From positions 992,001-1,056,000 of the forward strand of contig CANLSF010000002.1 in the NCBI GenBank assembly GCA_947493695.1: DNA of 64,000 bases, given 5' to 3'. The DNA is from an uncultured Kiloniellaceae bacterium. Lineage in GTDB: Bacteria > Pseudomonadota > Alphaproteobacteria > Kiloniellales > Kiloniellaceae. Every line of letters starts with the position of its first letter. Within the stretch, counting starts at the first letter, position 1. Positions 1 to 64,000 of the stretch are shown here, one piece after another. The translations under genes were made by a program, and so were the position numbers. A model generated the notes under the pieces. It was not told the origin of the DNA and ran no database searches. It saw nothing but the letters and a program-made list of their open reading frames with translations.

Positions 1-1366
1 CGAACTCCTTGATCATGCCAAAGGTCGCACGGACGCCCATTGCCTCACCGCCCTCGGGCCGTCCGGGACGCGCACCAAGATTCCAAGCCATGACGTCAAA
101 ATGCACCCAGGGCGTCGTCCCCTCAACGAAGTGCTCGAGAAAGAGTGCCGCGGTGATCGCACCACCATAAGGCCCGTTCGAGATATTGCTGAGATCCGCG
201 ACCTTGCTCTCGAGCTGCCGTCGGTAGGGCTTATGCAGAGGCATCCGCCAAACGGGATCGCCTTCCACTTCGCCGTGACGCAGCAGCATCGCAGCCACAG
301 CATCATTGTTGCAGAACATGGCCGGCAGATCGGTTCCCAGCGCCACCCGTGCCGCACCGGTCAAGGTGGCGAAGTCGACCAGGAGGTCCGGTGTTTCACT
401 GCAGGCCTCCGTCAGGGCATCGCTCAGCACCAGACGGCCCTCGGCATCCGTATTACCGACCTCAACCGTCAGACCTTTGCGGGTATCAAGGACATCGAGA
501 GGCCGGAACGCGTTGCCGGAAACCGCATTCTCCACAGCTGGAATCAGAACACGGAGCCTTACAGGCAGCTTCGCCGCCATGATCATCGAGGCGAGACCCA
601 GCACATGAGCCGAGCCGCCCATATCCTTTTTCATCATCTTCATCCCGCCCGAAGGCTTCAGGTCCAGTCCACCGCTGTCAAAACAGACCCCCTTCCCCAC
701 GAGTGTGATCCTGGGCCCCTTGCTGCCCCACTTCAGATCAATCAAGCGCGGCGGCTTCTCCGCAGCCCGTCCGACCGCATGGATGGAAGGGTAGTTCTTC
801 TTGAGCAAATCGTCGCCTACGATGGCCTTGAATTTTCCCTTGTGCGCCGTCGCAAGAGCCTTCGCCGCCTCCGCCAATTCGGCGGGTCCCATATCCTCAG
901 CCGGCGTGTTGATCAGATCACGAGTCAGGAAGATCGCTTCGGCCATCCCAAGAACGGCTTTCTGATCCGCCTGCTTAGGCAGGACCAGCGAAGAGAAATC
1001 ACTGTCAAAGCTCTTGTAGCGATCGAAACGATAGGTTCCCAGAAGCCACCCCAACGCCACCGCCGAAGCGTCTTCCGCACTCAGATCACTTTCGATCCGA
1101 TAGCGCCCGAAGGGAAGGCTCGCGGGCAGCGCTGCGCAGGACCAGAGCATGTCGGTCTTGTCGATCCCCACCAACACGCCAGCGACACCCTTTTTATCAT
1201 CCGGCAGAAGCGTGAAGCGACCGGGAGCGCCATCAAAAGCGGAGGCCTCCAGCCAGCGCCTGACGGCAACAGGCTGGCCCTTCAGCCAGGCCTTGAGCCC
1301 ATCTTGAGCGACCAGATGGATGGGTCGCGTTTCGGCAGTGGCGCGTGATGTAAGGTATTTGGTCAT
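1..1366 (-). CDS. M17 family leucyl aminopeptidase (3' end off the window)
   Basis: Cytosolic two-metal aminopeptidase that removes N-terminal residues from peptides. The frame is open from an ATG at 1366 to the left edge (455 codons). The M17 signature NTDAEGRLVL lies near residues 303-312, and the metal/substrate block GKGVCFDSGG near residue 218, so the catalytic Lys, Asp and Glu residues are present. M17 enzymes are usually 450-500 residues, so only a few codons should be missing. The N-terminal domain is less conserved, as usual for the alphaproteobacterial group. It is divergent from the downstream GST gene with about 130 bp between them, which must hold both promoters. Function is certain at family level; peptide specificity is not. 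Confidence 0.93.
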   Translation of the reverse strand, partial: MTKYLTSRATAETRPIHLVAQDGLKAWLKGQPVAVRRWLEASAFDGAPGRFTLLPDDKKGVAGVLVGIDKTDMLWSCAALPASLPFGRYRIESDLSAEDASAVALGWLLGTYRFDRYKSFDSDFSSLVLPKQADQKAVLGMAEAIFLTRDLINTPAEDMGPAELAEAAKALATAHKGKFKAIVGDDLLKKNYPSIHAVGRAAEKPPRLIDLKWGSKGPRITLVGKGVCFDSGGLDLKPSGGMKMMKKDMGGSAHVLGLASMIMAAKLPVRLRVLIPAVENAVSGNAFRPLDVLDTRKGLTVEVGNTDAEGRLVLSDALTEACSETPDLLVDFATLTGAARVALGTDLPAMFCNNDAVAAMLLRHGEVEGDPVWRMPLHKPYRRQLESKVADLSNISNGPYGGAITAALFLEHFVEGTTPWVHFDVMAWNLGARPGRPEGGEAMGVRATFGMIKEF

Positions 1367-1499
1367 ACGATCGCTTTTCCTGTTTTCCAAATTCGGCAGG
1401 GTCGCTAAACACTAAGATATAAAGTCTTGTTGTTTCATGGGTAGCCGACGACCGCCCCGATCTCAAGATGTAAGCGCTTCAGTGTGAGGAAATCCAATC

Positions 1500-2150
1500 A
1501 TGTCCGAATTCACAATTGTCCTTGGTAACAAAGCCTACTCGTCCTGGTCCCTGCGCGGCTGGTTACCTCTGAAGCTCTGCGGCGTAAGCTTTGATGAGAT
1601 TATCGTGCCCCTGCGGCAAAGCGACAGTAAAGAACGTCTGCTCGACGCTTCGTCCGCAGGCAAGGTTCCTGTTTTAAAGACACCTCAAGGTGCAATCTGG
1701 GACAGTCTGGCTATCGCAGAGTATCTGGCGGAACGCTTCCCTAACGCGGGACTCTGGCCCAAAGATCCCTGGGCCCGCGGTATCGCACGCTCGGTCACAG
1801 CGGAAATGCACAGCAGTTTTCCAAGCCTGCGCAACGAATGTCCAATGGATGTGCGTTCCCACTACAAGGGCCGGCCGCTTTCGGAAGACACCCACAAAGA
1901 TATCAAGCGCATCACCGAAGTCTGGCGGGACTGCCGGACGACCTTCGGGACCGATGGCGATTTTCTCTTCGGCAGTTTCTGCATCGCCGATGTCTTTTAC
2001 GCACCGGTAGTGTCTCGCTTCGTCACCTACGATGTTGATCTCGACCCTATCTGCAGCGCCTATCGTGACGCAGTCATGGCGCGCCCGGAAATGCAGGAAT
2101 GGATCGAAGCTGGACTGGCCGAACCCTGGATCATCGATTTCGAAAACTGA
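1500..2150 (+). CDS. glutathione S-transferase family protein
   Basis: 216-residue cytosolic GST. The N-terminal thioredoxin-like domain opens with the GNKAYSSWSLRGWL segment typical of a proteobacterial GST group. The SSWS serines are the likely glutathione-activating position. The proline before the cis-Pro/Val segment (GKVPVL) and the following DSLAIAEYLAERFP motif contact glutathione. An all-helical C-terminal domain follows. An AGGA Shine-Dalgarno sits about 8 bases before the ATG. It stands alone, with no operon partner on its strand. Substrate unknown; detoxification is a family-level expectation only. Confidence 0.88.
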   Translation: MSEFTIVLGNKAYSSWSLRGWLPLKLCGVSFDEIIVPLRQSDSKERLLDASSAGKVPVLKTPQGAIWDSLAIAEYLAERFPNAGLWPKDPWARGIARSVTAEMHSSFPSLRNECPMDVRSHYKGRPLSEDTHKDIKRITEVWRDCRTTFGTDGDFLFGSFCIADVFYAPVVSRFVTYDVDLDPICSAYRDAVMARPEMQEWIEAGLAEPWIIDFEN

Positions 2151-2234
2151 CGGACACACTTTACGTCGCGAAGACTCAACGCCTCAAAGGCCTCAAATTC
2201 ATACAGCCCGTTGGTTTCTCGAAAATCGAACAGC

Positions 2235-2660
2235 TTATTTCTGTTTTTTCCAATAATCCTGGTACGTCTTAATTTGTTGTTCGAGTTCGATCGGCTGATC
2301 ATTGAGATGACGCCAGAATGAAGTCAAAATAACTCCCGACATGTCATCGGGATGACTAAGGCCTTGCGTATTGAACCAGGTTGAAAGGCGTGACCCTCCG
2401 AACAGACCCCATCGATTCCTTATCACTCTTCCCAGACCGAAGTGATATTCAATCATATCTGCTTCAGTTCCACTCCGCATTTGATCAATGTCCTCTGCGC
2501 GGAGCTGCCTTTTGAGCTCATCAAAAGAATCGCTTAAATTTTTGGGAATTTAGATCTCATCGGAAGGTGCCTCACTTTCTGTAGCAAAAGCTGGCCCGGA
2601 CGCTTCAAGATACCCAAGCATTACGATCAGGCTTAAAAGCGCCATCGTCAAAAGCTTCAT
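2235..2660 (-). pseudogene. DUF6794-type secreted protein interrupted by an in-frame TAA
   Basis: Reading from an ATG at 2660 gives a clean signal peptide (MKLLTMALLSLIVMLG..., with an AFA cleavage region) and a short linker. A TAA follows at codon 37 (2550-2552). The same frame then continues without a break through IPKNLSDSFDELKRQL and a DUF6794-like domain (HYFGLG-like, WGLFGGSRL, HPDDMSGVILTSFWRHL, YQDYWK) to a stop at 2235. Related proteins as I recall them have YIPK at the stop position, so TAA most likely replaces a tyrosine codon (TAT or TAC). No frame change is needed. The downstream ATG at 2480 would skip both the export signal and the start of the domain and has no clear ribosome-binding site. 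I treat it as a recent nonsense allele or a base-call error. Function of the family is unknown. Confidence 0.72.
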
Positions 2661-2709
2661 TAATTCAACGCCCTGTTCCCCAAGTGAATGCTGTATTCGA
2701 CCGAGTGTG

Positions 2710-3753
2710 CTAGTCGATTAGCCCGATTTCTCGGTAATAGCGCCGCGCCCCTTCATGCAGAGGCACCCCCAGACCGCTGATGGCGGTGTCGATGGTGATC
2801 AACCTGCCCTTAGGATGACCACGCAGGAGCATCTTGCGCGTGCTCTCGTGCCAGAGCGCGCGGGTGATATCGTAAATCAGATCTTCATCGGCAGCATCAG
2901 TCACCAGCCACTGCGCGCCGACAGAGAGGGTTTTGGTGGCCGGAACATTAAAGTAAGTGCCTGACGCAACCGTTTCCTCGGCGAAGAAAGGATAGGCTTG
3001 ACGTAGCGTCTCGGCCTCCTTGCCGTCGATCGGCACCAGGGTCACGAGGGAGTCCGCAGCGAGGAACTTCACCGCATTGACGGGGGTTCCGGCTACGATG
3101 AAGAATCCATCCAGCTCACCATCGCGCAACATATCGGATGCGATTCCGGATTGAACCGAGACAGCTTCAAAGTCATCCGGGCTGATGCCATAGGCCTCCA
3201 GAATCAGCAGGGCGTCGACCTGTGTTCCCGATCCTTCCAGATCAATAGAGATCCGCAAGCCCTTGAGGTCCCGCACAGAGCGGATGCCGCTGTTTCGTCG
3301 CACCACCAGATGCACGGACTCGGGAAAGAGATTTGCGATTGCCCGCAGACCGGGGACGCCCCCCTGGTCTTTGAAAATACCCTCGCCCCGGTATGCCCAA
3401 AAGGAAATGTCAGCCTGACTGAAGCCGGAATCAAGAAGACCGTTCGCCAGTTGATTCACGTTGGCAACCGAGCCTTCAGTCGACTGCGCAACCGCGATCA
3501 AACCGGGGACACCACAGCTGCCGCCACGGTTACAGGCCCGGCTGCCCGGCGGGTTACTGATGGCATTCGCCAAGATGCCACCGACCGGGAAGTATGTGCC
3601 GCCGGTAGATCCAGTGCCAATGCGAAAGAAACTGATGTCCTCGGCCCAGCTTGAAGGTAAGGACGACAAGCCAACTGTCACCACAACAGCGGCGACTGAA
3701 AGTCTGACGAAAATACGCCAGCTGCAATTCAAAAAAATAGACGTGCGGCTCAC
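2710..3753 (-). CDS. TAXI-family TRAP transporter solute-binding protein
   Basis: Periplasmic ligand-binding subunit of the TAXI class of TRAP transporters (347 residues). A signal peptide covers about residues 1-38, ending near SSWAED. It is followed by the diagnostic RIGTGSTGGTYFPVGG motif and the VANVNQLANGLL and RGEGIF segments seen in this family. The GTG at 3753 is chosen because AAAGGGG lies 8 bases upstream; a TTG at 3771 is the only longer option and lacks a site. No TRAP membrane subunit (fused DctQM) is adjacent, so this is an orphan binding protein here. A partner may lie elsewhere, or the protein may serve a sensor. The ligand cannot be read from the sequence; glutamate and related anions are known for some family members. 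Confidence 0.88.
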   Translation of the reverse strand: MSRTSIFLNCSWRIFVRLSVAAVVVTVGLSSLPSSWAEDISFFRIGTGSTGGTYFPVGGILANAISNPPGSRACNRGGSCGVPGLIAVAQSTEGSVANVNQLANGLLDSGFSQADISFWAYRGEGIFKDQGGVPGLRAIANLFPESVHLVVRRNSGIRSVRDLKGLRISIDLEGSGTQVDALLILEAYGISPDDFEAVSVQSGIASDMLRDGELDGFFIVAGTPVNAVKFLAADSLVTLVPIDGKEAETLRQAYPFFAEETVASGTYFNVPATKTLSVGAQWLVTDAADEDLIYDITRALWHESTRKMLLRGHPKGRLITIDTAISGLGVPLHEGARRYYREIGLID

Positions 3754-3925
3754 TGAAACCGCCCCTTTCAAAATATGGCACGACGTGATGTGGCGTGCTT
3801 ACCATCCGATATACCGTTGCAATTTTGACAATACTAGGGCAACGGCAAGACAAAGGTTAAAATCGCAGTCAAATCAGCAAATAAGTTGAGAAAATCAGTA
3901 TTCAGTCACACGACGAGCAAACTCA

Positions 3926-5353
3926 TTATCCGAACCTCAGAAGAAAGCGCACAATTTTCCGCGTCCGTTCACCGAACAGAGCTTCGGTATAGTAACTGCC
4001 GGCGGCCCGTTTACCGACTTCGCTCAAGGTCGGATAAGGTGCGATGGCATTGGCCATGGCACCGATCTTCAAACCCTGACTCAGCGCAAGCACCCAAGGT
4101 TGGAGGAGCTCACCCGCACGCGGGCCACCGATTGACGCCCCCAGGATTTTGCCGCGTTTTCCCACCACGACTTTGATCAGGCCTTCTGTCTCTCGTTCCG
4201 CTTGCGCCCTGTCATTTTCTTCAAATGACCAGCGCAGAACCTTCACTTCGTCGCCAAAACGTTCCTTCGCCTGCGTCTCGGTCAATCCTACGTGGGCAAT
4301 CTCTGGATCGGTAAAGGTCACCCAGGGCACAAAATCGTGAGACGCCTTCGCCGGGAGTCGAAACAGCGCGTTCCGGATCACAATGCCCGCGTGATAACCG
4401 GCGACATGTGTGAACTGAAGGCCGCCGGCAACGTCGCCAATGGCAAAAATCCGCTTGTTGCTGGTCCGAAGACGCGCATCAACTTCAATGCCACGGGGCG
4501 AATAGGTGACCCCGGCCGTCTCCAGCGCCAGACCATCGACATTTGCACGTCGCCCGGCAGCCACCAGCAGATGTGAGCCCGTAATCGTCTCTTTTTGTCC
4601 ACCTGTTTCGATCTCGACGGAGATCTCTTTTCCCTCAGCCGCAACAGACAGAATCTTGATACCTTCGCGAATCACCACCCCATCTTCAGCCAGGCGCCGG
4701 CGAGCGAGCTCAGTAACCTCAGGATCGTCCTTACCCAAAACCCGGAACATCTCCAACAGGGTCACTTCAGCCCCGAGTCGCCTATGCGCCTGCGCAAGCT
4801 CCGACCCGATGGGCCCGCCTCCGATCACAATCAGATGTTCCGGCCTCTCGTCCAGTTCAAAGACGGTTTCATTTGTCAGATAGGGAACATCATCAATACC
4901 TCGGATAGGCGGGACAGCAGCAGAGGAGCCTGTGGCTATCACAAAACGCTTGGCACGAACGACTGTATCGCCAGCTTTCACCTCACGCGGCCCGGTAAAA
5001 ACAGCAGCATCCTGCAAAACCTTTACGCCGAGACTTTCAAAGCGCTCGACCGAATCATGTGGCTCTATCGCTGCGATCACGCTCCTGACATGATCGCGGA
5101 CAGCAGAAAAATCGACAGTGGGCTCCACGCACTTGATCCCAAAACGGCTGCTCCGCCGCATAACATCCGCTGTGTGCCCGGCAGCAATAATCGATTTGGA
5201 AGGAACGCAACCATAGTTCAGGCAATCGCCACCCATCTTGGCTTTTTCGATCAGGACAACGTCCGCACCCATTTGGACCGCACCGGCGGCCACTGAAAGC
5301 CCACCCGACCCAGCGCCGATGATGCAAAGATCGGTGTTAAGCGTCTGCCCCAT
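3926..5353 (-). CDS. FAD-dependent pyridine nucleotide-disulfide oxidoreductase, dihydrolipoamide dehydrogenase/MerA-like
   Basis: 475-residue flavoprotein. The FAD-binding GAGSGG is at residues 13-18, and the redox-active pair is in GGDCLNYGCVPSK (Cys44 and Cys49). A second dinucleotide fold, VIGGGPIGSELAQ, lies near residue 177, and the second FAD contact is FAIGDVAGGLQ. The C-terminal dimerisation domain carries APYPTLSEV where true dihydrolipoamide dehydrogenases have HPT-x-x-E, so the catalytic His is replaced by Tyr while the Glu is kept. This argues against a genuine Lpd and for the broad mercuric-reductase-like group of unknown substrate. There is no MerA heavy-metal domain at the N-terminus and no vicinal cysteine pair at the C-terminus. 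AAGGAAAG precedes the ATG. The gene is monocistronic. Confidence 0.87.
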   Translation of the reverse strand: MGQTLNTDLCIIGAGSGGLSVAAGAVQMGADVVLIEKAKMGGDCLNYGCVPSKSIIAAGHTADVMRRSSRFGIKCVEPTVDFSAVRDHVRSVIAAIEPHDSVERFESLGVKVLQDAAVFTGPREVKAGDTVVRAKRFVIATGSSAAVPPIRGIDDVPYLTNETVFELDERPEHLIVIGGGPIGSELAQAHRRLGAEVTLLEMFRVLGKDDPEVTELARRRLAEDGVVIREGIKILSVAAEGKEISVEIETGGQKETITGSHLLVAAGRRANVDGLALETAGVTYSPRGIEVDARLRTSNKRIFAIGDVAGGLQFTHVAGYHAGIVIRNALFRLPAKASHDFVPWVTFTDPEIAHVGLTETQAKERFGDEVKVLRWSFEENDRAQAERETEGLIKVVVGKRGKILGASIGGPRAGELLQPWVLALSQGLKIGAMANAIAPYPTLSEVGKRAAGSYYTEALFGERTRKIVRFLLRFG

Positions 5354-5472
5354 AGTTACTTTCCTTTTGATCTGCCTTTAAAGTTCACCGCCTGAATCAC
5401 GACAAACCGCCCTTCCCGAACCACCAGTATCTTGCCCGCGATACAAACGACGCTGTGCGCTTCCTTCGCACC

Positions 5473-5503
5473 ACACACAGTGTGTCACGGGGCAGAGTGT
5501 CAC
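5473..5503. promoter_or_regulatory. inverted and direct repeats in the upstream gap (candidate operator)
   Basis: The gap 5354-5512 contains a perfect inverted repeat, ACACAC-A-GTGTGT, at 5473-5485. It overlaps a direct repeat of GTGTCAC at 5482-5488 and 5497-5503. The gap lies between the stop of the membrane-protein gene and the start of the flavoprotein gene, both on the minus strand, so it could be an operator of the flavoprotein. No regulator is adjacent. Seen directly; the function is a guess. Confidence 0.25.
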
Positions 5504-5512
5504 AGAGCTAGC

Positions 5513-6514
5513 TTAGTGAGGATCCTGGTTCTCAAGGGCACGCGCGAGTATCTGCTGTTGCCGATGGACAGAATTATTGATCTGGTATTGCCCGTCATCG
5601 TCCTTGCCACCAACCGTATTGTCCGGATTTACGTCACGTCCAAACGCCAGCTCCCGTGCCAGATCCTCTTGATCGGGCAGGAGGACATCCTCTGCGGAAT
5701 TAACGCGCCCCGACCTTGTCGTGTTGGCGATGTCCGCATCCAGAACAGCCTTACGCAGATTCAACGCAGCAGCGGCGCTTCGAGCATTCGGCCGCTTGCC
5801 GATAGCAACCGAACGCGCCTCCTCAACAGCAGATGTCATAGCTTCAAGCGCCGCCAAGCGTGATGCATGCGCCTCCCCCAGCGCACGTTCCACACGATAG
5901 GTCATCGGCAAAAGAACACACAGCGCAAGCAGCCAAAGAGGCAACAAAGCGACCAGGAGTTCGCTCGTTTGATCGCCTGCAAGCATCAGAGCGCCTGCGG
6001 TCCCGGAACTGGCAAGCCAGAAGTCCACCACAATCGTCGAGGCAATCAAAAGGCCACCCGCAACCAAAAGACTCCGCCAGCAGATAAACCCGGCAATCTG
6101 AGCCAGCAAAACCACAGAGAACGCAAAGACACCATAGGTGATAGGCCCCTCAACCTGCAGGCTCATGGTAGCGAGGAGCACAGCCTGCGCCACAAACCCA
6201 ACAGATAGAACGTAGCGCGCCACAACCCGCACAGGGTCGCAGACCCACACCAACGAAGGCAGAAGGGCCAGGAGAGTGGAAACCGCGATAACCACTGCGA
6301 AGTCGCCCTCAGACAGGTTCGAAAGCAAGGCAATTACGCCTATGGCCAACCAGAGCTCAGCCACAATCACCCGTGCAGTGAGGCTTCGGATTCTACCGAG
6401 ATCGGGCGCAACGATTGCTCTGCGCCGGCCTGTGACATGGTCCGGTTGCGCCCCTTTAGGCGCCCGGACTGCGTCGAGATTAAAAGTCTTTGGATTTGAT
6501 CTCACCTGCGGCAC
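5513..6514 (-). CDS. multi-pass membrane protein of unknown function with hydrophilic C-terminal tail
   Basis: Not recognised. From a GTG at 6514, with AGGTGA about 8 bases upstream, it encodes 333 residues. There is a basic, hydrophilic N-terminus (about residues 1-48), then five or six hydrophobic helices between about 50 and 210. A charged cytoplasmic region follows (residues 210-333) with an alanine-rich helical stretch and then a polar, probably disordered, end. The layout of helices followed by a helical linker resembles membrane sensor modules of kinases or chemoreceptors, but no output domain is present. It could be a sensor remnant or a stand-alone membrane protein. GTG is the only convincing start. 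Confidence 0.6.
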   Translation of the reverse strand: MPQVRSNPKTFNLDAVRAPKGAQPDHVTGRRRAIVAPDLGRIRSLTARVIVAELWLAIGVIALLSNLSEGDFAVVIAVSTLLALLPSLVWVCDPVRVVARYVLSVGFVAQAVLLATMSLQVEGPITYGVFAFSVVLLAQIAGFICWRSLLVAGGLLIASTIVVDFWLASSGTAGALMLAGDQTSELLVALLPLWLLALCVLLPMTYRVERALGEAHASRLAALEAMTSAVEEARSVAIGKRPNARSAAAALNLRKAVLDADIANTTRSGRVNSAEDVLLPDQEDLARELAFGRDVNPDNTVGGKDDDGQYQINNSVHRQQQILARALENQDPH

Positions 6515-6796
6515 CCGGCTTTCACCTGATCACCGACAGGATACACCGCACCTGCAAATCGGCTTCTCACGTCCACACACCCCGTATGAAAGTCGCACCG
6601 CCTATTACTCCATCCCAATTGAACAATGAAATCGGCACGTTAGCGCTCAATTTCCCGGGACGACGAAATGGCGGTGTTCTTATTTGCTTTTACTTCCTGC
6701 ATCTATATCACAGGCGCAGGTCAGGAGTCCGCACCCGCAATGCAATTCAGGCGATGAATCACTTCACTTCTTGTCGAGCAGAGCCTGAAATGCCCT

Positions 6797-7999
6797 CTAG
6801 CACCCTTGTTGCTCCAGGATTTCCGCCGCACAGAGTTTTTGCAGAAGCTGATCGAGCGTTTCTTCATCAAGCTTCGGAAACGCGGTCATCAGTGCCGGTT
6901 TTTCGAACCGCCCCTGCTCAAGCATCCAGCTGACGAGCGGCCCCTCCCGGTCGGATTGAGATGCCTTTAAACCCTCGCCCTGCAGAATCCATTCTTTCCC
7001 TCGTCGTACCACGCGCAAGTCATGACGAAGCACCTGAAACATGGTTGGTTTTTCGAAGAGCGGTAAGTGAAAATGAGGGCGCTGAACCGTAAAGCCATTC
7101 CGGACTTGCCGCGCAAGTTGCAGACCTTCCGAGCTTCCTGCAATTTTCCCGAACCTCTCCGAAAGGCGGCTCAGGTGCTGTATGAACTGCTCTTCATCCT
7201 CAGACGTCATACAGGGCGGCAGGTCTGCCCGGAACAACGGGTCCCTTACCGCAAGTTCCCACAGTTTTGTCAGCCACTCCAGGCCGATAGGCTCACTGCA
7301 ACTGAAGGTGACGTGAAGTGAAGCATCGCTGCTCGCGAGAGCATCGTGGAATTGCCCGCGGGGCAGATAGAGAAGATCGCCAGGGCGCATGACGATTTCC
7401 TGCGCGACACGGCCCTTCATTCGATCATATTCCGCCTGCGGCATATTCAGAAAGGCCGGGTGTTCAATCGGATTCTCAGCGCGACCTTCATAGATCTGCC
7501 AACGTTTTTCCCCAAGAATTTGGAGCGCATACACTTCGTGTCGGTCAAAATGCGAATCGAAGGCCTGGTGTTGTTTCCAGGAACAGTAGAGATTGGCGTT
7601 ACCACGCCCCCCATGGGCCGCTTCAATCGTCTCCATCACCGAACATACACCCGGATGAAGAGTCTCGATTTCATTCAAAAGCAGGGAGGCACCCCGCTTC
7701 AGGAATCCAAGCAGTTTTTCGGCATCCGGCTGCAGTACCTGCATCTGGTTCCGGTCCACGCCGTTGCGGCAGTACGCGGCAGGCGGAATACGCTGCCTAT
7801 CGAGCGAGAGTTGCAATGATCGGGCCGTCCAGACGGACATGTCGAGGATGGCATTCAGATCATCCCAACTCATGACAGAGCCGAATTTTCCAGGTTGCCC
7901 GGGAATGTGGACTGGCCGTTTATGGCAATAATCCTGGAAAAATTTCTCAGGCGGCATCGGATCGATCAGTTGCCGAAAGGACGTAATTTGCTCGGACAT
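6797..7999 (-). CDS. cupin-4/JmjC-like Fe(II)- and 2-oxoglutarate-dependent oxygenase (RoxA/ROX-like)
   Basis: 400-residue protein. Its central double-stranded beta-helix carries H150-F-D152 in SHFDRHEVYALQILGEKRW, with the distal histidine expected at His218 (PRGQFHDAL). Together these form the 2-His-1-carboxylate iron site. The MRPGDLLYLPRG segment is typical of cupin_4 proteins. Characterised relatives hydroxylate ribosomal proteins (RoxA/YcfD and the human MINA53/NO66 group), so a ribosomal or other protein substrate is a fair expectation but not shown. The C-terminal 150 residues look like the dimerisation and winged-helix parts of that family. The gene lies upstream of another Fe(II) oxygenase-like gene on the same strand, but separated by its own leader. 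Confidence 0.85.
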   Translation of the reverse strand: MSEQITSFRQLIDPMPPEKFFQDYCHKRPVHIPGQPGKFGSVMSWDDLNAILDMSVWTARSLQLSLDRQRIPPAAYCRNGVDRNQMQVLQPDAEKLLGFLKRGASLLLNEIETLHPGVCSVMETIEAAHGGRGNANLYCSWKQHQAFDSHFDRHEVYALQILGEKRWQIYEGRAENPIEHPAFLNMPQAEYDRMKGRVAQEIVMRPGDLLYLPRGQFHDALASSDASLHVTFSCSEPIGLEWLTKLWELAVRDPLFRADLPPCMTSEDEEQFIQHLSRLSERFGKIAGSSEGLQLARQVRNGFTVQRPHFHLPLFEKPTMFQVLRHDLRVVRRGKEWILQGEGLKASQSDREGPLVSWMLEQGRFEKPALMTAFPKLDEETLDQLLQKLCAAEILEQQGC

Positions 8000-8217
8000 T
8001 TACCTACACTGGAATGATGTAATCTCTGATAGAGACAGGGAGCGATCCCGTTCCCGACCGATAGAACCGCTCTTGACTGTCTTGGCTCCATAATATGGCT
8101 GTGCAGGGCTGCAGCACCAACTCAAATCTCAGGCACTGCCGACAATGAGCAGATGCTCCACTTCATGCAGGCAGCGGAGAAGAAAACAATGTCAGAGAGT
8201 AAGTATGGACACGAACG

Positions 8218-9276
8218 TCAGTAAAGAAATGCCAGTTGGACATAACGATTGCCCTTGGTGACCGGACGGGCCTCGTGGAGCAGCGAACAGCAGAACACCA
8301 GTGCCTCTCCTGTCGCCGGCCGATAGCCGCCTGAACAGTACTCCGGAAACACCAGATGCCCTCCTTCATGCTCCTCTGCATTGAGGTTGATCGAAACCGC
8401 GAAACGACGATGGGCATTGACGCTGCTGGTGTTGTCACGATGTGCACGGAAGAACCCTTTGTCGCTGGCATCGTAACGGGCAAGCTTGAAAGCTTCGTGC
8501 GACTTGACCTCGAAATGAAAGGCTTTGGCGATCTCGGGTACAATGCGGCGCAGGTACAAGACCCTGATTTGCTCTGCAAGAGCCGTATCGCTGGTGATCA
8601 CAAAATCGCGGCGCTTCTTGACCTTCTCGTCAAACACCAACGGTGCGCCATCACGCCGTTGTTCGTTGAATCCCGAAGGCGCGTGGTCGGAGCTCTCGAA
8701 TACATCGATCAGATGCCTGCAGCAACCTGGCTCGAATACACCGGGAATCCGTAAAACCGGAGCATGCGTTTTGGCTTCAAAAAACGCCATGCGTTCAGGA
8801 AGGAGAGACTTTGCAGTCGCAAGGATTCCTTCTGAATCAAGAGGCGTCGTACGAGGATCGATTACCGCCAGAACCCGCTGATTCTCGTTCAGCAGAAGAG
8901 TAGCGCCTGCTTCACCAAAATTGAACGCCGACGCAATGGCGCCAGCAGTATCCTTCAGACGCTCGACATCCAGATTGAAGCTCGAGTCACCGCAAAGCGA
9001 AGCTTCGCACAACTGATCCGAGGTCTGGCCCACGATCAGCAGCTTCACCCTCAAATCTGCCAGCGCATTTTTCGTATTATCGGACATCGGCAGGATCGAA
9101 GGGGGCTTCGTCATGCCATTTCCGGTTATCGCATGGTTTGCCGCGCAAAGATGCACAAGCAAAGGCCGGCCCGCGAATTGAGCCAACACCCGTGACCGCC
9201 CATCAGCGGTCTCGAGTCGGACGTATGGAAAAATGTCGCCTACACCCAAGTGCCGCGATACAAGGCTCGCGGTCAT
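8218..9276 (-). CDS. prolyl 4-hydroxylase-like 2OG-Fe(II) oxygenase with N-terminal thioredoxin/peroxiredoxin-like region
   Basis: 352 residues. The C-terminal P4Hc domain (about 175-352) has H279-R-D281 in FFRAHRDNTS, the distal His334 in LLHEARPVTKG, and Arg344 for 2-oxoglutarate, so the active site is complete. EHEGGHLVFPEY and TGEALVF are also typical. Residues 10-160 read like a redoxin fold (VGDIFPYVRLETADGRS at the start, later LLLNENQRVLAVID) but without a clear CxxC, so the redox role may be lost. Similar fusions occur in proteobacteria and are annotated as oxygenases of unknown substrate. The ATG at 9276 has only a weak ribosome-binding site. Confidence 0.85.
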   Translation of the reverse strand: MTASLVSRHLGVGDIFPYVRLETADGRSRVLAQFAGRPLLVHLCAANHAITGNGMTKPPSILPMSDNTKNALADLRVKLLIVGQTSDQLCEASLCGDSSFNLDVERLKDTAGAIASAFNFGEAGATLLLNENQRVLAVIDPRTTPLDSEGILATAKSLLPERMAFFEAKTHAPVLRIPGVFEPGCCRHLIDVFESSDHAPSGFNEQRRDGAPLVFDEKVKKRRDFVITSDTALAEQIRVLYLRRIVPEIAKAFHFEVKSHEAFKLARYDASDKGFFRAHRDNTSSVNAHRRFAVSINLNAEEHEGGHLVFPEYCSGGYRPATGEALVFCCSLLHEARPVTKGNRYVQLAFLY

Positions 9277-9383
9277 CGTCTTTTTATCAGCACTCTACGT
9301 TCCCCCCCGGAAACTAAGATTGCTAATTATGGGCATCGGGCCACGGCATGGCAACTTGCTATCCGGTAGATACAAGTTGCATC

Positions 9384-9400
9384 AAGACTTGTTTAGTCTT
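9384..9400. other. short perfect hairpin in the tviB-oxygenase gap
   Basis: AAGACT-TGTTT-AGTCTT forms a 6-bp stem with a 5-base loop within the 240-bp AT-rich gap 9277-9516. On the minus strand it falls between the end of the sugar dehydrogenase gene and the oxygenase start. No long U-tract follows on either strand, so a terminator role is weak. It could equally be a protein-binding site. Confidence 0.25.
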
Positions 9401-9516
9401 TTCAACAAGCTAAATTTTTTTTCGGCATCACTAAATCGACTTTGAGCGCCTGGCGTTATTGTCAAATCCAGGCCTCAGTGCTTCACAACAGAGTAAGATT
9501 GCCTCAAAAGGCTGTG

Positions 9517-10803
9517 TTACAGGCCCCAGTACTGAACATCAGACCGTAGTGTGCTGTCGTCGAGCACCGACTTGACGTCGATTAGAATTCCGCCCGGCTT
9601 GAGCCGGTCCGTCAGAGCATCCATCCCATTTTCCAGAAACTGCTCGTGCGAGACGGCCAGGATCAGGCCATCAAGATCGTTGAGCTGATCTTCCGGCGAG
9701 AGAATCAGGTCGAATTCCTCTTTCGCCAGCGCTGCAGTGACGTAAGGATCAAAAATCAGGGGCTCCAGGCTGAACTCCCGCAGTTCTGTCACGATATCAG
9801 GCACTTTGCTGTTTCGGATATCGGGCACATTCTCCTTGAAGGTCAACCCAAGGATACCGATGCGTGCGTTCGCCGACATCCGATCGCTCGCCAACAACAT
9901 CTTGATGAGTTTACGTGCCAAAAAGGCGCCCATCCCATCATTGATGCGGCGCCCGGCCAAAATGACTTCGGGATGATATCCGACAGCCTCGGCCCGTGCC
10001 GTGAGGTAATAGGGGTCGACACCGATACAGTGTCCGCCAACCAGTCCCGGCGTGAAATTGAGAAAATTCCACTTTGTAGCCGCAGCAGCCAGCACATCCC
10101 GGGTCGAAATCTCCAGACGCTCGAAGATAATGGAAAGCTCGTTCATCAGGGCAATGTTCAGATCGCGCTGGGTATTTTCGATGACCTTGGCCGACTCGGC
10201 GACCTTGATCGACGGTGCTCGGTGCACCCCGGCGGCAGCAAAACTGCCATAAGCGGCTGAAACGCGCTCCAGGGTATCGGCGTCTTCACCCGACACCACC
10301 TTCACGATGGCCTCAAGTCCGTGCTCCGTGTCGCCTGGATTGATCCGCTCCGGCGAATAACCGAGCTTGAAATCAATTCCCTGCCGCAAACCGGATGCTT
10401 CGGCGAGTATAGGACCGCAGATATCTTCGGTAACTCCGGGATAGACCGTCGATTCCAAAACTACGACGCCACCCTTCTTGAGATACGGTGCAATCATCCG
10501 ACAAGCGCCTTTAACGGCGCCAAGATCAGGGCGGCGGTCTCCATCAACCGGTGTTGGGACTGTGATGGCGAAGAAGGTCGCTCCCTCAAGGTCGGACGCC
10601 GTATCGGTGAACTGGATTGAAGCGGCCGCAAGGTTCTCTGGCGTTACTTCGCCTGTCCAATCCTCGTTCTCGCGCAGGGCAGCGATCCGGCGGCTATCAA
10701 TATCGATGCCGATGACCGTCTCGAAGTGTTTGGCGAACGCAACGGCCAGCGGCAGACCGACATAACCTAATCCAATAACGGCAATCTTTTCTGAAGTCAG
10801 CAT
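9517..10803 (-). CDS. tviB: UDP-sugar 6-dehydrogenase, TviB/WbpA-type (UDP-GlcNAc or UDP-GalNAc to uronate)
   Basis: 428-residue NAD-dependent nucleotide-sugar dehydrogenase. The N-terminal Rossmann motif is VIGLGYVGLPLA. The catalytic cysteine lies in GGHCIGVDPYYLT near residue 258, with the central dimerisation helix before it. PERINPGD and the later GLTFKENVPDIRNSKVPD segment are typical of the TviB/WbpA/Cap8 subgroup that oxidises UDP-N-acetylhexosamine, as opposed to UDP-glucose dehydrogenases. The product would be a uronic acid precursor for surface polysaccharide. The gene stands alone, but its region includes a polysaccharide-export fusion protein 5 kb away and a glycosyltransferase 34 kb away. 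The symbol reflects family similarity; GlcNAc versus GalNAc is not decided. Confidence 0.88.
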   Translation of the reverse strand: MLTSEKIAVIGLGYVGLPLAVAFAKHFETVIGIDIDSRRIAALRENEDWTGEVTPENLAAASIQFTDTASDLEGATFFAITVPTPVDGDRRPDLGAVKGACRMIAPYLKKGGVVVLESTVYPGVTEDICGPILAEASGLRQGIDFKLGYSPERINPGDTEHGLEAIVKVVSGEDADTLERVSAAYGSFAAAGVHRAPSIKVAESAKVIENTQRDLNIALMNELSIIFERLEISTRDVLAAAATKWNFLNFTPGLVGGHCIGVDPYYLTARAEAVGYHPEVILAGRRINDGMGAFLARKLIKMLLASDRMSANARIGILGLTFKENVPDIRNSKVPDIVTELREFSLEPLIFDPYVTAALAKEEFDLILSPEDQLNDLDGLILAVSHEQFLENGMDALTDRLKPGGILIDVKSVLDDSTLRSDVQYWGL

Positions 10804-11029
10804 AGTGGTATCAATTCCCGGATACGTTCGTGATGGCCCACCCGAAGAAGCAGGTCATGGACGCACTGTTTTAGTATTTGAGCTTCTAATCCCCCGTTAA
10901 CGCCATAAACGTCAAGGGACAAACAAATTACAAGCACGAGATGTTTGAGAGATGAATTCCGATAAAGTGTAGCAGGTTTTATAGATGTAAATTCGAGCCA
11001 GACACGGAATTGGTCAAGAAATTAAACGA

Positions 11030-11722
11030 TTAAGAGACCTGAGCAGCTTCGTTATCTCCTGAAAAACGCTCTATCTCCTCCAGCTTGGTCAGAACAGCGT
11101 TGGCCAAATTAACGATATCAAGCCTTGCGTCGCTCTTTGGCGCAAAATCGCCGATCCACTTACGCTCGCCAAAAGCGTCTACAAAGGCGGTCCTTTGCCG
11201 CACTTCCGGTCCAACAACATCACCAAGATGCCTTAATACGTCACCGATACGCCGCCCGGCACCGGTTCGGTGGTCGATTTTGGAAGGCACCAACAGAAAG
11301 CTCAGGTCATTGCCGTCGCGGATTGACCGCGAGGTCTCAATCAAATTCAGAACATTTGTCGTCGCAATCAGGTCAGGACCGGAGGCCGTCAAGGGAATGA
11401 CCGCCAGGCGCGAGAGCCCGAGAGCCGTCTCGGTCACAGCGCGGGAATGCGCGGGGCAGTCTATCAACACGAAATCACTCTCGATGGAGAGGACTTGCGT
11501 TACCCAGCGTTGGGCGCCGCGCTCGTCTTCGAGAGGCAGTGAATAGATCTTTGCGGGATAACGCCCCCTGGACATCCAGTGCGTTGAAGTTCCTTGTGGA
11601 TCTGCATCCACCAGGGCCACTTGCCGAGTGTCGCCGCCCAACTCACAAGCCAGATTGACGGCAATGTTGGACTTACCCACACCACCTTTGAGGTTTGCGA
11701 CAGTGATAATGCGCGCAGTCAT
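11030..11722 (-). CDS. orphan ParA-family ATPase
   Basis: 230-residue P-loop ATPase. The ATG at 11722 is chosen because the fold starts immediately (ITVANLKGGVGKSN, deviant Walker A with signature lysine at residues 11-18). An upstream in-frame start at 11842 would add 40 unconserved residues. Walker A' (VALVDADPQGTSTHW) and Walker B (FVLIDCPAH) follow. No parB, parS-like repeat or replication initiator is beside it, so it is not a standard partition locus. Orphan ParA proteins position other cargo such as chemoreceptor arrays, storage granules or surface structures. Here the gene is divergent from a large secreted RTX protein and shares its 400-bp upstream region. A link to polar placement of surface machinery is inference only. 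Confidence 0.85.
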   Translation of the reverse strand: MTARIITVANLKGGVGKSNIAVNLACELGGDTRQVALVDADPQGTSTHWMSRGRYPAKIYSLPLEDERGAQRWVTQVLSIESDFVLIDCPAHSRAVTETALGLSRLAVIPLTASGPDLIATTNVLNLIETSRSIRDGNDLSFLLVPSKIDHRTGAGRRIGDVLRHLGDVVGPEVRQRTAFVDAFGERKWIGDFAPKSDARLDIVNLANAVLTKLEEIERFSGDNEAAQVS

Positions 11723-12123
11723 GAGGCCGCCCCGCTCAACCGCCATCCGGGCATCGAGCTTACCGCAGGCCAGGCTCTGGCCGCTATCTTTCTCGGTCGG
11801 ATCATCATCTTCCTTGCATCCGAAGGCCCGTTTCACTTCCAAGGTGATGGCAAAGCACTCCAGACCTCATTGAAGCCTGGAGCCAAGATTTGCACGCTAT
11901 CCCATTATCAACAAATGCTTTTATATTCTCTTACCTGATCTGATGCTTACCCTCACGTTAACAAAAATCATACATAATTGTATCGTTTTGATTGGCAGGC
12001 GCGTTGACGGCGTTCGCGTACATCCCCACACTCTGCAAACTGTTAATCTGGTGTTAACCAAAGCGTTGTCAGGCCTGAATTTTGAAAGGGAACGGCAACG
12101 CGGTCCGGGAAGGGTCAATCGGC
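11723..12123. promoter_or_regulatory. divergent upstream region of parA-like gene and RTX gene, with a CtrA-type box
   Basis: A 401-bp region between divergently transcribed genes. The half nearer parA is GC-rich and shows nothing clear. The half from about 11900 is AT-rich and holds a TTAACAA half-site near 11957 and a full TTAA-N7-TTAA box at 12043-12057 (spacer TCTGGTG). The box matches the CtrA consensus of alphaproteobacteria and lies 67-81 bases before the RTX start codon, a normal place for promoter control. A second TTAACCA half-site overlaps its right arm. Confidence 0.45.
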
Positions 12124-15100
12124 ATGACTGAGCAGCAACCAAACCTGTCACCTGCAGAAACGTCCAAAGGAAATGGAACCGACAGCCATCCTACGGACAT
12201 CACTATCGAGACAGGGGCCTCATCTGCTGTTGCACTTGGTCAGGCAGCTGCGCCTGAACCTCTTGTTGTTGTACAGCCGGCGACCGGACAGACCCAGGAG
12301 ATAAGCCTCGAAGCCGGCCAACCGGTGCTGCTGACCATGGCTGCCGACGAGACCTTCATCGCAGTTGACGGCGCCAACTTCGTTCTGAGCTTCGACGGCG
12401 ACGGCGACGGCACCATCGATAGCCGCGTTGTCTTCCTGAATCTGGTCGATCAGGCCGGCTCGGAAAACCCACCGCAGTTCGTTATCGGCGGTCAGGTTGT
12501 CAGCAGTGGCTTGCTTGTCGCACAGACGATTGCTTTGGGCGGCGGCGATGGCGAACCGATTCCCTTCGAGACTGCAGCAGGCGAAGTTGCTGTTGGCGGC
12601 GGAAGCAACGTTTATGACGACAATCTCGGGGATGCCATTGACCTGCTTGCCGCCCAGGGCGTCATCCCACCGACCGCACTCTTGTTCGGCCTGCCCGACC
12701 CGGAACCCGGTGAAGCCCTGGACCTGACATCGGACGTACTTGATGACGTTCCTCCCCCCCCACCTGGCGGAGAACTCTTCTCTCCCGTCGATTTCGATGT
12801 CTCCGTAACAGCGCTACGCAATTTCGGTACGCCCGCGACGATTGCACCCGCTTTCAGTCAAGGCGTTCTGGTTATTGAAGGCGAAGAAGAGGCCCCCGGC
12901 TTCTTTTACGACTTCCAGATCGGATTTGCGGAAACACCGGACGACAACATTCGGGGTACGGACGAGGAAGACGGCACAACAGAGGCTTTCACGATCACCA
13001 GCCTGCCAGCCGATGGATATCTCATCATCGACCTTAACTCTGACGGCATAGATGACTACATCCTGCAGCCGGAAGATCTCGGCACCGACCGCGCAAATCT
13101 AACGACAGCCGACTCTGTTCGCTACTTCCTTCCCTTTGGCAGTGAGCGCCCGGAAATCCTCGAGGGCGATCTGAACGGCGATGGACCTGTCTTGCCCGAG
13201 CTTGTCAGTTTCAACTACTTCACCACGGACTCCGATGGCCTGACCAGCGATGGCGCAATCGTCACCATCGACTTCGCAGACGGCCCTCCGGGTGTCCTTA
13301 CGGTCCAGCCCGATGTCGAGGATGTCAGGCCAAATCGTGCGGGTGATGCAAACGCGCCGGAAACCTCGGTGACCATCGACGTTCTGGCAAATGACAGCCA
13401 TTCAGAAGGCTTGCCCTTGACGCTTACCGAGGTCGATGTCGACCCGGCCCTTGGCACTGCAGTGATCGTGGACAATCAGATTGTGTTCACACCGGTGGTC
13501 GGCGTTACTGAAACAACAGTTCAGTTCACCTATACCGCGACCACTCCCGATGGCTTGAGTGCACAGACCACCGTCGATGTGACCATCGGTCAGGATGTCA
13601 GCGTACAGCGCATCGTTGAGGTTCCGGACTCAAATCCAGAGCGGACCGAGCTTCTGAGCTCAATTGATACAGAGCTGGTCGATGTTGATGGCGCCGATGG
13701 CACCTCGAACGATCCGTTTGACGTCAATGTTGAACTCTACCCGAACAGCGACGTTACCTTCACGGTCACTGCAGACCCTGAGGCTCCGGACGTGCTCGAT
13801 CTCTATCTTCTCCAGGATCTTACTGGTTCCTTCCGGGACGATCTGCCCATAGTGCGAGGCGATCAGAACGCGAGCAACGACGCCGGCGACCTCGGAATCC
13901 TCGACGATCTTGTGAACGGTGTTGAAACAATCTCGTCCGACGTGCAATTCGGTCTGGGTAGCTTCCGTGATTTCGGAGAAGATGGCGGGTCAGCCCCCGG
14001 GGGGCAGTACGGCTTCGCCCACCACCTTGACCTTGAAGCTGGCCAGGGCGGACAGCGTCTTGATGGCGCACCGGCAGCAGTGCCTCCAGCCAACCCGAAC
14101 CTGCCGGCTGACGAGGGCGCTGCATACGACGAGCTCTTTGCGGGCGATCCCGATGCTGCAATCACCGGACTGGGTGGCGACCTGCCCGAGCGTCAGATGT
14201 TTGCTCTGAACCAGGTCGCAATCGATGCAGCCAAAGCCGAGGACGGCAATGGCGGAACATCATCAGATTTCGGTTTCCGTGACGGATCGTCCAAGGTTGT
14301 GGTCATCATCACAGATGCGACCTCAAAGGATTGGGACAATCCGGCCTTCAGGCAGGAACTGAAAGCCAATCTTCAGGCTTCCGGTGTCATCCCCATTTTC
14401 CTGGTCGCAGCCGGTGAAGAAGGCGAACAGTTCATTAATGACTTCTACGACGACGTCATTGCCGAACTCGGCGTAGGCGCCCGCGTTCCTCTCGAGCTCG
14501 ACAGCAGTAATCTTGTGAGTGCAATCGAAGAGGGCCTCCAGAGCATTACCGAAGATCTGACCCTGAACGTCGAAGGCGACGACAACGAGTATGTTTCGAT
14601 CGGTGATCCGGTTGTCGATCCGGACACAGGCGAGCACACCTGGGAAGTCACTCTCTCTGCGCCGCTGGACAAGGGCCATAACAACGATCCCGACATAAAG
14701 CTCACCGTCACCAACGATGCTACAGGTGATCAGGTCGGTGGCGAAATCAATGTCGATGTCACAACAGATGCAGCCGCCAACGGTGGCGATGATTTCGACA
14801 TCGTTGAAGGGCATAACGGACAAAACGCTCTTACCGGCGGTGACGGAGACGACCTGATCATCGGATTGGGCGGTGATGACATCTTGATTGGCGGTGCCGG
14901 TGCGGACGACTTTGCCTTTGGCGCCCGCAACGTTGATGGCGAGCTCGATTTTGATGGCAACGACATCATCCAGGATTTCACCGTCGGCGAGGATCAGGTC
15001 AACCTTGAGGCTATGCTGGATGCACTGGGTGCAGACGCATCGGATGTCACGGTTACCGTCAATGGTGGCAACACTGAAATTACCGTCGACGGTGCCACAG

Positions 15101-15177
15101 ACTTCATGGTGACCTTGACCGGTATCACTGACACGCTGACTGTCGGCAGTGATCCGACCGACGACATCGTGGTCTGA
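12124..15177 (+). CDS. large RTX-type secreted protein with Ig-like and integrin-like vWA domains (putative adhesin)
   Basis: 1017 residues from an ATG with GGAAGGG about 8 bases upstream; a TTG at 12082 would add 14. It has no Sec signal peptide. Residues 1-230 resemble the N-terminal region of BapA/LapA-like adhesins. Residues about 395-490 form a VCBS/tandem-95 Ig-like domain (TIDVLANDSHSEGLPLTL). Residues about 555-810 form a vWA domain that resembles the integrin beta type, with a MIDAS DLTGS motif in LYLLQDLTGSFRDDLPI, FGLGSFRDF, and VVVIITDATSKDW. Residues about 900-930 hold a short RTX calcium-binding array (GGDGDD, GLGGDD, GGAGADD), and the acidic, hydrophobic C-terminus suits type I secretion. 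No transporter genes are nearby. The product is probably exported and calcium-dependent; adhesion is inferred from the domains. Confidence 0.88.
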   Translation: MTEQQPNLSPAETSKGNGTDSHPTDITIETGASSAVALGQAAAPEPLVVVQPATGQTQEISLEAGQPVLLTMAADETFIAVDGANFVLSFDGDGDGTIDSRVVFLNLVDQAGSENPPQFVIGGQVVSSGLLVAQTIALGGGDGEPIPFETAAGEVAVGGGSNVYDDNLGDAIDLLAAQGVIPPTALLFGLPDPEPGEALDLTSDVLDDVPPPPPGGELFSPVDFDVSVTALRNFGTPATIAPAFSQGVLVIEGEEEAPGFFYDFQIGFAETPDDNIRGTDEEDGTTEAFTITSLPADGYLIIDLNSDGIDDYILQPEDLGTDRANLTTADSVRYFLPFGSERPEILEGDLNGDGPVLPELVSFNYFTTDSDGLTSDGAIVTIDFADGPPGVLTVQPDVEDVRPNRAGDANAPETSVTIDVLANDSHSEGLPLTLTEVDVDPALGTAVIVDNQIVFTPVVGVTETTVQFTYTATTPDGLSAQTTVDVTIGQDVSVQRIVEVPDSNPERTELLSSIDTELVDVDGADGTSNDPFDVNVELYPNSDVTFTVTADPEAPDVLDLYLLQDLTGSFRDDLPIVRGDQNASNDAGDLGILDDLVNGVETISSDVQFGLGSFRDFGEDGGSAPGGQYGFAHHLDLEAGQGGQRLDGAPAAVPPANPNLPADEGAAYDELFAGDPDAAITGLGGDLPERQMFALNQVAIDAAKAEDGNGGTSSDFGFRDGSSKVVVIITDATSKDWDNPAFRQELKANLQASGVIPIFLVAAGEEGEQFINDFYDDVIAELGVGARVPLELDSSNLVSAIEEGLQSITEDLTLNVEGDDNEYVSIGDPVVDPDTGEHTWEVTLSAPLDKGHNNDPDIKLTVTNDATGDQVGGEINVDVTTDAAANGGDDFDIVEGHNGQNALTGGDGDDLIIGLGGDDILIGGAGADDFAFGARNVDGELDFDGNDIIQDFTVGEDQVNLEAMLDALGADASDVTVTVNGGNTEITVDGATDFMVTLTGITDTLTVGSDPTDDIVV

Positions 15178-15200
15178 CCAGACGCACAGCAGCACAAACT

Positions 15201-15236
15201 AACGGCCGGTTCCTAAATTCAGGGGCCGGCCGTTTT
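15201..15236 (+). terminator. Rho-independent terminator after the RTX gene
   Basis: AACGGCCGG at 15201-15209 pairs perfectly with CCGGCCGTT at 15226-15234 across a 16-base loop, followed by TTTT. It begins 24 bases after the RTX stop codon. The remaining bases to 15444 hold no feature I can support. Confidence 0.8.
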
Positions 15237-15444
15237 GCTATCAGATCAACGTTGCTGCTTCTTGAAAGTCAATCATGCGGGCAGGCTACAGCCTGCTGAA
15301 GTGCGTTACATCACCGGGACGCTGTCACGCTCTATGCGGCTTTCGCAAAGCATCCGTGCCAATACACATCCTTGGAAGAGCCGTGCCAAGCCACCGCGGG
15401 ACACCTGAACGACCACACTCCCGACTGGCACCGTTCCAGAAGTT

Positions 15445-17517
15445 CTAGAAACTCGCGCGAAGGCCGACGGTAATAGTATTTTCCTTGAACTCGTCACTTG
15501 AGCTTTCGTCAGACTCACGAAGACGGAAGGTATAGTTGACGTTCGCAGATATGTTCGTGAAGACGTTGTAGTTCAAACCGGTCCGGAAGGTATACTCGTT
15601 CTCGATGCTCTCGCCGAGATCATTGTATTCGTATTCGGCGGAGGTCGTGAAGCGTGTGCGGTCGTTAAGAGCACGTCCCCAATCAGCCACGATGCCATAC
15701 TCGGACTCGTCGTCATCACTGTCGTTATCTTCGAACTCCGCCCGGAAATTGATACCGAAATTATCACGATTCCGGGAACCATTGAGTCCGAGACGGAAGG
15801 TCGAAACCCGCGACGTCTCGTCGTTCACATCGAAGGGGATGTCGTTGACGGAGGTGAAGACCTGCCCCGTCTCACTGTTCTCAAATTGTCCGGTTTCTGG
15901 ATTTAGTGCGACATTTTCGAAGTTTCGACCCAGCTGTTCCTGTGAGGTTCGAAGCACCTCGGCATAGCTGGCGCTGAGAGTCGTCCGGGGCGTAATGGCA
16001 TGCCTCAGATTTCCATCGAAACTGACCTCGTCGTCGCGCTGACCATAGCCGACTTCAACCTGGGTCCGCGAACTTGGTTGCCAGCGCGCAGCGGTCCGCC
16101 AGGTCGGATCATCAACCTCATTATCGTTATCGCCATCGTCAAACTGCTGATACCCAACGGACCCAATCAGAAAGAATGTCCGCGAGACGGCATAGGTCGT
16201 CGAGAAGTTCACGTCCCGGCGCGAAACATCGTCGTCGTCCGATGCGGTCGCTTCCGACGCCGACGCCGACAATCCCCAGGAGAACTGGGTAAAATCGGGA
16301 CCACTGTTCAGACTGACGCGTCCCTCGTGCGTCGAGGTATCGGATGCATCGTCCGAATCGATGAAGACCTGCGAGAAGGTGTAGCGGGTCTCCATGCGCG
16401 CAAAATCATCAAGCCGATTGGTCACGTAAGGGCTCAGGCGATAATTCTGAATGGTCTCGCGATTGGAGTCGTTATCACCAGATCCCGAAGAAGATCCCTC
16501 GTTGGTGAGGACTTCCTGGCTCACCGATGCATTGCCGTCGATGAAAAAGAGATCGTTGAAGACTTCGACCGTGCCGGAACTGTTCAGATCTACATCAGCG
16601 TCAAAGCCTTCGTCATCGCCAGCACTCTGATTGCTCAGTCCCACACTGCCTGCGAAAGCCCAGTTGATTCTTGCGGCGTTGGCAAAGAAGCTAATTCCAG
16701 GGCTGACGGTGCTGATAAACGCCGATTCTTCTTCCCCATCCGGGTCCTGGTCAACGTTATCGCTGAAGGTTTCCTGGAAGGAAATTGTCGGCGTTACACG
16801 CCAATCGCCGGAAAAGAACCCTTCAGGGATAATGATCACATCGCCTGGCGCCATCGCGATATTTGCGGTCGAGTCGCCATCATCGATCAGATCGTCGAGG
16901 CGCAGAGGAATCTGTCGGCGCTGGTCCCCTTCGCGTCGGAGCAGAACAGCCGAATTACCATCAGCATTACTGGAGAGACCACCGACGGCGATCATGACAT
17001 CCAGCGCAGACATGCGGTCGCGAAAGGCAATGGCTTGTGGCTGCTGCGCACTACCGACCACACGAATCTGCTGTTTCAGATCCCCAAAGAAACTCCGCAC
17101 GATCACGGTTACAACCGGATCCTGGACATACACACTGAGCTTCTCTTCCAACTCACGAGACAAGCTTGTGGGCGTATGACCCACAATCATCAGATCTTCG
17201 ATCAATGGCGTAGAGACACGGCCATCAGGCCGAACCGTATAAACACCGGAAAGATCGGGATTGCGCAGAACCAGAAGCTCAACCACGTCCCCCGGTCCAA
17301 TCAGGTAATCGGGAGATGCGACTTCGCCGTCAAACAGCGCGCCGTCAGGTTTCTGCGCCGCTTGTTGCGAGAGGTTTTTCTGAGCATCCACGCCGCGTTC
17401 TGTCGCGGACGCAAGACCACCGAAAGACAAGCTCAATGCCGTAGCACTGACCCCACCTAACAAAACCCCCCGAGCGACAGACCGCAAACAACGGTCAGAT
17501 GATATCGCTTTGCTCAT
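15445..17517 (-). CDS. polysaccharide export (Wza/SLBB) domain fused to an outer-membrane beta-barrel (TIGR03016/BBP2-like)
   Basis: 690 residues. The ATG at 17517 has GGAG six bases upstream and begins a signal peptide (cleavage near residue 40, LASATE); an earlier in-frame start lacks a site. Residues about 68-150 form a Poly_export domain (DYLIGPGDVVELLVLRNPDLSG, VRPDGRVSTPLI). An SLBB region follows to about 235 (IRVVGSAQQPQAIAF, ALDVMIAVGGL, APGDVIIIPEGFF). Residues 240-690 are an alternating, aspartate-rich beta-strand region opening with RVTPTISFQETFSDN and ending in a terminal phenylalanine (VGLRASF), as in barrels inserted by BAM. It resembles the barrel proteins of PEP-CTERM/EPS loci. 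In such loci these two functions are normally separate genes. The junction is in frame with no break. It would put the export channel and a barrel in one chain. Confidence 0.83.
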   Translation of the reverse strand: MSKAISSDRCLRSVARGVLLGGVSATALSLSFGGLASATERGVDAQKNLSQQAAQKPDGALFDGEVASPDYLIGPGDVVELLVLRNPDLSGVYTVRPDGRVSTPLIEDLMIVGHTPTSLSRELEEKLSVYVQDPVVTVIVRSFFGDLKQQIRVVGSAQQPQAIAFRDRMSALDVMIAVGGLSSNADGNSAVLLRREGDQRRQIPLRLDDLIDDGDSTANIAMAPGDVIIIPEGFFSGDWRVTPTISFQETFSDNVDQDPDGEEESAFISTVSPGISFFANAARINWAFAGSVGLSNQSAGDDEGFDADVDLNSSGTVEVFNDLFFIDGNASVSQEVLTNEGSSSGSGDNDSNRETIQNYRLSPYVTNRLDDFARMETRYTFSQVFIDSDDASDTSTHEGRVSLNSGPDFTQFSWGLSASASEATASDDDDVSRRDVNFSTTYAVSRTFFLIGSVGYQQFDDGDNDNEVDDPTWRTAARWQPSSRTQVEVGYGQRDDEVSFDGNLRHAITPRTTLSASYAEVLRTSQEQLGRNFENVALNPETGQFENSETGQVFTSVNDIPFDVNDETSRVSTFRLGLNGSRNRDNFGINFRAEFEDNDSDDDESEYGIVADWGRALNDRTRFTTSAEYEYNDLGESIENEYTFRTGLNYNVFTNISANVNYTFRLRESDESSSDEFKENTITVGLRASF

Positions 17518-17848
17518 ATGCTCCGCGTTTGATGCTGCGCTTCCAAGAACAAACAGACCCCCGAGATGCGACAAGGCACCCGACTCTGTGCGTAAACAAC
17601 TGACTGTATATATCAACCTCGTTACGCAGTCGAGGCCTTGAGAACCGATTAACTGTCCCGATTCGGCAGAAAACCACTATAATAATCGGCAGCTTAGGTG
17701 AAAAGATTCGACCACACCACCGAATTACCGCGATCCAGGCCTAACACTGCGAACTTTAAGAAATTCTTTACGGAACCCGGACAGTGAGTTCTGTAACGAC
17801 TCGTGGGTCGGACAAAATCTCCACTTAGGTTAACTTTTTTATTTTTTA
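17518..17848. other. intergenic leader of the export-barrel fusion
   Basis: 331 bp between two minus-strand genes. The end near 17820-17850 is very AT-rich (runs of A/T next to a GTTAAC). It would be the 3' flank of the phosphatase gene, with weak terminator character and no clear hairpin. Promoter signals for the fusion gene must lie here, but I could not identify a confident -35/-10 pair. Confidence 0.4.
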
Positions 17849-18643
17849 TCAACGCCTTAATGAGGTGGACAAGAAGCGCCGACCGGCTCCTTCCAGCACA
17901 AGACACGTCAAGGCGCCCGACGCGAAAGCCCCTGTGTCTATCCCGATTCGATTGCTGCGAACGTCCGGGCGCGCAGTGGGCGTATGTCCATGCACGACCA
18001 TAACGCCATGATCTTCACGGGAATTCAGGAATTCGCTGCGAATCCAGAGAAGATCGTCCGGATCCTGCTGATCAATCGGGCACCCTGGGCGAATCCCGGC
18101 ATGGACGAAAAGATAGTCGCCGGCACGATATTGTAATTCGAGGCTTTCCAGGAAGGCTTTGTGCTCGGCGGGCACCGAAGCGCTCAGTTGCCTCGATAAC
18201 TCTTCATAATAAGCTCTATCGTCAAGATTTCTGGGCGCTGCCACCCCATAGCTGATGACCGTCGCTTCTCCACCAAAACCAAACCATTGCGGTCCAATGC
18301 CCGGATGCTCAAGAAATTTCAGCATGGCTTCTTCATGGTTGCCTTTGAGATATATCGACGCCATGCCCGCGAGGGGTTGTTCCAGCAAGAGCTCAATGAC
18401 GCCCCGGCTTTCCGTTCCCCGATCAATATAGTCGCCCAGATACACAACCGTCGAAGTTACACTTTGACTTCCGCCACGTTGATCGTCTGCGATCTGGTTG
18501 TGGAGTTCGTTCAGCAGGTCCGCCCGGCCGTGGATGTCGCCGATTGCGTAAACGCGGTGACCGTCAGGAATTCGAAAGCCGCCCTGGGAGGACGACTTGG
18601 AACCAGAGAAGAGTTGCTTGAGGGACGATAGAGAGCCGCGCAT
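17849..18643 (-). CDS. PPP-family metallophosphatase (serine/threonine protein phosphatase 1/PrpA-like)
   Basis: 264 residues with all PPP metal-binding motifs: GDIHGR (residues 35-40), GDYIDRG (about 70), GNHE (about 100), and later VHAG and HGHTPT. The two binuclear-metal shells are therefore complete. Family members are protein Ser/Thr phosphatases or diadenosine tetraphosphatases; this length and the YAIGDIHGRADLL start fit the bacterial PrpA/PP1-like group. The second of two close ATGs (18643) is preferred because AGGA lies 7 bases before it; the first (18649) would be only one base from AGGA. The upstream gap is the origin-like region. Substrate unknown. Confidence 0.87.
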   Translation of the reverse strand: MRGSLSSLKQLFSGSKSSSQGGFRIPDGHRVYAIGDIHGRADLLNELHNQIADDQRGGSQSVTSTVVYLGDYIDRGTESRGVIELLLEQPLAGMASIYLKGNHEEAMLKFLEHPGIGPQWFGFGGEATVISYGVAAPRNLDDRAYYEELSRQLSASVPAEHKAFLESLELQYRAGDYLFVHAGIRPGCPIDQQDPDDLLWIRSEFLNSREDHGVMVVHGHTPTARPDVRSNRIGIDTGAFASGALTCLVLEGAGRRFLSTSLRR

Positions 18644-19023
18644 AAGCATTTCCTAGCGCGCCTCTTCCGGCGCGACAAGCCTTTAAGCGGTGTCGGCAAC
18701 ATGCGGAAGAAGCAGCCAAAATTCCACCAAAGCCAAGATGCAGGGACTGTGACCGGACTGTAGAGGATAAAATGCGAGAGCAAACCAACTGTGGGATTTG
18801 AATAGACAACAGGGTTGTTATGGAGTGCGAACAGGCATTCTAAACAATTGAATCCTGTGTATTTTCCTTCTGCTTGAGATGATCGGTGTGCGTGCAATTC
18901 ACAGCTCGCTCGTCCCTGCTCGACGTCTGCGCTTCAAGGCGGTTCCCGAGGACCTCGTGAAGACTGCGCAGTGGTCGATTGAGATAGGGACTAAGAGATT
19001 GATTAAATTTATTCTTTAGCATC

Positions 19024-19044
19024 TTATCCACAGTCTTATCCACA
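19024..19044 (+). promoter_or_regulatory. two tandem perfect DnaA boxes
   Basis: TTATCCACA occurs at 19024-19032 and again at 19036-19044 with a three-base spacer, so both lie on one face of the helix at nearly one turn. Both match the high-affinity consensus exactly. I noticed no other perfect copy while reading the window. Confidence 0.75.
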
Positions 19045-19085
19045 AGATGTAGTATGTTCGTGCAATTAACCTACCTTATCTGGGG

Positions 19086-19100
19086 TTAACAAAGCGTTAA
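19086..19100 (+). promoter_or_regulatory. CtrA-type box TTAA-N7-TTAA
   Basis: TTAA, spacer CAAAGCG, TTAA. Exact match to the full CtrA site of alphaproteobacteria, 42 bases right of the second DnaA box. The box at 12043 has the same design. CtrA itself is not in the window, so the link is by consensus only. Confidence 0.55.
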
Positions 19101-19293
19101 GCGAAACAATTTGGTAACTATAATCTCGCTCGTCATACGCTAAGACTATGACAACAAAAGATAGTTTCTCAGCCGTATTGGCTGATGTGCCCTGGGGAAA
19201 GATTTCCACAATCCGGAGACGACATGGGCACAACTCAAACGACTCCTCAAGGAAGAGCGGGGACAACCCGCCAATCACGGGTCATGGAGATAA

Positions 19294-19321
19294 CTTGATC
19301 CTGGGGAAAAACCTCCCAAGT
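19294..19321 (+). promoter_or_regulatory. possible heat-shock (RpoH) promoter of hsp20
   Basis: CTTGATC at 19294-19300, a 14-base spacer, then CCCAAGT. It resembles the alphaproteobacterial sigma-32 pattern (CTTGAA, 13-16 bases, CCCATNT) but with mismatches in both boxes. If real, transcription would begin near 19325 and give a leader of about 105 nt, the usual ROSE length. Confidence 0.3.
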
Positions 19322-19344
19322 AAGGATAGGGCGCCGTGCCAAAA

Positions 19345-19425
19345 AGCAGGCGTCCGAACATCGGACGCTGCACAGCAGGTCCAAGGACGCAACACAGCCC
19401 TTGCTCATGGGAGAGGAGGAAGCTG
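19345..19425 (+). ncRNA. ROSE-type RNA thermometer in the hsp20 leader
   Basis: The last hairpin masks the ribosome-binding site. CUUGCUC (19400-19406) pairs with GAGGAGG (19413-19419), including the G-G opposition that defines the UUGCU motif of ROSE elements. CAGC (19395-19398) then pairs with GCUG (19422-19425) across a small internal loop. The start codon is at 19430. Upstream, GCGTCCGA and TCGGACGC form a perfect 8-bp hairpin, extended by GCA/TGC (about 19345-19372), as in the multi-hairpin ROSE layout. Melting at heat shock would free the Shine-Dalgarno. Pairings were worked out by eye. Confidence 0.72.
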
Positions 19426-19429
19426 GTAG

Positions 19430-19894
19430 ATGACACGGATGTCTCTATTTAACAGCCCGTTAATGCTTGGTTTCGAACAGTTCGAACAGGCAATAGACCG
19501 GATTTCAAAGACCTCATCGGACGGATATCCGCCGTACAATGTCGAAAAACTCGGCGACAACCAGCTGCGCATTACCCTGGCAGTAGCAGGTTTCACGCCG
19601 GATGACATGCAGGTTCAGATCGAAAACAATCAACTCGTTATCCATGGCAAGCAGAACGATGAACAGGGTCGCGTGTACCTTCATCGCGGCATCGCGGCCC
19701 GTCAATTTCACCGCAGCTTTGTTCTCGCAGATGGAGTCGAGGTGAGTGGCGCATCTCTCGATAATGGCCTGTTACATATCGATTTGGAATGGCCACTTGT
19801 CGAGCCAGCAGTGAAAACGATCGCGATTCGCAACGGCGGAGACCAAAAAACGGTGAAGATGCCGACGCTGGAAAACCTCGATTCGGAGAGTTGA
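19430..19894 (+). CDS. Hsp20/alpha-crystallin small heat-shock protein (IbpA-like)
   Basis: 154-residue ATP-independent holdase that binds unfolding proteins and forms oligomers. The alpha-crystallin domain covers about residues 36-130, opening with YPPYNVEKLGDNQLRITLAVAGF and containing the AFRRSF-equivalent (RQFHRSFVLADGVEV) and the NGLLHIDLEWP strand. The C-terminal tail lacks a clean IxI motif apart from TIAIRN. The N-terminal SPLMLGFEQFEQAIDRI is like bacterial class A IbpA proteins of alphaproteobacteria. Its start codon is held in the ROSE hairpin. A DUF1150 gene follows 92 bp downstream, a frequent pairing in this class of bacteria. Confidence 0.95.
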   Translation: MTRMSLFNSPLMLGFEQFEQAIDRISKTSSDGYPPYNVEKLGDNQLRITLAVAGFTPDDMQVQIENNQLVIHGKQNDEQGRVYLHRGIAARQFHRSFVLADGVEVSGASLDNGLLHIDLEWPLVEPAVKTIAIRNGGDQKTVKMPTLENLDSES

Positions 19895-19986
19895 GCTCCC
19901 TTCTTAGGGAAATCTCAGTCAAATCCCGCTAAATATGAAGCTTGTTAACATCTGGGCTATACGCTCCATGATGGAGGTGACGAAAA

Positions 19987-20205
19987 ATGCAGAACTCTTT
20001 GGAATTTGTGAACAGCATTTCGACCCATGATCTTCGGGTGCTCGGGATCAACGAAGTCGCGTACATCAAACCTCAGGAATCGGACGGTCAGGTGTTCTAT
20101 ACCATCCACGCCGCCGACGGCACCGAAGTGGCCCGCGTACCGGAGCGCGAAGTGGCGGTCGTCACGGTACGACAGAACAATATGGAACCGGCGAGCATTC
20201 ACTAG
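19987..20205 (+). CDS. DUF1150 family protein
   Basis: 72-residue acidic protein. The LRVLGINEVAYIKP start, IHAADGTEVARV middle and VVTVRQNNMEPASIH end match the DUF1150 family, which is largely confined to alphaproteobacteria and usually sits beside hsp20. GGAGGTGA lies about 7 bases before the ATG. Function is unknown; co-occurrence suggests a heat-shock or proteostasis role. It is probably cotranscribed with hsp20. Confidence 0.88.
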   Translation: MQNSLEFVNSISTHDLRVLGINEVAYIKPQESDGQVFYTIHAADGTEVARVPEREVAVVTVRQNNMEPASIH

Positions 20206-20287
20206 AGCAGATCGCTCTTCGTGATCCAGTTGAGATTGGAATGCTCCAAATCGGTTAAGAAATCTCGATTGGCGCATTCTGTCGAGT

Positions 20288-20332
20288 AAGTCCGATGGTT
20301 GATGACAGTTCTAGCCATCGAACAGCGGACTT
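20288..20332. terminator. possible bidirectional terminator between DUF1150 and the GntR gene
   Basis: AAGTCCG (20288-20294) can pair with CGGACTT (20326-20332), and CGATGG with CCATCG inside it. The stem lies between convergent genes. There is only a short T-run, so efficiency is doubtful. Confidence 0.35.
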
Positions 20333-20335
20333 GCT

Positions 20336-21076
20336 TCAATCAAAGTAATCGCGATGCCTTGCTTCAAGGCTCGAAAGAGTTTCGAGAATGGAACTCAGAT
20401 GACGCTGCGTGATGGTAACGGCGGCCGACAGATCCCGCGATAAAACCGCCTCCAGTATCTCTCTATGCTCCCGCAGTAACCTGCTTTGATGCCCTTTATC
20501 ACGCAGCGACAAGGACCGGAGTCGGTCCAGTAGCATCTTCTCCCGCTCCAAAACATGCGCCACTCTGGAATACCCGGTCGCCTCTGCCAGCAAAGAGTGG
20601 AAGCGATCATCCATCAGTTGGAATTGAAGTTCGTTTTCCTGAGCGATTGCGTCACTTTGCGCGGCCATGTTGGCTTGCAAAGCCTGCTTGAAAGAAGCCT
20701 CCATTCCGATCTCGACAAGCCGGCGCACATTGGCAACTTCAATCGCTTCACGCAGAAACCGCGCCTCGAGGATCTTTTCCCGATTTAGCCGGGTCACAAA
20801 ATTCCCGCGGCTCGGAAGGGTCGTGACCAGCCCGGCCTCGCGCAACTGCATAAAGGCCTCACGCACCGGGGTTCTGCTAGCACCAAACTTGCCGCCGATT
20901 TCGCTCTCCGAGAGAAAACAACCAGGCGGCAGGTCCATTTTCAACACTGCTGTCTTGAGCGCCTCAAAGATCTGAGTCCCGGCCGGACGCGCAAAATCAA
21001 TCCGAGCAAAGTGAGGCCCCGACAGCGAATCTGCATCAGGACTTTTGGCTCCAGTTGCTCTGTCGGACTCTGACAT
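20336..21076 (-). CDS. GntR/FCD-family transcriptional regulator
   Basis: 246 residues. The N-terminal winged helix-turn-helix (about 35-100) contains GGKFGASRTPVREAFMQLREAGLV and the wing TLPSRGNFV. The C-terminal all-helical FCD domain (about 110-235) has the histidines and acidic residues of the metal/effector pocket (DDRFHSLLAEATG, HREILEAVLSRD, RHL). Such regulators usually repress sugar-acid or polyol catabolic genes and release on binding the substrate. It is divergent from three Gfo/Idh/MocA genes, which are its likely targets. A palindrome suited to this family lies between them. Confidence 0.92.
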   Translation of the reverse strand: MSESDRATGAKSPDADSLSGPHFARIDFARPAGTQIFEALKTAVLKMDLPPGCFLSESEIGGKFGASRTPVREAFMQLREAGLVTTLPSRGNFVTRLNREKILEARFLREAIEVANVRRLVEIGMEASFKQALQANMAAQSDAIAQENELQFQLMDDRFHSLLAEATGYSRVAHVLEREKMLLDRLRSLSLRDKGHQSRLLREHREILEAVLSRDLSAAVTITQRHLSSILETLSSLEARHRDYFD

Positions 21077-21128
21077 CTCTCAGATTTACGCTTTCGATAA
21101 CCCTTTCCCGGCGTTAGAGAATTTGCAG

Positions 21129-21140
21129 CCGGTATACTGG
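21129..21140. promoter_or_regulatory. candidate operator of the GntR/FCD regulator
   Basis: CCGGTATACTGG is a near-perfect palindrome (CCxGTATACxGG) resembling the TGGTATACCA-type operators of FCD regulators. A further GGTAT half overlaps its right side. It is 53 bases from the regulator start and 61 from the first dehydrogenase start, so one site could control both directions. Confidence 0.45.
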
Positions 21141-21200
21141 TATGCTACAAAATTCGTCATGGGTCGAGCTTAAAGCGACTCAATTTTTTTCGAGGGTACG

Positions 21201-22244
21201 ATGAAGACTGTTTTGATAGGGCTGGGCATGGTTGCACGCACCCATGTTCGTGCGATTGCAGCGACAGGGCAGAATGTCACCCTGCACGGCGTTTGCTCTC
21301 GCGATGCGAGCAAGGCGAAGGCTTTTGCACAGGAAATCTCTCCGGAACTGGGAAAGGTTCCGAAGGTCTATGGTTCCGCCCAGGAAATCGCGGACGACCC
21401 CGAAATCGACTTTGTCATCGTGGCCACGCCCCCAAATGCACGAGCTGAAATCGTGCAGACCCTCGCAAAAGCCGGCAAACACATCCTATTGGAAAAACCA
21501 ATCGAACGTAGCTCGACCGCCGCGGCCGAAATTGTTTCCTCCTGTGAAGCAGCTGGCGTCAAACTCGGGATCGTTTTTCAACACCGGATGCGTGCGTCGG
21601 CGGCTAAACTCGCGGAGCTCATTGGCAAGGACACGCTGGGAGAATTGGCCGTTGCGGAAATCCTCGTACCCTGGTGGCGCGAACAATCCTACTACGATGA
21701 GCCTGGTCGGGGTACCTATGCCCGCGACGGCGGCGGTGTGCTGATATCACAGGCGATCCATACCCTCGACCTTGCCCTGTCCTTCACCGGGCCCGTTCAT
21801 AAAGTACAGGCCTTCGCCAGAACCAGCGCGCTGCACAAGATGGAATCCGAAGACTTTGTCTCGGCGGGCCTGGAGTTCGCGAACGGTGCATCCGGCTCTA
21901 TGGTCGCCTCTACTGCGAGTTACCCCGGCCGAGCCGAATCCATCGCCCTTCACTACACGAAAGCATCCGTCAAATTGGAGTCGGGTAAACTGGACGTGGA
22001 CTGGCACGACGGGCGTAAAGAATCATTCGGGGAAGAGACGGCGACCGGGGGCGGTGCCGACCCGATGGCGTTTACACACGAGTGGCATCAGAAAATCATT
22101 GAGGATTTCGCAGAGGCAATCACAAACGATGGCGCGCCTGCCGCTTCAGGTCGTGAGGCACTGGCCGTTCACAGGCTTATCGATGCGATGCTTGATTCTT
22201 CGAGACAAGAACGCGCAATTACCCTTTCGCCAGCGGAGTCGTAA
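21201..22244 (+). CDS. Gfo/Idh/MocA family NAD(P)-dependent oxidoreductase (first of three)
   Basis: 347 residues. The N-terminal Rossmann fold starts at LIGLGMVARTHVRAIAA. The family's LLEKPIERS (EKP) motif is near residue 96-100, and FQHRMRASAAKLAELI follows it. The C-terminal GFO-type sheet domain binds substrate; GGGVLISQAIHTLDLAL supplies the usual catalytic/substrate histidine region (around His187). GAGGG precedes the ATG. The stop is immediately followed by the next gene's ATG, so translation is coupled. The substrate is probably a sugar, inositol or sugar acid; it cannot be fixed from the sequence. Confidence 0.92.
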   Translation: MKTVLIGLGMVARTHVRAIAATGQNVTLHGVCSRDASKAKAFAQEISPELGKVPKVYGSAQEIADDPEIDFVIVATPPNARAEIVQTLAKAGKHILLEKPIERSSTAAAEIVSSCEAAGVKLGIVFQHRMRASAAKLAELIGKDTLGELAVAEILVPWWREQSYYDEPGRGTYARDGGGVLISQAIHTLDLALSFTGPVHKVQAFARTSALHKMESEDFVSAGLEFANGASGSMVASTASYPGRAESIALHYTKASVKLESGKLDVDWHDGRKESFGEETATGGGADPMAFTHEWHQKIIEDFAEAITNDGAPAASGREALAVHRLIDAMLDSSRQERAITLSPAES

Positions 22245-23270
22245 ATGACCAAGAGTTTAACATTTGCAGCATTCGGAATTGATCATCGACACATCTTCGG
22301 CCAGATCCAGAATATGTTGGATGTGGGCGGCGAATTCGTCGGCTGGTGGACCGAGGGTGCCCCAGAGACCCTCGAGGGATTCCTCAAACGCTTTCCCGAT
22401 GCGCAAAGGTTTGAAAATCGCGCCGAGCTGCTCAATCAGGCGGATGTCGACCTTGTCTTGATCGCGTCGGTTCCAGTCGACCGGGCAACTCTCGCCATCG
22501 AAGCAATGGAACACGGCAAAGACGTGATGACCGATAAGCCCGGCTGCACGACACTGCTACAACTCGATGCGATAAAAGACGCCGTTCACCGCACCGGGCG
22601 GATCTGGTCCATCGATTTTTCCGAGAGATTTGAGGTGGCGAGCGTGACCCGCGCGGCTGAGCTCGTACAGGCAGGCGCCATCGGAAAGGTCGTACAGACA
22701 GTAGGTCTGGGTCCACATAGGCTGAACGAACCGACACGGCCGGCATGGTTCTTTGAGCGCGAGAAATACGGCGGCATTCTTTGCGATATCGCCTCGCACC
22801 AGATCGATCAGTTTTTGTATTTCACGGGTTCAGATGATGCGGAGATCACCTTGAGTTCCGCTGCCAACTACGCGAACCCGAAGCACCCGGGGCTTCAGGA
22901 TTTTGGCGAACTGGCTCTGAGGAACGACAAGGGCCACGCCTATATCCGGGTCGACTGGTACACACCGGACGGCTTGCCGACCTGGGGCGATGGACGGCTG
23001 ACAATTCTGGGTACTGAAGGCTACATCGAGTTGCGGAAATATGTCGACGTCGCCCGCGACGACGGAATCGATCACCTCTATCTCGTCAACGGCGACAAAT
23101 GCGAAAAGATCGATTGCTCGGATGCCGGTTACCCCTACTTCGGCAAGCTAGCTGACGACATCAGAAACCGCACGGAAACGGCAATGCCCCAAGCCCACGC
23201 CTTTAAGGTGATGGAGTTGGCGATCAAGGCGCAGATGAAAGCAGAGGGCATAACGGACGGGAAAGTATGA
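22245..23270 (+). CDS. Gfo/Idh/MocA family oxidoreductase (second of three)
   Basis: 341 residues. The start differs from the canonical GxGxxG: AAFGIDHRHIFGQIQNML has only the AxG part of the loop. The EKP motif is DKP (DVMTDKPGCTTL). GGILCDIASHQIDQFLYF gives the substrate-domain helix with His188. The atypical dinucleotide loop raises the possibility of a weakened or altered cofactor site, as in some non-dehydrogenase relatives. It abuts the first gene with no gap and overlaps the third by four bases. Confidence 0.9.
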   Translation: MTKSLTFAAFGIDHRHIFGQIQNMLDVGGEFVGWWTEGAPETLEGFLKRFPDAQRFENRAELLNQADVDLVLIASVPVDRATLAIEAMEHGKDVMTDKPGCTTLLQLDAIKDAVHRTGRIWSIDFSERFEVASVTRAAELVQAGAIGKVVQTVGLGPHRLNEPTRPAWFFEREKYGGILCDIASHQIDQFLYFTGSDDAEITLSSAANYANPKHPGLQDFGELALRNDKGHAYIRVDWYTPDGLPTWGDGRLTILGTEGYIELRKYVDVARDDGIDHLYLVNGDKCEKIDCSDAGYPYFGKLADDIRNRTETAMPQAHAFKVMELAIKAQMKAEGITDGKV

Positions 23271-24337
23271 GCAAACAGATCAGGGTCGCGATCTTCGGTG
23301 CAGGTATTGGCCGGGAACACCTGGAAGCTTATCTGCAGCTTACTGACCGTTTTAAAGTGTCGGTTATCTGCGACCTCGATCGAGATCGTGCAGCCTCGAT
23401 TACCCAAGGCAAAGACATCAGAATCGAAACGGATGCTGCTGCTATCCTTGCGGACCCCGACATCGATCTGATCGACATTTGCCTTCCCCCTCACCTGCAC
23501 TTCGAGATGACCCTGCGCGCGTTAGAAGCCGGCAAACACGTTATCTGCGAGAAGCCTCTGGTCAGTTCACTGAAGGAAGCAGACGCTCTTATTGAGGCGG
23601 CCGCCCGATCCAAAGGGACTCTGACCCCGGTCTTTCAGTACCGCTACGGCCCTGCCATGGCGCAGTTACATGCCTTGATCGATGCCGGATTAGCGGGACG
23701 GGCCTATGCCGCCAGCTTGGAGACCCACTGGAACCGGGATACCGAGTACTACGCGATCCCGTGGCGCGGCACCTGGTCCGGAGAACAGGGCGGCGCAGTT
23801 TTAGGGCACGCCATTCATAACCACGATCTCCTGATGCACATTCTCGGGCCGGTCGCGCGCCTCTCGGCAATGACAACAACCCGGGTCAACGAGATTGAGG
23901 TCGAAGACTGCGCGGCACTCTCGTTTCAAATGGAAAGCGGCGCCGTAGCATCCAGTTCAATCACACTGGGCGCCGCCAACGACACCTCTCGCCTGCGGAT
24001 TGCGTTCGAAGGCCTGACGGTCGAAAGCGGGAACGAACCCTACGCACCGGCGACAGGAGACTGGCGCTTTGAAGCCCGCGCACCGGCGAACCAAGCTCGC
24101 ATAGACGAAATTCTCGCGAACATGCCTGAGGTCAATTCGGGCTTTGCCGGGTTTTTCGAAGCCTTGGCGGATGCATTGGAGGGACGTGGCGGTCGAGAGG
24201 TCACCCTTGCAGACGGGCGCCGGTCGATCGAACTCGTGACGGGTATCTATCACGCCGATCGCTCTGGCAAAGTCGTAGAGTTACCCTTGGGTGCGGATAC
24301 ACCGTTATACGAAAGCTGGATCCCGACAGACTCATAA
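23267..24337 (+). CDS. Gfo/Idh/MocA family oxidoreductase (third of three)
   Basis: 356 residues, starting in an ATGA overlap with the second gene. The Rossmann loop FGAGIGREHLEAY, the CEKPLVSS motif near residue 95 and the GGAVLGHAIHNHDLLMHIL helix are all typical. The three paralogues are clearly diverged from each other, so this is not a recent tandem duplication. A set of three such enzymes with a GntR regulator suggests stepwise oxidation and epimerisation through keto-intermediates of one sugar or polyol. No kinase, aldolase or transporter is in the unit. Confidence 0.92.
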   Translation: MSKQIRVAIFGAGIGREHLEAYLQLTDRFKVSVICDLDRDRAASITQGKDIRIETDAAAILADPDIDLIDICLPPHLHFEMTLRALEAGKHVICEKPLVSSLKEADALIEAAARSKGTLTPVFQYRYGPAMAQLHALIDAGLAGRAYAASLETHWNRDTEYYAIPWRGTWSGEQGGAVLGHAIHNHDLLMHILGPVARLSAMTTTRVNEIEVEDCAALSFQMESGAVASSSITLGAANDTSRLRIAFEGLTVESGNEPYAPATGDWRFEARAPANQARIDEILANMPEVNSGFAGFFEALADALEGRGGREVTLADGRRSIELVTGIYHADRSGKVVELPLGADTPLYESWIPTDS

Positions 24338-24670
24338 ACCGGCGTGAAAAGACAAAGATGACGGCATTCTGAGTGGTAACGGGATTGCAAATAGCGACTC
24401 CGCCGCAGAGCAGGGTCTGGCAATGGTGTTCCAGTTCGATGCGCTATACCCCTAGCACAATGGCAAAGCAGCAGTTCTCGTTCGGGCTGGAAAATCCGAA
24501 CACACTGAAAGCGTAAATCGCTTAGAAGACTAAACAGGTCTCCGAAAACGAAGCACAGCAAAGGTTTAGAGCCTGATTCATAGCCACTAAATCAGTGTGA
24601 AACCTATATCAGACTATAAGGAATTGTAATCGGCAGGGAACACGCCGGGGTCAGAGCCCAATGCCTGCAA
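24338..24670. other. intergenic region between convergent units
   Basis: 333 bp between the third oxidoreductase and ptsN, which converge. No convincing terminator hairpin with a U-tract was found on either strand. A GATT/AATC inverted repeat around a 10-base loop near 24577 is the only structure I noticed. No coding potential seen. Confidence 0.4.
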
Positions 24671-25132
24671 TCAGGCTGCGTTGGCAGTCGATTCAGTCAA
24701 GAGCGCGTAGATGCCGTCAGTGCTGTCCGTGCCTCGGAGCTTCTCACAAACGCTCCGGTTCCGGAGGAGTCTCGATACTCTTGCGAGTGCCTTGAGATGA
24801 TCAGCTCCGGCCGTCTCAGGTGCGAGAAGCATGCAGATGAGATCGACCGGTTGTTCGTCGATTGCGTCAAAATCAATCGGCGTTTCCAGGCGTGCAAACA
24901 TCCCATAAAGACGGTCAAGACCTGCCAACTTGCCATGCGGAATGGCAATGCCATTCCCGACGCCGGTTGTTCCCAGGCGCTCCCGCTCGATCAGAACTTC
25001 AAACAGAACCCGTTCAGGTTGCCCCGTCAGCTCAGATGCGCGCTTGGCAAGCTCTTGCAGCGCTTGTTTTTTGCTGGTCACCCGCAAGTTGGCAACAACA
25101 CTGCCATGGCTGATGAGATCGGCAATTTCCAT
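24671..25132 (-). CDS. ptsN: nitrogen-PTS EIIA protein (PtsN)
   Basis: 153-residue PTS EIIA-2 domain. The phosphorylated histidine is His66 in TTGVGNGIAIPHGKL. ERLGTTGVGNG before it and QPVDLICMLLAPETAGADHLKALARVSRLLR after it are family hallmarks. EIIA-Ntr receives phosphate from PtsP/PtsO and regulates potassium uptake, stress responses and other targets by its phosphorylation state; it does not transport sugar. It follows hpf by 23 bases and is presumably cotranscribed with it, in the order normal for alphaproteobacteria. Confidence 0.96.
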   Translation of the reverse strand: MEIADLISHGSVVANLRVTSKKQALQELAKRASELTGQPERVLFEVLIERERLGTTGVGNGIAIPHGKLAGLDRLYGMFARLETPIDFDAIDEQPVDLICMLLAPETAGADHLKALARVSRLLRNRSVCEKLRGTDSTDGIYALLTESTANAA

Positions 25133-25155
25133 GATGCTATCTTGGTTGTGAAAGA

Positions 25156-25743
25156 CTATTCGCCGCGATTACCGCGGGGATCTATCCAGCCGATGTTACC
25201 ATCAGGCCGCCGATAGATCATATTCAGACCACCGTGAGAACTGTTACGGAACATCATCGCCGGAAGATCCTCCAAATCCATACGCATGACTGCCTGACCG
25301 ACCGTCAGGTTCGAGATGTCGGTGGCCATCTCGGCTACGATCAGAGGCTTGGTGTCGCCATCGACGCCTTCGTCCTCAGTCGATTCTGCATCTCCAGATA
25401 GAATATACTGCTGCGCCAGCTGAGTCTCAACATCGCGGCCATTCGAATTCCCGTGGTCACGGAGCTTGCGCTTGTGCCTCCGCAGACGTTTGGACAGCCG
25501 CTCGGCCGCAACGTCAAAGGCAGGATAAGGCTCAGCGGCTGCGCCATTAGCCTGCAAGCGGATATTTCGGCCAACGTGGGCCGAAACCGTAGCCTGATAG
25601 AGATGGGCTTCACGCGTGAGTGTCACGTCGACTTCAATGGCATCGCCAAAATACTTGTCGAGAGTTCGTGACAGACTGTCCTCGATATGGGTGCGCATTG
25701 CGTCACCAACGTCGAGCTGCTTCCCTTTTACGGATAGCTGCAT
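25156..25743 (-). CDS. hpf: long-form ribosome hibernation promoting factor
   Basis: 195 residues from the ATG at 25743, where the conserved MQLSVKGKQLDVGDAMR begins; an upstream start at 25818 would add unconserved sequence. The N-terminal ribosome-binding S30AE domain (about 1-105) has the basic stretch LSKRLRRHKRKLRDH at its end. A linker leads to the C-terminal dimerisation domain (about 130-195; VAEMATDISNLTVGQAVMRMDLEDLPAMMFRNSSHGGLNMIYRRPDGNIGWIDP in pieces), so this is the long HPF that builds 100S dimers alone. It has its own 427-bp upstream region. Confidence 0.94.
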   Translation of the reverse strand: MQLSVKGKQLDVGDAMRTHIEDSLSRTLDKYFGDAIEVDVTLTREAHLYQATVSAHVGRNIRLQANGAAAEPYPAFDVAAERLSKRLRRHKRKLRDHGNSNGRDVETQLAQQYILSGDAESTEDEGVDGDTKPLIVAEMATDISNLTVGQAVMRMDLEDLPAMMFRNSSHGGLNMIYRRPDGNIGWIDPRGNRGE

Positions 25744-26170
25744 GTTTCTATATTTCTCTAGGATTTCTGCGGGTTTTCGAAGTTTTTCGGCTTCTGCTCT
25801 GCCCAGGACGGCGCACATTAGTGGCGGGCCTGCATGGAGTCAATAGTTGCGCTATCACTCTTGAGACTCCCGTTTCCGTCGAACCTCAGCTCTAGAGCCT
25901 GAACGCTTCATTCCAGATTAAAACGAAACGTAATCCAGCCTCTGTTTCAATGGGTTAGAGATCGATTCGCCTCAAGGATTTCTTGGACCAGGAGACGCCT
26001 CGCTCACCAAAACCATGGGGTAATCTTAAACCCTTCGAACATACTTTGCCAGCATCCTCGCATCACTTTAACGCAGATCCGGGTCAGGACCCTGCGAATC
26101 TGCAGAATTACAGAGCTCTCTGAAAGGATTTTTAATCGCTGCGTCAATTCTTAACGGCCCGCAAAGGCTG
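25744..26170. other. intergenic region upstream of hpf
   Basis: 427 bp between rpoN and hpf on the minus strand. It is AT-richer than its flanks. It probably carries a separate hpf promoter, since hpf is induced in stationary phase in related bacteria, but no clear -35/-10 pair or terminator for rpoN could be assigned. A CTAGAGCCTGA segment near 25892 resembles TTAGAGCCTGA at 24568; this may be a short dispersed repeat or chance. Confidence 0.4.
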
Positions 26171-27784
26171 CTAATGCTGCGCAGCCTTTTCCCGCCGGCG
26201 CTGGACGGATGAGGGAATACGCATCGACTCGCGGTATTTCGCCACAGTGCGGCGCGCAATATCGATGCCATCGGCACGCAGCATATCGACAATGGTGTCG
26301 TCGGAGAGAATCTTGGCTGAATTCTCTGCGTCAATCAGCACCTTAATCCGATAGCGCACCGCTTCCGCCGAATGAGATTCACCGTCGGAGCCTCCGATCG
26401 ATGCCGTAAAGAAGTACTTCAGCTCATAAGTACCGCGAGGTGTTACGATATATTTGTTGGATGTAACCCGGCTTACGGTTGATTCGTGCATCTCAATCAC
26501 CTCGGCAATATGCCTCAGTGTGAGCGGTTTCATGTGCTGCACACCCTTGCGGAAAAACGCGTCCTGCTGCCGCACGATTTCAGCAGCAACCTTCAAAATC
26601 GTCGTGGCCCGCTGGTGCAGGGATTTTACCAGCCAGTTCGCAGTCTGATACTGGTTGGAAAGGTATTCGCGTTCTTCCTTGGTTCTGACACGCTCAGAAA
26701 CATTGGTGAAATAGCGGGTGTTGACCAGGACCCGGGGCAGCGTATCGCTGTTCAGCTCAACCAGCCAGGTTCCGTCAGGCTGCGCGCGCATCAGAACATC
26801 CGGGATAATCGGCTCTGCGGTATTGTTATCGAACGTTCCCGCCGGCCTTGGATTGAGTGCCTTGATCTCGGCAATCATTTCCAGGAAGTCTTCTTCGTCC
26901 ACACCACAGATTTTGCGGAGCTCGCCAAACTGTCGCTTGGCCAAAAGGTCGAGGTTTCCCAGTAAAAGTTCGATCGCAGGGTCGAGCCGGTTCTGCTCGG
27001 CAAGCTGAAGCGCCAGACACTCTTGGAGCGAACGTGCGAAAACGCCTGCCGGCTCCATCTTCTGCATTATCGCGAGTGTCGCCTCGACCCTAGTGAGATC
27101 GCAAGACAGCGTCTCGGCCAAATCCGTGAGTTCGCCGACAAGATACCCGCTGACATCGAGCATATCGATCAAGTGAATACCGATCATGCGATCGATCGGA
27201 TCGGTAACATCCATCTGAAGCTGATCTAACAGGTGCTGACGAAGCGTTACTGCTTCCGTCAGTTGGCTCTCAATCGACTGGTCGCTATCCTCAAAGCGGG
27301 TGTTGCCACCGGCGCCCCAGTTTGAAAACGACGTATCTTCCTGGCCCTGGTGGTCTCCGGGACTGCTTTGGTAAACATCTTCAAAATCAGTATCGAGCGG
27401 CGCATCGTTGGCACCGGGCACATTTTCCGCATTGGCAAGCTCAAGCGAGTCGGGCGCTGTGTCCGACAAATCCGATGCCGTCAGCTCGGCCTGCTGTTCG
27501 GCGGCGTTCTCCTGACCACCGGCTGCTTCACCCGGTGCGGCGCCGTCATGACCGTTCATAAGCGCAGGTTCGTTTGCCGCGACACCATCAAGTGCTGCGT
27601 TCTCGCTGGCTCCGGCATCAGGACCGTCGTCTCTCTCAAGCAGAGGGTTCTGCTCAAGTTCCCTGTCGATGAAAGCCGCAAGCTCGACATTGGAGAGTTG
27701 CAGCAGTTTAATCGCCTGCTGCAGCTGCGGCGTCATGACAAGGGTCTGGCCCTGTCGGAGTTCTAACCTTTGGGTCACCGCCAT
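26171..27784 (-). CDS. rpoN: RNA polymerase sigma-54 factor
   Basis: 537 residues. The N-terminal activator-interacting region I is present (RQGQTLVMTPQLQQAIKLLQLSN, ELEQNPLLE). An acidic, alanine-rich region II spans about 55-170. The core-binding domain runs from about 180, and the C-terminal DNA-binding region includes the HTH (TLRHIAEVIEMHESTVSRVTSNKY in part) and the RpoN box ARRTVAKYRE near residue 518. AAGGG precedes the ATG. It is downstream of lptB and upstream of hpf, the standard arrangement. Sigma-54 transcribes nitrogen, motility and other genes with enhancer-binding activators. Confidence 0.97.
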   Translation of the reverse strand: MAVTQRLELRQGQTLVMTPQLQQAIKLLQLSNVELAAFIDRELEQNPLLERDDGPDAGASENAALDGVAANEPALMNGHDGAAPGEAAGGQENAAEQQAELTASDLSDTAPDSLELANAENVPGANDAPLDTDFEDVYQSSPGDHQGQEDTSFSNWGAGGNTRFEDSDQSIESQLTEAVTLRQHLLDQLQMDVTDPIDRMIGIHLIDMLDVSGYLVGELTDLAETLSCDLTRVEATLAIMQKMEPAGVFARSLQECLALQLAEQNRLDPAIELLLGNLDLLAKRQFGELRKICGVDEEDFLEMIAEIKALNPRPAGTFDNNTAEPIIPDVLMRAQPDGTWLVELNSDTLPRVLVNTRYFTNVSERVRTKEEREYLSNQYQTANWLVKSLHQRATTILKVAAEIVRQQDAFFRKGVQHMKPLTLRHIAEVIEMHESTVSRVTSNKYIVTPRGTYELKYFFTASIGGSDGESHSAEAVRYRIKVLIDAENSAKILSDDTIVDMLRADGIDIARRTVAKYRESMRIPSSVQRRREKAAQH

Positions 27785-27796
27785 ATGGTTAAACCC

Positions 27797-28591
27797 TTAA
27801 AGGCTAAACCTTTCTCCGAGGTAAACACGCCGCACATCTTCATGTGCAACAATCTCGGAGGGGTTGCCTTCCATGAGCACCATTCCATCGTGAATGATGT
27901 ACGCGCGATCCACGATTTCCAGCGTTTCCCTGACATTGTGATCCGTAATCAATACGCCAATACCTCTATCCTTGAGATGCGATACAAGATCACGGATATC
28001 ACCGACAGCAATCGGATCGATACCTGCCAAAGGCTCATCGAGCAGAATAAAGCTCGGTTGAGACGCCAGCGCACGCGCGATTTCGACTCGGCGCCGCTCT
28101 CCGCCGGACAACGCCATCGCCGGCGTCAGACGCAGATGCGTGATCGAAAATTCAGCCATGAGATCTTCGAGCATCGCCTCACGCCGCTCCCGATCCGACT
28201 CCGTGACTTCGAGAACGCCGCGAATGTTCTGTTCGACATTCAAACCGCGAAAGATCGACGCTTCCTGCGGCAGATAACCGACGCCCATGCGTGAGCGCCG
28301 GTACATAGGCATATCGGTGATGTCGTTCCCATCAAGGGTGACCCAGCCGTAATCCGGCGAGAGCAGCCCCGTAATAATATAGAAACTGGTCGTCTTGCCT
28401 GCACCGTTCGGCCCCAGTAGGCCGACAGCTTCGCCGCGTTGCAGCTCCATCGAGATGCCGCGTAGGACCGGTCTTTTTTTGAAGCTTTTCCCGATGTTGA
28501 CACACATCAACCCGGAGTTATCAGCGACAAGTCTTGGTTTTCCGCGTTCGTCGTCCGCTTCGTCGGTCCGACCGCTCTCTATTTCCCGCAT
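27797..28591 (-). CDS. lptB: LPS export ABC transporter ATP-binding protein LptB
   Basis: 264 residues. Walker A is GPNGAGKT (about residues 60-67), the signature is [10 protein letters not shown], and Walker B is ILLDEP with the following GID loop and switch histidine (ITDHNVRET). [19 protein letters not shown] is strongly LptB-specific. The protein dimerises with LptF/LptG (not in the window) at the inner membrane and powers lipopolysaccharide extraction. The first 25 residues are a polar extension before the ABC fold. It overlaps no neighbour and is 12 bases upstream of rpoN. Confidence 0.96.
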
Positions 28592-28702
28592 TGCAACTTT
28601 CTCAATTCAACCACCGGCATTCGCGGCGGCTTCAGTTTAGTATAGGTAACACGAACGCTCAGGATCTGCCTTTACTTTTCTCTTCGTTGACTGCTTGGGC
28701 TA

Positions 28703-29545
28703 TTACTGCCCGCAGGTATCGGTCGAACCGATAATCAATGCGTCCACCCTGCCATCTTGACCCGCAAGCATTCGACTGACACCCGTCGCGAGATTAACTT
28801 CAGCTTCACTGCCATTCATCTGGTTGCCGCAGCGCGTGATTTTAACATTCCCGGTCAAGCGTGCGACTTCGCGCTTAACAAAGTATTGCCCTCGGTCAGC
28901 GCGCGCAAATTCTTGCAGGGTCGCGACCTCAACGTTATCAAACGCATCAACGCGCGACAGCTCCAACTTTTCGTCGGCGTCCTGCTCGAAATGGGCTGTA
29001 AGGACGTCGCCCCGTATCCGTTTGTCTTCACGTACTGCCACGGCATCACCCCGCGCCACCGCAAGCTGTTTACCTTCCCAGTACTCCAGGCTGTCCCTGG
29101 CGGTCAGGACATCGGGTCCACTGGTGAGCTTAAGGTTATCACCCGTCAGAACCAGGATACCGTTTTCAACGTCATAGACACCGTCTTCGCCGTAAACCAC
29201 TTCACTGGGGGTCACGATGCGTACATTTCCGTGGACATCAATGCGGTAGATATCGGTACTGGATTTCTCGCTTGCCTTGTAACTGGCGATCATGACATCT
29301 GCAAAAACCTCAAGTTCGCCGCGGGCTGCCCTTGCATTACCACGTGCCACATAGGTCTGCTCGTCGCGCCGCCACTCGATGCCCTGCTCCGCATTGATCT
29401 CAAGGGGTGAGTCACCTTTGTCCAGACCGGACAACCCTTGAGCCTGCAACGACGGTGTTCCGGCCAGAACAGCTATAAAAAAACCTAAAACCAGAATTGT
29501 CGGGTCTCGAAACACCGCCCCTCGCTTAAATCTGCTCGTATTCAT
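28703..29545 (-). CDS. lptA: LPS periplasmic bridge protein LptA
   Basis: 280 residues with a signal peptide (about 1-35, ending near LQAQG) and an OstA/LptA beta-jellyroll domain (about 40-215) that repeats the YVARGNARAARGE and VYDVENGILVLTGD motifs. The remaining part repeats the fold (LTGNVKITRCGNQMNGSEAEVNLATG). It forms the periplasmic bridge from LptC to LptD. It starts within the lptC stop codon (ATGA overlap) with GGAGG just upstream, so the two are translationally coupled. It is longer than E. coli LptA (185 residues), as usual in alphaproteobacteria. Confidence 0.93.
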   Translation of the reverse strand: MNTSRFKRGAVFRDPTILVLGFFIAVLAGTPSLQAQGLSGLDKGDSPLEINAEQGIEWRRDEQTYVARGNARAARGELEVFADVMIASYKASEKSSTDIYRIDVHGNVRIVTPSEVVYGEDGVYDVENGILVLTGDNLKLTSGPDVLTARDSLEYWEGKQLAVARGDAVAVREDKRIRGDVLTAHFEQDADEKLELSRVDAFDNVEVATLQEFARADRGQYFVKREVARLTGNVKITRCGNQMNGSEAEVNLATGVSRMLAGQDGRVDALIIGSTDTCGQ

Positions 29546-30216
29546 CGGAGAGCCTCCTGCGCATCCGGATAGACAATCAGGCGGCTTTTGCCTGTGAATA
29601 CGATTCTCGCACCTTCTTGCGTAATACGGAAGCCCTCTGCAGTGAGACGCCCGGCAGGCCCGTGCCCCTCAACAGCGCTCTCTCCCCAGGCATCCTTTGT
29701 TTTCAGATCGATTGAGGCCGCTTCAGTACGGATTTCAAAGCCCTGATCGTGGAACATATCCACATCGCCAGCCAGGTCCAGTTGTTGCTCCTCGTAAAAG
29801 AACTGACCTGCCCGGGCCGTAAGTGCCAGCCAGGTTTCGTCTTCCAGCGTGATATCGGCCTTTGGAAGCTCGAGTTCGTAGAGATTGCGGTCTTCCTTGG
29901 ATTGGGAAACCAGGTCCGCCGTCACCGTGAAGGGCCGGTTTTCATTATCGACACCGTTCCAGCGTGGATTGAGAACACTGACTTCCCCACCCTGCAGATC
30001 AACTTCCGGCAGAACAACCTCGGTCGGATCGCCAATTTGTATGAATTGCTGCCAGGCGATCACCAGAATGATCAAACCCGCGGCCGTCGCAGGTAACAGA
30101 ACCTTCAGGACACCGACAAAGCGGCTATAGCTGCTGCGTTGGGAGTAGCGCGGTGGCGGCTGACGCTCGCTGGGCGCATCGGCTTCAACCCCGTCACTTG
30201 CAAATGCCTGCGCCAT
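29542..30216 (-). CDS. lptC: LPS export protein LptC
   Basis: 224 residues. A single inner-membrane anchor (about residues 33-55, FVGVLKVLLPATAAGLIILVIAW) is preceded by a polar cytoplasmic tail. A periplasmic jellyroll (about 70-215) follows, containing NRPFTVTADLVSQSKEDRNLYELELPKADI and DMFHDQGFEIRTEAASIDL. It binds LptB2FG and passes LPS to LptA. A strong GAGGAGG lies 12 bases before the ATG. It is located 17 bases after kdsD, so the LPS-core sugar enzyme and the transport genes form one unit. Confidence 0.93.
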   Translation of the reverse strand: MAQAFASDGVEADAPSERQPPPRYSQRSSYSRFVGVLKVLLPATAAGLIILVIAWQQFIQIGDPTEVVLPEVDLQGGEVSVLNPRWNGVDNENRPFTVTADLVSQSKEDRNLYELELPKADITLEDETWLALTARAGQFFYEEQQLDLAGDVDMFHDQGFEIRTEAASIDLKTKDAWGESAVEGHGPAGRLTAEGFRITQEGARIVFTGKSRLIVYPDAQEALR

Positions 30217-30233
30217 CTAGCCGTTCGACCTCC

Positions 30234-31280
30234 TCAAGCCACGCCGACGTGGAGGCAGTCATGCATGCGGATGATGCCGACGGGATGCTCATCCTCAAGC
30301 ACGAACAGGCTCGTAATTTTGTTATCGTTCATCACACCCAGCGCCTCTGCAGCCAGAGCTTGAGGCCGGATCGACTTCGGATCCGGGGTCATGACCTCTT
30401 GTGCCTTACACTGCAAAAGAGCGGGATCCATATGCCGTCTCAGGTCGCCATCAGTGACGATCCCGATCAGCCTTCCGGCCTCGTCTGCAACACCGACACA
30501 GCCAAACCCGCCGCCTGTCATCAGAAGAATAGCGTCGGCAACACTGGTGTCAGGGTCACAGATCGGCAATTCATCACGCCCGCGCATAATCTCGGAGACG
30601 CGCACCAGCTTCGTGCCCAGGGCGCCGCCTGGATGGAACACATGAAAGTCCTGCGCGGAAAAGCCCTTGCACTCAAGCAGTGAAACCGCGATCGCATCCC
30701 CCAGCGCAAGCGCCATGGTCGTCGAGGTCGTGGGCGCCTCGGTAATAGAACAGGCCTCAGGCGCGCGCGGCAGGATCAAGGCAACATCTGCGGCATCGGC
30801 CAGGGCACTCTTGGCCCGGCTGGTCATGGCGATCAGCGGAATGGAGAAACGTCGTGTATAGCCGACGATATCGGTCAGCTCAGTCGTATTTCCCGAGTTC
30901 GACAATGCCAGGACAGCATCGTCGCGGGCAATCATGCCCAGATCGCCGTGGCTCGCCTCACCGGGATGAACAAATTGCGACGGCGTCCCGGTGGACGCCA
31001 GGGTTGCTGCGATCTTTCGCGCCACATGGCCGCTTTTACCCATGCCGGTGATAATCGCCCGGCCTTTCAGCGACGCAAGGATATCGAGCGCGTGGATAAA
31101 GCTTTCATCGAGACTCTCGGCCAGGTCCTGAAGACCGCGCACTTCGCTCTGCAACACGCGGCGCCCGAACTCCAGCCCCCGACTGTTATCAACGATCGGC
31201 TGATCATCGTCAGAAGCAGCTGAAGCTTCCTGGTCCCGCGGGTCGGCAAGATGTGAAGGCTGCGTTGCAAATGGCTTCAT
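30234..31280 (-). CDS. kdsD: arabinose-5-phosphate isomerase (KdsD)
   Basis: 348 residues. The N-terminal SIS domain (about 60-200) has ITGMGKSGHVARKIAATLASTG and ALSNSGNTTEL for sugar-phosphate binding. Two CBS domains follow (about 225-345; MRGRDELPICDPDTSVADAIL and VMTPDPKSI). It converts ribulose 5-phosphate to arabinose 5-phosphate, the first step to Kdo for LPS. The ATG at 31280 is preferred, with GGGATGAG upstream; another in-frame ATG at 31331 would add 17 residues. First gene of the kdsD-lptC-lptA-lptB-rpoN series. Confidence 0.94.
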   Translation of the reverse strand: MKPFATQPSHLADPRDQEASAASDDDQPIVDNSRGLEFGRRVLQSEVRGLQDLAESLDESFIHALDILASLKGRAIITGMGKSGHVARKIAATLASTGTPSQFVHPGEASHGDLGMIARDDAVLALSNSGNTTELTDIVGYTRRFSIPLIAMTSRAKSALADAADVALILPRAPEACSITEAPTTSTTMALALGDAIAVSLLECKGFSAQDFHVFHPGGALGTKLVRVSEIMRGRDELPICDPDTSVADAILLMTGGGFGCVGVADEAGRLIGIVTDGDLRRHMDPALLQCKAQEVMTPDPKSIRPQALAAEALGVMNDNKITSLFVLEDEHPVGIIRMHDCLHVGVA

Positions 31281-31524
31281 GCCAAAAATCTCATCCCGTT
31301 TTTCATCGCATTCATCCCCGGCCCAGGGCATTCAATCGGCGCAAAATCATTGCCAAAATACAAAGCAGCCTCTCAACAGATAGTGAGAGGATGATCACAT
31401 CCTAGCCGCTGACGTCGTTTTTCCCACCCCTGACGCATATGACAGTCCTGAGACTACACTCTTTAGACGCAGGAAGACATGACAGAGGTCAAAGCGCCTG
31501 TAGACTGAAAATGAGCCAGTTAAA

Positions 31525-32145
31525 TCAGTGCGCAAAGATATCCACGTCACTCCACCCGGCCAGATCGAGCGCGGATCGCGTGGGTAAAAACTCAAAACAA
31601 CTCTTCGCCAGCGCGCTCCGGCCTTCCCGTGCCAGCATCACGTCGAGTTTCCGGCGAATCTCGTGCAGATAAAGAACGTCCGAAGCCGCATATTTCAGTT
31701 GCTCCTGCGTCAAAGTCTCCGCGCCCCAGTCCGACGACTGCTGCTGTTTCGACATATCCTTGCCAATCAACTCCCGGCAGAGATCTTTCAATCCATGCCG
31801 GTCGGTGAAGGTACGCGTCAGCTTCGAAGCAATCTTTGTACAGTAGACAGGACTGCACTCGACATCCAGATACTGCTTCAGAGCCGCAAGATCAAACCGC
31901 GCAAAATGAAAAAGCTTGGTGACTTTCGGATCAATCAGCAGTGCCTTGAGGTTTGGCGCATCGAATACGCCATCACGGAGCTGAACAAGATGGCAAACTC
32001 CGTCACCGGCGGAGAGCTGTACCAGACATAAACGGTCCCGCAGCGGATTCAACCCCATCGTCTCGGTATCTATGGCAACGGAATCACCAAAACTGACGCC
32101 ATCGGGCAAATCGTCTTGATGAAGGTGTATTTCTGGAGCGTTCAC
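31525..32145 (-). CDS. rnd: ribonuclease D-like 3'-5' exonuclease
   Basis: 206 residues, containing only the DEDDy exonuclease domain. The Exo I motif is SVAIDTETMGL (Asp and Glu), Exo II is FHFARFDLAAL and Exo III is LKYAASDVLYLHEI (Tyr and Asp). The HRDC domains of E. coli RNase D (375 residues) are absent, as in most alphaproteobacterial short RNase D proteins. It starts with GTG, with AAAGGTC upstream. It probably trims tRNA or other RNA 3' ends. It is 244 bases from kdsD and may have its own promoter. Confidence 0.92.
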   Translation of the reverse strand: MNAPEIHLHQDDLPDGVSFGDSVAIDTETMGLNPLRDRLCLVQLSAGDGVCHLVQLRDGVFDAPNLKALLIDPKVTKLFHFARFDLAALKQYLDVECSPVYCTKIASKLTRTFTDRHGLKDLCRELIGKDMSKQQQSSDWGAETLTQEQLKYAASDVLYLHEIRRKLDVMLAREGRSALAKSCFEFLPTRSALDLAGWSDVDIFAH

Positions 32146-32442
32146 GCAGCTAGACCTTTACAACGGCCGGAAAATTCACAATCGGCCTATAAAAACAGTA
32201 TCGTGGGCATTCTCACAACGCCGGAAGGCCTGTCAAGCTCTAGACCTCATCTATATTAAGACCACGGCAGCCACCCATAGGCTGATCGACAGAGGCATTT
32301 CCAGGGCTGGAAGCCTGTTGTCGGCTAGGATTATTGCTTTTACCCTGCACCTGGACTTCTTAGAAGCGGGATGCATGTTTCTCCTACCAGCAAAGATTCC
32401 TCTCTGGCTCCAGGAGCAGGGGCCCAAATGAACGGAGACGTT
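32146..32442. other. divergent upstream region of rnd and the NDUFA9-like gene
   Basis: About 297 bp. There is no confident promoter pair and no coding potential. A run of short inverted repeats near 32270-32340 is not convincing. Confidence 0.3.
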
Positions 32443-33393
32443 ATGTCGCGCAAACAGGTCACAATTTTTGGTGGATCGGGCTTCCTTGGGCGCCATCTCG
32501 TTACGCGCCTGGCACGATCCGGCTGGTCAATCCTGCTGGCTGAGCGGCACCCCTCCCGCGCACACTTCCTCCAGCCCCTCGGAGACGTCGGCCAGATCTC
32601 AGCCGTCGCAGCGCGGGTGCAGGACGAGGCCCGCGTCGCCCAGGTGGTCGAGGGCGCCGACGCCGTCGTCAACCTGACCGGTATCCTGTATGAGTCCGGG
32701 CGCCAGCGCTTCGACGGTGTTCACAACACCGGTGCAGCCAACATCGCGCGCGCTGCCGCCACGGCAAAGGTTAAACACCTCGTCCAGATTTCCGCGATCG
32801 GCGCCGATCCAAACGCCCAGGCCAGCTATGCGCGCTCAAAAGGCCTGGGAGAGGAAGCCGTGCGGCAGGCCTTCCCAGACGCCACCATTTTGCGCCCCAG
32901 CATCGTGATCGGCCCGGAGGACGGATTCTTCAATCGCTTTGCTGATATGACCCGTGTTTCACCGTTTCTGCCGCTCGTCGGCGGAGGAAAAACCCGTTTC
33001 CAACCGGTTTACGTCGGAGATGTGGCGCAGGCGATCCAGATGGGTCTCGAGCAGAAGTCGCTGGCGGGCCAGACATACGAGCTGGGCGGACCGGGTGTCT
33101 ACAGTTTTAAGGTACTTCTGGAAATGCTGCTCAAGCAGATCGGAAAACGCCGGGCGCTGGTGCCCCTGCCCTTTGCGCTGGCCAGCCTGCAGGCAACTTT
33201 CCTCGAGCTTCTGCCGGTCCCACCGCTGACACGCGATCAGGTTCGTATGTTGCGCAGCGACAACATCGTCTCGGAAGGTGCGAAGGGTTTTGCCGAGCTG
33301 GGGCTTACCCCGAGTGCCGTTGAGGCTGTCATCCCCACGTACCTGGACCGGCATCGCCCGGGTGGCCGCTTCAATAGCACCTTATCCGGCTGA
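32443..33393 (+). CDS. NDUFA9-like NAD(P)H-binding oxidoreductase (extended SDR)
   Basis: 316 residues from the ATG at 32443, chosen because GGAG lies six bases before it and the Rossmann motif starts at once (VTIFGGSGFLGRHLVTRLA). Starts at 32371 and 32428 are in frame but add unconserved residues. LVQISAIGADPNAQASYARSKGLGEEAVRQ carries the conserved Y-x3-K of extended SDR proteins, in the form YARSK. This alphaproteobacterial group resembles the 39-kDa complex I accessory subunit NDUFA9 and may bind quinone or NADPH in electron transport. The gene is convergent with uppP. Confidence 0.88.
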   Translation: MSRKQVTIFGGSGFLGRHLVTRLARSGWSILLAERHPSRAHFLQPLGDVGQISAVAARVQDEARVAQVVEGADAVVNLTGILYESGRQRFDGVHNTGAANIARAAATAKVKHLVQISAIGADPNAQASYARSKGLGEEAVRQAFPDATILRPSIVIGPEDGFFNRFADMTRVSPFLPLVGGGKTRFQPVYVGDVAQAIQMGLEQKSLAGQTYELGGPGVYSFKVLLEMLLKQIGKRRALVPLPFALASLQATFLELLPVPPLTRDQVRMLRSDNIVSEGAKGFAELGLTPSAVEAVIPTYLDRHRPGGRFNSTLSG

Positions 33394-33431
33394 TTGACGA
33401 GACACTTGGCGGAAATAACCGACCCTCGAGA

Positions 33432-34253
33432 TCAGGCAATCCAGTAGAGCAGGCCCGCGCCCAGCAGGAGCCTGTAAACCACAAAGGGAGCGAAGCCGGC
33501 ATATTGCAGCCACCGGATCATCAAAGCGATGGTTGCAAGGGCAACCACGAAGGACACACCAGCGGCCAGAACAGCTTCCTCGCCGAATTGGACATCCGGT
33601 GTCCGAACGATATCCCGGGCGAGAAGAAGTGCCGGACCGGCAATCGCCGGGATCGCCATCAGCAGTGAAAAGCGCGCCGCTTCCGTACGTTCGTAACCAA
33701 GCAGCCGGGCCGCAGACATGGTAATTCCGGACCGGCTGGTCCCCGGAATAAGGGCCAGAACCTGACAGCAGCCGATCAAAAGCGCAGACCAAATGGTCAT
33801 ATGTTCGATCCGGCGCAGGGTCATTCCAATGCGGTCGGTCACAAAAAGAACCAGCGCAAAAATAATTGTCGACCAGGCAACGACTTCGATGCTGTGCAGA
33901 GCTCCTGCAATCTGATCCAGGAAAAAGTACCCCACCAGACCGAGCGGAATGCTCGCAACGACAACCAGAAACGCCAGCCGTGCCCCTGGGGTTATGCGGC
34001 CGGTCATCAGGGCAAACAAGCCGCCCAGCATCGCCACCAGATCCCGGTGATAATAGACACACACCGCCAAAAGCGTTCCGACATGAACCGCAATGTCCAG
34101 CATCAGGCGCGACCGTGCCGTTTCCTGCGGCACTGTCAGACCGGCATAGTCAACGCCCTCCCACACCAAAACCAGATGTCCGGATGAGCTGACTGGCAGG
34201 AATTCCGTAAGTCCCTGCACGATTGCAAGGACAAAGACATGAAGGAGCGCCAA
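33432..34253 (-). CDS. uppP: undecaprenyl-diphosphatase (UppP/BacA)
   Basis: 273-residue integral membrane enzyme that recycles the peptidoglycan lipid carrier by dephosphorylating undecaprenyl pyrophosphate; overexpression gives bacitracin resistance. About seven helices are visible. The active-site motifs are GLTEFLPVSSSGHLVL (E, SGH) and IPGTSRSGITM (the PGxSRSG motif). The start appears to be TTG at 34253, with AGAGGA seven bases upstream; no ATG is available before the first conserved segment. It is convergent with the NDUFA9-like gene. Confidence 0.95.
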   Translation of the reverse strand: MALLHVFVLAIVQGLTEFLPVSSSGHLVLVWEGVDYAGLTVPQETARSRLMLDIAVHVGTLLAVCVYYHRDLVAMLGGLFALMTGRITPGARLAFLVVVASIPLGLVGYFFLDQIAGALHSIEVVAWSTIIFALVLFVTDRIGMTLRRIEHMTIWSALLIGCCQVLALIPGTSRSGITMSAARLLGYERTEAARFSLLMAIPAIAGPALLLARDIVRTPDVQFGEEAVLAAGVSFVVALATIALMIRWLQYAGFAPFVVYRLLLGAGLLYWIA

Positions 34254-34935
34254 GGCGTTTTCCTCTTAGATTTTTACTGATCGCCTGTTTTCACACTCAA
34301 TCATGTACTCAAACATTCTCCACATTTCGTTAACCAAACCTGGGGGTTCCGCCAGAAATCTCTAAACCGCTAATATCTAACGATTACTTTTCATTCGGCA
34401 CGATTTTTTGGAGTGTCGGGTCAATCAAGATCCCAGCGCCTTATAGCACTTCACTGTAATTTTGACACAGTCTTTGAGATAACTAAAATTTAGTCCCTTT
34501 TCGGTACTATCCACCAAATTTATTCACGCAAATTTTCTATCCCGGCAAATCGGGAATGAGCTCTCGAACCAAATATGTCAGCAATACTGACTAATTAATC
34601 AGATTCCTATCGCCAACCCCCATCAGATCGGTTATAGCTCTCACATAACAACGCTGTGGTTTGGCAGGATGACGCTTGTGTCTTCATAGCGGCCTGCCGA
34701 ACTGGTCCTGGAAGGTACGTCTCGTTAACCACGCCATCCGGGTCGAAGAGGCGAGTATCCCCGAGCAAAAACCAGCAACGGGATTTCTGGTCGTGTTCAC
34801 GCCAGGAAGCAACAGCGGCAAGAAGATTTTTCAGCATCATGTTCCGTGTGGCAATCCGACGGATAGAGATGCTGATCGCATGGCAGGAATAGAGAAAACG
34901 GCGATACAAAGCGCCGTCAGGAACGAGGTCGGAAC
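34254..34935. other. long intergenic region before gltD, with a candidate promoter
   Basis: 682 bp. 34254-34620 is strongly AT-rich and holds a good sigma-70-like promoter (34462-34489) and an ACTGACTAATTAATCAG-type palindrome near 34588. 34620-34935 is GC-richer and carries weak reading frames on both strands that I could not support. A minus-strand frame of 77 codons from 34837 (MLKNLLAAVASWREHDQ...) looks the more protein-like; a plus-strand one ends in an overlap with the gltD ATG. If the promoter is used, the gltD leader is about 440 nt. Confidence 0.4.
34462..34489 (+). promoter_or_regulatory. sigma-70-like promoter upstream of gltD
   Basis: TTGACA at 34462-34467, a 16-base spacer, and TAAAAT at 34484-34489. 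The -35 is exact and the -10 has one mismatch. It is 447 bases before the gltD start, so it would give a long leader or drive a small separate transcript. Confidence 0.4.
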
Positions 34936-36405
34936 ATGACGAAGAAAATGCTGCAGTTTGTCCATCGGGATCAGCATCTGCCGGAGAAACGCGACGCATC
35001 GGCGCGGCGCCAGGACTTTGGCGAAATATATCAGGAATACAATCCGACGGCTGCGGCGGAACAGGCAAGCCGTTGCTCGCAATGTGGCGTCCCCTTCTGT
35101 CAGGTTCATTGCCCACTGCACAACAACATTCCCGACTGGCTGATGCTCACGGCGGAAGACCGCCTGGAAGAAGCCTACGAGCTGTCTCAGTCAACGAACA
35201 ATTTTCCGGAGATCTGCGGGCGGATCTGCCCGCAGGATCGCTTGTGCGAGGGCAATTGCGTCATTGAACAGGCGGGGCACGGTACGGTCACTATCGGGTC
35301 CGTCGAAAAGTACATCACGGACACCGCGTGGGAAAAAGGCTGGGTCAAACCGGTCAAACCCCTGCGCGAGCGCAGCGAGTCGGTTGGCATTATCGGTGCG
35401 GGCCCGGCCGGATTGGCCGCTGCCGAGGAACTGCGGCGCAAGGGCTATCAAGTTCATGTCTATGATCGTTACGATCGGGTCGGTGGCCTGCTGATATACG
35501 GTATCCCCAACTTCAAGCTTGAGAAGGATATCGTTGAACGGCGTGCAAACCTTCTCAGAGACTCCGCAGTGACCTTCCATCTGAACTTCGAGATCGGTAA
35601 GGACGCGACCCTGGAGGAACTGCGCGCCAAACACGCCGCGATCCTGATCGCAACGGGTGTTTATAAAGGCCGGGACATCAAGATGCCGGGCGTCGGGCTT
35701 AAAAATATCCCGCCGGCTCTGGATTTCCTCACAGCCTCGAATCGGAAGGGTCTGGGCGATGCAGTTCCCGAGTTCGACGACGGCACACTGGATGCTGCGG
35801 GCAAGAACGTCGTGGTCATTGGCGGCGGCGACACTGCGATGGATTGTGTGCGCACCGCTGTGCGCCAGGGCGCCAAATCGGTCAAATGCCTCTATCGCCG
35901 CGACCGTCAGAACATGCCGGGGTCACAACGTGAGGTGAAGCACGCCGAGGAAGAAGGCGTCGAATTCCTCTGGCTCTCCGCACCCGAGGCGTTCCTGGGG
36001 GAAACCGAAGTGAAAGCGGTGCGCGCATCCCGGGTTCACCTGGGCGTCGCTGATGCAACGGGTCGCCAGAGCCCACAGATTCTGGAGGGATCAAGTTTCA
36101 CGGTCGACGCTGACATCGCCATCAAGGCCCTTGGGTTCGATCCGGAAGATCTGCCGCAAATGTTCGATTCCGCAGATCTGACCGTAACCCGATGGGGAAC
36201 CTTGAAGGTCGACTTCCGCACCATGATGACCAGCCTCAACGGCGTTTTCGGCGCGGGTGACATCGTCCGTGGAGCCTCTCTGGTGGTTTGGGCGGTGCGC
36301 GATGGACGCGATGTTGCCGAACAAATCCATAGTTACATCCAGAAGTCAGCCGCGGACGAGACAAAATCCGGGGCAACCACAAGCGGAGAACGCGCTGTCG
36401 CCTGA
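34936..36405 (+). CDS. gltD: glutamate synthase (NADPH) small subunit
   Basis: 489 residues. The N-terminal domain has the cysteine clusters for two 4Fe-4S centres (SRCSQCGVPFCQVHCPLHNNIPDW and CGRICPQDRLCEGNC). Next come the FAD fold GAGPAGLAAAEELRRKGYQV and the NADPH fold VIGGGDTAMDCVRTAVRQGA. The second FAD contact (FGAGDIVRGASLVVWAVRDGRDVA) is near the end. The subunit oxidises NADPH and passes electrons to GltB for reductive synthesis of two glutamates from glutamine and 2-oxoglutarate. Here gltD precedes gltB, opposite to E. coli. Confidence 0.97.
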   Translation: MTKKMLQFVHRDQHLPEKRDASARRQDFGEIYQEYNPTAAAEQASRCSQCGVPFCQVHCPLHNNIPDWLMLTAEDRLEEAYELSQSTNNFPEICGRICPQDRLCEGNCVIEQAGHGTVTIGSVEKYITDTAWEKGWVKPVKPLRERSESVGIIGAGPAGLAAAEELRRKGYQVHVYDRYDRVGGLLIYGIPNFKLEKDIVERRANLLRDSAVTFHLNFEIGKDATLEELRAKHAAILIATGVYKGRDIKMPGVGLKNIPPALDFLTASNRKGLGDAVPEFDDGTLDAAGKNVVVIGGGDTAMDCVRTAVRQGAKSVKCLYRRDRQNMPGSQREVKHAEEEGVEFLWLSAPEAFLGETEVKAVRASRVHLGVADATGRQSPQILEGSSFTVDADIAIKALGFDPEDLPQMFDSADLTVTRWGTLKVDFRTMMTSLNGVFGAGDIVRGASLVVWAVRDGRDVAEQIHSYIQKSAADETKSGATTSGERAVA

Positions 36406-36424
36406 ACCAGCGCAACCGCAAGAG

Positions 36425-36443
36425 GGACCTGACATCCAGGTCC
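36425..36443 (+). other. hairpin in the gltD-gltB gap
   Basis: GGACCTG and CAGGTCC form a 7-bp stem with a 5-base loop, 20 bases after the gltD stop. No U-tract follows. It may stabilise or process the dicistronic mRNA and set subunit ratio; the role is inferred. Confidence 0.35.
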
Positions 36444-36514
36444 GGACAATAGATAGCCCCGTGCAGGGCGAAAGAATCGTCTGATCCAGCGCGGTTCTTG
36501 AGGGAAGCAAGACT

Positions 36515-39500
36515 ATGACGAAAAAAATCGACAGCAGGAATCAGCTGCACAACGATGGCATTAAATTCGTAGAGGGTTGGGAAGACAACGCCCGTTACCT
36601 TGCGGAAAACGGCCTTTACGACCCAGCTGAAGAGCATTCTTCCTGCGGTGTTGGCCTGGTTGCCACAATCGATGGCTCCGCGAGCCGCCGGGTCGTCGAA
36701 GCCGGCATCGAGGCGCTGAAGGCCGTCTGGCATCGCGGCGCTGTCGATGCGGATGGCAAGACCGGTGACGGCTGCGGTATTCATGTTCAGATCCCTCAGG
36801 ACTTTTTCCACGAGCATGTAGAGCGGACCGGTCACACCCCGATCGAAGGAAAACTGGCCGTCGGTATGGTCTTTCTGCCACGCACCGATTTCTCGGCCCA
36901 GGAACGCTGCCGGGTTATTGTCGAGCGCGAGATCCTGAATTTCGGTTACACCATCTACGGCTGGCGTCAGGTCCCTGTCGACACCACTGTGATTGGCGAA
37001 AAGGCGGCGGCAAACCGGCCGGAGATCGAGCAGATCATGATCGCCAACAGCCGCGGCGTCTCGCTCGAGCAGTTTGAAACCGACCTCTACATTATCCGCC
37101 GGCGGATCGAGAAAGCGGCTGAGACGGATTCGATCAAAGACTTCTATATCTGTTCTTTGAGCTGTCGTTCCGTGATCTACAAGGGGATGTTCCTGGCCGA
37201 ATCCCTTGCCGACTTCTACCCGGATCTGAACGACGAGCGCTTCGTCTCCAACTTCGCGATTTTCCATCAGCGCTATTCGACCAACACCTTTCCGACCTGG
37301 CATCTGGCCCAACCCTTCCGCATGGTCGCCCACAACGGCGAAATCAATACGGTCCGCGGCAACGTCAACTGGATGAAAGCGCATGAATGCCGCATGGCTT
37401 CGGAAACCTTCGGTGACAACATCGAAGAATTGAAGCCGGTCATCCAGCCAGGCAGTTCCGATTCCGCGGCCCTGGACGCGGTGTTCGAACTGGTGGTCCG
37501 TGCCGGACGCAGCCTGCCCATGGCGAAAATCATGCTGGTCCCTGAAGCCTGGGACAATAATTCCGCGGTCCCGCAATCCCACAAGGATCTCTACGGCTAC
37601 AGCAACGCCGTCATGGAACCCTGGGATGGCCCAGCGGCGATCTGTGGCTACGGCGGACGCTGGGTGATTGCCGGTCTGGACCGGAACGGCCTGCGCCCCA
37701 TGCGTTACACCATCACCCACGACGGGCTGCTGTTTTCGGGCTCCGAGACGGGCATGGTCCGCCTGGATGAAAACCTGATCCGCGAAAAGGGGCGCCTGGG
37801 TCCAGGTGAGATGATCGCTATCGACCTGGAAGAAGGTAAGCTCTACCGGGATCGCGATATCAAAGACTTTCTGGCCGAACAGCAACCCTTCGGCGAATGG
37901 GTTGGCAACATTACGGCTATCGACGATCTGGTACGGGCAAGTTCGGATAAGGGCGAGAAATCCAAGTTCGATCGGGACGAACTGCGCCGGCGCCAGCTCA
38001 GTTTCGGTCAGACCATGGAAGACCTGGAACTTATCCTCCATCCGATGGTCGAAGAGGCAAAGGAAGCCCTGGGCTCCATGGGTGACGACACGCCAATGGC
38101 CGTCCTTTCGGACAACTATCGGGCCCTGCATCACTTCTTCCGGCAAAACTTCAGTCAGGTCACCAACCCGCCGATCGACAGCCTGCGGGAACGCCGAGTC
38201 ATGTCCCTCAAGACCCGTCTCGGCAATCTGGGCAACATCCTGGATGAAGACGAGACCCAGTGTAATCTGCTGCAGCTCGACTCCCCGGTACTCTCCAACG
38301 CGGAATTCGGCGCCATGCGTCGGCATATGGGCGACACGGTCACCTCGATCAACTGCACCTTCGATGCCGGTGAGGGTGAATTCGGCTTGCGCAACGCCGT
38401 CGCACGTATTCAGCTGGAAGCAGAGAACGCCGTGCGCGAAGGCTGTGAACATCTGATCCTCAGCGACGAGGACGTGAATATCGACAAGGCCGCCATGCCG
38501 ATGATCCTGGCGACGGCGGCGGTCCACTCTCATCTGGTGAAGCAGAAGCTGCGCACCTTTATTTCGCTGAATGTCCGAAGCGGCGAATGCATGGACGTTC
38601 ACTACTTCGCGGTCCTGATCGGTGTCGGCGCAACTTCGGTCAACGCCTATCTGGCCCAGGAGTCTATTGCCGACCGCCACCGGCGCGGCCTCTTCGGTGA
38701 GCTTTCGCTGGAGGAATGTGTCCGGCGCTTCAAGAAGGCGGTGGACGAAGGACTGCTCAAGGTCATGTCGAAAATGGGCATTGCCGTGATATCCTCCTAT
38801 CGCGGCGGCTATAACTTTGAAGCCGTCGGCCTCTCTCGGACGCTGGTCGATGAATATTTCCCGGCCATGCCCAGCCGGATCTCCGGCATCGGTATGTCGG
38901 GCATTCAACAAAAGCTGCTCGACCTGCATCAGAAGGCCTGGAGCGAGGACTTCATCACCCTTCCCGTCGGCGGCTTTTATCGCTACCGGCGCGGCGGCGA
39001 GAGCCATGCCTGGGAGGCTGGCCTGATCCATACGCTGCAGTCGGCGGTCGCCAACGACGCCTACTCCACCTATCGCAAGTACAGCGAGGGCGTCCGCAAT
39101 CTTCCCCCCAGCAGTCTGCGCGATCTTGTCGATTTCAAACGCGATACCCTCGAACCCCTGTCGATTGAGGAAGTCGAATCGATCACGGCGATCCGCAAGC
39201 GCTTTGTAACACCGGGTATGTCCTTGGGCGCATTGAGCCCGGAGGCGCACGGCACACTCAACATCGCCATGAACCGGATCGGCGCCAAGTCTGACTCAGG
39301 CGAAGGTGGCGAAGTTCCCGAGCGCTTTGTCCCGCACCCCAACGGAGACAACGAGAACTCTGCAATCAAGCAGATCGCGTCAGGCCGTTTTGGCGTCACG
39401 GCGGAGTACCTCAATAACTGCCGTGAGATCGAAATCAAGGTTGCCCAGGGCGCCAAGCCCGGTGAAGGCGGTCAGTTGCCTGGTTTCAAGGTCACGGAAA

Positions 39501-41086
39501 TGATCGCGAAGCTGCGTCATGCCACCCCCGGCGTGATGCTGATTTCACCGCCGCCGCATCACGACATCTATTCGATCGAGGACCTGGCACAGCTGATCTA
39601 CGATCTGAAACAGATCAACCCGGACGCCAAGGTCTGCGTCAAGCTGGTCGCCCGTTCAGGCATCGGCACGATTGCAGCCGGTGTCGCCAAGGCAAAAGCG
39701 GACGTCATCCTGATCGCCGGCGGCAATGGCGGCACGGGTGCCTCGCCGCAGACGTCAATCAAGTTCGCCGGCGTTCCCTGGGAAATGGGCCTCAGCGAAG
39801 TCCAGCAGGTTCTGACCCTGAACCGCCTGCGTCACAACGTAACGCTGCGCACGGACGGCGGCATCAAAACCGGCCGGGATGTGGTTATCGCGGCGATCCT
39901 GGGCGCTGAGGAATACGGTATCGGAACGGCATCGCTGGTCGCCATGGGCTGTATCATGGTGCGTCAATGCCACTCAAACACCTGTCCGGTTGGCGTCTGT
40001 GTGCAGGACGAAAAGCTGCGTGAAAAGTTCACGGGCACACCAGAGAAGGTCGTGAACCTCTTCAGCTTCATCGCGGAAGAAGTCCGCGAAATCCTGGCCT
40101 CGCTCGGTGTGCGTTCGTTGGAAGAGATCATCGGTCGCACCGACCTGCTGGTTCAGGTCAGCCGCGGTGCTGCCCATCTGGATGACCTCGATCTCAATCC
40201 GCTTTTGGCGCGGGCGGAAAGCGATGGGCATCCGGTTTACTGCACCGCCAAAGGCCGCAATGAAGTGCCGGAGACTCTCGACGCACAGATCATCGAGGAC
40301 GCCCGTGCGCTCTTTGATGTCGGCGAGAAAATGCAGCTGCAGTATTCGATCCGCAATACCCATCGGGCCATCGGCACCAAGATGTCGTCCATGATCACCC
40401 GCCGCTTCGGCATGAAGGGTCTGAATCCCGGCCACGTCACCGTGCGTCTGCGGGGCTCAGCGGGGCAATCCCTCGGGGCCTTCGCTGTTCAGGGCCTGAA
40501 GCTGGAAGTCTTCGGCGACGCCAACGACTATGTGGGTAAAGGTCTGTCGGGTGGCACCATCGTGGTGCGTCCAACCACCGCCAGTCCGCTCAACACCAAC
40601 GAGAACACCATTATCGGCAACACGGTGCTCTACGGTGCGACCGCAGGCCGTCTCTTTGCGGCGGGTCAGGCCGGGGAACGCTTCTGCGTGCGAAACTCCG
40701 CGGCGGTTGCGGTTGTCGAAGGTTGTGGCTCCAACGGATGTGAGTACATGACCGGTGGGACAGCAGTCATCCTAGGCCAGGTCGGGCACAACTTCGGTGC
40801 CGGCATGACCGGCGGCATGGCCTACATCTACGACGAGGAAGGCACTCTGCCCGACCGGATCAACAGCGAGAGTGTTATTTTCCAGAGGATCGAGACCGAG
40901 CACTGGGAAGGCGTTCTGAAATCGCTGATCGAGGAGCATGTCCGTGAGACCCAGTCGCGCTTCGCAGAGCGGCTGTTGATCGACTGGACTCATGAACGCG
41001 GTAAGTTCTGGCAGATCGTTCCCAAAGAAATGATCGACAGACTGGAGCATCCGATCGGCGCAAGCTCACGCGAAAAGCGGGCTTAA
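36515..41086 (+). CDS. gltB: glutamate synthase (NADPH) large subunit
   Basis: 1523 residues. A propeptide of about 43 residues precedes the catalytic cysteine (HSSCGVGLVA, Cys44) of the class II glutamine amidotransferase domain (about 44-430). The central domain and the FMN-binding synthase domain (about 870-1240; SGEGGEVPERFV, KPGEGGQLPG, GGNGGTGASPQTS) follow. The 3Fe-4S ligands lie in CHSNTCPVGVC. The C-terminal GXGXG beta-helix domain ends the protein (GLSGGTIVVRP, NGCEYMTGGTAVILG). AGGGAAG is upstream of the ATG. It forms ammonia from glutamine and channels it to 2-oxoglutarate. The gene ends in a strong terminator. Confidence 0.98.
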   Translation: MTKKIDSRNQLHNDGIKFVEGWEDNARYLAENGLYDPAEEHSSCGVGLVATIDGSASRRVVEAGIEALKAVWHRGAVDADGKTGDGCGIHVQIPQDFFHEHVERTGHTPIEGKLAVGMVFLPRTDFSAQERCRVIVEREILNFGYTIYGWRQVPVDTTVIGEKAAANRPEIEQIMIANSRGVSLEQFETDLYIIRRRIEKAAETDSIKDFYICSLSCRSVIYKGMFLAESLADFYPDLNDERFVSNFAIFHQRYSTNTFPTWHLAQPFRMVAHNGEINTVRGNVNWMKAHECRMASETFGDNIEELKPVIQPGSSDSAALDAVFELVVRAGRSLPMAKIMLVPEAWDNNSAVPQSHKDLYGYSNAVMEPWDGPAAICGYGGRWVIAGLDRNGLRPMRYTITHDGLLFSGSETGMVRLDENLIREKGRLGPGEMIAIDLEEGKLYRDRDIKDFLAEQQPFGEWVGNITAIDDLVRASSDKGEKSKFDRDELRRRQLSFGQTMEDLELILHPMVEEAKEALGSMGDDTPMAVLSDNYRALHHFFRQNFSQVTNPPIDSLRERRVMSLKTRLGNLGNILDEDETQCNLLQLDSPVLSNAEFGAMRRHMGDTVTSINCTFDAGEGEFGLRNAVARIQLEAENAVREGCEHLILSDEDVNIDKAAMPMILATAAVHSHLVKQKLRTFISLNVRSGECMDVHYFAVLIGVGATSVNAYLAQESIADRHRRGLFGELSLEECVRRFKKAVDEGLLKVMSKMGIAVISSYRGGYNFEAVGLSRTLVDEYFPAMPSRISGIGMSGIQQKLLDLHQKAWSEDFITLPVGGFYRYRRGGESHAWEAGLIHTLQSAVANDAYSTYRKYSEGVRNLPPSSLRDLVDFKRDTLEPLSIEEVESITAIRKRFVTPGMSLGALSPEAHGTLNIAMNRIGAKSDSGEGGEVPERFVPHPNGDNENSAIKQIASGRFGVTAEYLNNCREIEIKVAQGAKPGEGGQLPGFKVTEMIAKLRHATPGVMLISPPPHHDIYSIEDLAQLIYDLKQINPDAKVCVKLVARSGIGTIAAGVAKAKADVILIAGGNGGTGASPQTSIKFAGVPWEMGLSEVQQVLTLNRLRHNVTLRTDGGIKTGRDVVIAAILGAEEYGIGTASLVAMGCIMVRQCHSNTCPVGVCVQDEKLREKFTGTPEKVVNLFSFIAEEVREILASLGVRSLEEIIGRTDLLVQVSRGAAHLDDLDLNPLLARAESDGHPVYCTAKGRNEVPETLDAQIIEDARALFDVGEKMQLQYSIRNTHRAIGTKMSSMITRRFGMKGLNPGHVTVRLRGSAGQSLGAFAVQGLKLEVFGDANDYVGKGLSGGTIVVRPTTASPLNTNENTIIGNTVLYGATAGRLFAAGQAGERFCVRNSAAVAVVEGCGSNGCEYMTGGTAVILGQVGHNFGAGMTGGMAYIYDEEGTLPDRINSESVIFQRIETEHWEGVLKSLIEEHVRETQSRFAERLLIDWTHERGKFWQIVPKEMIDRLEHPIGASSREKRA

Positions 41087-41139
41087 ATGCCACAGAGATA
41101 TACCAAGCAGCATACCCTGTAACTGCTGTAGAACTGGAA

Positions 41140-41177
41140 TGGGCGCTTCTCAAATCTGGAAGCGCCCAACTTTTTTT
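41140..41177 (+). terminator. Rho-independent terminator of gltDB
   Basis: TGGGCGCTTC (41140-41149) and GAAGCGCCCA (41159-41168) form a perfect 10-bp stem with a 9-base loop, followed by AC and seven T. Located 54 bases after the gltB stop. Confidence 0.93.
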
Positions 41178-41256
41178 GAGATTTTGAGTGCCACGCCCTC
41201 CCAGCCGGGTTATTCACTTCGGCGCCGACAGATTTCCAAGAGTTCTGTAATTTTCT

Positions 41257-41928
41257 GTGATGCGTTACCTCTTTCACCTGCCCATTGATCCGCAGTGCCG
41301 CAAGATCCGTATCCTGCTGGCCGAGAAGAAACTGGATTTTGATCTCGAAGTCGAACCCGTATGGGAGCGCCGGGAAGGTTTTCTGCAGCTCAACCCAGCC
41401 TGTGAAGTGCCAGTTCTGACCGAGACCGACGGCACCGCCATTTCCGGCGGCCCCGTGATCGCGGAATACCTGGAAGACGCCTACGACGAGACTTCCTTTC
41501 TCGGCAAAACACCGATGGAACGAGCCGAAACCCGGCGCATGATCCTCTGGTTTGACGGTAAATTCCACCGCGAGGTTACCGCCAATCTGGTCGAGCAGAA
41601 GGTGACCAAGCGCCTGCACGGCTCGGGCCAGCCCGACTCCGGTGCGATCCGGGCGGGGCACAGCAACATTCACTATCACCTGGAGTATATTGCCTGGCTC
41701 TGCGACCGGCGCCGCTGGCTCTCCGGTGACAGTTTTTCGCTCGCCGACATTGCCGCCGCCGCCCAGCTCTCCTGCCTCGATTTCATCGGAGACGTTCCCT
41801 GGGACAAACATCCGGATGCCAAGGACTGGTATGCGCGCGTCAAATCGCGGCCCAGTATGCGGCCAATCCTGGCGGATCACGTGCTGGGAACCAAACCACC
41901 CAAGCACTACGCGGATCCAGATTTTTAA
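41257..41928 (+). CDS. glutathione S-transferase family protein
   Basis: 223 residues. The N-terminal thioredoxin fold begins MRYLFHLPIDPQCRKIRILLAEKKL, with the PACEVPVL cis-proline loop and GGPVIAEYLEDAY for the glutathione gamma-glutamyl group. The residue at the usual Ser/Cys position sits in the PIDPQC segment, so Cys13 may be the active residue. The helical C-terminal domain includes SLADIAAAAQLSCLDFI. It is not similar to the GST at 1500 beyond the fold. Physiological substrate unknown. Convergent with the TPR gene that follows. Confidence 0.9.
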   Translation: MMRYLFHLPIDPQCRKIRILLAEKKLDFDLEVEPVWERREGFLQLNPACEVPVLTETDGTAISGGPVIAEYLEDAYDETSFLGKTPMERAETRRMILWFDGKFHREVTANLVEQKVTKRLHGSGQPDSGAIRAGHSNIHYHLEYIAWLCDRRRWLSGDSFSLADIAAAAQLSCLDFIGDVPWDKHPDAKDWYARVKSRPSMRPILADHVLGTKPPKHYADPDF

Positions 41929-41943
41929 GGTTAGTTTTGGCCG

Positions 41944-42765
41944 TTACTCGACCGTGACATCGAGTTTTTCCAGGTTCTTTTGCGCGGCATCACCGGTCGG
42001 CGTGCCTTCGGCAACGCGTGCAGCGGTCAGCCAGTCCGTTCTGGCGCCCTGGTCGTCGCCCCCCAGGCGCCGCAGGATACCCCGCTCCAGCAGTGCTTCC
42101 GCATTCTCAGGACGCAACACAAGTGCACGATTGACATCTTCCAGTGCCAGCTCGTTCGCATCCAGATAGCGATAGGACGTCGCCCGGAAGACCAGAACAT
42201 CGACCCGTTCAGGGGCCAGTTCCTCTGCTCGGTTGAGATCGTCGATCGCTTCCCAGTAGCTCGCCCCCGCCGCCAGCGAGACGCTGCGATCGATCAGCAG
42301 CTCAACATTATCTGGATCAAGCTTGAGCGCCGCCGTAAGAACCTTGTAAGAGCGATCCACATTGCCGTCCAGCAACCAGCCCTGCGCCGCCTGAGCCAAC
42401 ACATCGGCACGCAGGGCATTGGGCGATTCCGTCATGTTCTGGGCCAGCACCTCGAGACGCTCTGCCGCTTTCTTAAACTGCCCAAGGCCGATCAAAGCAA
42501 CGTTTCCGCAATGTCGCGCTGCGTTGCCGCCCCCCTGGGATTCCCAAACCAGTGCGGCCTCGAAGGCTTCTTCGGGCTGAATCTGGCTCAATTGCATGCA
42601 GGCCGCATATTGTTCGGCGTGGTCGATCTGCTGCGCCAGTGTCGGGAGCACACCTGTAGAGGTCGTCAGTACGACCATCAAAACAGCCAGGGCCGCAGCT
42701 CTTATCCCGGGAAACGCCAAAGCAATACCCCAAACTCTCTTCAAATCAGGCTCAATCAATGCCAT
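41944..42765 (-). CDS. exported tetratricopeptide-repeat protein
   Basis: 273 residues. A long N-terminal signal or anchor (hydrophobic about 25-40, ending near LPTLAQQ) suggests a periplasmic or membrane-tethered location. At least four TPR units cover about 90-260 (for example FKKAAERLEVLAQNM, GNVDRSYKVLTAALKLDPDNVELLIDRS, AIDDLNRAEELAPERVDVLVFRATSYR, ALEDVNRALVLRPENAEALLERG). TPR superhelices scaffold protein complexes; the partner is unknown. The gene is divergent from the epimerase gene at 42899. Confidence 0.85.
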   Translation of the reverse strand: MALIEPDLKRVWGIALAFPGIRAAALAVLMVVLTTSTGVLPTLAQQIDHAEQYAACMQLSQIQPEEAFEAALVWESQGGGNAARHCGNVALIGLGQFKKAAERLEVLAQNMTESPNALRADVLAQAAQGWLLDGNVDRSYKVLTAALKLDPDNVELLIDRSVSLAAGASYWEAIDDLNRAEELAPERVDVLVFRATSYRYLDANELALEDVNRALVLRPENAEALLERGILRRLGGDDQGARTDWLTAARVAEGTPTGDAAQKNLEKLDVTVE

Positions 42766-42898
42766 ATCTCGGAACTCTGCCGAGAACGAAGGCCTAAAAT
42801 CGGCTGCAGAGGCAGGATGTTCAAGAGCGAAGTTCGTGGCCGGGGACGTTAACCTTGATTGGCCGCAGTTTCATGCAGGTAAGGCTTAAGCACAGGTT

Positions 42899-43771
42899 AT
42901 GAGCGAAACAAAAAACCATCTCTTCTGTTTCGGGTTAGGGTTTTCCGCCCGGGTTCTGGCCAAACGTCTTCACGCGCAAGACTGGAAGGTCACCGGTACG
43001 ACCCGTACGGCTGAGAAACAGCAGGTTCTTGCCGATCAGGGCTTTGAGAATATTGTGCTTTTTGACAAGGATAACCCCCTGAAAGATCCCGCAGAAGCCC
43101 TTCGGGACGTCACACATGTGCTGATTTCCGCGGGGCCGGACGCGCAGGGCGATGCGGTGATCAATCAGCATGCAGACACTATCGCCGCGCTGCGCAATCT
43201 GCGCTGGCTCGGGTACCTCTCCACCACGGGGGTGTACGGCAATCACGATGGCGCTTGGGTTGATGAAGACGCACCTCTGAGTCCCAGCAGCCCACGTAGC
43301 GAACATCGGGTCGCCGCTGAACGCGCCTGGCTCGACCTGCACGCAAATCACGCCGTCCCTGTTCACCTCTTCCGTCTGGCCGGGATCTACGGACCGGGGC
43401 GCAGCCTCCTGGACACAGTCAAAGCCGGTAAGGGGAAACGCATCGACCGGCCCGGACAGGTCTTCAGCCGCATTCACGTCGAAGACATCGCGACCGTCCT
43501 GGAAGCCTCGATCGCGGCCCCCAATTCGGGCCGGATCTACAACGTCTGCGACGACATGGCCGCCTCGCCGGCGGAAGTCACAGCCCACGCCTGCGCACTG
43601 CTGGGTGTGGAACCACCGCCCCTAGTGCCCTTCGAAGAGGCTGGACTCTCTCCCATGGGCCGAACCTTTTGGCTCGACAACAAGCGCGTCTCGAACAAGC
43701 GCCTGCATGAGGAACTGGGCGTCGAGCTTCGCTACCCAGACTATAAGGCTGGACTGGCGAGTTTGCTTTAG
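42899..43771 (+). CDS. NAD(P)-binding epimerase-like protein (YeeZ-type extended SDR)
   Basis: 290 residues. The dinucleotide loop CFGLGFSARVLAKRL replaces the classical GxxGxxG, as in YeeZ-type proteins. STTGVYGNHDGAWVDEDAPL and RLAGIYGPGRSLLD are typical of this group. The SDR catalytic Tyr is in the GVYG segment and no matching YxxxK is obvious, so sugar-epimerase activity is uncertain. ACAGG precedes the ATG. Function unknown; sugar-nucleotide chemistry is only a family-level guess. Convergent with the hydrolase gene. Confidence 0.83.
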   Translation: MSETKNHLFCFGLGFSARVLAKRLHAQDWKVTGTTRTAEKQQVLADQGFENIVLFDKDNPLKDPAEALRDVTHVLISAGPDAQGDAVINQHADTIAALRNLRWLGYLSTTGVYGNHDGAWVDEDAPLSPSSPRSEHRVAAERAWLDLHANHAVPVHLFRLAGIYGPGRSLLDTVKAGKGKRIDRPGQVFSRIHVEDIATVLEASIAAPNSGRIYNVCDDMAASPAEVTAHACALLGVEPPPLVPFEEAGLSPMGRTFWLDNKRVSNKRLHEELGVELRYPDYKAGLASLL

Positions 43772-43799
43772 GCGGTTTGGCATAAGCGGTTCCGGCCTG

Positions 43800-44690
43800 C
43801 TAACCAACCTGATCTAACAAGGCATCCAGAGTCCGCGTCAACCGCGCAAGGTCCTCCGGTTCGGACAGCCGGTGATCACCTTTTTTGACCAGGGTGACTT
43901 CCACGTCTTCACTTTCAAGGGTTTCCTCAAGTCGCAGAGCCGTCTTCCACGGCACATCCGCATCGCGCATCCCTTGCAGCAAGCGCACTGGACAACGAAT
44001 CGGGAGTGGCGCACGCAGGAGCAGGTTATTACGTCCGTCCTCAATCAGATTGCGGGTGATCACATAGGGATCGTCGCCATATTCGCTGGGCTGCTCAAAA
44101 CGACCGCTACTCAAAATCGTTTGCCGCTGCTCTTCGGTGAACTCAGCCCACATCAGATCCTCGGTAAAATCCGGTGCCGCCGCGATTCCGATCAGACCGG
44201 CGATCCGCTCAGGCCGCGCCAGCGCCGCCAGCAACATAATCCAGCCCCCCATAGAGGAACCGACCAGAATCTGAGGCCCTTGGGTCAGTTCGTCGAGCAC
44301 GGCGATCGCGTCCTCTGCCCAGCGGCCAATCGTCCCATCCGTGAAATTCCCTGACGACTGCCCATGCCCCAGGTAGTCAAAACGAACGAAGCCCAGCCCC
44401 CAGTTCCCGCAATGCTCTTCCAGCGCGAGGGCTTTGCTTCCCGTCATATCGGACATGAATCCGCCCAGAAATACGATACCGGGTTGAACAGATCCGCTTT
44501 TATCACTCGACATCTTATGATACGCGATGCTCGCGCCGTCTTTGCGTGCTAAGGTTTTAGGATTCGGGGGCACGGCGTCGGGCTTCGAATCCCGATGCGA
44601 TTTTGACTGCTGGGTGGCCGGGTCGTCCTGCACACCTGAAAGCTCTTGGTTTGTGGACCTCGGTCCTTTGGGGAATTCTGCGGAAGACAT
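43800..44690 (-). CDS. alpha/beta hydrolase (ABHD10-like thioesterase)
   Basis: 296 residues. The hydrolase fold runs from about residue 47. The nucleophile serine is in GSSMGGW, the acid in DADVPW and the histidine in KKGDHRLSE, giving a complete triad. IVFLGGFMSDMTGSKA and FDYLGHGQSSG match bacterial relatives of mammalian ABHD10, a depalmitoylase/esterase. The first 45 residues are polar, low-complexity and absent from typical relatives; a GTG start near residue 40 is possible but has no better ribosome-binding site. The ATG at 44690 is only 27 bases from the divergent glycosyltransferase start, so promoters must overlap coding sequence. Confidence 0.85.
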   Translation of the reverse strand: MSSAEFPKGPRSTNQELSGVQDDPATQQSKSHRDSKPDAVPPNPKTLARKDGASIAYHKMSSDKSGSVQPGIVFLGGFMSDMTGSKALALEEHCGNWGLGFVRFDYLGHGQSSGNFTDGTIGRWAEDAIAVLDELTQGPQILVGSSMGGWIMLLAALARPERIAGLIGIAAAPDFTEDLMWAEFTEEQRQTILSSGRFEQPSEYGDDPYVITRNLIEDGRNNLLLRAPLPIRCPVRLLQGMRDADVPWKTALRLEETLESEDVEVTLVKKGDHRLSEPEDLARLTRTLDALLDQVG

Positions 44691-44717
44691 GAACGTTCAA
44701 TCACCTATGGCCTGGCA

Positions 44718-45914
44718 ATGACAACTGCCACCCAGGTTATCACTCCAGCAGCCAGTACAAAAGATGGCTCGCCGACGGTTCTTCAGGTCGTTCCCAGCCT
44801 TATCACTGGCGGTGTGGAACGAGGCGCTGTGGATATGGCTGCCGCTCTGACCAAAGCCGGCGGTACCGCCATCATCGCATCTGAGGGCGGTCACCTGGAA
44901 TATGAGTTGCAGCGGATCGGCGCAATGCATCTGCGCCTGCCCATGGCATCCAAGAACCCGTTTGTCATGGCGCGCAATATCACGCGTCTGAAAAAGGCCA
45001 TCATCGCGCACGACGTGGATATCGTGCACGCCCGTTCCCGCGCGCCCGCCTGGTCTTCCTACTTTGCGGCCAAGGCGACAGGACGGCATTTCATCACCAC
45101 CTTTCATGCTCCCTATAACATCGCAAACGGTTTCAAGCGGCGCTACAACGCGATCATGACCAAGGGCGAACGCGTCATCGCGATCTCGCAGTTCATCGCG
45201 GCACACATCGAAGCGAACTATAAGGTCGAGCGCACCAAGCTGCGGGTCGTGCAGCGCGGCGTAGACCTGCTTCACTTCGATCCGGATCAGGTCAGCGCCG
45301 AGCGGGTGATCAAGCTGGCAACCGACTGGCGGCTGCCGGACGGCGTCCCGCTGGTGATGCTGCCGGGCCGTCTGACCCGCTGGAAAGGCCAGGCGATTCT
45401 GCTCGAAGCTCTGAAAGAACTGCGCGACCTTGATTTCTGCTGCGCGCTGGTGGGTTCGGATCAGGGCCGCACCAGCTACCGTCAGGAACTGGAACGCCAG
45501 ATCATCGCCAACGATCTCGCCGGCAAGGCCTTCATCTTCGACAACTGCACCGATATGGCGGCCGCCTACATGCTGTCCGACGTGGTGGTCTCTGCATCGA
45601 CCGATCCGGAAGGTTTCGGCCGCGTGGTCAGTGAGGGGCAGGCCATGGGCCGCCCGGTGGTGGCCAGCGATCACGGCGGCGCCCGCGAGCAGGTGATCCC
45701 CGGCACGACGGGATTCCTGTTCGAAAACAACGATGCAAGTTCACTCGCCAAAGCCTTGCGCACCGCATTGACCCTAAGTGCAGATGAACGCGCCAAACTT
45801 TCCAAGATTGCCATCAACCGGGTCCAGACCCTCTTCTCCAAGGATCGCATGTGCAACGCCACGCTCGGCCTCTACAACGAGCTGATGCGCAAGGACGCCC
45901 ATAAGCTGGGGTGA
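44718..45914 (+). CDS. GT4-family glycosyltransferase
   Basis: 398 residues from the ATG at 44718; an in-frame GTG at 44646 would run into the divergent gene. The GT-B fold begins LQVVPSLITGGVERGAVDMAAAL, a donor/acceptor loop typical of this group. The C-terminal donor domain includes MLPGRLTRWKGQAILLEAL, and the EX7E-like motif appears as STDPEGFGRVVSEGQAMGRPVVASDHGGAREQV. It transfers a sugar from a nucleotide or lipid donor to a glycan, lipid or LPS acceptor. No biosynthesis gene is adjacent. It probably acts in cell-envelope glycan assembly, like the sugar dehydrogenase at 9.5 kb. Confidence 0.92.
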   Translation: MTTATQVITPAASTKDGSPTVLQVVPSLITGGVERGAVDMAAALTKAGGTAIIASEGGHLEYELQRIGAMHLRLPMASKNPFVMARNITRLKKAIIAHDVDIVHARSRAPAWSSYFAAKATGRHFITTFHAPYNIANGFKRRYNAIMTKGERVIAISQFIAAHIEANYKVERTKLRVVQRGVDLLHFDPDQVSAERVIKLATDWRLPDGVPLVMLPGRLTRWKGQAILLEALKELRDLDFCCALVGSDQGRTSYRQELERQIIANDLAGKAFIFDNCTDMAAAYMLSDVVVSASTDPEGFGRVVSEGQAMGRPVVASDHGGAREQVIPGTTGFLFENNDASSLAKALRTALTLSADERAKLSKIAINRVQTLFSKDRMCNATLGLYNELMRKDAHKLG

Positions 45915-45959
45915 AGCGTATAGGGTAACCGGAACGCGATCCCTTTCCAAGAGAACGAC

Positions 45960-46637
45960 ATGAGTCCTTACCGCGCTGAACAATCTGACGGGCACAACCC
46001 GACCGCTGACAACCCGATCTCACCGGACGGCTGGCCTGAGTTGGGGTGTGACAATCTGATCCCCGCCCGCCAGGGCCGGGCGGTTCGCTTGAAGCGTGGG
46101 CAGCATCTCAAGATCACCAACCCGCAAGGCCATCAGGTCTGCGATTTCTTTGCGATCACAGCCGATTCTCCCGCGGAATTCCTCTCCATGGAGCATTGCC
46201 GGACCAGTCTAGGCCGTGTTTACGTAAAGACAGGCGATCACCTGGTCACCAACCGCCGCCGCGCGCTGATCGAGATCGTGGAAGACAGTTCTCCCGGTGT
46301 GCACGACATCCTGATCGCCGCCTGCGATCACACCCGCTATCAGCAACTTGGATGTACAGACTACCACGACAACTGCGCCGACAACTTTCGCATGAGCCTC
46401 GCTGCGATCGGCGTCACCCCGATCCATGTGCCCTGCCCCTTCAACATCTGGATGAACATTCCGGTGGCCCCGGACGGATCATACGATTGGTCGGCGCCGG
46501 TTTCGAAACCGGGCGATCACGTGAGCTTGCAAGCGCTGGAAGACTGCATCGCGATCATGTCCGCCTGCCCGCAGGATATGACCAGCGTGAACGGCGACGG
46601 GACGGTTCCTGCGGAACTGGTGTTTCGGGTTACCTAG
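45960..46637 (+). CDS. DUF1989 (urea carboxylase-associated) family protein
   Basis: 225 residues. Conserved segments are NPQGHQVCDFFAI, TGDHLVTNRRR, DHTRYQQLGC, HDNCADNFRMSL, CPFNIWMNIPV and SACPQDMTSVNG; His and Cys residues there probably bind a metal. DUF1989 proteins usually accompany urea carboxylase or amino-acid/polyamine degradation, but no such gene is adjacent. AAGAGAA precedes the ATG. A decayed paralogue lies 6.8 kb downstream. Confidence 0.9.
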   Translation: MSPYRAEQSDGHNPTADNPISPDGWPELGCDNLIPARQGRAVRLKRGQHLKITNPQGHQVCDFFAITADSPAEFLSMEHCRTSLGRVYVKTGDHLVTNRRRALIEIVEDSSPGVHDILIAACDHTRYQQLGCTDYHDNCADNFRMSLAAIGVTPIHVPCPFNIWMNIPVAPDGSYDWSAPVSKPGDHVSLQALEDCIAIMSACPQDMTSVNGDGTVPAELVFRVT

Positions 46638-46754
46638 AGTCAGTGACTGCCCCGACTACCCTCAAGCCATAGGCTCTTAAGGATTGAGACAGAACACCTG
46701 CCGCCCGGATCGTCACGAGCAAAGCCAATCCAGACTGCAGGTATTTCAGAGCGC

Positions 46755-46775
46755 GCCGTGGTTTATCACCACGGC
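46755..46775. other. hairpin between convergent genes
   Basis: GCCGTGGT and ACCACGGC make an 8-bp stem with a 5-base loop, between the DUF1989 and PepSY stops. It could slow transcription from both sides; there is no U-tract. Confidence 0.3.
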
Positions 46776-46785
46776 AACACCAACT

Positions 46786-48213
46786 TTACGACATCGCCCG
46801 CGCAAGCGGCTTGATCTTCTGGATGACCAGAACGTCAAGCGCCAGGACGCTGAGCAGCGTGATACCCACCATCGGGAAGGCCAGCGAAACTAGCAGCATC
46901 ACAACCACGGCCCCTTTCCAGAGCGGCAGGTTCTGCGGCATCGGCGGCGCGGCCAGACGGCCCGCCCGTGACGGACGGCGTTTCCACCACATCACCAACC
47001 CACTGATCGCGATGAAGGCAACACTCAGGCAGAAGACCGTATTCAGGACGATATTCCAGAGCCCCATATCGCCCTCGTGAAAAGCGATACCAACCGCCAT
47101 CGCCTGGCCGGGCAGGGAGTAGTCCTTAAAGCCTACCTCGGCCAGAACCTTGCCGCTGTACTGATCGATATGCACCGTGCGATCCGACATGGGATCCGGG
47201 GAATCGTTGCTCATGGAATCCTGCGAGAGAGTCCAGACACCCGTCTCGCCGCCCGGATAACTCACACGAAAGCGGCCTTCGAAGCCCAGGGATCGGCCCA
47301 GCGCCGAGATGGAATCGATATTGATGGCCGTCCCCTCCACGACGCCCGTCACACCTGTTGCCGAGCCAGAGGCCGGCATGGCGGTTTGCTCCAGCGCCCA
47401 GGGCACGTCCTTGATGGCGCCGTGGTTCATATCCGCATGCGTGCTGTCGGATAATGGCACATTGTCCCATTTTTCAGCGGGAAAGGTGCTCCAAGCCTGA
47501 ACCAGTTTCTCACCCCAGACACCGGTCCAGGACATGCCACTGAGCAGAAAGACGAGCAGCAGCGCCGAGCAGTAAAAACCGACCGTCTGGTGCAGCGACT
47601 TCCAGAAGGCCCTGCCCCGGGCGGAGAAATCCGGAACCAACAGGGACGTTGCACGCTTGCTGTTGCGCGGCCACCAGAGGTACAGCCCGGTGATGACCAG
47701 GATGATGCCGAAGCCCGCAGCGGTCTCAATGATCATATCCCCTGTATCGCCCAGCAGCAGGCTGCCGTGAATATCGCTGGCGAAGTCGTACCAGCCGTCC
47801 CGCCGGCTCCAGGTCTCCATGACCTCGCCATTATAGGGGTTCACGGCGATCATCTTCTGAGCCTCGCCGTCCTTTACCCGAAACACCGACGCAATGGTCT
47901 CGTCGTAAGGTGAAATCCATTCGACGAGACTGCCGTCCGGTACGGACGCCAGCGCAGACGCCGCCTGCGCGGAGACCGGCTGCGCCGTTCCCTCAGCCGC
48001 CACCGTAAATTTCTCGCCTTCACGACCGTCGATGACCGCGGTGTACATCATGAAGAGGCCGGTCAGCGCCAGCATGATCAGAAAGGGCGCAACGAAGATT
48101 CCGGCATAGAAATGCCAGCGCCAAACAGCACTGTAGAAACGGGTGGAGAGCGACGTTGCATGCGTCGTGTCAGAGGACAAAGCCCCCGTACCCATGGAAG
48201 TTAAGTCAGTCAT
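46786..48213 (-). CDS. PepSY-associated membrane protein (PiuB-like)
   Basis: 475 residues. The four TM segments of PepSY_TM proteins are visible: WHFYAGIFVAPFLIMLALTGLF near 35-55, the LVITGLYLWWPR helix near 175, TVGFYCSALLLVFLLSGMSW near 215, and one near 370. A last pair lies near the C-terminus. Between the first and second segments is a PepSY domain (SPYDETIASVFRVKDGEAQKMIAVNPYNGEVM). Homologues are iron-regulated, inner-membrane, and often encoded beside TonB-dependent siderophore receptors; several reduce ferric siderophores. AGGAAA precedes the ATG. It is upstream of nothing on its strand, but it shares a metal-uptake region with the tonB operon. Confidence 0.9.
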   Translation of the reverse strand: MTDLTSMGTGALSSDTTHATSLSTRFYSAVWRWHFYAGIFVAPFLIMLALTGLFMMYTAVIDGREGEKFTVAAEGTAQPVSAQAASALASVPDGSLVEWISPYDETIASVFRVKDGEAQKMIAVNPYNGEVMETWSRRDGWYDFASDIHGSLLLGDTGDMIIETAAGFGIILVITGLYLWWPRNSKRATSLLVPDFSARGRAFWKSLHQTVGFYCSALLLVFLLSGMSWTGVWGEKLVQAWSTFPAEKWDNVPLSDSTHADMNHGAIKDVPWALEQTAMPASGSATGVTGVVEGTAINIDSISALGRSLGFEGRFRVSYPGGETGVWTLSQDSMSNDSPDPMSDRTVHIDQYSGKVLAEVGFKDYSLPGQAMAVGIAFHEGDMGLWNIVLNTVFCLSVAFIAISGLVMWWKRRPSRAGRLAAPPMPQNLPLWKGAVVVMLLVSLAFPMVGITLLSVLALDVLVIQKIKPLARAMS

Positions 48214-48435
48214 GAGAATTTCCTGTAATGCCGGACCCGCCTAAACCGCCGGATGACAGGCGGAGTTCAAAAGTGATGCGGATCTCGTTTTCGTAATATT
48301 TTGATTGGTCCCGGCGAGATTCTCGAAGAATCGCGACCGGATTGACCCAAAGAGGCTGGATCTCAATCCAAAGGACCGGGAACGCGAGATGCCTTCCTGA
48401 ACAGGCACGCATCCCCGTGATGAGACGTCAGCTCT

Positions 48436-48963
48436 TTATGAGGAGCGCTGTGCGAAAAAGGAGGGGGGTCCGCGCGGCGGCGTATCGGGTGTAAAGACCG
48501 CCAGCCATTGCGCAACGCTCCGGCTGTGCCAGGTTTGAAGAGAAGACGGCAGAGAAATTCGCGCAGCATCAAACGGCTGCGGAATCTCAAGATCACCGGC
48601 AATCCGGCAATAGGGACAGTGTTCCGTGAGCCCGGCGCCGCTCTCCCCGTTCTCCTCGCCCCGCCAGCAGAGCACCGGCAGACTGCCGTCCGGCAGCGCA
48701 TAGTCGGACAAATCGATGGAACCTGTAGCCCCCATAGCCGGGGACGCGAAGCCAAGCGGCACAGCGCCGAGGGAAGCCGTAATCAGAGAAAGCGCGAGCA
48801 GAAGATGCAGCAGCTTCGCGGCAAAGCGGCCAGGACTCACTCGCACGCCACACCCGCTTGCCGCGTGATCACGCGACCCAACGCTCAGCCGTCGAGGCGA
48901 CGCATCAACGACGCCCTGAATAGCTGAAAGGCGGAAAAAACTACGCATCGAAATAGAGTCCAT
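48436..48963 (-). CDS. DUF2946-like protein (putative metal-related, membrane or periplasmic)
   Basis: 175 residues from the ATG at 48963. A longer frame to 49047 exists, but its first 28 residues are arginine-rich and look non-coding. A hydrophobic helix lies at about 55-80 (LLHLLLALSLITASLGAVPLGFASPA). The C-terminal region holds HCPYCRIAG, a CxxC preceded by His, as in DUF2946 proteins, and ends PPRGPPSFF. Such proteins are found beside PepSY-TM and TonB genes and may handle copper or iron. The similarity is by motif only. It lies between the PepSY gene and the Sel1/tonB operon, all on the minus strand. Confidence 0.55.
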   Translation of the reverse strand: MDSISMRSFFRLSAIQGVVDASPRRLSVGSRDHAASGCGVRVSPGRFAAKLLHLLLALSLITASLGAVPLGFASPAMGATGSIDLSDYALPDGSLPVLCWRGEENGESGAGLTEHCPYCRIAGDLEIPQPFDAARISLPSSLQTWHSRSVAQWLAVFTPDTPPRGPPSFFAQRSS

Positions 48964-49111
48964 TAGAAGTCCGGCGGCGACTCTAAGCTGCAACCCAGAG
49001 TCTGCGTCACCTCGCCGCACTCTCGCACGATGCTTGAATCTTCGCAATCAAATGGAGACAGACCCTAAGGCCCTGCGCAACAAAAAACTCGCTCGGCGCA
49101 AGTCCTGTTGC

Positions 49112-49138
49112 CAGCGCTTCAAGTTACAAAGAGCGCTG
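49112..49138. other. hairpin after the sel1 gene
   Basis: CAGCGCT and AGCGCTG pair over 7 bp with a 13-base loop. On the minus strand it lies about 30 bases past the sel1 stop, in a position suited to a terminator, but no U-tract follows. Confidence 0.3.
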
Positions 49139-49168
49139 ACCACGGAAGAGAGGAAAAATGACCGGCAA

Positions 49169-49984
49169 TCAAGGACGGAAGTTTTCGGCGCGTTGCTCGG
49201 CCTCGGAAACCTCTTCGGCGGTGAGCAGGCTGCGGAGCTCCAGAGAAAGCTCGTTCGCTTCCCTATCCCCATGGGCCTCTGCCAGGCTCGCCCATTTAAG
49301 GGCTTCAACAAGATCCTGCGGCACGCCTTCCCCTGAGCGATAGCGGGCGGCAAGCCGACTCTGAGCTTTGCTGTAGCCCTGAGCTGCACTGAGGCCAAAC
49401 CAATGGACTGCCTTTGCCGGATCAGCCTCGGTGCCGCGTCCGTCGCGGTACATCTTGCCGACACTATATTGCGCCGATACAAGGCCACTCTCGGCAGCTT
49501 GTGCAATGAGCTGAAACGCGCGGACCTGATCTTCAGTGACACCGAACCCCACCTCGTACAGCTTCCCCAGGCTGTATTGAGAGCGTGTGAAACCGGCGAG
49601 CGCCGCCGCTTTCAGCCATTCTACCGCCTCGGCAAGATCGGCCGCACCTCCGCGCTCAATCAATGTCAGAGCAAGATTGTGTTGGGCCGAACGATGATCC
49701 TGCAGCGCGGCCTGACGCCACCAGTCGCGTGCGACTTGAAGATCCCGTTCGACACCGAGACCACGGTCGTGGAGAACGCCGAGATTGTACTGTGACCTGG
49801 CATCGCCCTGCCCCGCAGCCGTTTCCCAGAGTTTGACGGCCTCGGCCAGTTCCCCGGCCTGATAGGCACGCCAACCGGCCTCGAAATCGGCACGTGCCGG
49901 GGTTGGCAGAACTATCAACGCCAAAACGATCAGGAAGACCGCCTGGGCGCCATACTTAACGATATCATTTGCGCGCTTCCCCAT
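49169..49984 (-). CDS. Sel1-repeat protein (exported)
   Basis: 271 residues with a signal peptide (cleavage near residue 33, TPARADF). About six Sel1-like repeats of 36 residues run from about 55 to 255 (DARSQYNLGVLHDRGLGVERD, RSQYSLGKLYEVGFG, SAQYSVGKMYRDGRGTEAD, KAQSRLAARYRSGEGVPQD). Sel1 repeats form adapter solenoids for protein contacts. It begins 4 bases after the tonB stop, in the same operon, so it probably acts in the Ton complex or with its periplasmic partner. Confidence 0.9.
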   Translation of the reverse strand: MGKRANDIVKYGAQAVFLIVLALIVLPTPARADFEAGWRAYQAGELAEAVKLWETAAGQGDARSQYNLGVLHDRGLGVERDLQVARDWWRQAALQDHRSAQHNLALTLIERGGAADLAEAVEWLKAAALAGFTRSQYSLGKLYEVGFGVTEDQVRAFQLIAQAAESGLVSAQYSVGKMYRDGRGTEADPAKAVHWFGLSAAQGYSKAQSRLAARYRSGEGVPQDLVEALKWASLAEAHGDREANELSLELRSLLTAEEVSEAEQRAENFRP

Positions 49985-49988
49985 AGCC

Positions 49989-51071
49989 TTATCCTAGGTT
50001 CCGAAGAAACTGAACGGGTACGGTGAACTCGATTTCGTCCTGCGTGATCCGCTCGGGAATCGGCGGCACCGGCGATGCACGCTCCATCATCTTCTTCACG
50101 GCCTGATCGAGCAGATAGAAACCGGATGATTTGCGAATGTTATAATAGAGAATCTCGCCACTGCGATCGACGACGAAGTGAAGCAAGACCGTGCCTTCCT
50201 GCCGAAAACGATGGGAATCCCGTGGATAGGAGCCATGACGCTTCACCCACAACAAGACCTGGTCCTTGTAGTTCAGCTTCGGAATTTGCCCTTCGCTGTT
50301 GAGGCTCGCCGTGCCGAGTGCACCTTCACCCTGGACATGCCGCAGTTCCGAAATTTCGCCACTGTTCAAGTCATCAGTCGGTGCAGGCGCTTCCAGCGGC
50401 AGCCGTTCTTCCAGTAATCCGAGCTCAGGTTTGGGCAATGCCGGTGGGGCCGGCTTCCGGCTCGGCACCGGCGGCGCGGCTTGAAGCTCTGCAACCTCTT
50501 GCGGAGGCGCGGCTTCGGCGACGACCGGGTCTTCCTGGATGGGCTCATCTGGGCCTGGATCAACTAAGGCTGACTCACGCGGATCTGTCTCCTCTGGCCG
50601 CGGCGCTTCTACAACCTCCGGAACCTCCGCGACCTCCTCTGCTTCATCAGCTGGCGGCGCTTCCGCTGCTTGCGGCGGGGCCGCTGCTGGTTCGAGCGGC
50701 GCCGGGTTCGGAGCAGGCGCCGGCGCCTCCGGCACTGCCGCGGCAGGTGGTGTCTCGGGTTGCACCGAGTCCGCTGTGGCGCTTGTCTGTTCGCTTGGTG
50801 CCGGAACCGGCGTAGGCACCGCTTGCGTCGGCGATGTCGGCGCGGGCGGACGGCTCGGGGGCGCCAGACCAACCCGCAAACCTTCCGGCGCGGCCTGATC
50901 TCCTTCGGCCCCGAAACTGCCGCCGCCGCGAAGCACCGGCGCGGTATCGACACCGCTGACCAGCCCAAGATAGGCAAAGAGATGCAAGGCAATCGCCAGC
51001 AAAAGCGCGGCCCCCCAATGCCAGGACCGAATAGACCCGTTCGGAGCGCGTTGGGAGACCGCACCCGCCAT
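49989..51071 (-). CDS. tonB: TonB energy transducer
   Basis: 360 residues. One N-terminal TM helix (about 14-36, SWHWGAALLLAIALHLFAYLGL) is followed by a very long Pro/Ala/Glu-rich periplasmic region (about 60-240) and a C-terminal TonB domain (about 265-360, VLLWVKRHGSYPRDSHRFRQEGTVLLHFVVDRSGEILYYNI). It couples the inner-membrane proton gradient to outer-membrane receptors. It overlaps the upstream exbD by a TAATG. The linker is longer than in E. coli TonB (239 residues), so it may span a thicker envelope. The TonB-dependent receptor it serves is not in the window. Confidence 0.95.
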   Translation of the reverse strand: MAGAVSQRAPNGSIRSWHWGAALLLAIALHLFAYLGLVSGVDTAPVLRGGGSFGAEGDQAAPEGLRVGLAPPSRPPAPTSPTQAVPTPVPAPSEQTSATADSVQPETPPAAAVPEAPAPAPNPAPLEPAAAPPQAAEAPPADEAEEVAEVPEVVEAPRPEETDPRESALVDPGPDEPIQEDPVVAEAAPPQEVAELQAAPPVPSRKPAPPALPKPELGLLEERLPLEAPAPTDDLNSGEISELRHVQGEGALGTASLNSEGQIPKLNYKDQVLLWVKRHGSYPRDSHRFRQEGTVLLHFVVDRSGEILYYNIRKSSGFYLLDQAVKKMMERASPVPPIPERITQDEIEFTVPVQFLRNLG

Positions 51072-51472
51072 TATTTCGGTTCCAGCGTGAGCATGATGAC
51101 CTCGTCCACACCCACGCTGCTCAGCAGTTCCATCACTTCGATGACGCGATCTGCCTCCACGCGGCCGTCGGCTTTGAGGCGGATTTCCGTTTCGGGCTGT
51201 GCGGCCAGCAGGTCCAGGACCCGAAGTTGAAGATCGAGTTCGTCGAGTTCCGTGTCGCCGAACGCCAGCCGACCGTCGGCACCGACCAGCACCACGGCAT
51301 CCTGATCGACCTCCGATCGTTCACTCGCCGAAACCGGGGGCTCGACATCCAGAGCCTCGATCCGATGCAACGCGCCTGCCAGCATGAAAAAGATCAGCAG
51401 CAGAAATACCACGTTGATCATGGGCAGGATCGGGTCGGTCTGGACCTCGGGATCGGGCGCGCGGATTTTCAT
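51071..51472 (-). CDS. exbD: ExbD/TolR-type biopolymer transport protein (second copy)
   Basis: 133 residues. The N-terminal TM segment (about 18-40, PMINVVFLLLIFFMLAGAL) carries Asp/Asn-type protonatable positions; here the usual Asp at the start of the helix appears as N (ILPMINVVFLL). This deviates from the D of ExbD (LIDVVFILL in the other copy). The periplasmic part ends with DRVIEVMELLSSVGVDEVIMLTL. It starts in an ATGA overlap with the other exbD. A paired exbD where one lacks the key Asp suggests a heteromeric ExbD dimer. Confidence 0.88.
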   Translation of the reverse strand: MKIRAPDPEVQTDPILPMINVVFLLLIFFMLAGALHRIEALDVEPPVSASERSEVDQDAVVLVGADGRLAFGDTELDELDLQLRVLDLLAAQPETEIRLKADGRVEADRVIEVMELLSSVGVDEVIMLTLEPK

Positions 51473-51867
51473 TGTGGATCCCGCGAAAGGGAAACCTTGG
51501 TCACCCCCGCACGCCTCAGGAGATCCAGAAGACTGACCGCACGCTGCAACTCGACACCGGCTTCAGGTCGGATGATCAATGGAAGATCTCCATCTTCCGC
51601 AACAGCGGCCAAAACCTGCTCCTCGAGCTCGCTCTCCGTGAGGTCTGCGCCGTTCAGACTGACCGATCCATCGGCCAGAAGTCGTACCAGCAGAACCTCG
51701 CTCTCAGCGGTGGTCTCACCTGCCCCGGCGGTCAGCCGAAGATCGACGGCGCGCCAGTCGAGAAAGCTCGAGGCCAGCATGAAGAACACCAGCAGAATGA
51801 AGACCACATCGATTAGGGGCGTCAGTGCGATCAGGCGTGGCGGAGGTGGTTCGCTTCCCAGCTTCAA
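51469..51867 (-). CDS. exbD: ExbD/TolR-type biopolymer transport protein (first copy, TTG start)
   Basis: 132 residues. The TM segment ALTPLIDVVFILLVFFMLASSF contains the proton-carrying Asp. The periplasmic domain ends LLDLLRRAGVTKVSLS. No ATG lies before the TM segment, so the TTG at 51867 (KLGSEPPPPRLIALTP follows it) is the inferred start, six bases after the exbB stop codon; the open frame runs further up over exbB. It overlaps the second copy by four bases. Confidence 0.85.
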   Translation of the reverse strand: MKLGSEPPPPRLIALTPLIDVVFILLVFFMLASSFLDWRAVDLRLTAGAGETTAESEVLLVRLLADGSVSLNGADLTESELEEQVLAAVAEDGDLPLIIRPEAGVELQRAVSLLDLLRRAGVTKVSLSRDPQ

Positions 51868-51872
51868 GCGCT

Positions 51873-52583
51873 TTACTCGGCTGCTTGAGGTGGAGCGCCT
51901 TTGGCGCTCTGAAGGCTGCCGAGCGTGAAGACCTGAGTCGCGGCATCTTCCATGGCGCGGCGGCAGCGGTAGATAACCCCGTCGAACCAGCTGTGTGCCG
52001 CGGCTGCCGGAATCGCAACGATCAATCCGGCGGCTGTTGTCAGGAGAGCAACCCAAATGCCGCCGGACAGGATCGCCGGATCGACCCGGCTGCCGGCAGA
52101 TTCCAGGGCCTGGAAGGCATTGATCATTCCCAGAACGGTCCCAAGCAGTCCGATCAACGGGCTGAGGGTTGCGATCAGCGCCAGACTTCTCAGGCCGCTG
52201 CGGAGATTATCGAGCTCCAGGCTGGCAACCCGCTCGACCTCTTCTTTCACAGTCTCCTCGGAGAGAGCTGGATCCAGGGTTCCCCGCAGGGCTGTCGCCA
52301 TCACCCGGGCCACCGGATTCTGACGTGCCGTCAGTTCAGCAAGGGCTGCGTCAGGTTTCGCTGCCCGCGCATCCTGCAGCGCGGCCTCTACAAACTGCCG
52401 CTTGCCGATCCGCGAGAACTGAAACAGCTTCACGAGAATAATAGCCAGGGTGATCACGGAAACCGCCGCCAGGACATAGAGCACTGGCCCGCCATCACTC
52501 ATCCACTGCAGCAGTTGATCGAACGGACCAACTGCCGCCGTATCTGCCGCGGCAGCGCTCTCGCTCGTCGTGTTATCGGCCAT
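51873..52583 (-). CDS. exbB: ExbB/TolQ proton-channel protein
   Basis: 236 residues from the ATG at 52583 (GGAG about 12 bases upstream; an alternative GTG at 52601 is nearer to nothing useful). TM1 is at about 25-45 (GGPVLYVLAAVSVITLAIILVKLFQF); TM2 and TM3 are near 130-155 and 165-190 (ALIATLSPLIGLLGTVLGMINAF; GGIWVALLTTAAGLIVAIPAAAAHSWF). The residues lining the proton path in TM2/TM3 (Thr in LGTVLG and TTAAG) are kept. First gene of exbB-exbD-exbD-tonB-sel1, which energises TonB-dependent uptake. Confidence 0.95.
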   Translation of the reverse strand: MADNTTSESAAAADTAAVGPFDQLLQWMSDGGPVLYVLAAVSVITLAIILVKLFQFSRIGKRQFVEAALQDARAAKPDAALAELTARQNPVARVMATALRGTLDPALSEETVKEEVERVASLELDNLRSGLRSLALIATLSPLIGLLGTVLGMINAFQALESAGSRVDPAILSGGIWVALLTTAAGLIVAIPAAAAHSWFDGVIYRCRRAMEDAATQVFTLGSLQSAKGAPPQAAE

Positions 52584-52727
52584 AAGTACTCTTTTCTCCA
52601 CGGGAGCCTGCGCTCACCAAGCATCTGAGGGGGAAGTTGGGACACTAACAACGGACATGGTGCAAGAACAGGTTCTTGGCAGGTGTCATCACGATCTTTT
52701 CAAAGGCTGTGACATAAACCTTTGCGG
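52584..52727. other. upstream region of exbB
   Basis: 144 bp between exbB and the DUF1989 remnant. It must contain the exbB promoter. I saw no Fur-box-like palindrome that I would defend. Confidence 0.3.
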
Positions 52728-53115
52728 CGCCACACGGCCCTCCGCCGCATCATCGTCAAGTCAGGCGACCAGTTGGTCACCAATCGTCGCCTGTGACCAC
52801 ACCCGCTACCGGCAGCTCAGCTGTACCGACTAACAAGACAACTGCGCCGACAACTTTCGCATGAGCCTCGCCCCCATCGGCGTCACCCCAATCCACGTGC
52901 ACTGCCCCTTCAACATCTGGATGAACGTGCCGGTGGCGCGGGACGGGACCTACCATTGGGCAGCGCTGGCCTGAAAGCCAGGGGATTATGTGGTGTTGCG
53001 GACGCTGGAAGAGGGCATCGCGGTCATGTCCGCCTACCCGCAGGATATGACCAGCATGAATGGGGTAGGGACGGTGCCTGCAGAATTGGCGGTGAGGGTT
53101 GGGGAACGTTCGTAA
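52728..53115 (+). pseudogene. decayed DUF1989 gene, paralogue of the gene at 45960
   Basis: Continuous nucleotide and protein similarity to the intact DUF1989 gene, starting at the RHTALRRIIVKSGDQLVTNRR equivalent (the 5' third is missing). At 52785-52791 the sequence jumps from TNRR to the ACDHTRY segment. The intact copy carries the 7-base repeat CGCCGCC at both ends of that interval (46254-46260 and 46316-46322), so a 62-bp deletion between repeats explains the jump and the frame shift. In the shifted frame there are further TAA (52831) and TGA (52972) stops where the intact gene has Tyr and Ser codons, before a final TAA at 53113. Reading the rest in frame gives SLAPIGVTPIHVHCPFNIWMNVPVARDG, which aligns with the intact copy. 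Clearly non-functional. Confidence 0.92.
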
Positions 53116-53216
53116 AAATGCCTAGCTTGCAAACTCATCAAGTTAGTTGCCGGAACATTCTAAATCGTCAGCTACTGCCCGAAAAGAAACTGGCGTAAGG
53201 CAACGGACAGAATCAA

Positions 53217-54149
53217 TCAAGTGTCGGCCATGTGCTGTTCCAAGCGGTCGATGAAACGTTGGTCACCTCCGTTTTCGACTGACAAAATGATTATGATCCA
53301 CTCCCAACCGGCGTCGGGTTTGCCGTAAACAGTGTAGAGACTGTCGGCAAGAAACCCGCCCTGACTCTCCAGCTCAACGCTCTCAATTTCGGCGTACGGC
53401 ATTTCGTAGATGTGTAACTCGCCATCGAGTTCTTCATAAGCAACAAGCTTTTCCGATGTCATGAATTGCCCACCTGTGGCAACGCTAAACGGACCTTCCG
53501 AGTAGAAAAGTTCGATCTCGTCATTTCGGCCCAAGATCTGGCGATCAAGAAGGACCTCAATCTGATACCTCGGTATTTCGTGCCCAGTAATAACTCTCGT
53601 GCCGGGGGAGATACCGAATCCAATCAACAAGACCACCCCCAGAGCAGACACAAAAACCACGCTGGAAATGGCTCCAAAGCAGATAGGGAGCCAGTTTCTT
53701 CTCCCGCTTCCACCAAGAATTCCGTACTTCTTCCGCCAAATCCAAGCCTTCAAACCACATAAGGCAATGGCACAGAATATACCAGCTCCGATAACCCCCA
53801 CCCACGGAGCTTCGAAGAGGTTGAAAACGACATCCAACAGAAGCAAAGCGCATACGTAAGGAACCGCACCATACTTTCCGTTGCGAATTCTCAGACCCAG
53901 CCAGAGAATCAGAGCCGAAAAGATCAAGCCAATTGCGAATTCAGCATAGAATTGAGACCCTCCAGGGGGCGGAGAAGAGACAAAAGTTCTGCCAATAACC
54001 AGTAATAAAACAAGTTCTAGCACGCCACTGAATGTGAGGTAGAACGCGACATACTGAGTGGCACGCAAGGCTCTCAATGCGCTGGTGCTATCCTTCACGA
54101 CGGTCCAAAGGCCGAACAGCCTAGTATCAACGTCTTTTCTATCGATCAT
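53217..54149 (-). CDS. unknown membrane protein with soluble C-terminal domain
   Basis: Not recognised. 310 residues from the ATG at 54149 (GGTG upstream); a further ATG at 54203 adds 18. Four or five TM helices lie at about 25-180 (AFYLTFSGVLELVLLLVIG, FAIGLIFSALILWLGL, PYVCALLLLDVVFNLF, WVGVIGAGIFCAIALCG, CFGAISSVVFVSALGVVLLIGFGI). A beta-rich region of about 115 residues follows, with IEVLLDRQILGRNDEIELFY, AYEELDGELHIYEMPYAEIESVELES and WIIIILSVE, which reads like a PH-like or membrane-associated domain. Its base composition is more AT-rich than its neighbours, and it lies between a pseudogene and the thrS promoter, so it may be an acquired gene. Confidence 0.6.
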   Translation of the reverse strand: MIDRKDVDTRLFGLWTVVKDSTSALRALRATQYVAFYLTFSGVLELVLLLVIGRTFVSSPPPGGSQFYAEFAIGLIFSALILWLGLRIRNGKYGAVPYVCALLLLDVVFNLFEAPWVGVIGAGIFCAIALCGLKAWIWRKKYGILGGSGRRNWLPICFGAISSVVFVSALGVVLLIGFGISPGTRVITGHEIPRYQIEVLLDRQILGRNDEIELFYSEGPFSVATGGQFMTSEKLVAYEELDGELHIYEMPYAEIESVELESQGGFLADSLYTVYGKPDAGWEWIIIILSVENGGDQRFIDRLEQHMADT

Positions 54150-54465
54150 TTCACACCGCCGAGCCTTGAACCGGCTTTCTCTAACAAAGCCATGAAAATA
54201 CACCTTTAAGGCATCAACTTCGCACGGGAGTCGTAGGGTCGCAATGCGAGCTGCTCCGGCAGAAAGTAAATCGTTAGGAAGAAAGAACGAGCGAGGCCGC
54301 GCTACTGTTAAAAGTACCTCACCATCTCTCCAAAGGAAGCACTCTCCCGAATCTCTTTAGCTGACACTAGCATGGCCTCAAACCCACTATTCTTGACAGC
54401 CTCTGGAATCCTTCTACATTGCGCGTTTCGCACTGCGGCATAGCCGCGGTGGTTTTTCTGACGAC
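54150..54465. other. intergenic region before thrS, with a promoter
   Basis: 316 bp. The end nearest thrS carries a good sigma-70-like promoter (listed separately). The rest is AT-richer than neighbouring genes and has no structure I can support. Confidence 0.4.
54393..54420 (+). promoter_or_regulatory. sigma-70-like promoter of thrS
   Basis: TTGACA at 54393-54398, a 16-base spacer, and TACATT at 54415-54420, 45 bases before the thrS ATG at 54466. The -35 is exact; the -10 has two mismatches to TATAAT. It would drive thrS and perhaps infC-rpmI-rplT. Confidence 0.55.
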
Positions 54466-56415
54466 ATGGTACAAGAGGTTAAGAAGCAAAGTTTCATGGT
54501 TGCAATCAATCTGCCCGACGGAAGTCGGCGCGATTTCGAGGCGGCGGTTTCCGGCGCTCAAATCGCCGCCGCCATCGGCCCGCGCCTGGCGAAAGACGCC
54601 CTGGCGCTGAAGGCTGACGGCACGGTCAAGGATCTGGCCTTTCTTGTCGAGCAGGACACCACCGTTGAAATCGTCACCACCAAGCACGAGGACAGCCTGG
54701 AGCTGATGCGCCACGACTGTGCGCATGTGCTGGCCGAGGCCGTGCAGGAACTCTATCCCGAGACCCAGGTGACCTTCGGCCCCGCAACCGAGAACGGCTT
54801 CTTTTATGACTTCGCCCGCAAAGAGCCCTTCACGACCGAAGACCTGGAGGTCATCGAAAAGCGCATGCATGAGATCGTCGACCGCGACGAAACCATCACG
54901 CGCGAGGTCTGGGACCGGGATGACGCCATCCGCCTCTTCATGGAAATGGGCGAGAAATACAAGGCCGAGCACATCGAGACCCTGCCCCGCGATGCGGAGA
55001 TCTCGATCTACCGGCAGGGCAAGTGGCTCGACCTCTGTACGGGGCCGCACCTGCCCTCGACCGGCAAGCTGGGCCATGCCTTCAAGCTGCTGCGGGTTTC
55101 CGGCGCCTACTGGCGCGGCGATTCCAAGAACGAGCAGCTGCAGCGCATCTACGGCACCTGCTGGGCAACCGAAAAGCAGCTGAAAGCCTATCTCCACATG
55201 ATGGAAGAGGCCGAAAAGCGCGACCATCGGCGCCTGGGCAAGGAGATGAACCTCTTCCATCTGCAGGAAGAGGCTATGGGCTCCGTGTTCTGGCATCCAA
55301 AGGGCTGGGAACTTTACCGGGCGGTCGAGCGCTATCTGCGCAAACGTCTGGAAGCCGCCGATTACGTCGAAGTCAAGACGCCACAACTAATCGACCGTTC
55401 GCTCTGGGAGGCCTCGGGCCACTGGGAGAAATTCCGCGAGCATATGTTCACGGCGGAGAGCGACGATGACCGGGTTCTGGCGGTAAAGCCCATGAACTGC
55501 CCGGCGCACGTCCAGATCTTCCGTCAGGGCCAGACCAGCTACCGCGATCTCCCTCTGCGCATGGCCGAATTCGGCAACTGCCACCGCAACGAGCCCTCAG
55601 GCGCGCTGCACGGGCTGATGCGGGTGCGCGCCTTCACCCAGGACGACGCCCATATCTTTTGCACGGAAGACCAGATCAACAGCGAAACGGTGATTTTCTG
55701 CGAATTGCTGTCAAGCATCTACAAAGACCTGGGCTTCGAGGACTTCGTGGTAAAGTTCTCGGACCGGCCGGATGTGCGCGCAGGCACCGACGAAACCTGG
55801 GACAAGGCCGAGACGGCCCTGAAAGAGGCGGTCGAGAAGACCGGCATCGAATATTCGCTTAATCCCGGCGAAGGCGCCTTCTACGGACCGAAGCTGGAAT
55901 TCGTGCTGCGCGACGCCATCGGACGCGACTGGCAGTGCGGCACTCTGCAGGTGGATTTCGTCCTGCCGGAGCGCCTGGACGCCAGTTACACCGGAGAGGA
56001 CGACAAGCGTCACCGCCCGGTTATGCTGCATCGGGCCATCATCGGATCCTTCGAACGTTTCCTCGCAATCCTGATCGAGCACTTCGGCGGACGCTTCCCG
56101 CTGTGGCTTGCACCGGTGCAGGTTGCGGTGGCCCCGATTACCTCAGATGCAGACGACTATGGCCGTAAGGTCCAGGCTGCGCTAAAATCCGCTGGCTTAC
56201 GTACGGAAATTGACCTTCGCAACGAGAAGATCAATTATAAGATCCGTGAACACAGCCTGGCCAAGGTGCCGGTGATCGCAGTCGTTGGTCGACGCGAGGC
56301 AGAAGAAGGCAAGGTGGCGCTGCGGCGTCTGGGCAGCAAGGAACAACAGATCCTGAGCCTGGAAGAAGCCGTCGCCCTGCTGGGGGAAGAGTCGGCATCG
56401 CCGACCGGAGCCTGA
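54466..56415 (+). CDS. thrS: threonyl-tRNA synthetase
   Basis: 649 residues. The TGS domain begins [22 protein letters not shown]. The editing (tRNA_SAD) domain carries [17 protein letters not shown]. The class II catalytic core follows, with motif 2 around [35 protein letters not shown] and the zinc cysteine in [11 protein letters not shown]. The C-terminal anticodon-binding domain starts near [20 protein letters not shown]. It charges tRNA-Thr. The start could also be the ATG at 54496, nearer the usual first residues of ThrS. A promoter ends 45 bases upstream. Confidence 0.97.
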
Positions 56416-56744
56416 TCGTTTAACCTGAAGGGCGAAACGCGAATCAGTCTCATAAGTAAAGAAGGTTAGAAAGCTCACGCTTTCTAGCATGTTGTTAAAC
56501 CGGGACTTAAGAGTCGTCCCGGCGAGAGGGGAAATACCATATCGGCTTTCCGGTCCGGCTGTATCTGCAGCCGCGGGCGGCATCCCTTATGGACGAGAGA
56601 GCGGTCGGTTTTGAGTGATTCAAACAACCCAAGACGCGTATCGCCCTCTCATTAATTAAGTTTGGAGGCTGATTAACGTTTTCCTTTGATTCAAAGTGGA
56701 ACGATCAGGCTCAGAGATTTTTTGGCTAACGGAGGAGTTTAGCA
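56416..56744. other. thrS-infC gap, with a hairpin
   Basis: 329 bp. TAGAAAGC-TCAC-GCTTTCTA at 56467-56486 is a perfect 8-bp hairpin without a U-tract. The second half is a normal leader ending in GGAGGAG before infC. In E. coli thrS and infC overlap in transcription with regulation between them; here the gap is large enough to hold an infC promoter, but none was identified. Confidence 0.4.
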
Positions 56745-57281
56745 ATAGCACGTCCACCCGTAGATCTCACGCCGTCCCGAGATGGACCACGTGTGAACGA
56801 ACAAATTGGCGTTGTTTCGGTCCGGCTCGTTGATGAAAACGGCGAGCAGGTCGGGGTCGTCTCGAAGAGCGATGCGCTGCAGCGTGCGTTCGCCGCCGGT
56901 TTGGATCTCGTTGAGATTTCGCCCAACGCAGACCCGCCCGTCTGTAAGATTCTGGATTACGGGCGTTTCCGCTACGAGGCGCAGAAGAAAAAGAACGAAG
57001 CTCGTAAGAAGCAGAAGATCATCGACGTCAAGGAAATCAAGATGCGGCCGAATATCGACTCGCATGATTATGACGTGAAGATGCGTGCCGCCAATCGCTT
57101 CATCGGCGAAGGCGACAAGGTCAAGGTGACCATGCGCTTCCGCGGCCGTGAAATGGTCCATCAGGATCTGGGCCTCAAGGTCCTGCACAAGGTCCGCGGC
57201 GAGCTGGAGGAAATTGCCAAGGTTGAGCAGTTTCCCAAGCTGGAAGGCCGTCAGATGATCATGGTTCTGGCGCCCCGTTAA
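56745..57281 (+). CDS. infC: translation initiation factor IF-3, apparently starting at AUA
   Basis: 178 residues if started at ATA (56745-56747). Alphaproteobacterial IF3 proteins normally begin [20 protein letters not shown]-like; this stretch is encoded in frame from 56748. GGAGGAG (56731-56737) lies 7 bases before the ATA. A TAA at 56727-56729 closes the frame, and no ATG, GTG or TTG occurs between it and the GTG at 56793. That GTG would drop the conserved N-terminus and has only a weak site. IF3 is known to use a rare start codon (AUU in E. coli) for self-regulation through its own discrimination against non-canonical starts; AUA would serve the same purpose. The two IF3 domains are otherwise complete ([36 protein letters not shown]). 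Confidence 0.88.
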
Positions 57282-57596
57282 TGTAACGGATCGCTGCTGC
57301 CATCTGCCCCGCAGCCGGGTGTTCGCACCCGGCGGCTGGAGGGTGATCAGGCTCAAGGGGAATGCCCGAGAACCTGCACCGCCCTCCCACGAGACGGCGC
57401 GAGCCTGAAAAGGCTCAAAAATTGACTTACTTATCAATAAGATAGAATAAGTCAGGGAGATCTCTGTGCGAAGCGCCGGGATCTCTTGCAATAGGTGACT
57501 TCGGCCGTTATAACCTGCGGCTTCAATCGAGCGGTCGGGCGAAAGGGCATGCCCAGCGGCTCACGAAAGGTTCGTTTCAAACGAAAGGAATGCAAA
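57282..57596 (+). other. infC-rpmI gap with strong RNA hairpins (possible L20-type leader)
   Basis: 315 bp. GCCGGGTG-TTCG-CACCCGGC at 57314-57333 is a perfect 8-bp stem with a UUCG tetraloop. A second, AU-rich element at 57423-57454 has an outer TGACTTA/TAAGTCA pair around CTTAT/ATAAG. In other bacteria L20 represses rpmI-rplT by binding such leader RNA. Here the elements are seen; the binding is inferred. Confidence 0.45.
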
Positions 57597-57797
57597 ATGC
57601 CCAAGTTGAAGACCAAGTCAGGCGCCAAAAAGCGCTTCCGGCTCACCGGATCCGGAAAAGTTGTTATGAATCAGGCTGGTAAACGCCACATGCTGCGCCG
57701 TCGCAGTCAGTCGATGAAGCGCAAAGCGCGCGGCACGACGATTATGTGCGATGCGGATGCCCGGATCATCAAGCGCAACTTCCTCCCCTACGCTTAA
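57597..57797 (+). CDS. rpmI: 50S ribosomal protein L35
   Basis: 66 residues: [34 protein letters not shown] and a C-terminal KRNFLPYA, all hallmarks of L35. AAGGA lies about 8 bases before the ATG. An upstream reading frame is open but begins in the leader. It lies 13 bases upstream of rplT, with which it forms the usual pair. Confidence 0.97.
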
Positions 57798-57810
57798 GGA
57801 AACCTGACAC

Positions 57811-58173
57811 ATGGCAAGAGTAAGTCGGGGCGTCACAGCACGTGCGCGCCACAAAAAAGTCGTCAAGATGGCCAAAGGCTATCGGGGACGCGGTAAAAAC
57901 GTTTTCCGGGTTGCCGTCGAGCGGGTGGAGAAAGGTCTCCAGTACGCTTACCGCGACCGCCGGGTAAAGAAGCGGAATTTCCGGGCTCTTTGGATCCAGC
58001 GTATCAACGCCGGTGCCCGCGAGCATGGTTTGACCTATTCGCAGTTCATGAACGGCATGAAACAGGCTGGCATCGAGCTGGACCGCAAGGTTCTTTCGGA
58101 CCTCGCAGTCCACGAGCCAGCTGCGTTTAAGGGCCTTGTTGATCAGGCTCAGGCCGCTCTCAAGACCGCTTAA
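57811..58173 (+). CDS. rplT: 50S ribosomal protein L20
   Basis: 120 residues, the usual length. The basic N-terminal tail ([29 protein letters not shown], in parts) enters the 23S rRNA, and the C-terminal domain ([41 protein letters not shown]) is the part used in autoregulation. It binds early in large-subunit assembly. Confidence 0.98.
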
Positions 58174-58184
58174 AGACCAAGGCA

Positions 58185-58358
58185 ATGCGGCTGCTGCGTT
58201 CATCGCGGCAGCCGATGCCGACCAGACGACCCGCGAGACAGATACGGCGGAAAGACGAAACCGGGTACGGTTTCTCCGTTTTCTTCCAGGACAGATCTCG
58301 CCCCATTAAAGCGAACAGGGACCGGCGGAGATCGGGGCAGGAGTGCCGGCGGATCTGA
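58185..58358 (+). CDS. candidate leader peptide with Phe codons upstream of pheS
   Basis: 57-codon frame with AAGG four bases before its ATG. It contains Tyr-Gly-Phe-Ser-Val-Phe-Phe (codons at 58266-58286), that is three Phe and one Tyr within seven codons. Around it are mutually exclusive pairings: GATCTC with GAGATC, and GCCCC with GGGGC. A TTCCCGG/CCGGGAA hairpin lies just before the pheS start. Phe-codon attenuation is known for pheST in E. coli, but this peptide is long and no U-tract is visible, so it may be chance. Confidence 0.25.
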   Translation: MRLLRSSRQPMPTRRPARQIRRKDETGYGFSVFFQDRSRPIKANRDRRRSGQECRRI

Positions 58359-58403
58359 CGCTGGTGAGACTCCAGGTTCCCGGCAAAACCGACCGGGAAG
58401 CAC

Positions 58404-59471
58404 ATGGAGAACCTCGAAAACCTTCGCGACAGCCTGACAGCAGAGATCGAGAGTGCCGGCGACGTTGAGACGCTGGAGACGATCCGTGTTCAGGCTCTCG
58501 GCAAAAAAGGCCAGGTCACCCAGCTGATGAAAACGCTGGGCGGCTTGTCGCCGGACGAACGCCGGGAAGCGGGGCAGGCCCTCAACGTGGTCAAGACCAC
58601 GCTGGCCCAGGCCATCGACGCCCGCCGCGAAACCCTCAAGGAAGCCGAACTGGAAGCCCGCCTGGCCCAGGAGACCATCGACGTCTCCCTGCCCGCGCGC
58701 CCCAGCAGTCTCGGGCACTTGCATCCCCTCAGCCAGACCGTTGAAGAGCTGATCGCGATTTTTGGCGAGATGGGCTTCTCCGTGGCCGAGGGTCCGGACA
58801 TCGAGGACGATTTCCATAACTTCACCGCGCTGAACATTCCGCCCGAGCATCCGGCACGGCAGGAATTCGATACCTTTTATCTGCCCGAACGCGAAGACGG
58901 CAGCCGTCAGGTGCTCAGAACCCATACCTCTCCTGTCCAGATCCGGACCATGCAGAGCACGACACCGCCGATCCGCATCATCGTGCCGGGCCGCACCTTC
59001 CGCGCCGACCACGACGCCACCCACTCGCCGATGTTCCATCAGGTCGAAGGCCTCGTGATCGACGAGAAGACCCATATGGGACACCTCAAGGGCACGCTGA
59101 TCGAGTTCTGCCGGGCCTTCTTCGGCATCGACGACCTGCCGGTGCGCTTCCGTTCCAGCTACTTTCCCTTCACCGAACCCTCAGCAGAGGTCGATATCGG
59201 CTGCACACGTGACGGCGGTCAGCTCAAGATCGGTGGGAAAGACTGGCTCGAAATCCTGGGCAGCGGCATGGTTCACCCAAAGGTGCTCGAGCACTGCGGC
59301 ATCGATTCCACCAAGTATCAGGGCTTCGCCTTCGGTATGGGGATCGAGCGGCTTGCCATGTTGAAGTACGGCATGCCCGACCTGCGCCCCTTCTACGATT
59401 CCGATCTGCGGTGGCTGCGGCACTTCGGCTTCCTGCCGCTCGAGACCCCCAGCATGGTGAGAGGACTCTAA
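58404..59471 (+). CDS. pheS: phenylalanyl-tRNA synthetase alpha subunit
   Basis: 355 residues. An N-terminal coiled-coil (about 1-90, with ETIRVQALGKKGQVTQLMKTLGGL) is followed by the class II core. Motif 1 is near HPLSQTVEELIAIFGEMGFSVAEGP. Motif 2 is near RTHTSPVQIRTMQ and RIIVPGRTFRADHDATHSPMFHQVEGLVID. Motif 3 is GFAFGMGIERLAMLKYG. It forms the alpha2beta2 enzyme with PheT. There is a possible attenuator leader upstream. Confidence 0.98.
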   Translation: MENLENLRDSLTAEIESAGDVETLETIRVQALGKKGQVTQLMKTLGGLSPDERREAGQALNVVKTTLAQAIDARRETLKEAELEARLAQETIDVSLPARPSSLGHLHPLSQTVEELIAIFGEMGFSVAEGPDIEDDFHNFTALNIPPEHPARQEFDTFYLPEREDGSRQVLRTHTSPVQIRTMQSTTPPIRIIVPGRTFRADHDATHSPMFHQVEGLVIDEKTHMGHLKGTLIEFCRAFFGIDDLPVRFRSSYFPFTEPSAEVDIGCTRDGGQLKIGGKDWLEILGSGMVHPKVLEHCGIDSTKYQGFAFGMGIERLAMLKYGMPDLRPFYDSDLRWLRHFGFLPLETPSMVRGL

Positions 59472-59475
59472 GCTC

Positions 59476-61881
59476 ATGAAGTTCACCCTTAGCTGGCTCA
59501 AGGATCACCTCGAAACCGAGGCCTCCCTGGACGAGATCGCTGCGGCCCTCTCGATGATCGGCCTCGAAGTTGAAGAGATCGAGGACCGCGCTGCGGCTCT
59601 CGCGCCTTTTAAATCCGCCCATGTCATCGAGGCGAAGCAGCACCCCAACGCCGACCGGCTGCGTGTCTGCCGGGTCGAGACCGAGGACGGTGAGGTTCAG
59701 GTCGTCTGCGGTGCGCCCAACGCCCGCACCGGCATGATCGGCGTCTTCGCGCCTTCGGGAAGCTACGTGCCTGGAACCGATATGGTCCTCAAGCCCGGCA
59801 ACATCCGCGGCGAAGATTCCAACGGCATGCTGGTGTCCGAGCGCGAAATGGGCATCTCCGACGAACACGACGGCATTATCGAACTGCCGGAGGGTACGGC
59901 CATCGGCGTGCCCTATGCCGAATTGGCAGGCCTGAACGATCCGGTTATCGATATCGCCATCACGCCGAACCGGGGCGATTGCCTGGGTGTGCGCGGCGTC
60001 GCGCGGGATCTGGCGGCTGCAGGTTTGGGTAAGCTCAAGCCCCTGACCTTCCCCGCCACCAAAGGCGACTTCGACTCCCCGATCAAGTGGCGCAGGGATC
60101 TGCCCGCCGATCAGCAGGACCTCTGTCCTTACGTGGCCGGGCGTTACTTCCGGGGCGTCAAGAACGGACCCAGCCCGCGCTGGCTGCAGGACCGCCTGCG
60201 CGCCATCGGCCTGCGTCCGATCTCGGCACTGGTCGATATTACAAACTACGTGACCTACGACCTGAACCGCCCTCTTCACGTTTTCGACGCCCAGAAGGTC
60301 AAGGGCGACGTGACCATGCGTATGGCCCGCGAGGGCGAAGAAATCCTGGCGTTGGACGGAGAAACCTACAAGTTCGACAGCGAAATGGTCGTGATCGCCG
60401 ATGACAACGGCCCCGAAGGCATTGGCGGCGTCATGGGCGGTGAACTCACCGGCTGTTCGGACGAAACCACGGACGTTTTCCTCGAAGTCGCCCTTTTCGA
60501 TGCGGCGCGTGTCGCCATCACCGGCCGCAAGCTGGGTATCCTCTCCGACGCCCGCTACCGTTTCGAACGTGGCCTGGACGCAGACTCTGCGCTGTGGGGT
60601 GTCGAGGTCGCGAGCAAGCTGATCCTGGAACTTTGTGGCGGCGAGGCCAGCGAGACGGTTTCCGCCGGCGAACATCCCTCGGTCAAGCGCGCGATCTCCC
60701 TGCGCAAGGACCGGGTCCAGACCCTGGGCGGCATCGAGATCCCCTTTGCGGAACAGGTCCGGATTCTGAAGGACCTCGAATTCGAGGTCACAGAAACAGC
60801 TGACGGCCTGGATGCGGTGATCCCGCTCTGGCGCAACGATGTCGAGTGCGAAGCCTGTCTGGTCGAAGAGATCATGCGCATCCACGGCTTCGACAACATT
60901 CCCGTTGTCCCCCTGGACCGTGATCGGATCCTGCCGCAGGGCGTTCTGACCCTCAACCAAAAGCGGCGCAGCTACGTGCGTGGAGCGCTTGCCTGGCGTG
61001 GGCTGGAGGAATGCGTCACCTTCTCCTTCATCTCGCGCAAACAGGCCGAACTCTTCGGCGGCGCGAAGGACGAACTGACTCTGGTCAACCCGATCTCCAG
61101 TGATCTGGACGTGATGCGCCCATCGGTTCTGCCGACGCTGGTCGCTTCAGCGGCACGGAACAGCGACCGCGGTTTCCCGGACAACGCGCTCTTCGAGATC
61201 GGTCCGCAGTATCATGACGACGGTCCTACAGGACAAACGCTCGTCGCCGCCGGCCTTCGTAGTGGCGCGGCACAGGGCCGTCACTGGGAGGCCAAGGGCC
61301 GCGTACTCGATGTCTTCGATGCCAAGGGCGATGCCATCGCAGCACTGGAGGCTATCGGCGCGCCGGTGGCTAATCTGCAAATCTCGGCGGACGCCCCTTC
61401 GTGGTATCACCCGGGTCGTTCCGGTGCCTTCAAGCTCGGCCCCAAGGTGATGGGTTACTTCGGCGAACTGCATCCTCGCGTGCTCAACGCCATGGACCTG
61501 AAAGGCCCAGTGGTTGCGTTCGAGGTATTCGTCGATGCCGTCCCGCAGCCCAAAGCCAAAGCTGCCGGCAAGATCAAGCCTGCGCTTGAACTCTCACCCT
61601 ATCAACCGGTCGAACGGGATTTCGCCTTCGTGGTGGCGGCCGATACGCCTGCCGAGAAGCTTCTGCGCGCCGCCAAGGGTGCCGACAAGCAGCTCATCAC
61701 CGGTGTGGAACTCTTCGATGTCTACAGCGGCAAGGGGATCGAAGAGGGCAAGAAATCCCTCGCCATCTCCGTGACCCTGCAGCCAACGCAGAAAACCATG
61801 ACCGACGAGGAAATCGAAGCGGTTGCGGCAAAGGTAGTCGCTCAGGTCGCGAAGGCAACAGGTGGAACTCTACGGGGATGA
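59476..61881 (+). CDS. pheT: phenylalanyl-tRNA synthetase beta subunit
   Basis: 801 residues. The N-terminal tRNA-binding (EMAP) domain is about 40-150 (VIEAKQHPNADRLRVCRVETEDG). B3/B4 editing comes next (VDITNYVTYDLNRPLHVFDAQKVKG). B5 and the inactive class II core follow. The C-terminal FDX-ACB anticodon-binding domain starts at ELSPYQPVERDFAFVV and ends near the last residue. It starts four bases after pheS. Edits Tyr-tRNA-Phe and completes the enzyme. Confidence 0.98.
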   Translation: MKFTLSWLKDHLETEASLDEIAAALSMIGLEVEEIEDRAAALAPFKSAHVIEAKQHPNADRLRVCRVETEDGEVQVVCGAPNARTGMIGVFAPSGSYVPGTDMVLKPGNIRGEDSNGMLVSEREMGISDEHDGIIELPEGTAIGVPYAELAGLNDPVIDIAITPNRGDCLGVRGVARDLAAAGLGKLKPLTFPATKGDFDSPIKWRRDLPADQQDLCPYVAGRYFRGVKNGPSPRWLQDRLRAIGLRPISALVDITNYVTYDLNRPLHVFDAQKVKGDVTMRMAREGEEILALDGETYKFDSEMVVIADDNGPEGIGGVMGGELTGCSDETTDVFLEVALFDAARVAITGRKLGILSDARYRFERGLDADSALWGVEVASKLILELCGGEASETVSAGEHPSVKRAISLRKDRVQTLGGIEIPFAEQVRILKDLEFEVTETADGLDAVIPLWRNDVECEACLVEEIMRIHGFDNIPVVPLDRDRILPQGVLTLNQKRRSYVRGALAWRGLEECVTFSFISRKQAELFGGAKDELTLVNPISSDLDVMRPSVLPTLVASAARNSDRGFPDNALFEIGPQYHDDGPTGQTLVAAGLRSGAAQGRHWEAKGRVLDVFDAKGDAIAALEAIGAPVANLQISADAPSWYHPGRSGAFKLGPKVMGYFGELHPRVLNAMDLKGPVVAFEVFVDAVPQPKAKAAGKIKPALELSPYQPVERDFAFVVAADTPAEKLLRAAKGADKQLITGVELFDVYSGKGIEEGKKSLAISVTLQPTQKTMTDEEIEAVAAKVVAQVAKATGGTLRG

Positions 61882-61905
61882 GCAACCGAAAGCCGCTCCA
61901 TCCAA

Positions 61906-61942
61906 AAAACGGCAGCCCCGCAAGGAGCTGCCGTTTTCTTTT
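61906..61942 (+). terminator. Rho-independent terminator of pheST
   Basis: AAAACGGCAGC (61906-61916) and GCTGCCGTTTT (61927-61937) form a perfect 11-bp stem, followed by CTTTT. It lies 24 bases after the pheT stop and 22 bases before the end of the convergent PEP-CTERM gene, so it could act in both directions. Confidence 0.93.
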
Positions 61943-61963
61943 ATGCGAGCCCGAAAGCTTTGT

Positions 61964-62800
61964 TTAGGCTGCTTTCTGCTTTCTACGATGACGCAGTGCC
62001 GCAAACCCCAGAAGCCCAAAGCCAAACATGGCAATGGTCGAGGGCTCCGGCACGTCAACTGCCGTCACCGTGATCCGGGCAAAGGGACCGAAATCAGGCT
62101 GCAGAAAGTCGGCGGCGTCTCGGCTGAAAGGAATGTTCCCGGCCGGGCCAATGAACGCAGAGTCGAGGATATCGTCGCTCAGGCCTTCGTGCAGTCCGAT
62201 CACGCCGTTTTCTGAGGTTCCCGTATCCGGAGCCGACTGATTCAGGAAAGCAACAGCGGAATTGTCGTTGTTGTCCTCTGTGCCCGCATCATACACATCA
62301 CTGCGATCGAACGTCAGAGAGAAGGGCGAGATGAAGTTACCGTTCGAATCAAACAGCTCCACCGACTCGTCCAGGCCGATAAACGCGTCCTGCGAAGGGA
62401 TCAGCATGGTCGCGAAAACAAAGTGCGTATTGATGTTGCCGTTGACATCAATTTCGAAGGAAACGCTCGACTGCGGGCCGATCGGGCCAATACCGGTCAG
62501 GGCGACACCCTGGGAATCCGGGAAGTTGGCCACACGGTCATCACGAAGCTGCGTGAAAGTACCATCTTCGGCGAGCCGCTCGAAAACCGGGCTTGCCGCT
62601 TCACCGACATTAAAGATGTCGAAGCCGGAGTTGTCGTGGAACGCGCCGTAAACCGGCGTGAAGAAGAATCCGCCGTTCTGCGCCAGATTTTCGAAGGTGA
62701 CGAGAAGCCTTTTCGCCTCAACATCCTTCGCACCGCCGGACGCAAAAGCCGCGGTCCCCAGCGCGACCGCAAGCGCTGCGGTTTTGATACCTCTTAACAT
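61964..62800 (-). CDS. spondin-domain protein with PEP-CTERM sorting signal
   Basis: 278 residues. A Sec signal peptide (about 1-20, IKTAALAVALGTAAFASG) leads to a spondin-N-like domain (about 35-215, starting VTFENLAQNGGFFFTPVYGAFHD, with FNVGEAASPVFERLAEDG). The C-terminus has the tripartite PEP-CTERM signal: VPEPSTIAMFGFGLLGFAAL, then RHRRKQKAA. Exosortase (EpsH/XrtA-type) would remove the tail in the inner membrane and anchor the protein to the surface. No exosortase gene is in the window. The export-barrel fusion at 15.4 kb resembles proteins of exosortase/EPS loci, so the genome probably encodes the system elsewhere. Confidence 0.93.
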   Translation of the reverse strand: MLRGIKTAALAVALGTAAFASGGAKDVEAKRLLVTFENLAQNGGFFFTPVYGAFHDNSGFDIFNVGEAASPVFERLAEDGTFTQLRDDRVANFPDSQGVALTGIGPIGPQSSVSFEIDVNGNINTHFVFATMLIPSQDAFIGLDESVELFDSNGNFISPFSLTFDRSDVYDAGTEDNNDNSAVAFLNQSAPDTGTSENGVIGLHEGLSDDILDSAFIGPAGNIPFSRDAADFLQPDFGPFARITVTAVDVPEPSTIAMFGFGLLGFAALRHRRKQKAA

Positions 62801-62960
62801 GATAAAGTTGTCCCCTCATGAGCTCATTTTGATAGCACTCGGGGCGCAGTCTGCCTCTTTTCAAGACGAGGCATGTGTCACGATAGATAAAATTTTATTG
62901 AACGGGAGTTGATAAGGCGTTGATGCATCACCAGCGGTCGTGGACCGCCTGTTTCAACAC

Positions 62961-63389
62961 TCACGAAAGTTGCTGATTCCCGATAAAACTCTCAACCAGA
63001 AGCCGGACCAGAGGATCGCAGGCTCCTGTGGCTGCGGCACCAGCCTGTTGCCGTCTCACGTCAACAAGTGAGTCCACACCGGACCGAATTTCCTGATTCA
63101 ATGGCGTATAGCCCATAGCCCAGCTGTCAAAGCTTCGCGCCGGGACCTCTCGTTCGGCAGCAATGAGAATGCCCTGATGCCGACCGTCCGTCTCGATCTT
63201 GGCGTAAAGCGCCTTAACGTCCGTTTCGGCCCCTTCCAAAATCTGAAAAAAGACCCCATCACCGTAGAGGAGAAGGCCGGTAACGCCCCTCTGGCTGTTC
63301 CCACGTCTTGAAGCATCAAGAATCGCACGCAGTTCGTCGTCGGTTTGTTCCCGGCATGCAGTGCTGTAGTACATCAATTGGTAGATCAT
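62961..63389 (-). CDS. BLUF-domain blue-light photoreceptor
   Basis: 142 residues, with the BLUF domain over about 1-95. The flavin-contacting residues of the family are recognisable: Tyr in IYQLMYYSTA (AppA Tyr21 position), Asn in SRRGNSQRGVTGLLLY, Gln in VFFQILEG (AppA Gln63 position), and Trp/Met in SFDSWAMGY. The remaining 45 residues form a helical tail with no known output domain, so it is a short BLUF protein that must signal by protein contact. No partner is adjacent; it is divergent from lepA. Confidence 0.92.
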   Translation of the reverse strand: MIYQLMYYSTACREQTDDELRAILDASRRGNSQRGVTGLLLYGDGVFFQILEGAETDVKALYAKIETDGRHQGILIAAEREVPARSFDSWAMGYTPLNQEIRSGVDSLVDVRRQQAGAAATGACDPLVRLLVESFIGNQQLS

Positions 63390-63636
63390 AAGATCGCGGC
63401 CAAATTGGTATCTTTAGCGTGAAGATTAGATCGAAACACGGCGCTCCCAGCCTCATGACAGATCAATTCTTCACTAAACCAGCTTCTGAACCCTTTAGAT
63501 AGAGGGCTTTTCACTCTCTAGAGCGCTTCACACAACGCCGACCAGGCTCTTTTCCGATGCCTGCACGGCAGGAATCATCGTTCATGCCGCATCGCCTCTT
63601 GGCGTCCGGCTGCGCCGATGCTATAGCCAGCGGACC

Positions 63637-64000
63637 ATGACAGAGCTTAAAAACATACGTAACTTCGCGATCATCGCGCACATCGATCACGGTAAGTCGA
63701 CCCTGGCCGACCGCATGATTCAACACTGCGGTGCACTGGCTGACCGGGAGATGAAAGACCAGGTTCTCGACTCCATGGATCTGGAGCGCGAACGCGGGAT
63801 TACCATCAAGGCGCAGACGGTGCGCCTGACCTTCAAAGCGTCGGACGGCGAGACCTATGCCCTGAACCTGATCGACACCCCGGGACACGTGGATTTTGCC
63901 TACGAGGTCAGCCGCTCACTGGCCGCCTGCGAGGGATCGCTGCTCCTGGTCGACGCCAGTCAAGGGGTTGAAGCTCAGACCCTGGCCAACGTCTATCTAG
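63637..64000 (+). CDS. lepA: elongation factor 4 (LepA), 5' part only
   Basis: 121 codons to the right edge, starting with ATG at 63637. The GTPase motifs present are G1 [10 protein letters not shown]2 with [12 protein letters not shown], and G3 DTPGHVDF. The LepA-specific [23 protein letters not shown] start separates it from EF-G. The protein is a translational GTPase that back-translocates or helps assemble ribosomes. The remaining 480 or so codons lie outside the window. Confidence 0.97.

What the first reader, a model, noticed from the sequence alone, without database searches (positions are those of the whole stretch)
15445..17517. Polysaccharide-export protein fused to an outer-membrane beta-barrel
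A Wza-like Poly_export plus SLBB half is joined in frame to about 450 residues of beta-barrel ending in a terminal phenylalanine. In exosortase/EPS loci these are normally separate genes. Wza itself crosses the outer membrane with a short helix, so a full barrel on the same chain implies a different export-channel design.
Basis: partly seen in the sequence, partly recalled or inferred. Interest (0 to 1): 0.66.

Follow-up and report, generated by a model that had tools for sequence, protein, structure and literature searches.

The report
Sugar-export ring subunit fused to pore
A group of marine bacteria has welded one subunit of a polysaccharide-export ring directly onto the outer-membrane pore that normally is a separate protein, while keeping a second, free copy of the ring subunit, which suggests a mixed ring carrying a single tethered pore.

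Summary
Confirmed, with one correction: the gene is on the minus strand. The 690-aa protein joins a full-length XrtA exopolysaccharide-export domain (TIGR03027, aa 70-235) to a full-length XrtA outer-membrane barrel (TIGR03016, aa 237-690), each over its curated cut-off. AlphaFold2 gives a D1D2 OPX and an unplugged 22-strand barrel; strand 1 starts two residues after the OPX ends. It is no artefact: nine complete and one contig-cut fusion occur in four families of one order, and junction dN is 0 in 6 of 6 genus pairs. Outside the order, 85 of 85 sampled genomes with TIGR03027 at E<=1e-40 carry one such copy, unfused. The unexpected part: 10 of 11 fusion genomes keep a free OPX, and none has a separate XrtA barrel over cut-off. 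The window's genome has two OPX genes, one co-polymerase and one such barrel. I propose that the fusion takes one seat in a ring of free OPX, giving one tethered barrel per ring; the stoichiometry is inferred, not shown.

The parts
15445..17517 (-). Whole gene, 690 aa: OPX domain fused to an outer-membrane beta-barrel
17404..17517 (-). Signal-peptide-like N-terminus (aa 1-38, ...LASA|TE), no lipobox; read by eye, no predictor run
16813..17310 (-). XrtA exopolysaccharide-export (OPX) domain, TIGR03027, aa 70-235
   Evidence: 203.7 bits, model 2-169/169; best fold matches are a Class-3 OPX (9n9a) and Wza
17098..17319 (-). Poly_export subdomain (D1), aa 67-140
   Evidence: 74 bits, cut-off 28
16828..17073 (-). 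SLBB-like subdomain (D2), aa 149-230
   Evidence: SLBB_2 26.1 bits, just under its cut-off of 27
16798..16830 (-). Junction, aa 230-240; no linker: OPX ends at aa 235, barrel strand 1 starts at aa 237
   Evidence: dN 0 in 6 of 6 pairs for codons 226-246
15448..16809 (-). XrtA-associated outer-membrane barrel, TIGR03016, aa 237-690, 22 predicted strands, C-terminal Phe
15817..15945 (-). Long loop between strands 15 and 16 (aa 525-567), helix plus lower-confidence stretch; extracellular by strand count, possible gate
   Evidence: side and role inferred

Best explanation
It is the outer-membrane half of the single Wzx/Wzy-type (XrtA/PEP-CTERM) exopolysaccharide exporter of this bacterium, with one OPX protomer built in. 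SHOWN by sequence: a complete D1D2 OPX and a complete barrel in one chain; no separate XrtA barrel; a free lipoprotein-type OPX and one co-polymerase (PCP) elsewhere in the genome. INFERRED: the free lipoprotein OPX forms most of a periplasmic ring above the PCP; one fused chain takes one seat in that ring (for example 7 free + 1 fused if the ring is an octamer like Wza), so exactly one barrel sits over the ring axis and the polymer runs PCP -> OPX ring -> barrel. The absence of a linker holds the barrel next to the D2 face of the ring, and the barrel replaces the lipid anchor that the fused chain lacks. Rough confidence: about 0.85 that it is the XrtA exporter's barrel component; about 0.45 for the one-seat mixed ring.
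For: Both halves match full XrtA-family models. The window's genome (99.86% complete) has exactly two Poly_export genes, free and fused; one Wzz-type PCP by Pfam and one TIGR03007 PCP, the same gene; one TIGR03016 barrel, the fused one; and 37 PEP-CTERM hits at E<=0.01. So no second PCP was found for the fusion to serve. The XrtA locus on C1 has OPX-PCP-kinase-ATPase-deacetylase-FemAB-GT-XrtA-amidotransferase-PGT but no barrel; in unfused G036 the barrel sits between kinase and ATPase. Free OPX over cut-off is kept in 10 of 11 fusion genomes and a separate TIGR03016 over cut-off in 0 of 11, against 5 of 6 unfused order genomes (Fisher p 0.001, species not independent). All 16 free OPX read have a lipobox Cys; none of the 9 complete fused chains has one, though some have a Cys elsewhere in the N-terminus (by eye). 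30 positions are invariant across 10 fused and 10 free OPX, while fused OPX are less alike than free OPX in 45 of 45 genome pairs. In G032, G033 and G056 the fusion gene lies beside XrtA-locus genes. The published multimer model of M. xanthus EpsX/EpsY puts the barrel on the D2 face of an OPX octamer (PMC9601211, section 9 read), which fits a D2-to-strand-1 join.
Against: No multimer was modelled and nothing was measured; the ring size is taken from Wza and EpsY work. The pTM of the fused model is 0.69, so the relative placing of OPX and barrel is not firmly predicted. The fused OPX could have a role of its own rather than a ring seat; it has lost some residues invariant in free OPX. The clean 'two OPX, one PCP' count holds for the window's genome; several other fusion genomes (G016, G021, G032, G033, G059) carry further, more distant OPX. 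G033 has a fusion but no free XrtA OPX was found (88% complete; the other OPX there is of a different type), and G021's fusion is cut at a contig end before the barrel. In the window's genus the fusion gene is far from the EPS locus. The OPX tree does not nest the fused OPX inside the order's free OPX, so when the copy arose is unresolved. The barrel is predicted 22-stranded, not 18 as in M. xanthus.
Confidence: 0.6

Rival explanations
1. Two-layer arrangement: free lipoprotein OPX forms a ring docked on the PCP, while the fused OPX acts separately at the outer membrane as the barrel's own receiver or docking domain. This resembles Models 2 and 3 of PMC9603273, which place OPX both at the PCP and at the porin.
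For: Also explains two OPX paralogues, one barrel and one PCP. Fused OPX have lost residues that are invariant in the 10 free OPX compared, e.g. F82 and W84, which would fit a changed interface.
Against: 30 positions remain invariant in both types. The free OPX has its own lipobox, so it too should sit at a membrane, most likely the outer one.
Confidence: 0.25
2. Fused homo-oligomer: eight fused chains make the ring and bring eight barrels.
For: A 1:1 fusion would give this by default, and the fused OPX keeps 30 positions invariant with free OPX.
Against: Free OPX would be redundant, yet is kept in 10 of 11 fusion genomes. By the standard barrel formula (shear assumed) a 22-strand barrel has about 20 A backbone radius, so eight side by side need centres at 65 A or more from the axis, outside a Wza-type ring of about 105 A diameter (diameter recalled, not looked up), and the join has no linker.
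Confidence: 0.1
3. Processed precursor: the chain is cut after export into a separate OPX and barrel, giving the ordinary two-protein translocon.
For: The two halves are complete and line up with stand-alone proteins.
Against: No linker or variable region at the junction; codons 226-246 show dN 0 in 6 of 6 genus pairs, and P231, F234, G237 and W239 around the join are invariant in 9 of 9 complete fusions. A cut would waste the tether.
Confidence: 0.08
4. Second export pathway: the fusion serves another polymer, for example one built with the neighbouring UDP-sugar dehydrogenase (9517-10803).
For: In the window's genus the fusion is on another contig from the XrtA locus, and the dehydrogenase neighbour is conserved in the 4 genomes examined.
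Against: Only one PCP found in the genome and no third Poly_export gene. In G032, G033 and G056 the fusion gene lies beside XrtA-locus genes.
Confidence: 0.08
5. Sequencing, assembly or frame artefact.
For: None found.
Against: Nine complete in-frame fusions in separate genomes; four of these appear under public names, L146-L149, by matching contig lengths.
Confidence: 0.01

Closest known systems
[quoted passage not shown] Class 3 OPX + Wzp porin)
   Same: Short OPX without the Wza outer-membrane helix, working (as proposed) with an integral outer-membrane barrel of the same pathway; best fold match of the OPX half is the Class-3 OPX WzaB, 9n9a.
   Different: Both parts in one chain; an extra free OPX is kept; fused OPX shows no lipobox; barrel predicted with 22 strands rather than 18.
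Canonical XrtA/PEP-CTERM EPS locus with separate TIGR03027 and TIGR03016 genes
   Same: Same two families, both over cut-off; the other locus members scanned are present.
   Different: Barrel gene missing from its place between kinase and ATPase; barrel found instead fused to a second OPX elsewhere.
E. coli Wza (Class 1 OPX)
   Same: Poly_export and SLBB fold (VIA Z 15.6, rmsd 3.4 over 158 residues to 2j58).
   Different: No C-terminal Wza_C helix found; a 454-residue barrel instead.
GfcD / YjbH (two barrel modules on one chain, with an SLBB-like part in GfcD; from PMC9603273)
   Same: A barrel and an SLBB-like part on one polypeptide in a polysaccharide system.
   Different: Two barrels, and no Poly_export domain mentioned in the passages read; not compared by sequence here.

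Membership tests
TIGR03027 (XrtA exopolysaccharide export protein) | Whole-protein score over curated cut-off | tested here: met
   203.7 bits against 180, model 2-169/169
TIGR03016 (PEP-CTERM-associated outer-membrane protein) | Whole-protein score over curated cut-off | tested here: met
   171.5 bits against 90.85, model 2-477/477
Composite OPX/beta-barrel translocon (Class 3 OPX + Wzp) | OPX made of Poly_export + SLBB, no Wza_C helix, no GfcC | tested here: met
   Pfam scan lists Poly_export and SLBB (SLBB_2 slightly under cut-off), no Wza_C or GfcC at E<=0.1; D1D2 fold
Composite OPX/beta-barrel translocon (Class 3 OPX + Wzp) | Partner outer-membrane barrel in the same polysaccharide pathway | tested here: met
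   Barrel on the same chain; one PCP found in the genome. That it works in this pathway is inferred
Composite OPX/beta-barrel translocon (Class 3 OPX + Wzp) | OPX and barrel are separate polypeptides (usual state, not required by the mechanism) | tested here: not met
   One open frame; hence filed as a variant
Composite OPX/beta-barrel translocon (Class 3 OPX + Wzp) | 18-stranded barrel as in M. xanthus (the genome survey in PMC9601211 accepted computationally verified outer-membrane barrels near OPX genes) | tested here: not met
   22 predicted strands in the fused model and in the stand-alone barrel of G042
Composite OPX/beta-barrel translocon (Class 3 OPX + Wzp) | OPX and barrel interact and are needed for EPS export | not testable with these tools
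   Needs knockouts and pulldowns
Class 1 OPX (Wza) | C-terminal outer-membrane alpha-helix (Wza_C) | tested here: not met
   No Wza_C at E<=0.1; barrel follows D2
XrtA/PEP-CTERM EPS system | Exosortase A, PCP, kinase, ATPase and other locus members in the genome, plus PEP-CTERM substrates | tested here: met
   10 locus proteins scanned, including exosortase A 304 bits; the PCP was scanned only as its first 199 aa and scores 488.5 bits genome-wide; 37 PEP-CTERM hits

The most novel reading that the evidence does not exclude
A hetero-oligomeric export ring with a built-in counting device: identical free OPX subunits plus exactly one OPX that carries the pore, so that each ring has one, and only one, covalently tethered outer-membrane channel. 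This would be a natural solution to the mismatch between a ring of many OPX and a single barrel, which the two-protein composite translocons leave open.
Probability: 0.42. Interest if true: 0.82.

Novelty: new variant of a known kind. Interest (0 to 1): 0.63.

Why it matters
The composite OPX/barrel translocon is reported as widespread but rests on genetics, pulldowns and models; whether OPX and barrel really form one channel, and in what ratio, is open (Models 1-4 in PMC9603273). A natural, selected, linker-free fusion is independent evidence that the two work side by side, suggests which OPX face meets the barrel (D2 to strand 1), and extends the principle to XrtA/PEP-CTERM exopolysaccharide systems. 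The kept free OPX makes the stoichiometry question directly testable: fused and free chains differ about threefold in size, so their ratio in a native complex can be read by native mass measurement or by quantifying each subunit.

Tried and rejected
Artefact: rejected by nine complete orthologous fusions. Sigma-54-type site as a sign of shared regulation: pattern scans were not clearly above chance (window 85 against mean 69.9, 5 of 100 shuffles as high; L004 27 against 21.5, 23 of 200), so dropped. Sigma-70 scan near the gene: 4 promoter-like sites against a shuffled mean of 1.4, one of them upstream of the gene (17704-17676, minus strand, 9 of 12), not pursued. Other fusions outside the order: long frames around class barrels (G404, G291, G190, G373, G426, G349, G304) looked suspicious, but in the loci read the frame only runs on over the neighbouring kinase or co-polymerase gene in another frame, or upstream; I saw no OPX in them (by eye). 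G110's 501-aa OPX frame: its barrel match lies elsewhere in the locus. A fusion whose OPX scores worse than E 1e-40 outside the order would have been missed. G033's second OPX hit is of another type and was not counted as the free XrtA OPX. Barrel tree: fused barrels are not one clade in the best tree, but one clade is not rejected (p-AU 0.467); 38 of 64 extracted rows used. OPX tree: 52 of 117 extracted rows used; both trees by the quick method, SH-aLRT only; the root is a midpoint, so the age of the duplication is unresolved. The rate comparison used 10 of 11 fusion genomes (G033 has no free copy to compare) and the dN/dS comparison the 4 genomes of the genus. Fold search with the barrel gave large barrels of other functions (TonB-dependent receptors, Occ porins and others) at about 10% identity among the rows shown; no specific relative. 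Papers: seven full-text searches for a described OPX-barrel fusion showed none in the titles and abstract starts listed (up to 20 rows each); the held library lacks most subscription papers and all bioRxiv preprints.

Full report
OBSERVATION. The interval 15445-17517 holds one open frame on the minus strand, ATG 17517 to stop 15445, 690 aa; translated on the plus strand in frame 1 the interval has stops. Against NCBIfam it carries TIGR03027 (XrtA/PEP-CTERM exopolysaccharide export) at aa 70-235 and TIGR03016 (PEP-CTERM-associated outer-membrane protein) at aa 237-690, both practically full-length and over cut-off. Pfam sees Poly_export clearly and SLBB_2 just under cut-off, and lists no Wza_C at E up to 0.1. 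The protein ends in Phe690.

STRUCTURE. AlphaFold2 on an alignment of 54 session sequences (10 fused proteins, free OPX, stand-alone barrels) gave mean pLDDT 83.8, pTM 0.69. Residues 1-64 are below 50; ten-residue blocks of the OPX part lie at 73-94, the junction block (231-240) at 83, and the barrel mostly at 87-98, with dips to 63-84 (aa 331-360) and 59-79 (aa 521-570). I count 22 long strands from aa 237 to 689. The first begins two residues after the OPX domain ends; there is no linker and no plug domain. A control, the stand-alone TIGR03016 barrel of G042 (27-sequence alignment, pLDDT 89.4, pTM 0.83), also has 22 strands, so fusion has not changed the strand number. The M. xanthus partner barrels are described as 18-stranded (PMC9601211, PMC9603273). 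Foldseek's best match to the model is on the OPX half: 9n9a, Class-3 OPX WzaB of M. xanthus (E 3.6e-13; VIA Z 16.4, rmsd 5.9 over 159 residues), then Wza; the barrel half matches large barrels of other functions at about 10% identity.

CONSERVATION. In the window's order all 61 held genomes were searched. TIGR03027 is over cut-off in 17. Eleven of these hold a fused form: nine complete (G000-G003, G016, G032, G033, G056, G059), one cut inside the barrel by a contig end (G060), and one cut before the barrel (G021), which is counted only because its OPX groups with the fused ones. The fused OPX of G059 and G060 score 173 and 166 bits, below the curated cut-off of 180; those genomes pass on their free OPX. 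The eleven span four family codes (f1, f3, f7, f8). Outside the order, 40 of 385 class genomes (besides two of the window's genus) and 49 of 398 phylum genomes (besides the window's own) have TIGR03027 at E<=1e-40; four are in both samples, so 85 distinct genomes, each with one copy at that threshold and none fused (the one odd frame, G110, was checked). Of the 40 class genomes, 34 have a separate TIGR03016 at E<=1e-15, 32 of them over cut-off. Within the window's genus the junction codons 226-246 have dN 0 in 6 of 6 pairs, with dS saturated in 5 and 0.23 in one.

WHAT IS LEFT OVER IN THE GENOME. An XrtA EPS locus lies on contig C1: OPX (211 aa, lipobox LVGC), PCP, tyrosine kinase, ATPase, deacetylase, FemAB, glycosyltransferase, exosortase A, amidotransferase, sugar-phosphate transferase. 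The kinase and ATPase genes are 74 bp apart and no barrel is there. In unfused G036 the barrel stands between kinase and ATPase; in G042 it directly precedes the ATPase, and in G037 it lies 1.8 kb before it; a frame in the same place was read by eye in several class loci. In G001-G003, G056, G059 and G060 kinase and ATPase are neighbours with no barrel between; G016, G021 and G032 are rearranged or not fully fetched. Genome-wide in G000: two Poly_export genes, the free and the fused; one PCP by both Wzz and TIGR03007 at E<=1e-30; one TIGR03016; 37 PEP-CTERM hits at E<=0.01.

THE PATTERN. Ten of eleven fusion genomes keep a free TIGR03027 OPX over cut-off; the exception, G033, is 88% complete, and in its close relative G032 the free gene lies 38 kb from the fusion, further than G033's contig reaches. 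None of the eleven has a separate TIGR03016 over cut-off; five of the six unfused order genomes do, and the sixth, G043, has no TIGR03016 match (Fisher p 0.001, species not independent). Below-cut-off TIGR03016 matches exist in G016, G021, G032, G033 and G060; in G016, G021 and G032 they sit near other OPX genes below cut-off, and the one of G060 is at a contig end and may be the rest of its cut fusion. G016, G021, G032, G033 and G059 also carry further, more distant OPX. Exactly one TIGR03007 PCP over cut-off is present in 10 of 11 fusion genomes; G033 has none over cut-off. The reading is that the fusion replaced the barrel gene, not the OPX gene: an extra OPX copy was put in front of the barrel.

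DIVERGENCE. All 16 free OPX read have a lipobox cysteine; the nine complete fused chains show signal-peptide-like N-termini without one, some with a cysteine elsewhere (by eye; G059 lacks an ATG upstream of its signal-like stretch). Thirty OPX positions are invariant across 10 fused and 10 free copies, 36 are invariant only among the free ones and 9 only among the fused, and fused copies are less alike than free copies in 45 of 45 genome pairs (mean identity 0.565 against 0.708). Fused OPX form one side of a branch (SH-aLRT 98). Fused barrels group with three of the order's five separate barrels (99), but are not one clade in the best tree.

MECHANISM. The simplest reading is that the fusion supplies the outer-membrane channel of the only OPX-type exporter found in this genome and takes one place in a ring otherwise made of free OPX. 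That explains, together, why the free OPX is kept (10 of 11), why there is one barrel and one PCP, why the fused chain can do without a lipid anchor, and why a linker is not needed: D2 of one ring subunit is welded to the edge of the barrel. A ring made only of fused chains would carry eight 22-strand barrels needing centres at least 65 A from the axis (formula, shear number assumed); against a Wza-like ring of about 105 A diameter (recalled) and with no linker this looks unlikely. A two-layer arrangement, with the fused OPX at the outer membrane and the free ring at the PCP, is the main rival. None of these was modelled as a complex or measured.

LITERATURE. Schwabe et al. 2022 (PMC9601211: abstract, sections 9 and 11, term search) and Saidi et al. 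2022 (PMC9603273: abstract, section 6, Discussion, term search) describe the two-protein composite translocon; my term searches in their main texts found no OPX-barrel fusion. PMC11340318 (passages) reports separate barrel (prmC) and OPX (prmD) genes in a Sphingomonas, both EPS-minus when deleted. Haft et al. 2006 (PMC1569441, passages) describes the PEP-CTERM/EpsH system. PMC12881504 (passages) gives the octameric Wza-Wzc channel. Seven full-text searches listed no report of this fusion (listings seen, not the papers beyond those named here), within a library that lacks most subscription journals.

VERDICT. Observation confirmed; interpretation partly supported; a new variant of a known kind, with an unusually testable stoichiometry.

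Noticed in passing
window 12082-15177 (+): 1031-aa protein with a bacterial Ig (Big_9) match and weaker cadherin-, vWA- and RTX-repeat matches, convergent with the fusion gene; looks like a large secreted surface protein. Its place beside the fusion is kept in all four genomes of the genus held.
   Followed up: partly
window 9517-10803 (-) and 11030-11842 (-): UDP-sugar dehydrogenase (TviB-like) and ParA-like ATPase; with the RTX protein, phosphoesterase (17849-18649) and Hsp20-like protein (19430-19894, named by eye) they form a conserved block around the fusion gene in the genus.
   Followed up: partly
L091 8486-10750 (G025): A lipoprotein OPX frame and a separate barrel frame lie head to tail in the same reading frame, parted only by the OPX stop codon: a possible pre-fusion layout, though this genome has no second TIGR03027 over cut-off.
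   Followed up: partly
G043 (L089): Has the XrtA OPX, PCP and kinase but no TIGR03016 match at E<=0.001 (98% complete); its barrel may be of another family.
   Followed up: no
class genomes G072, G204, G302, G382 (family code f20): XrtA OPX present, but no TIGR03016 at E<=1e-15 in any of the four f20 genomes tested; their barrel partner is unidentified. G290 and G428 (other families) likewise.
   Followed up: no
window 61979-62053 (-): A PEP-CTERM sorting signal (32.8 bits, frame of 283 aa), one of 37 hits in the genome.
   Followed up: no
window 24671-30216 (-): Block that reads by eye as the usual lptC-lptA-lptB-rpoN-hpf-ptsN neighbourhood (names recalled, not scanned).
   Followed up: no
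G015-G021 (e.g. L012, L013, L014): A second, divergent short OPX with a separate barrel frame of about 420-560 aa nearby: an ordinary two-gene composite system by the look of it; G016 and G021 have it as well as the fusion.
   Followed up: no
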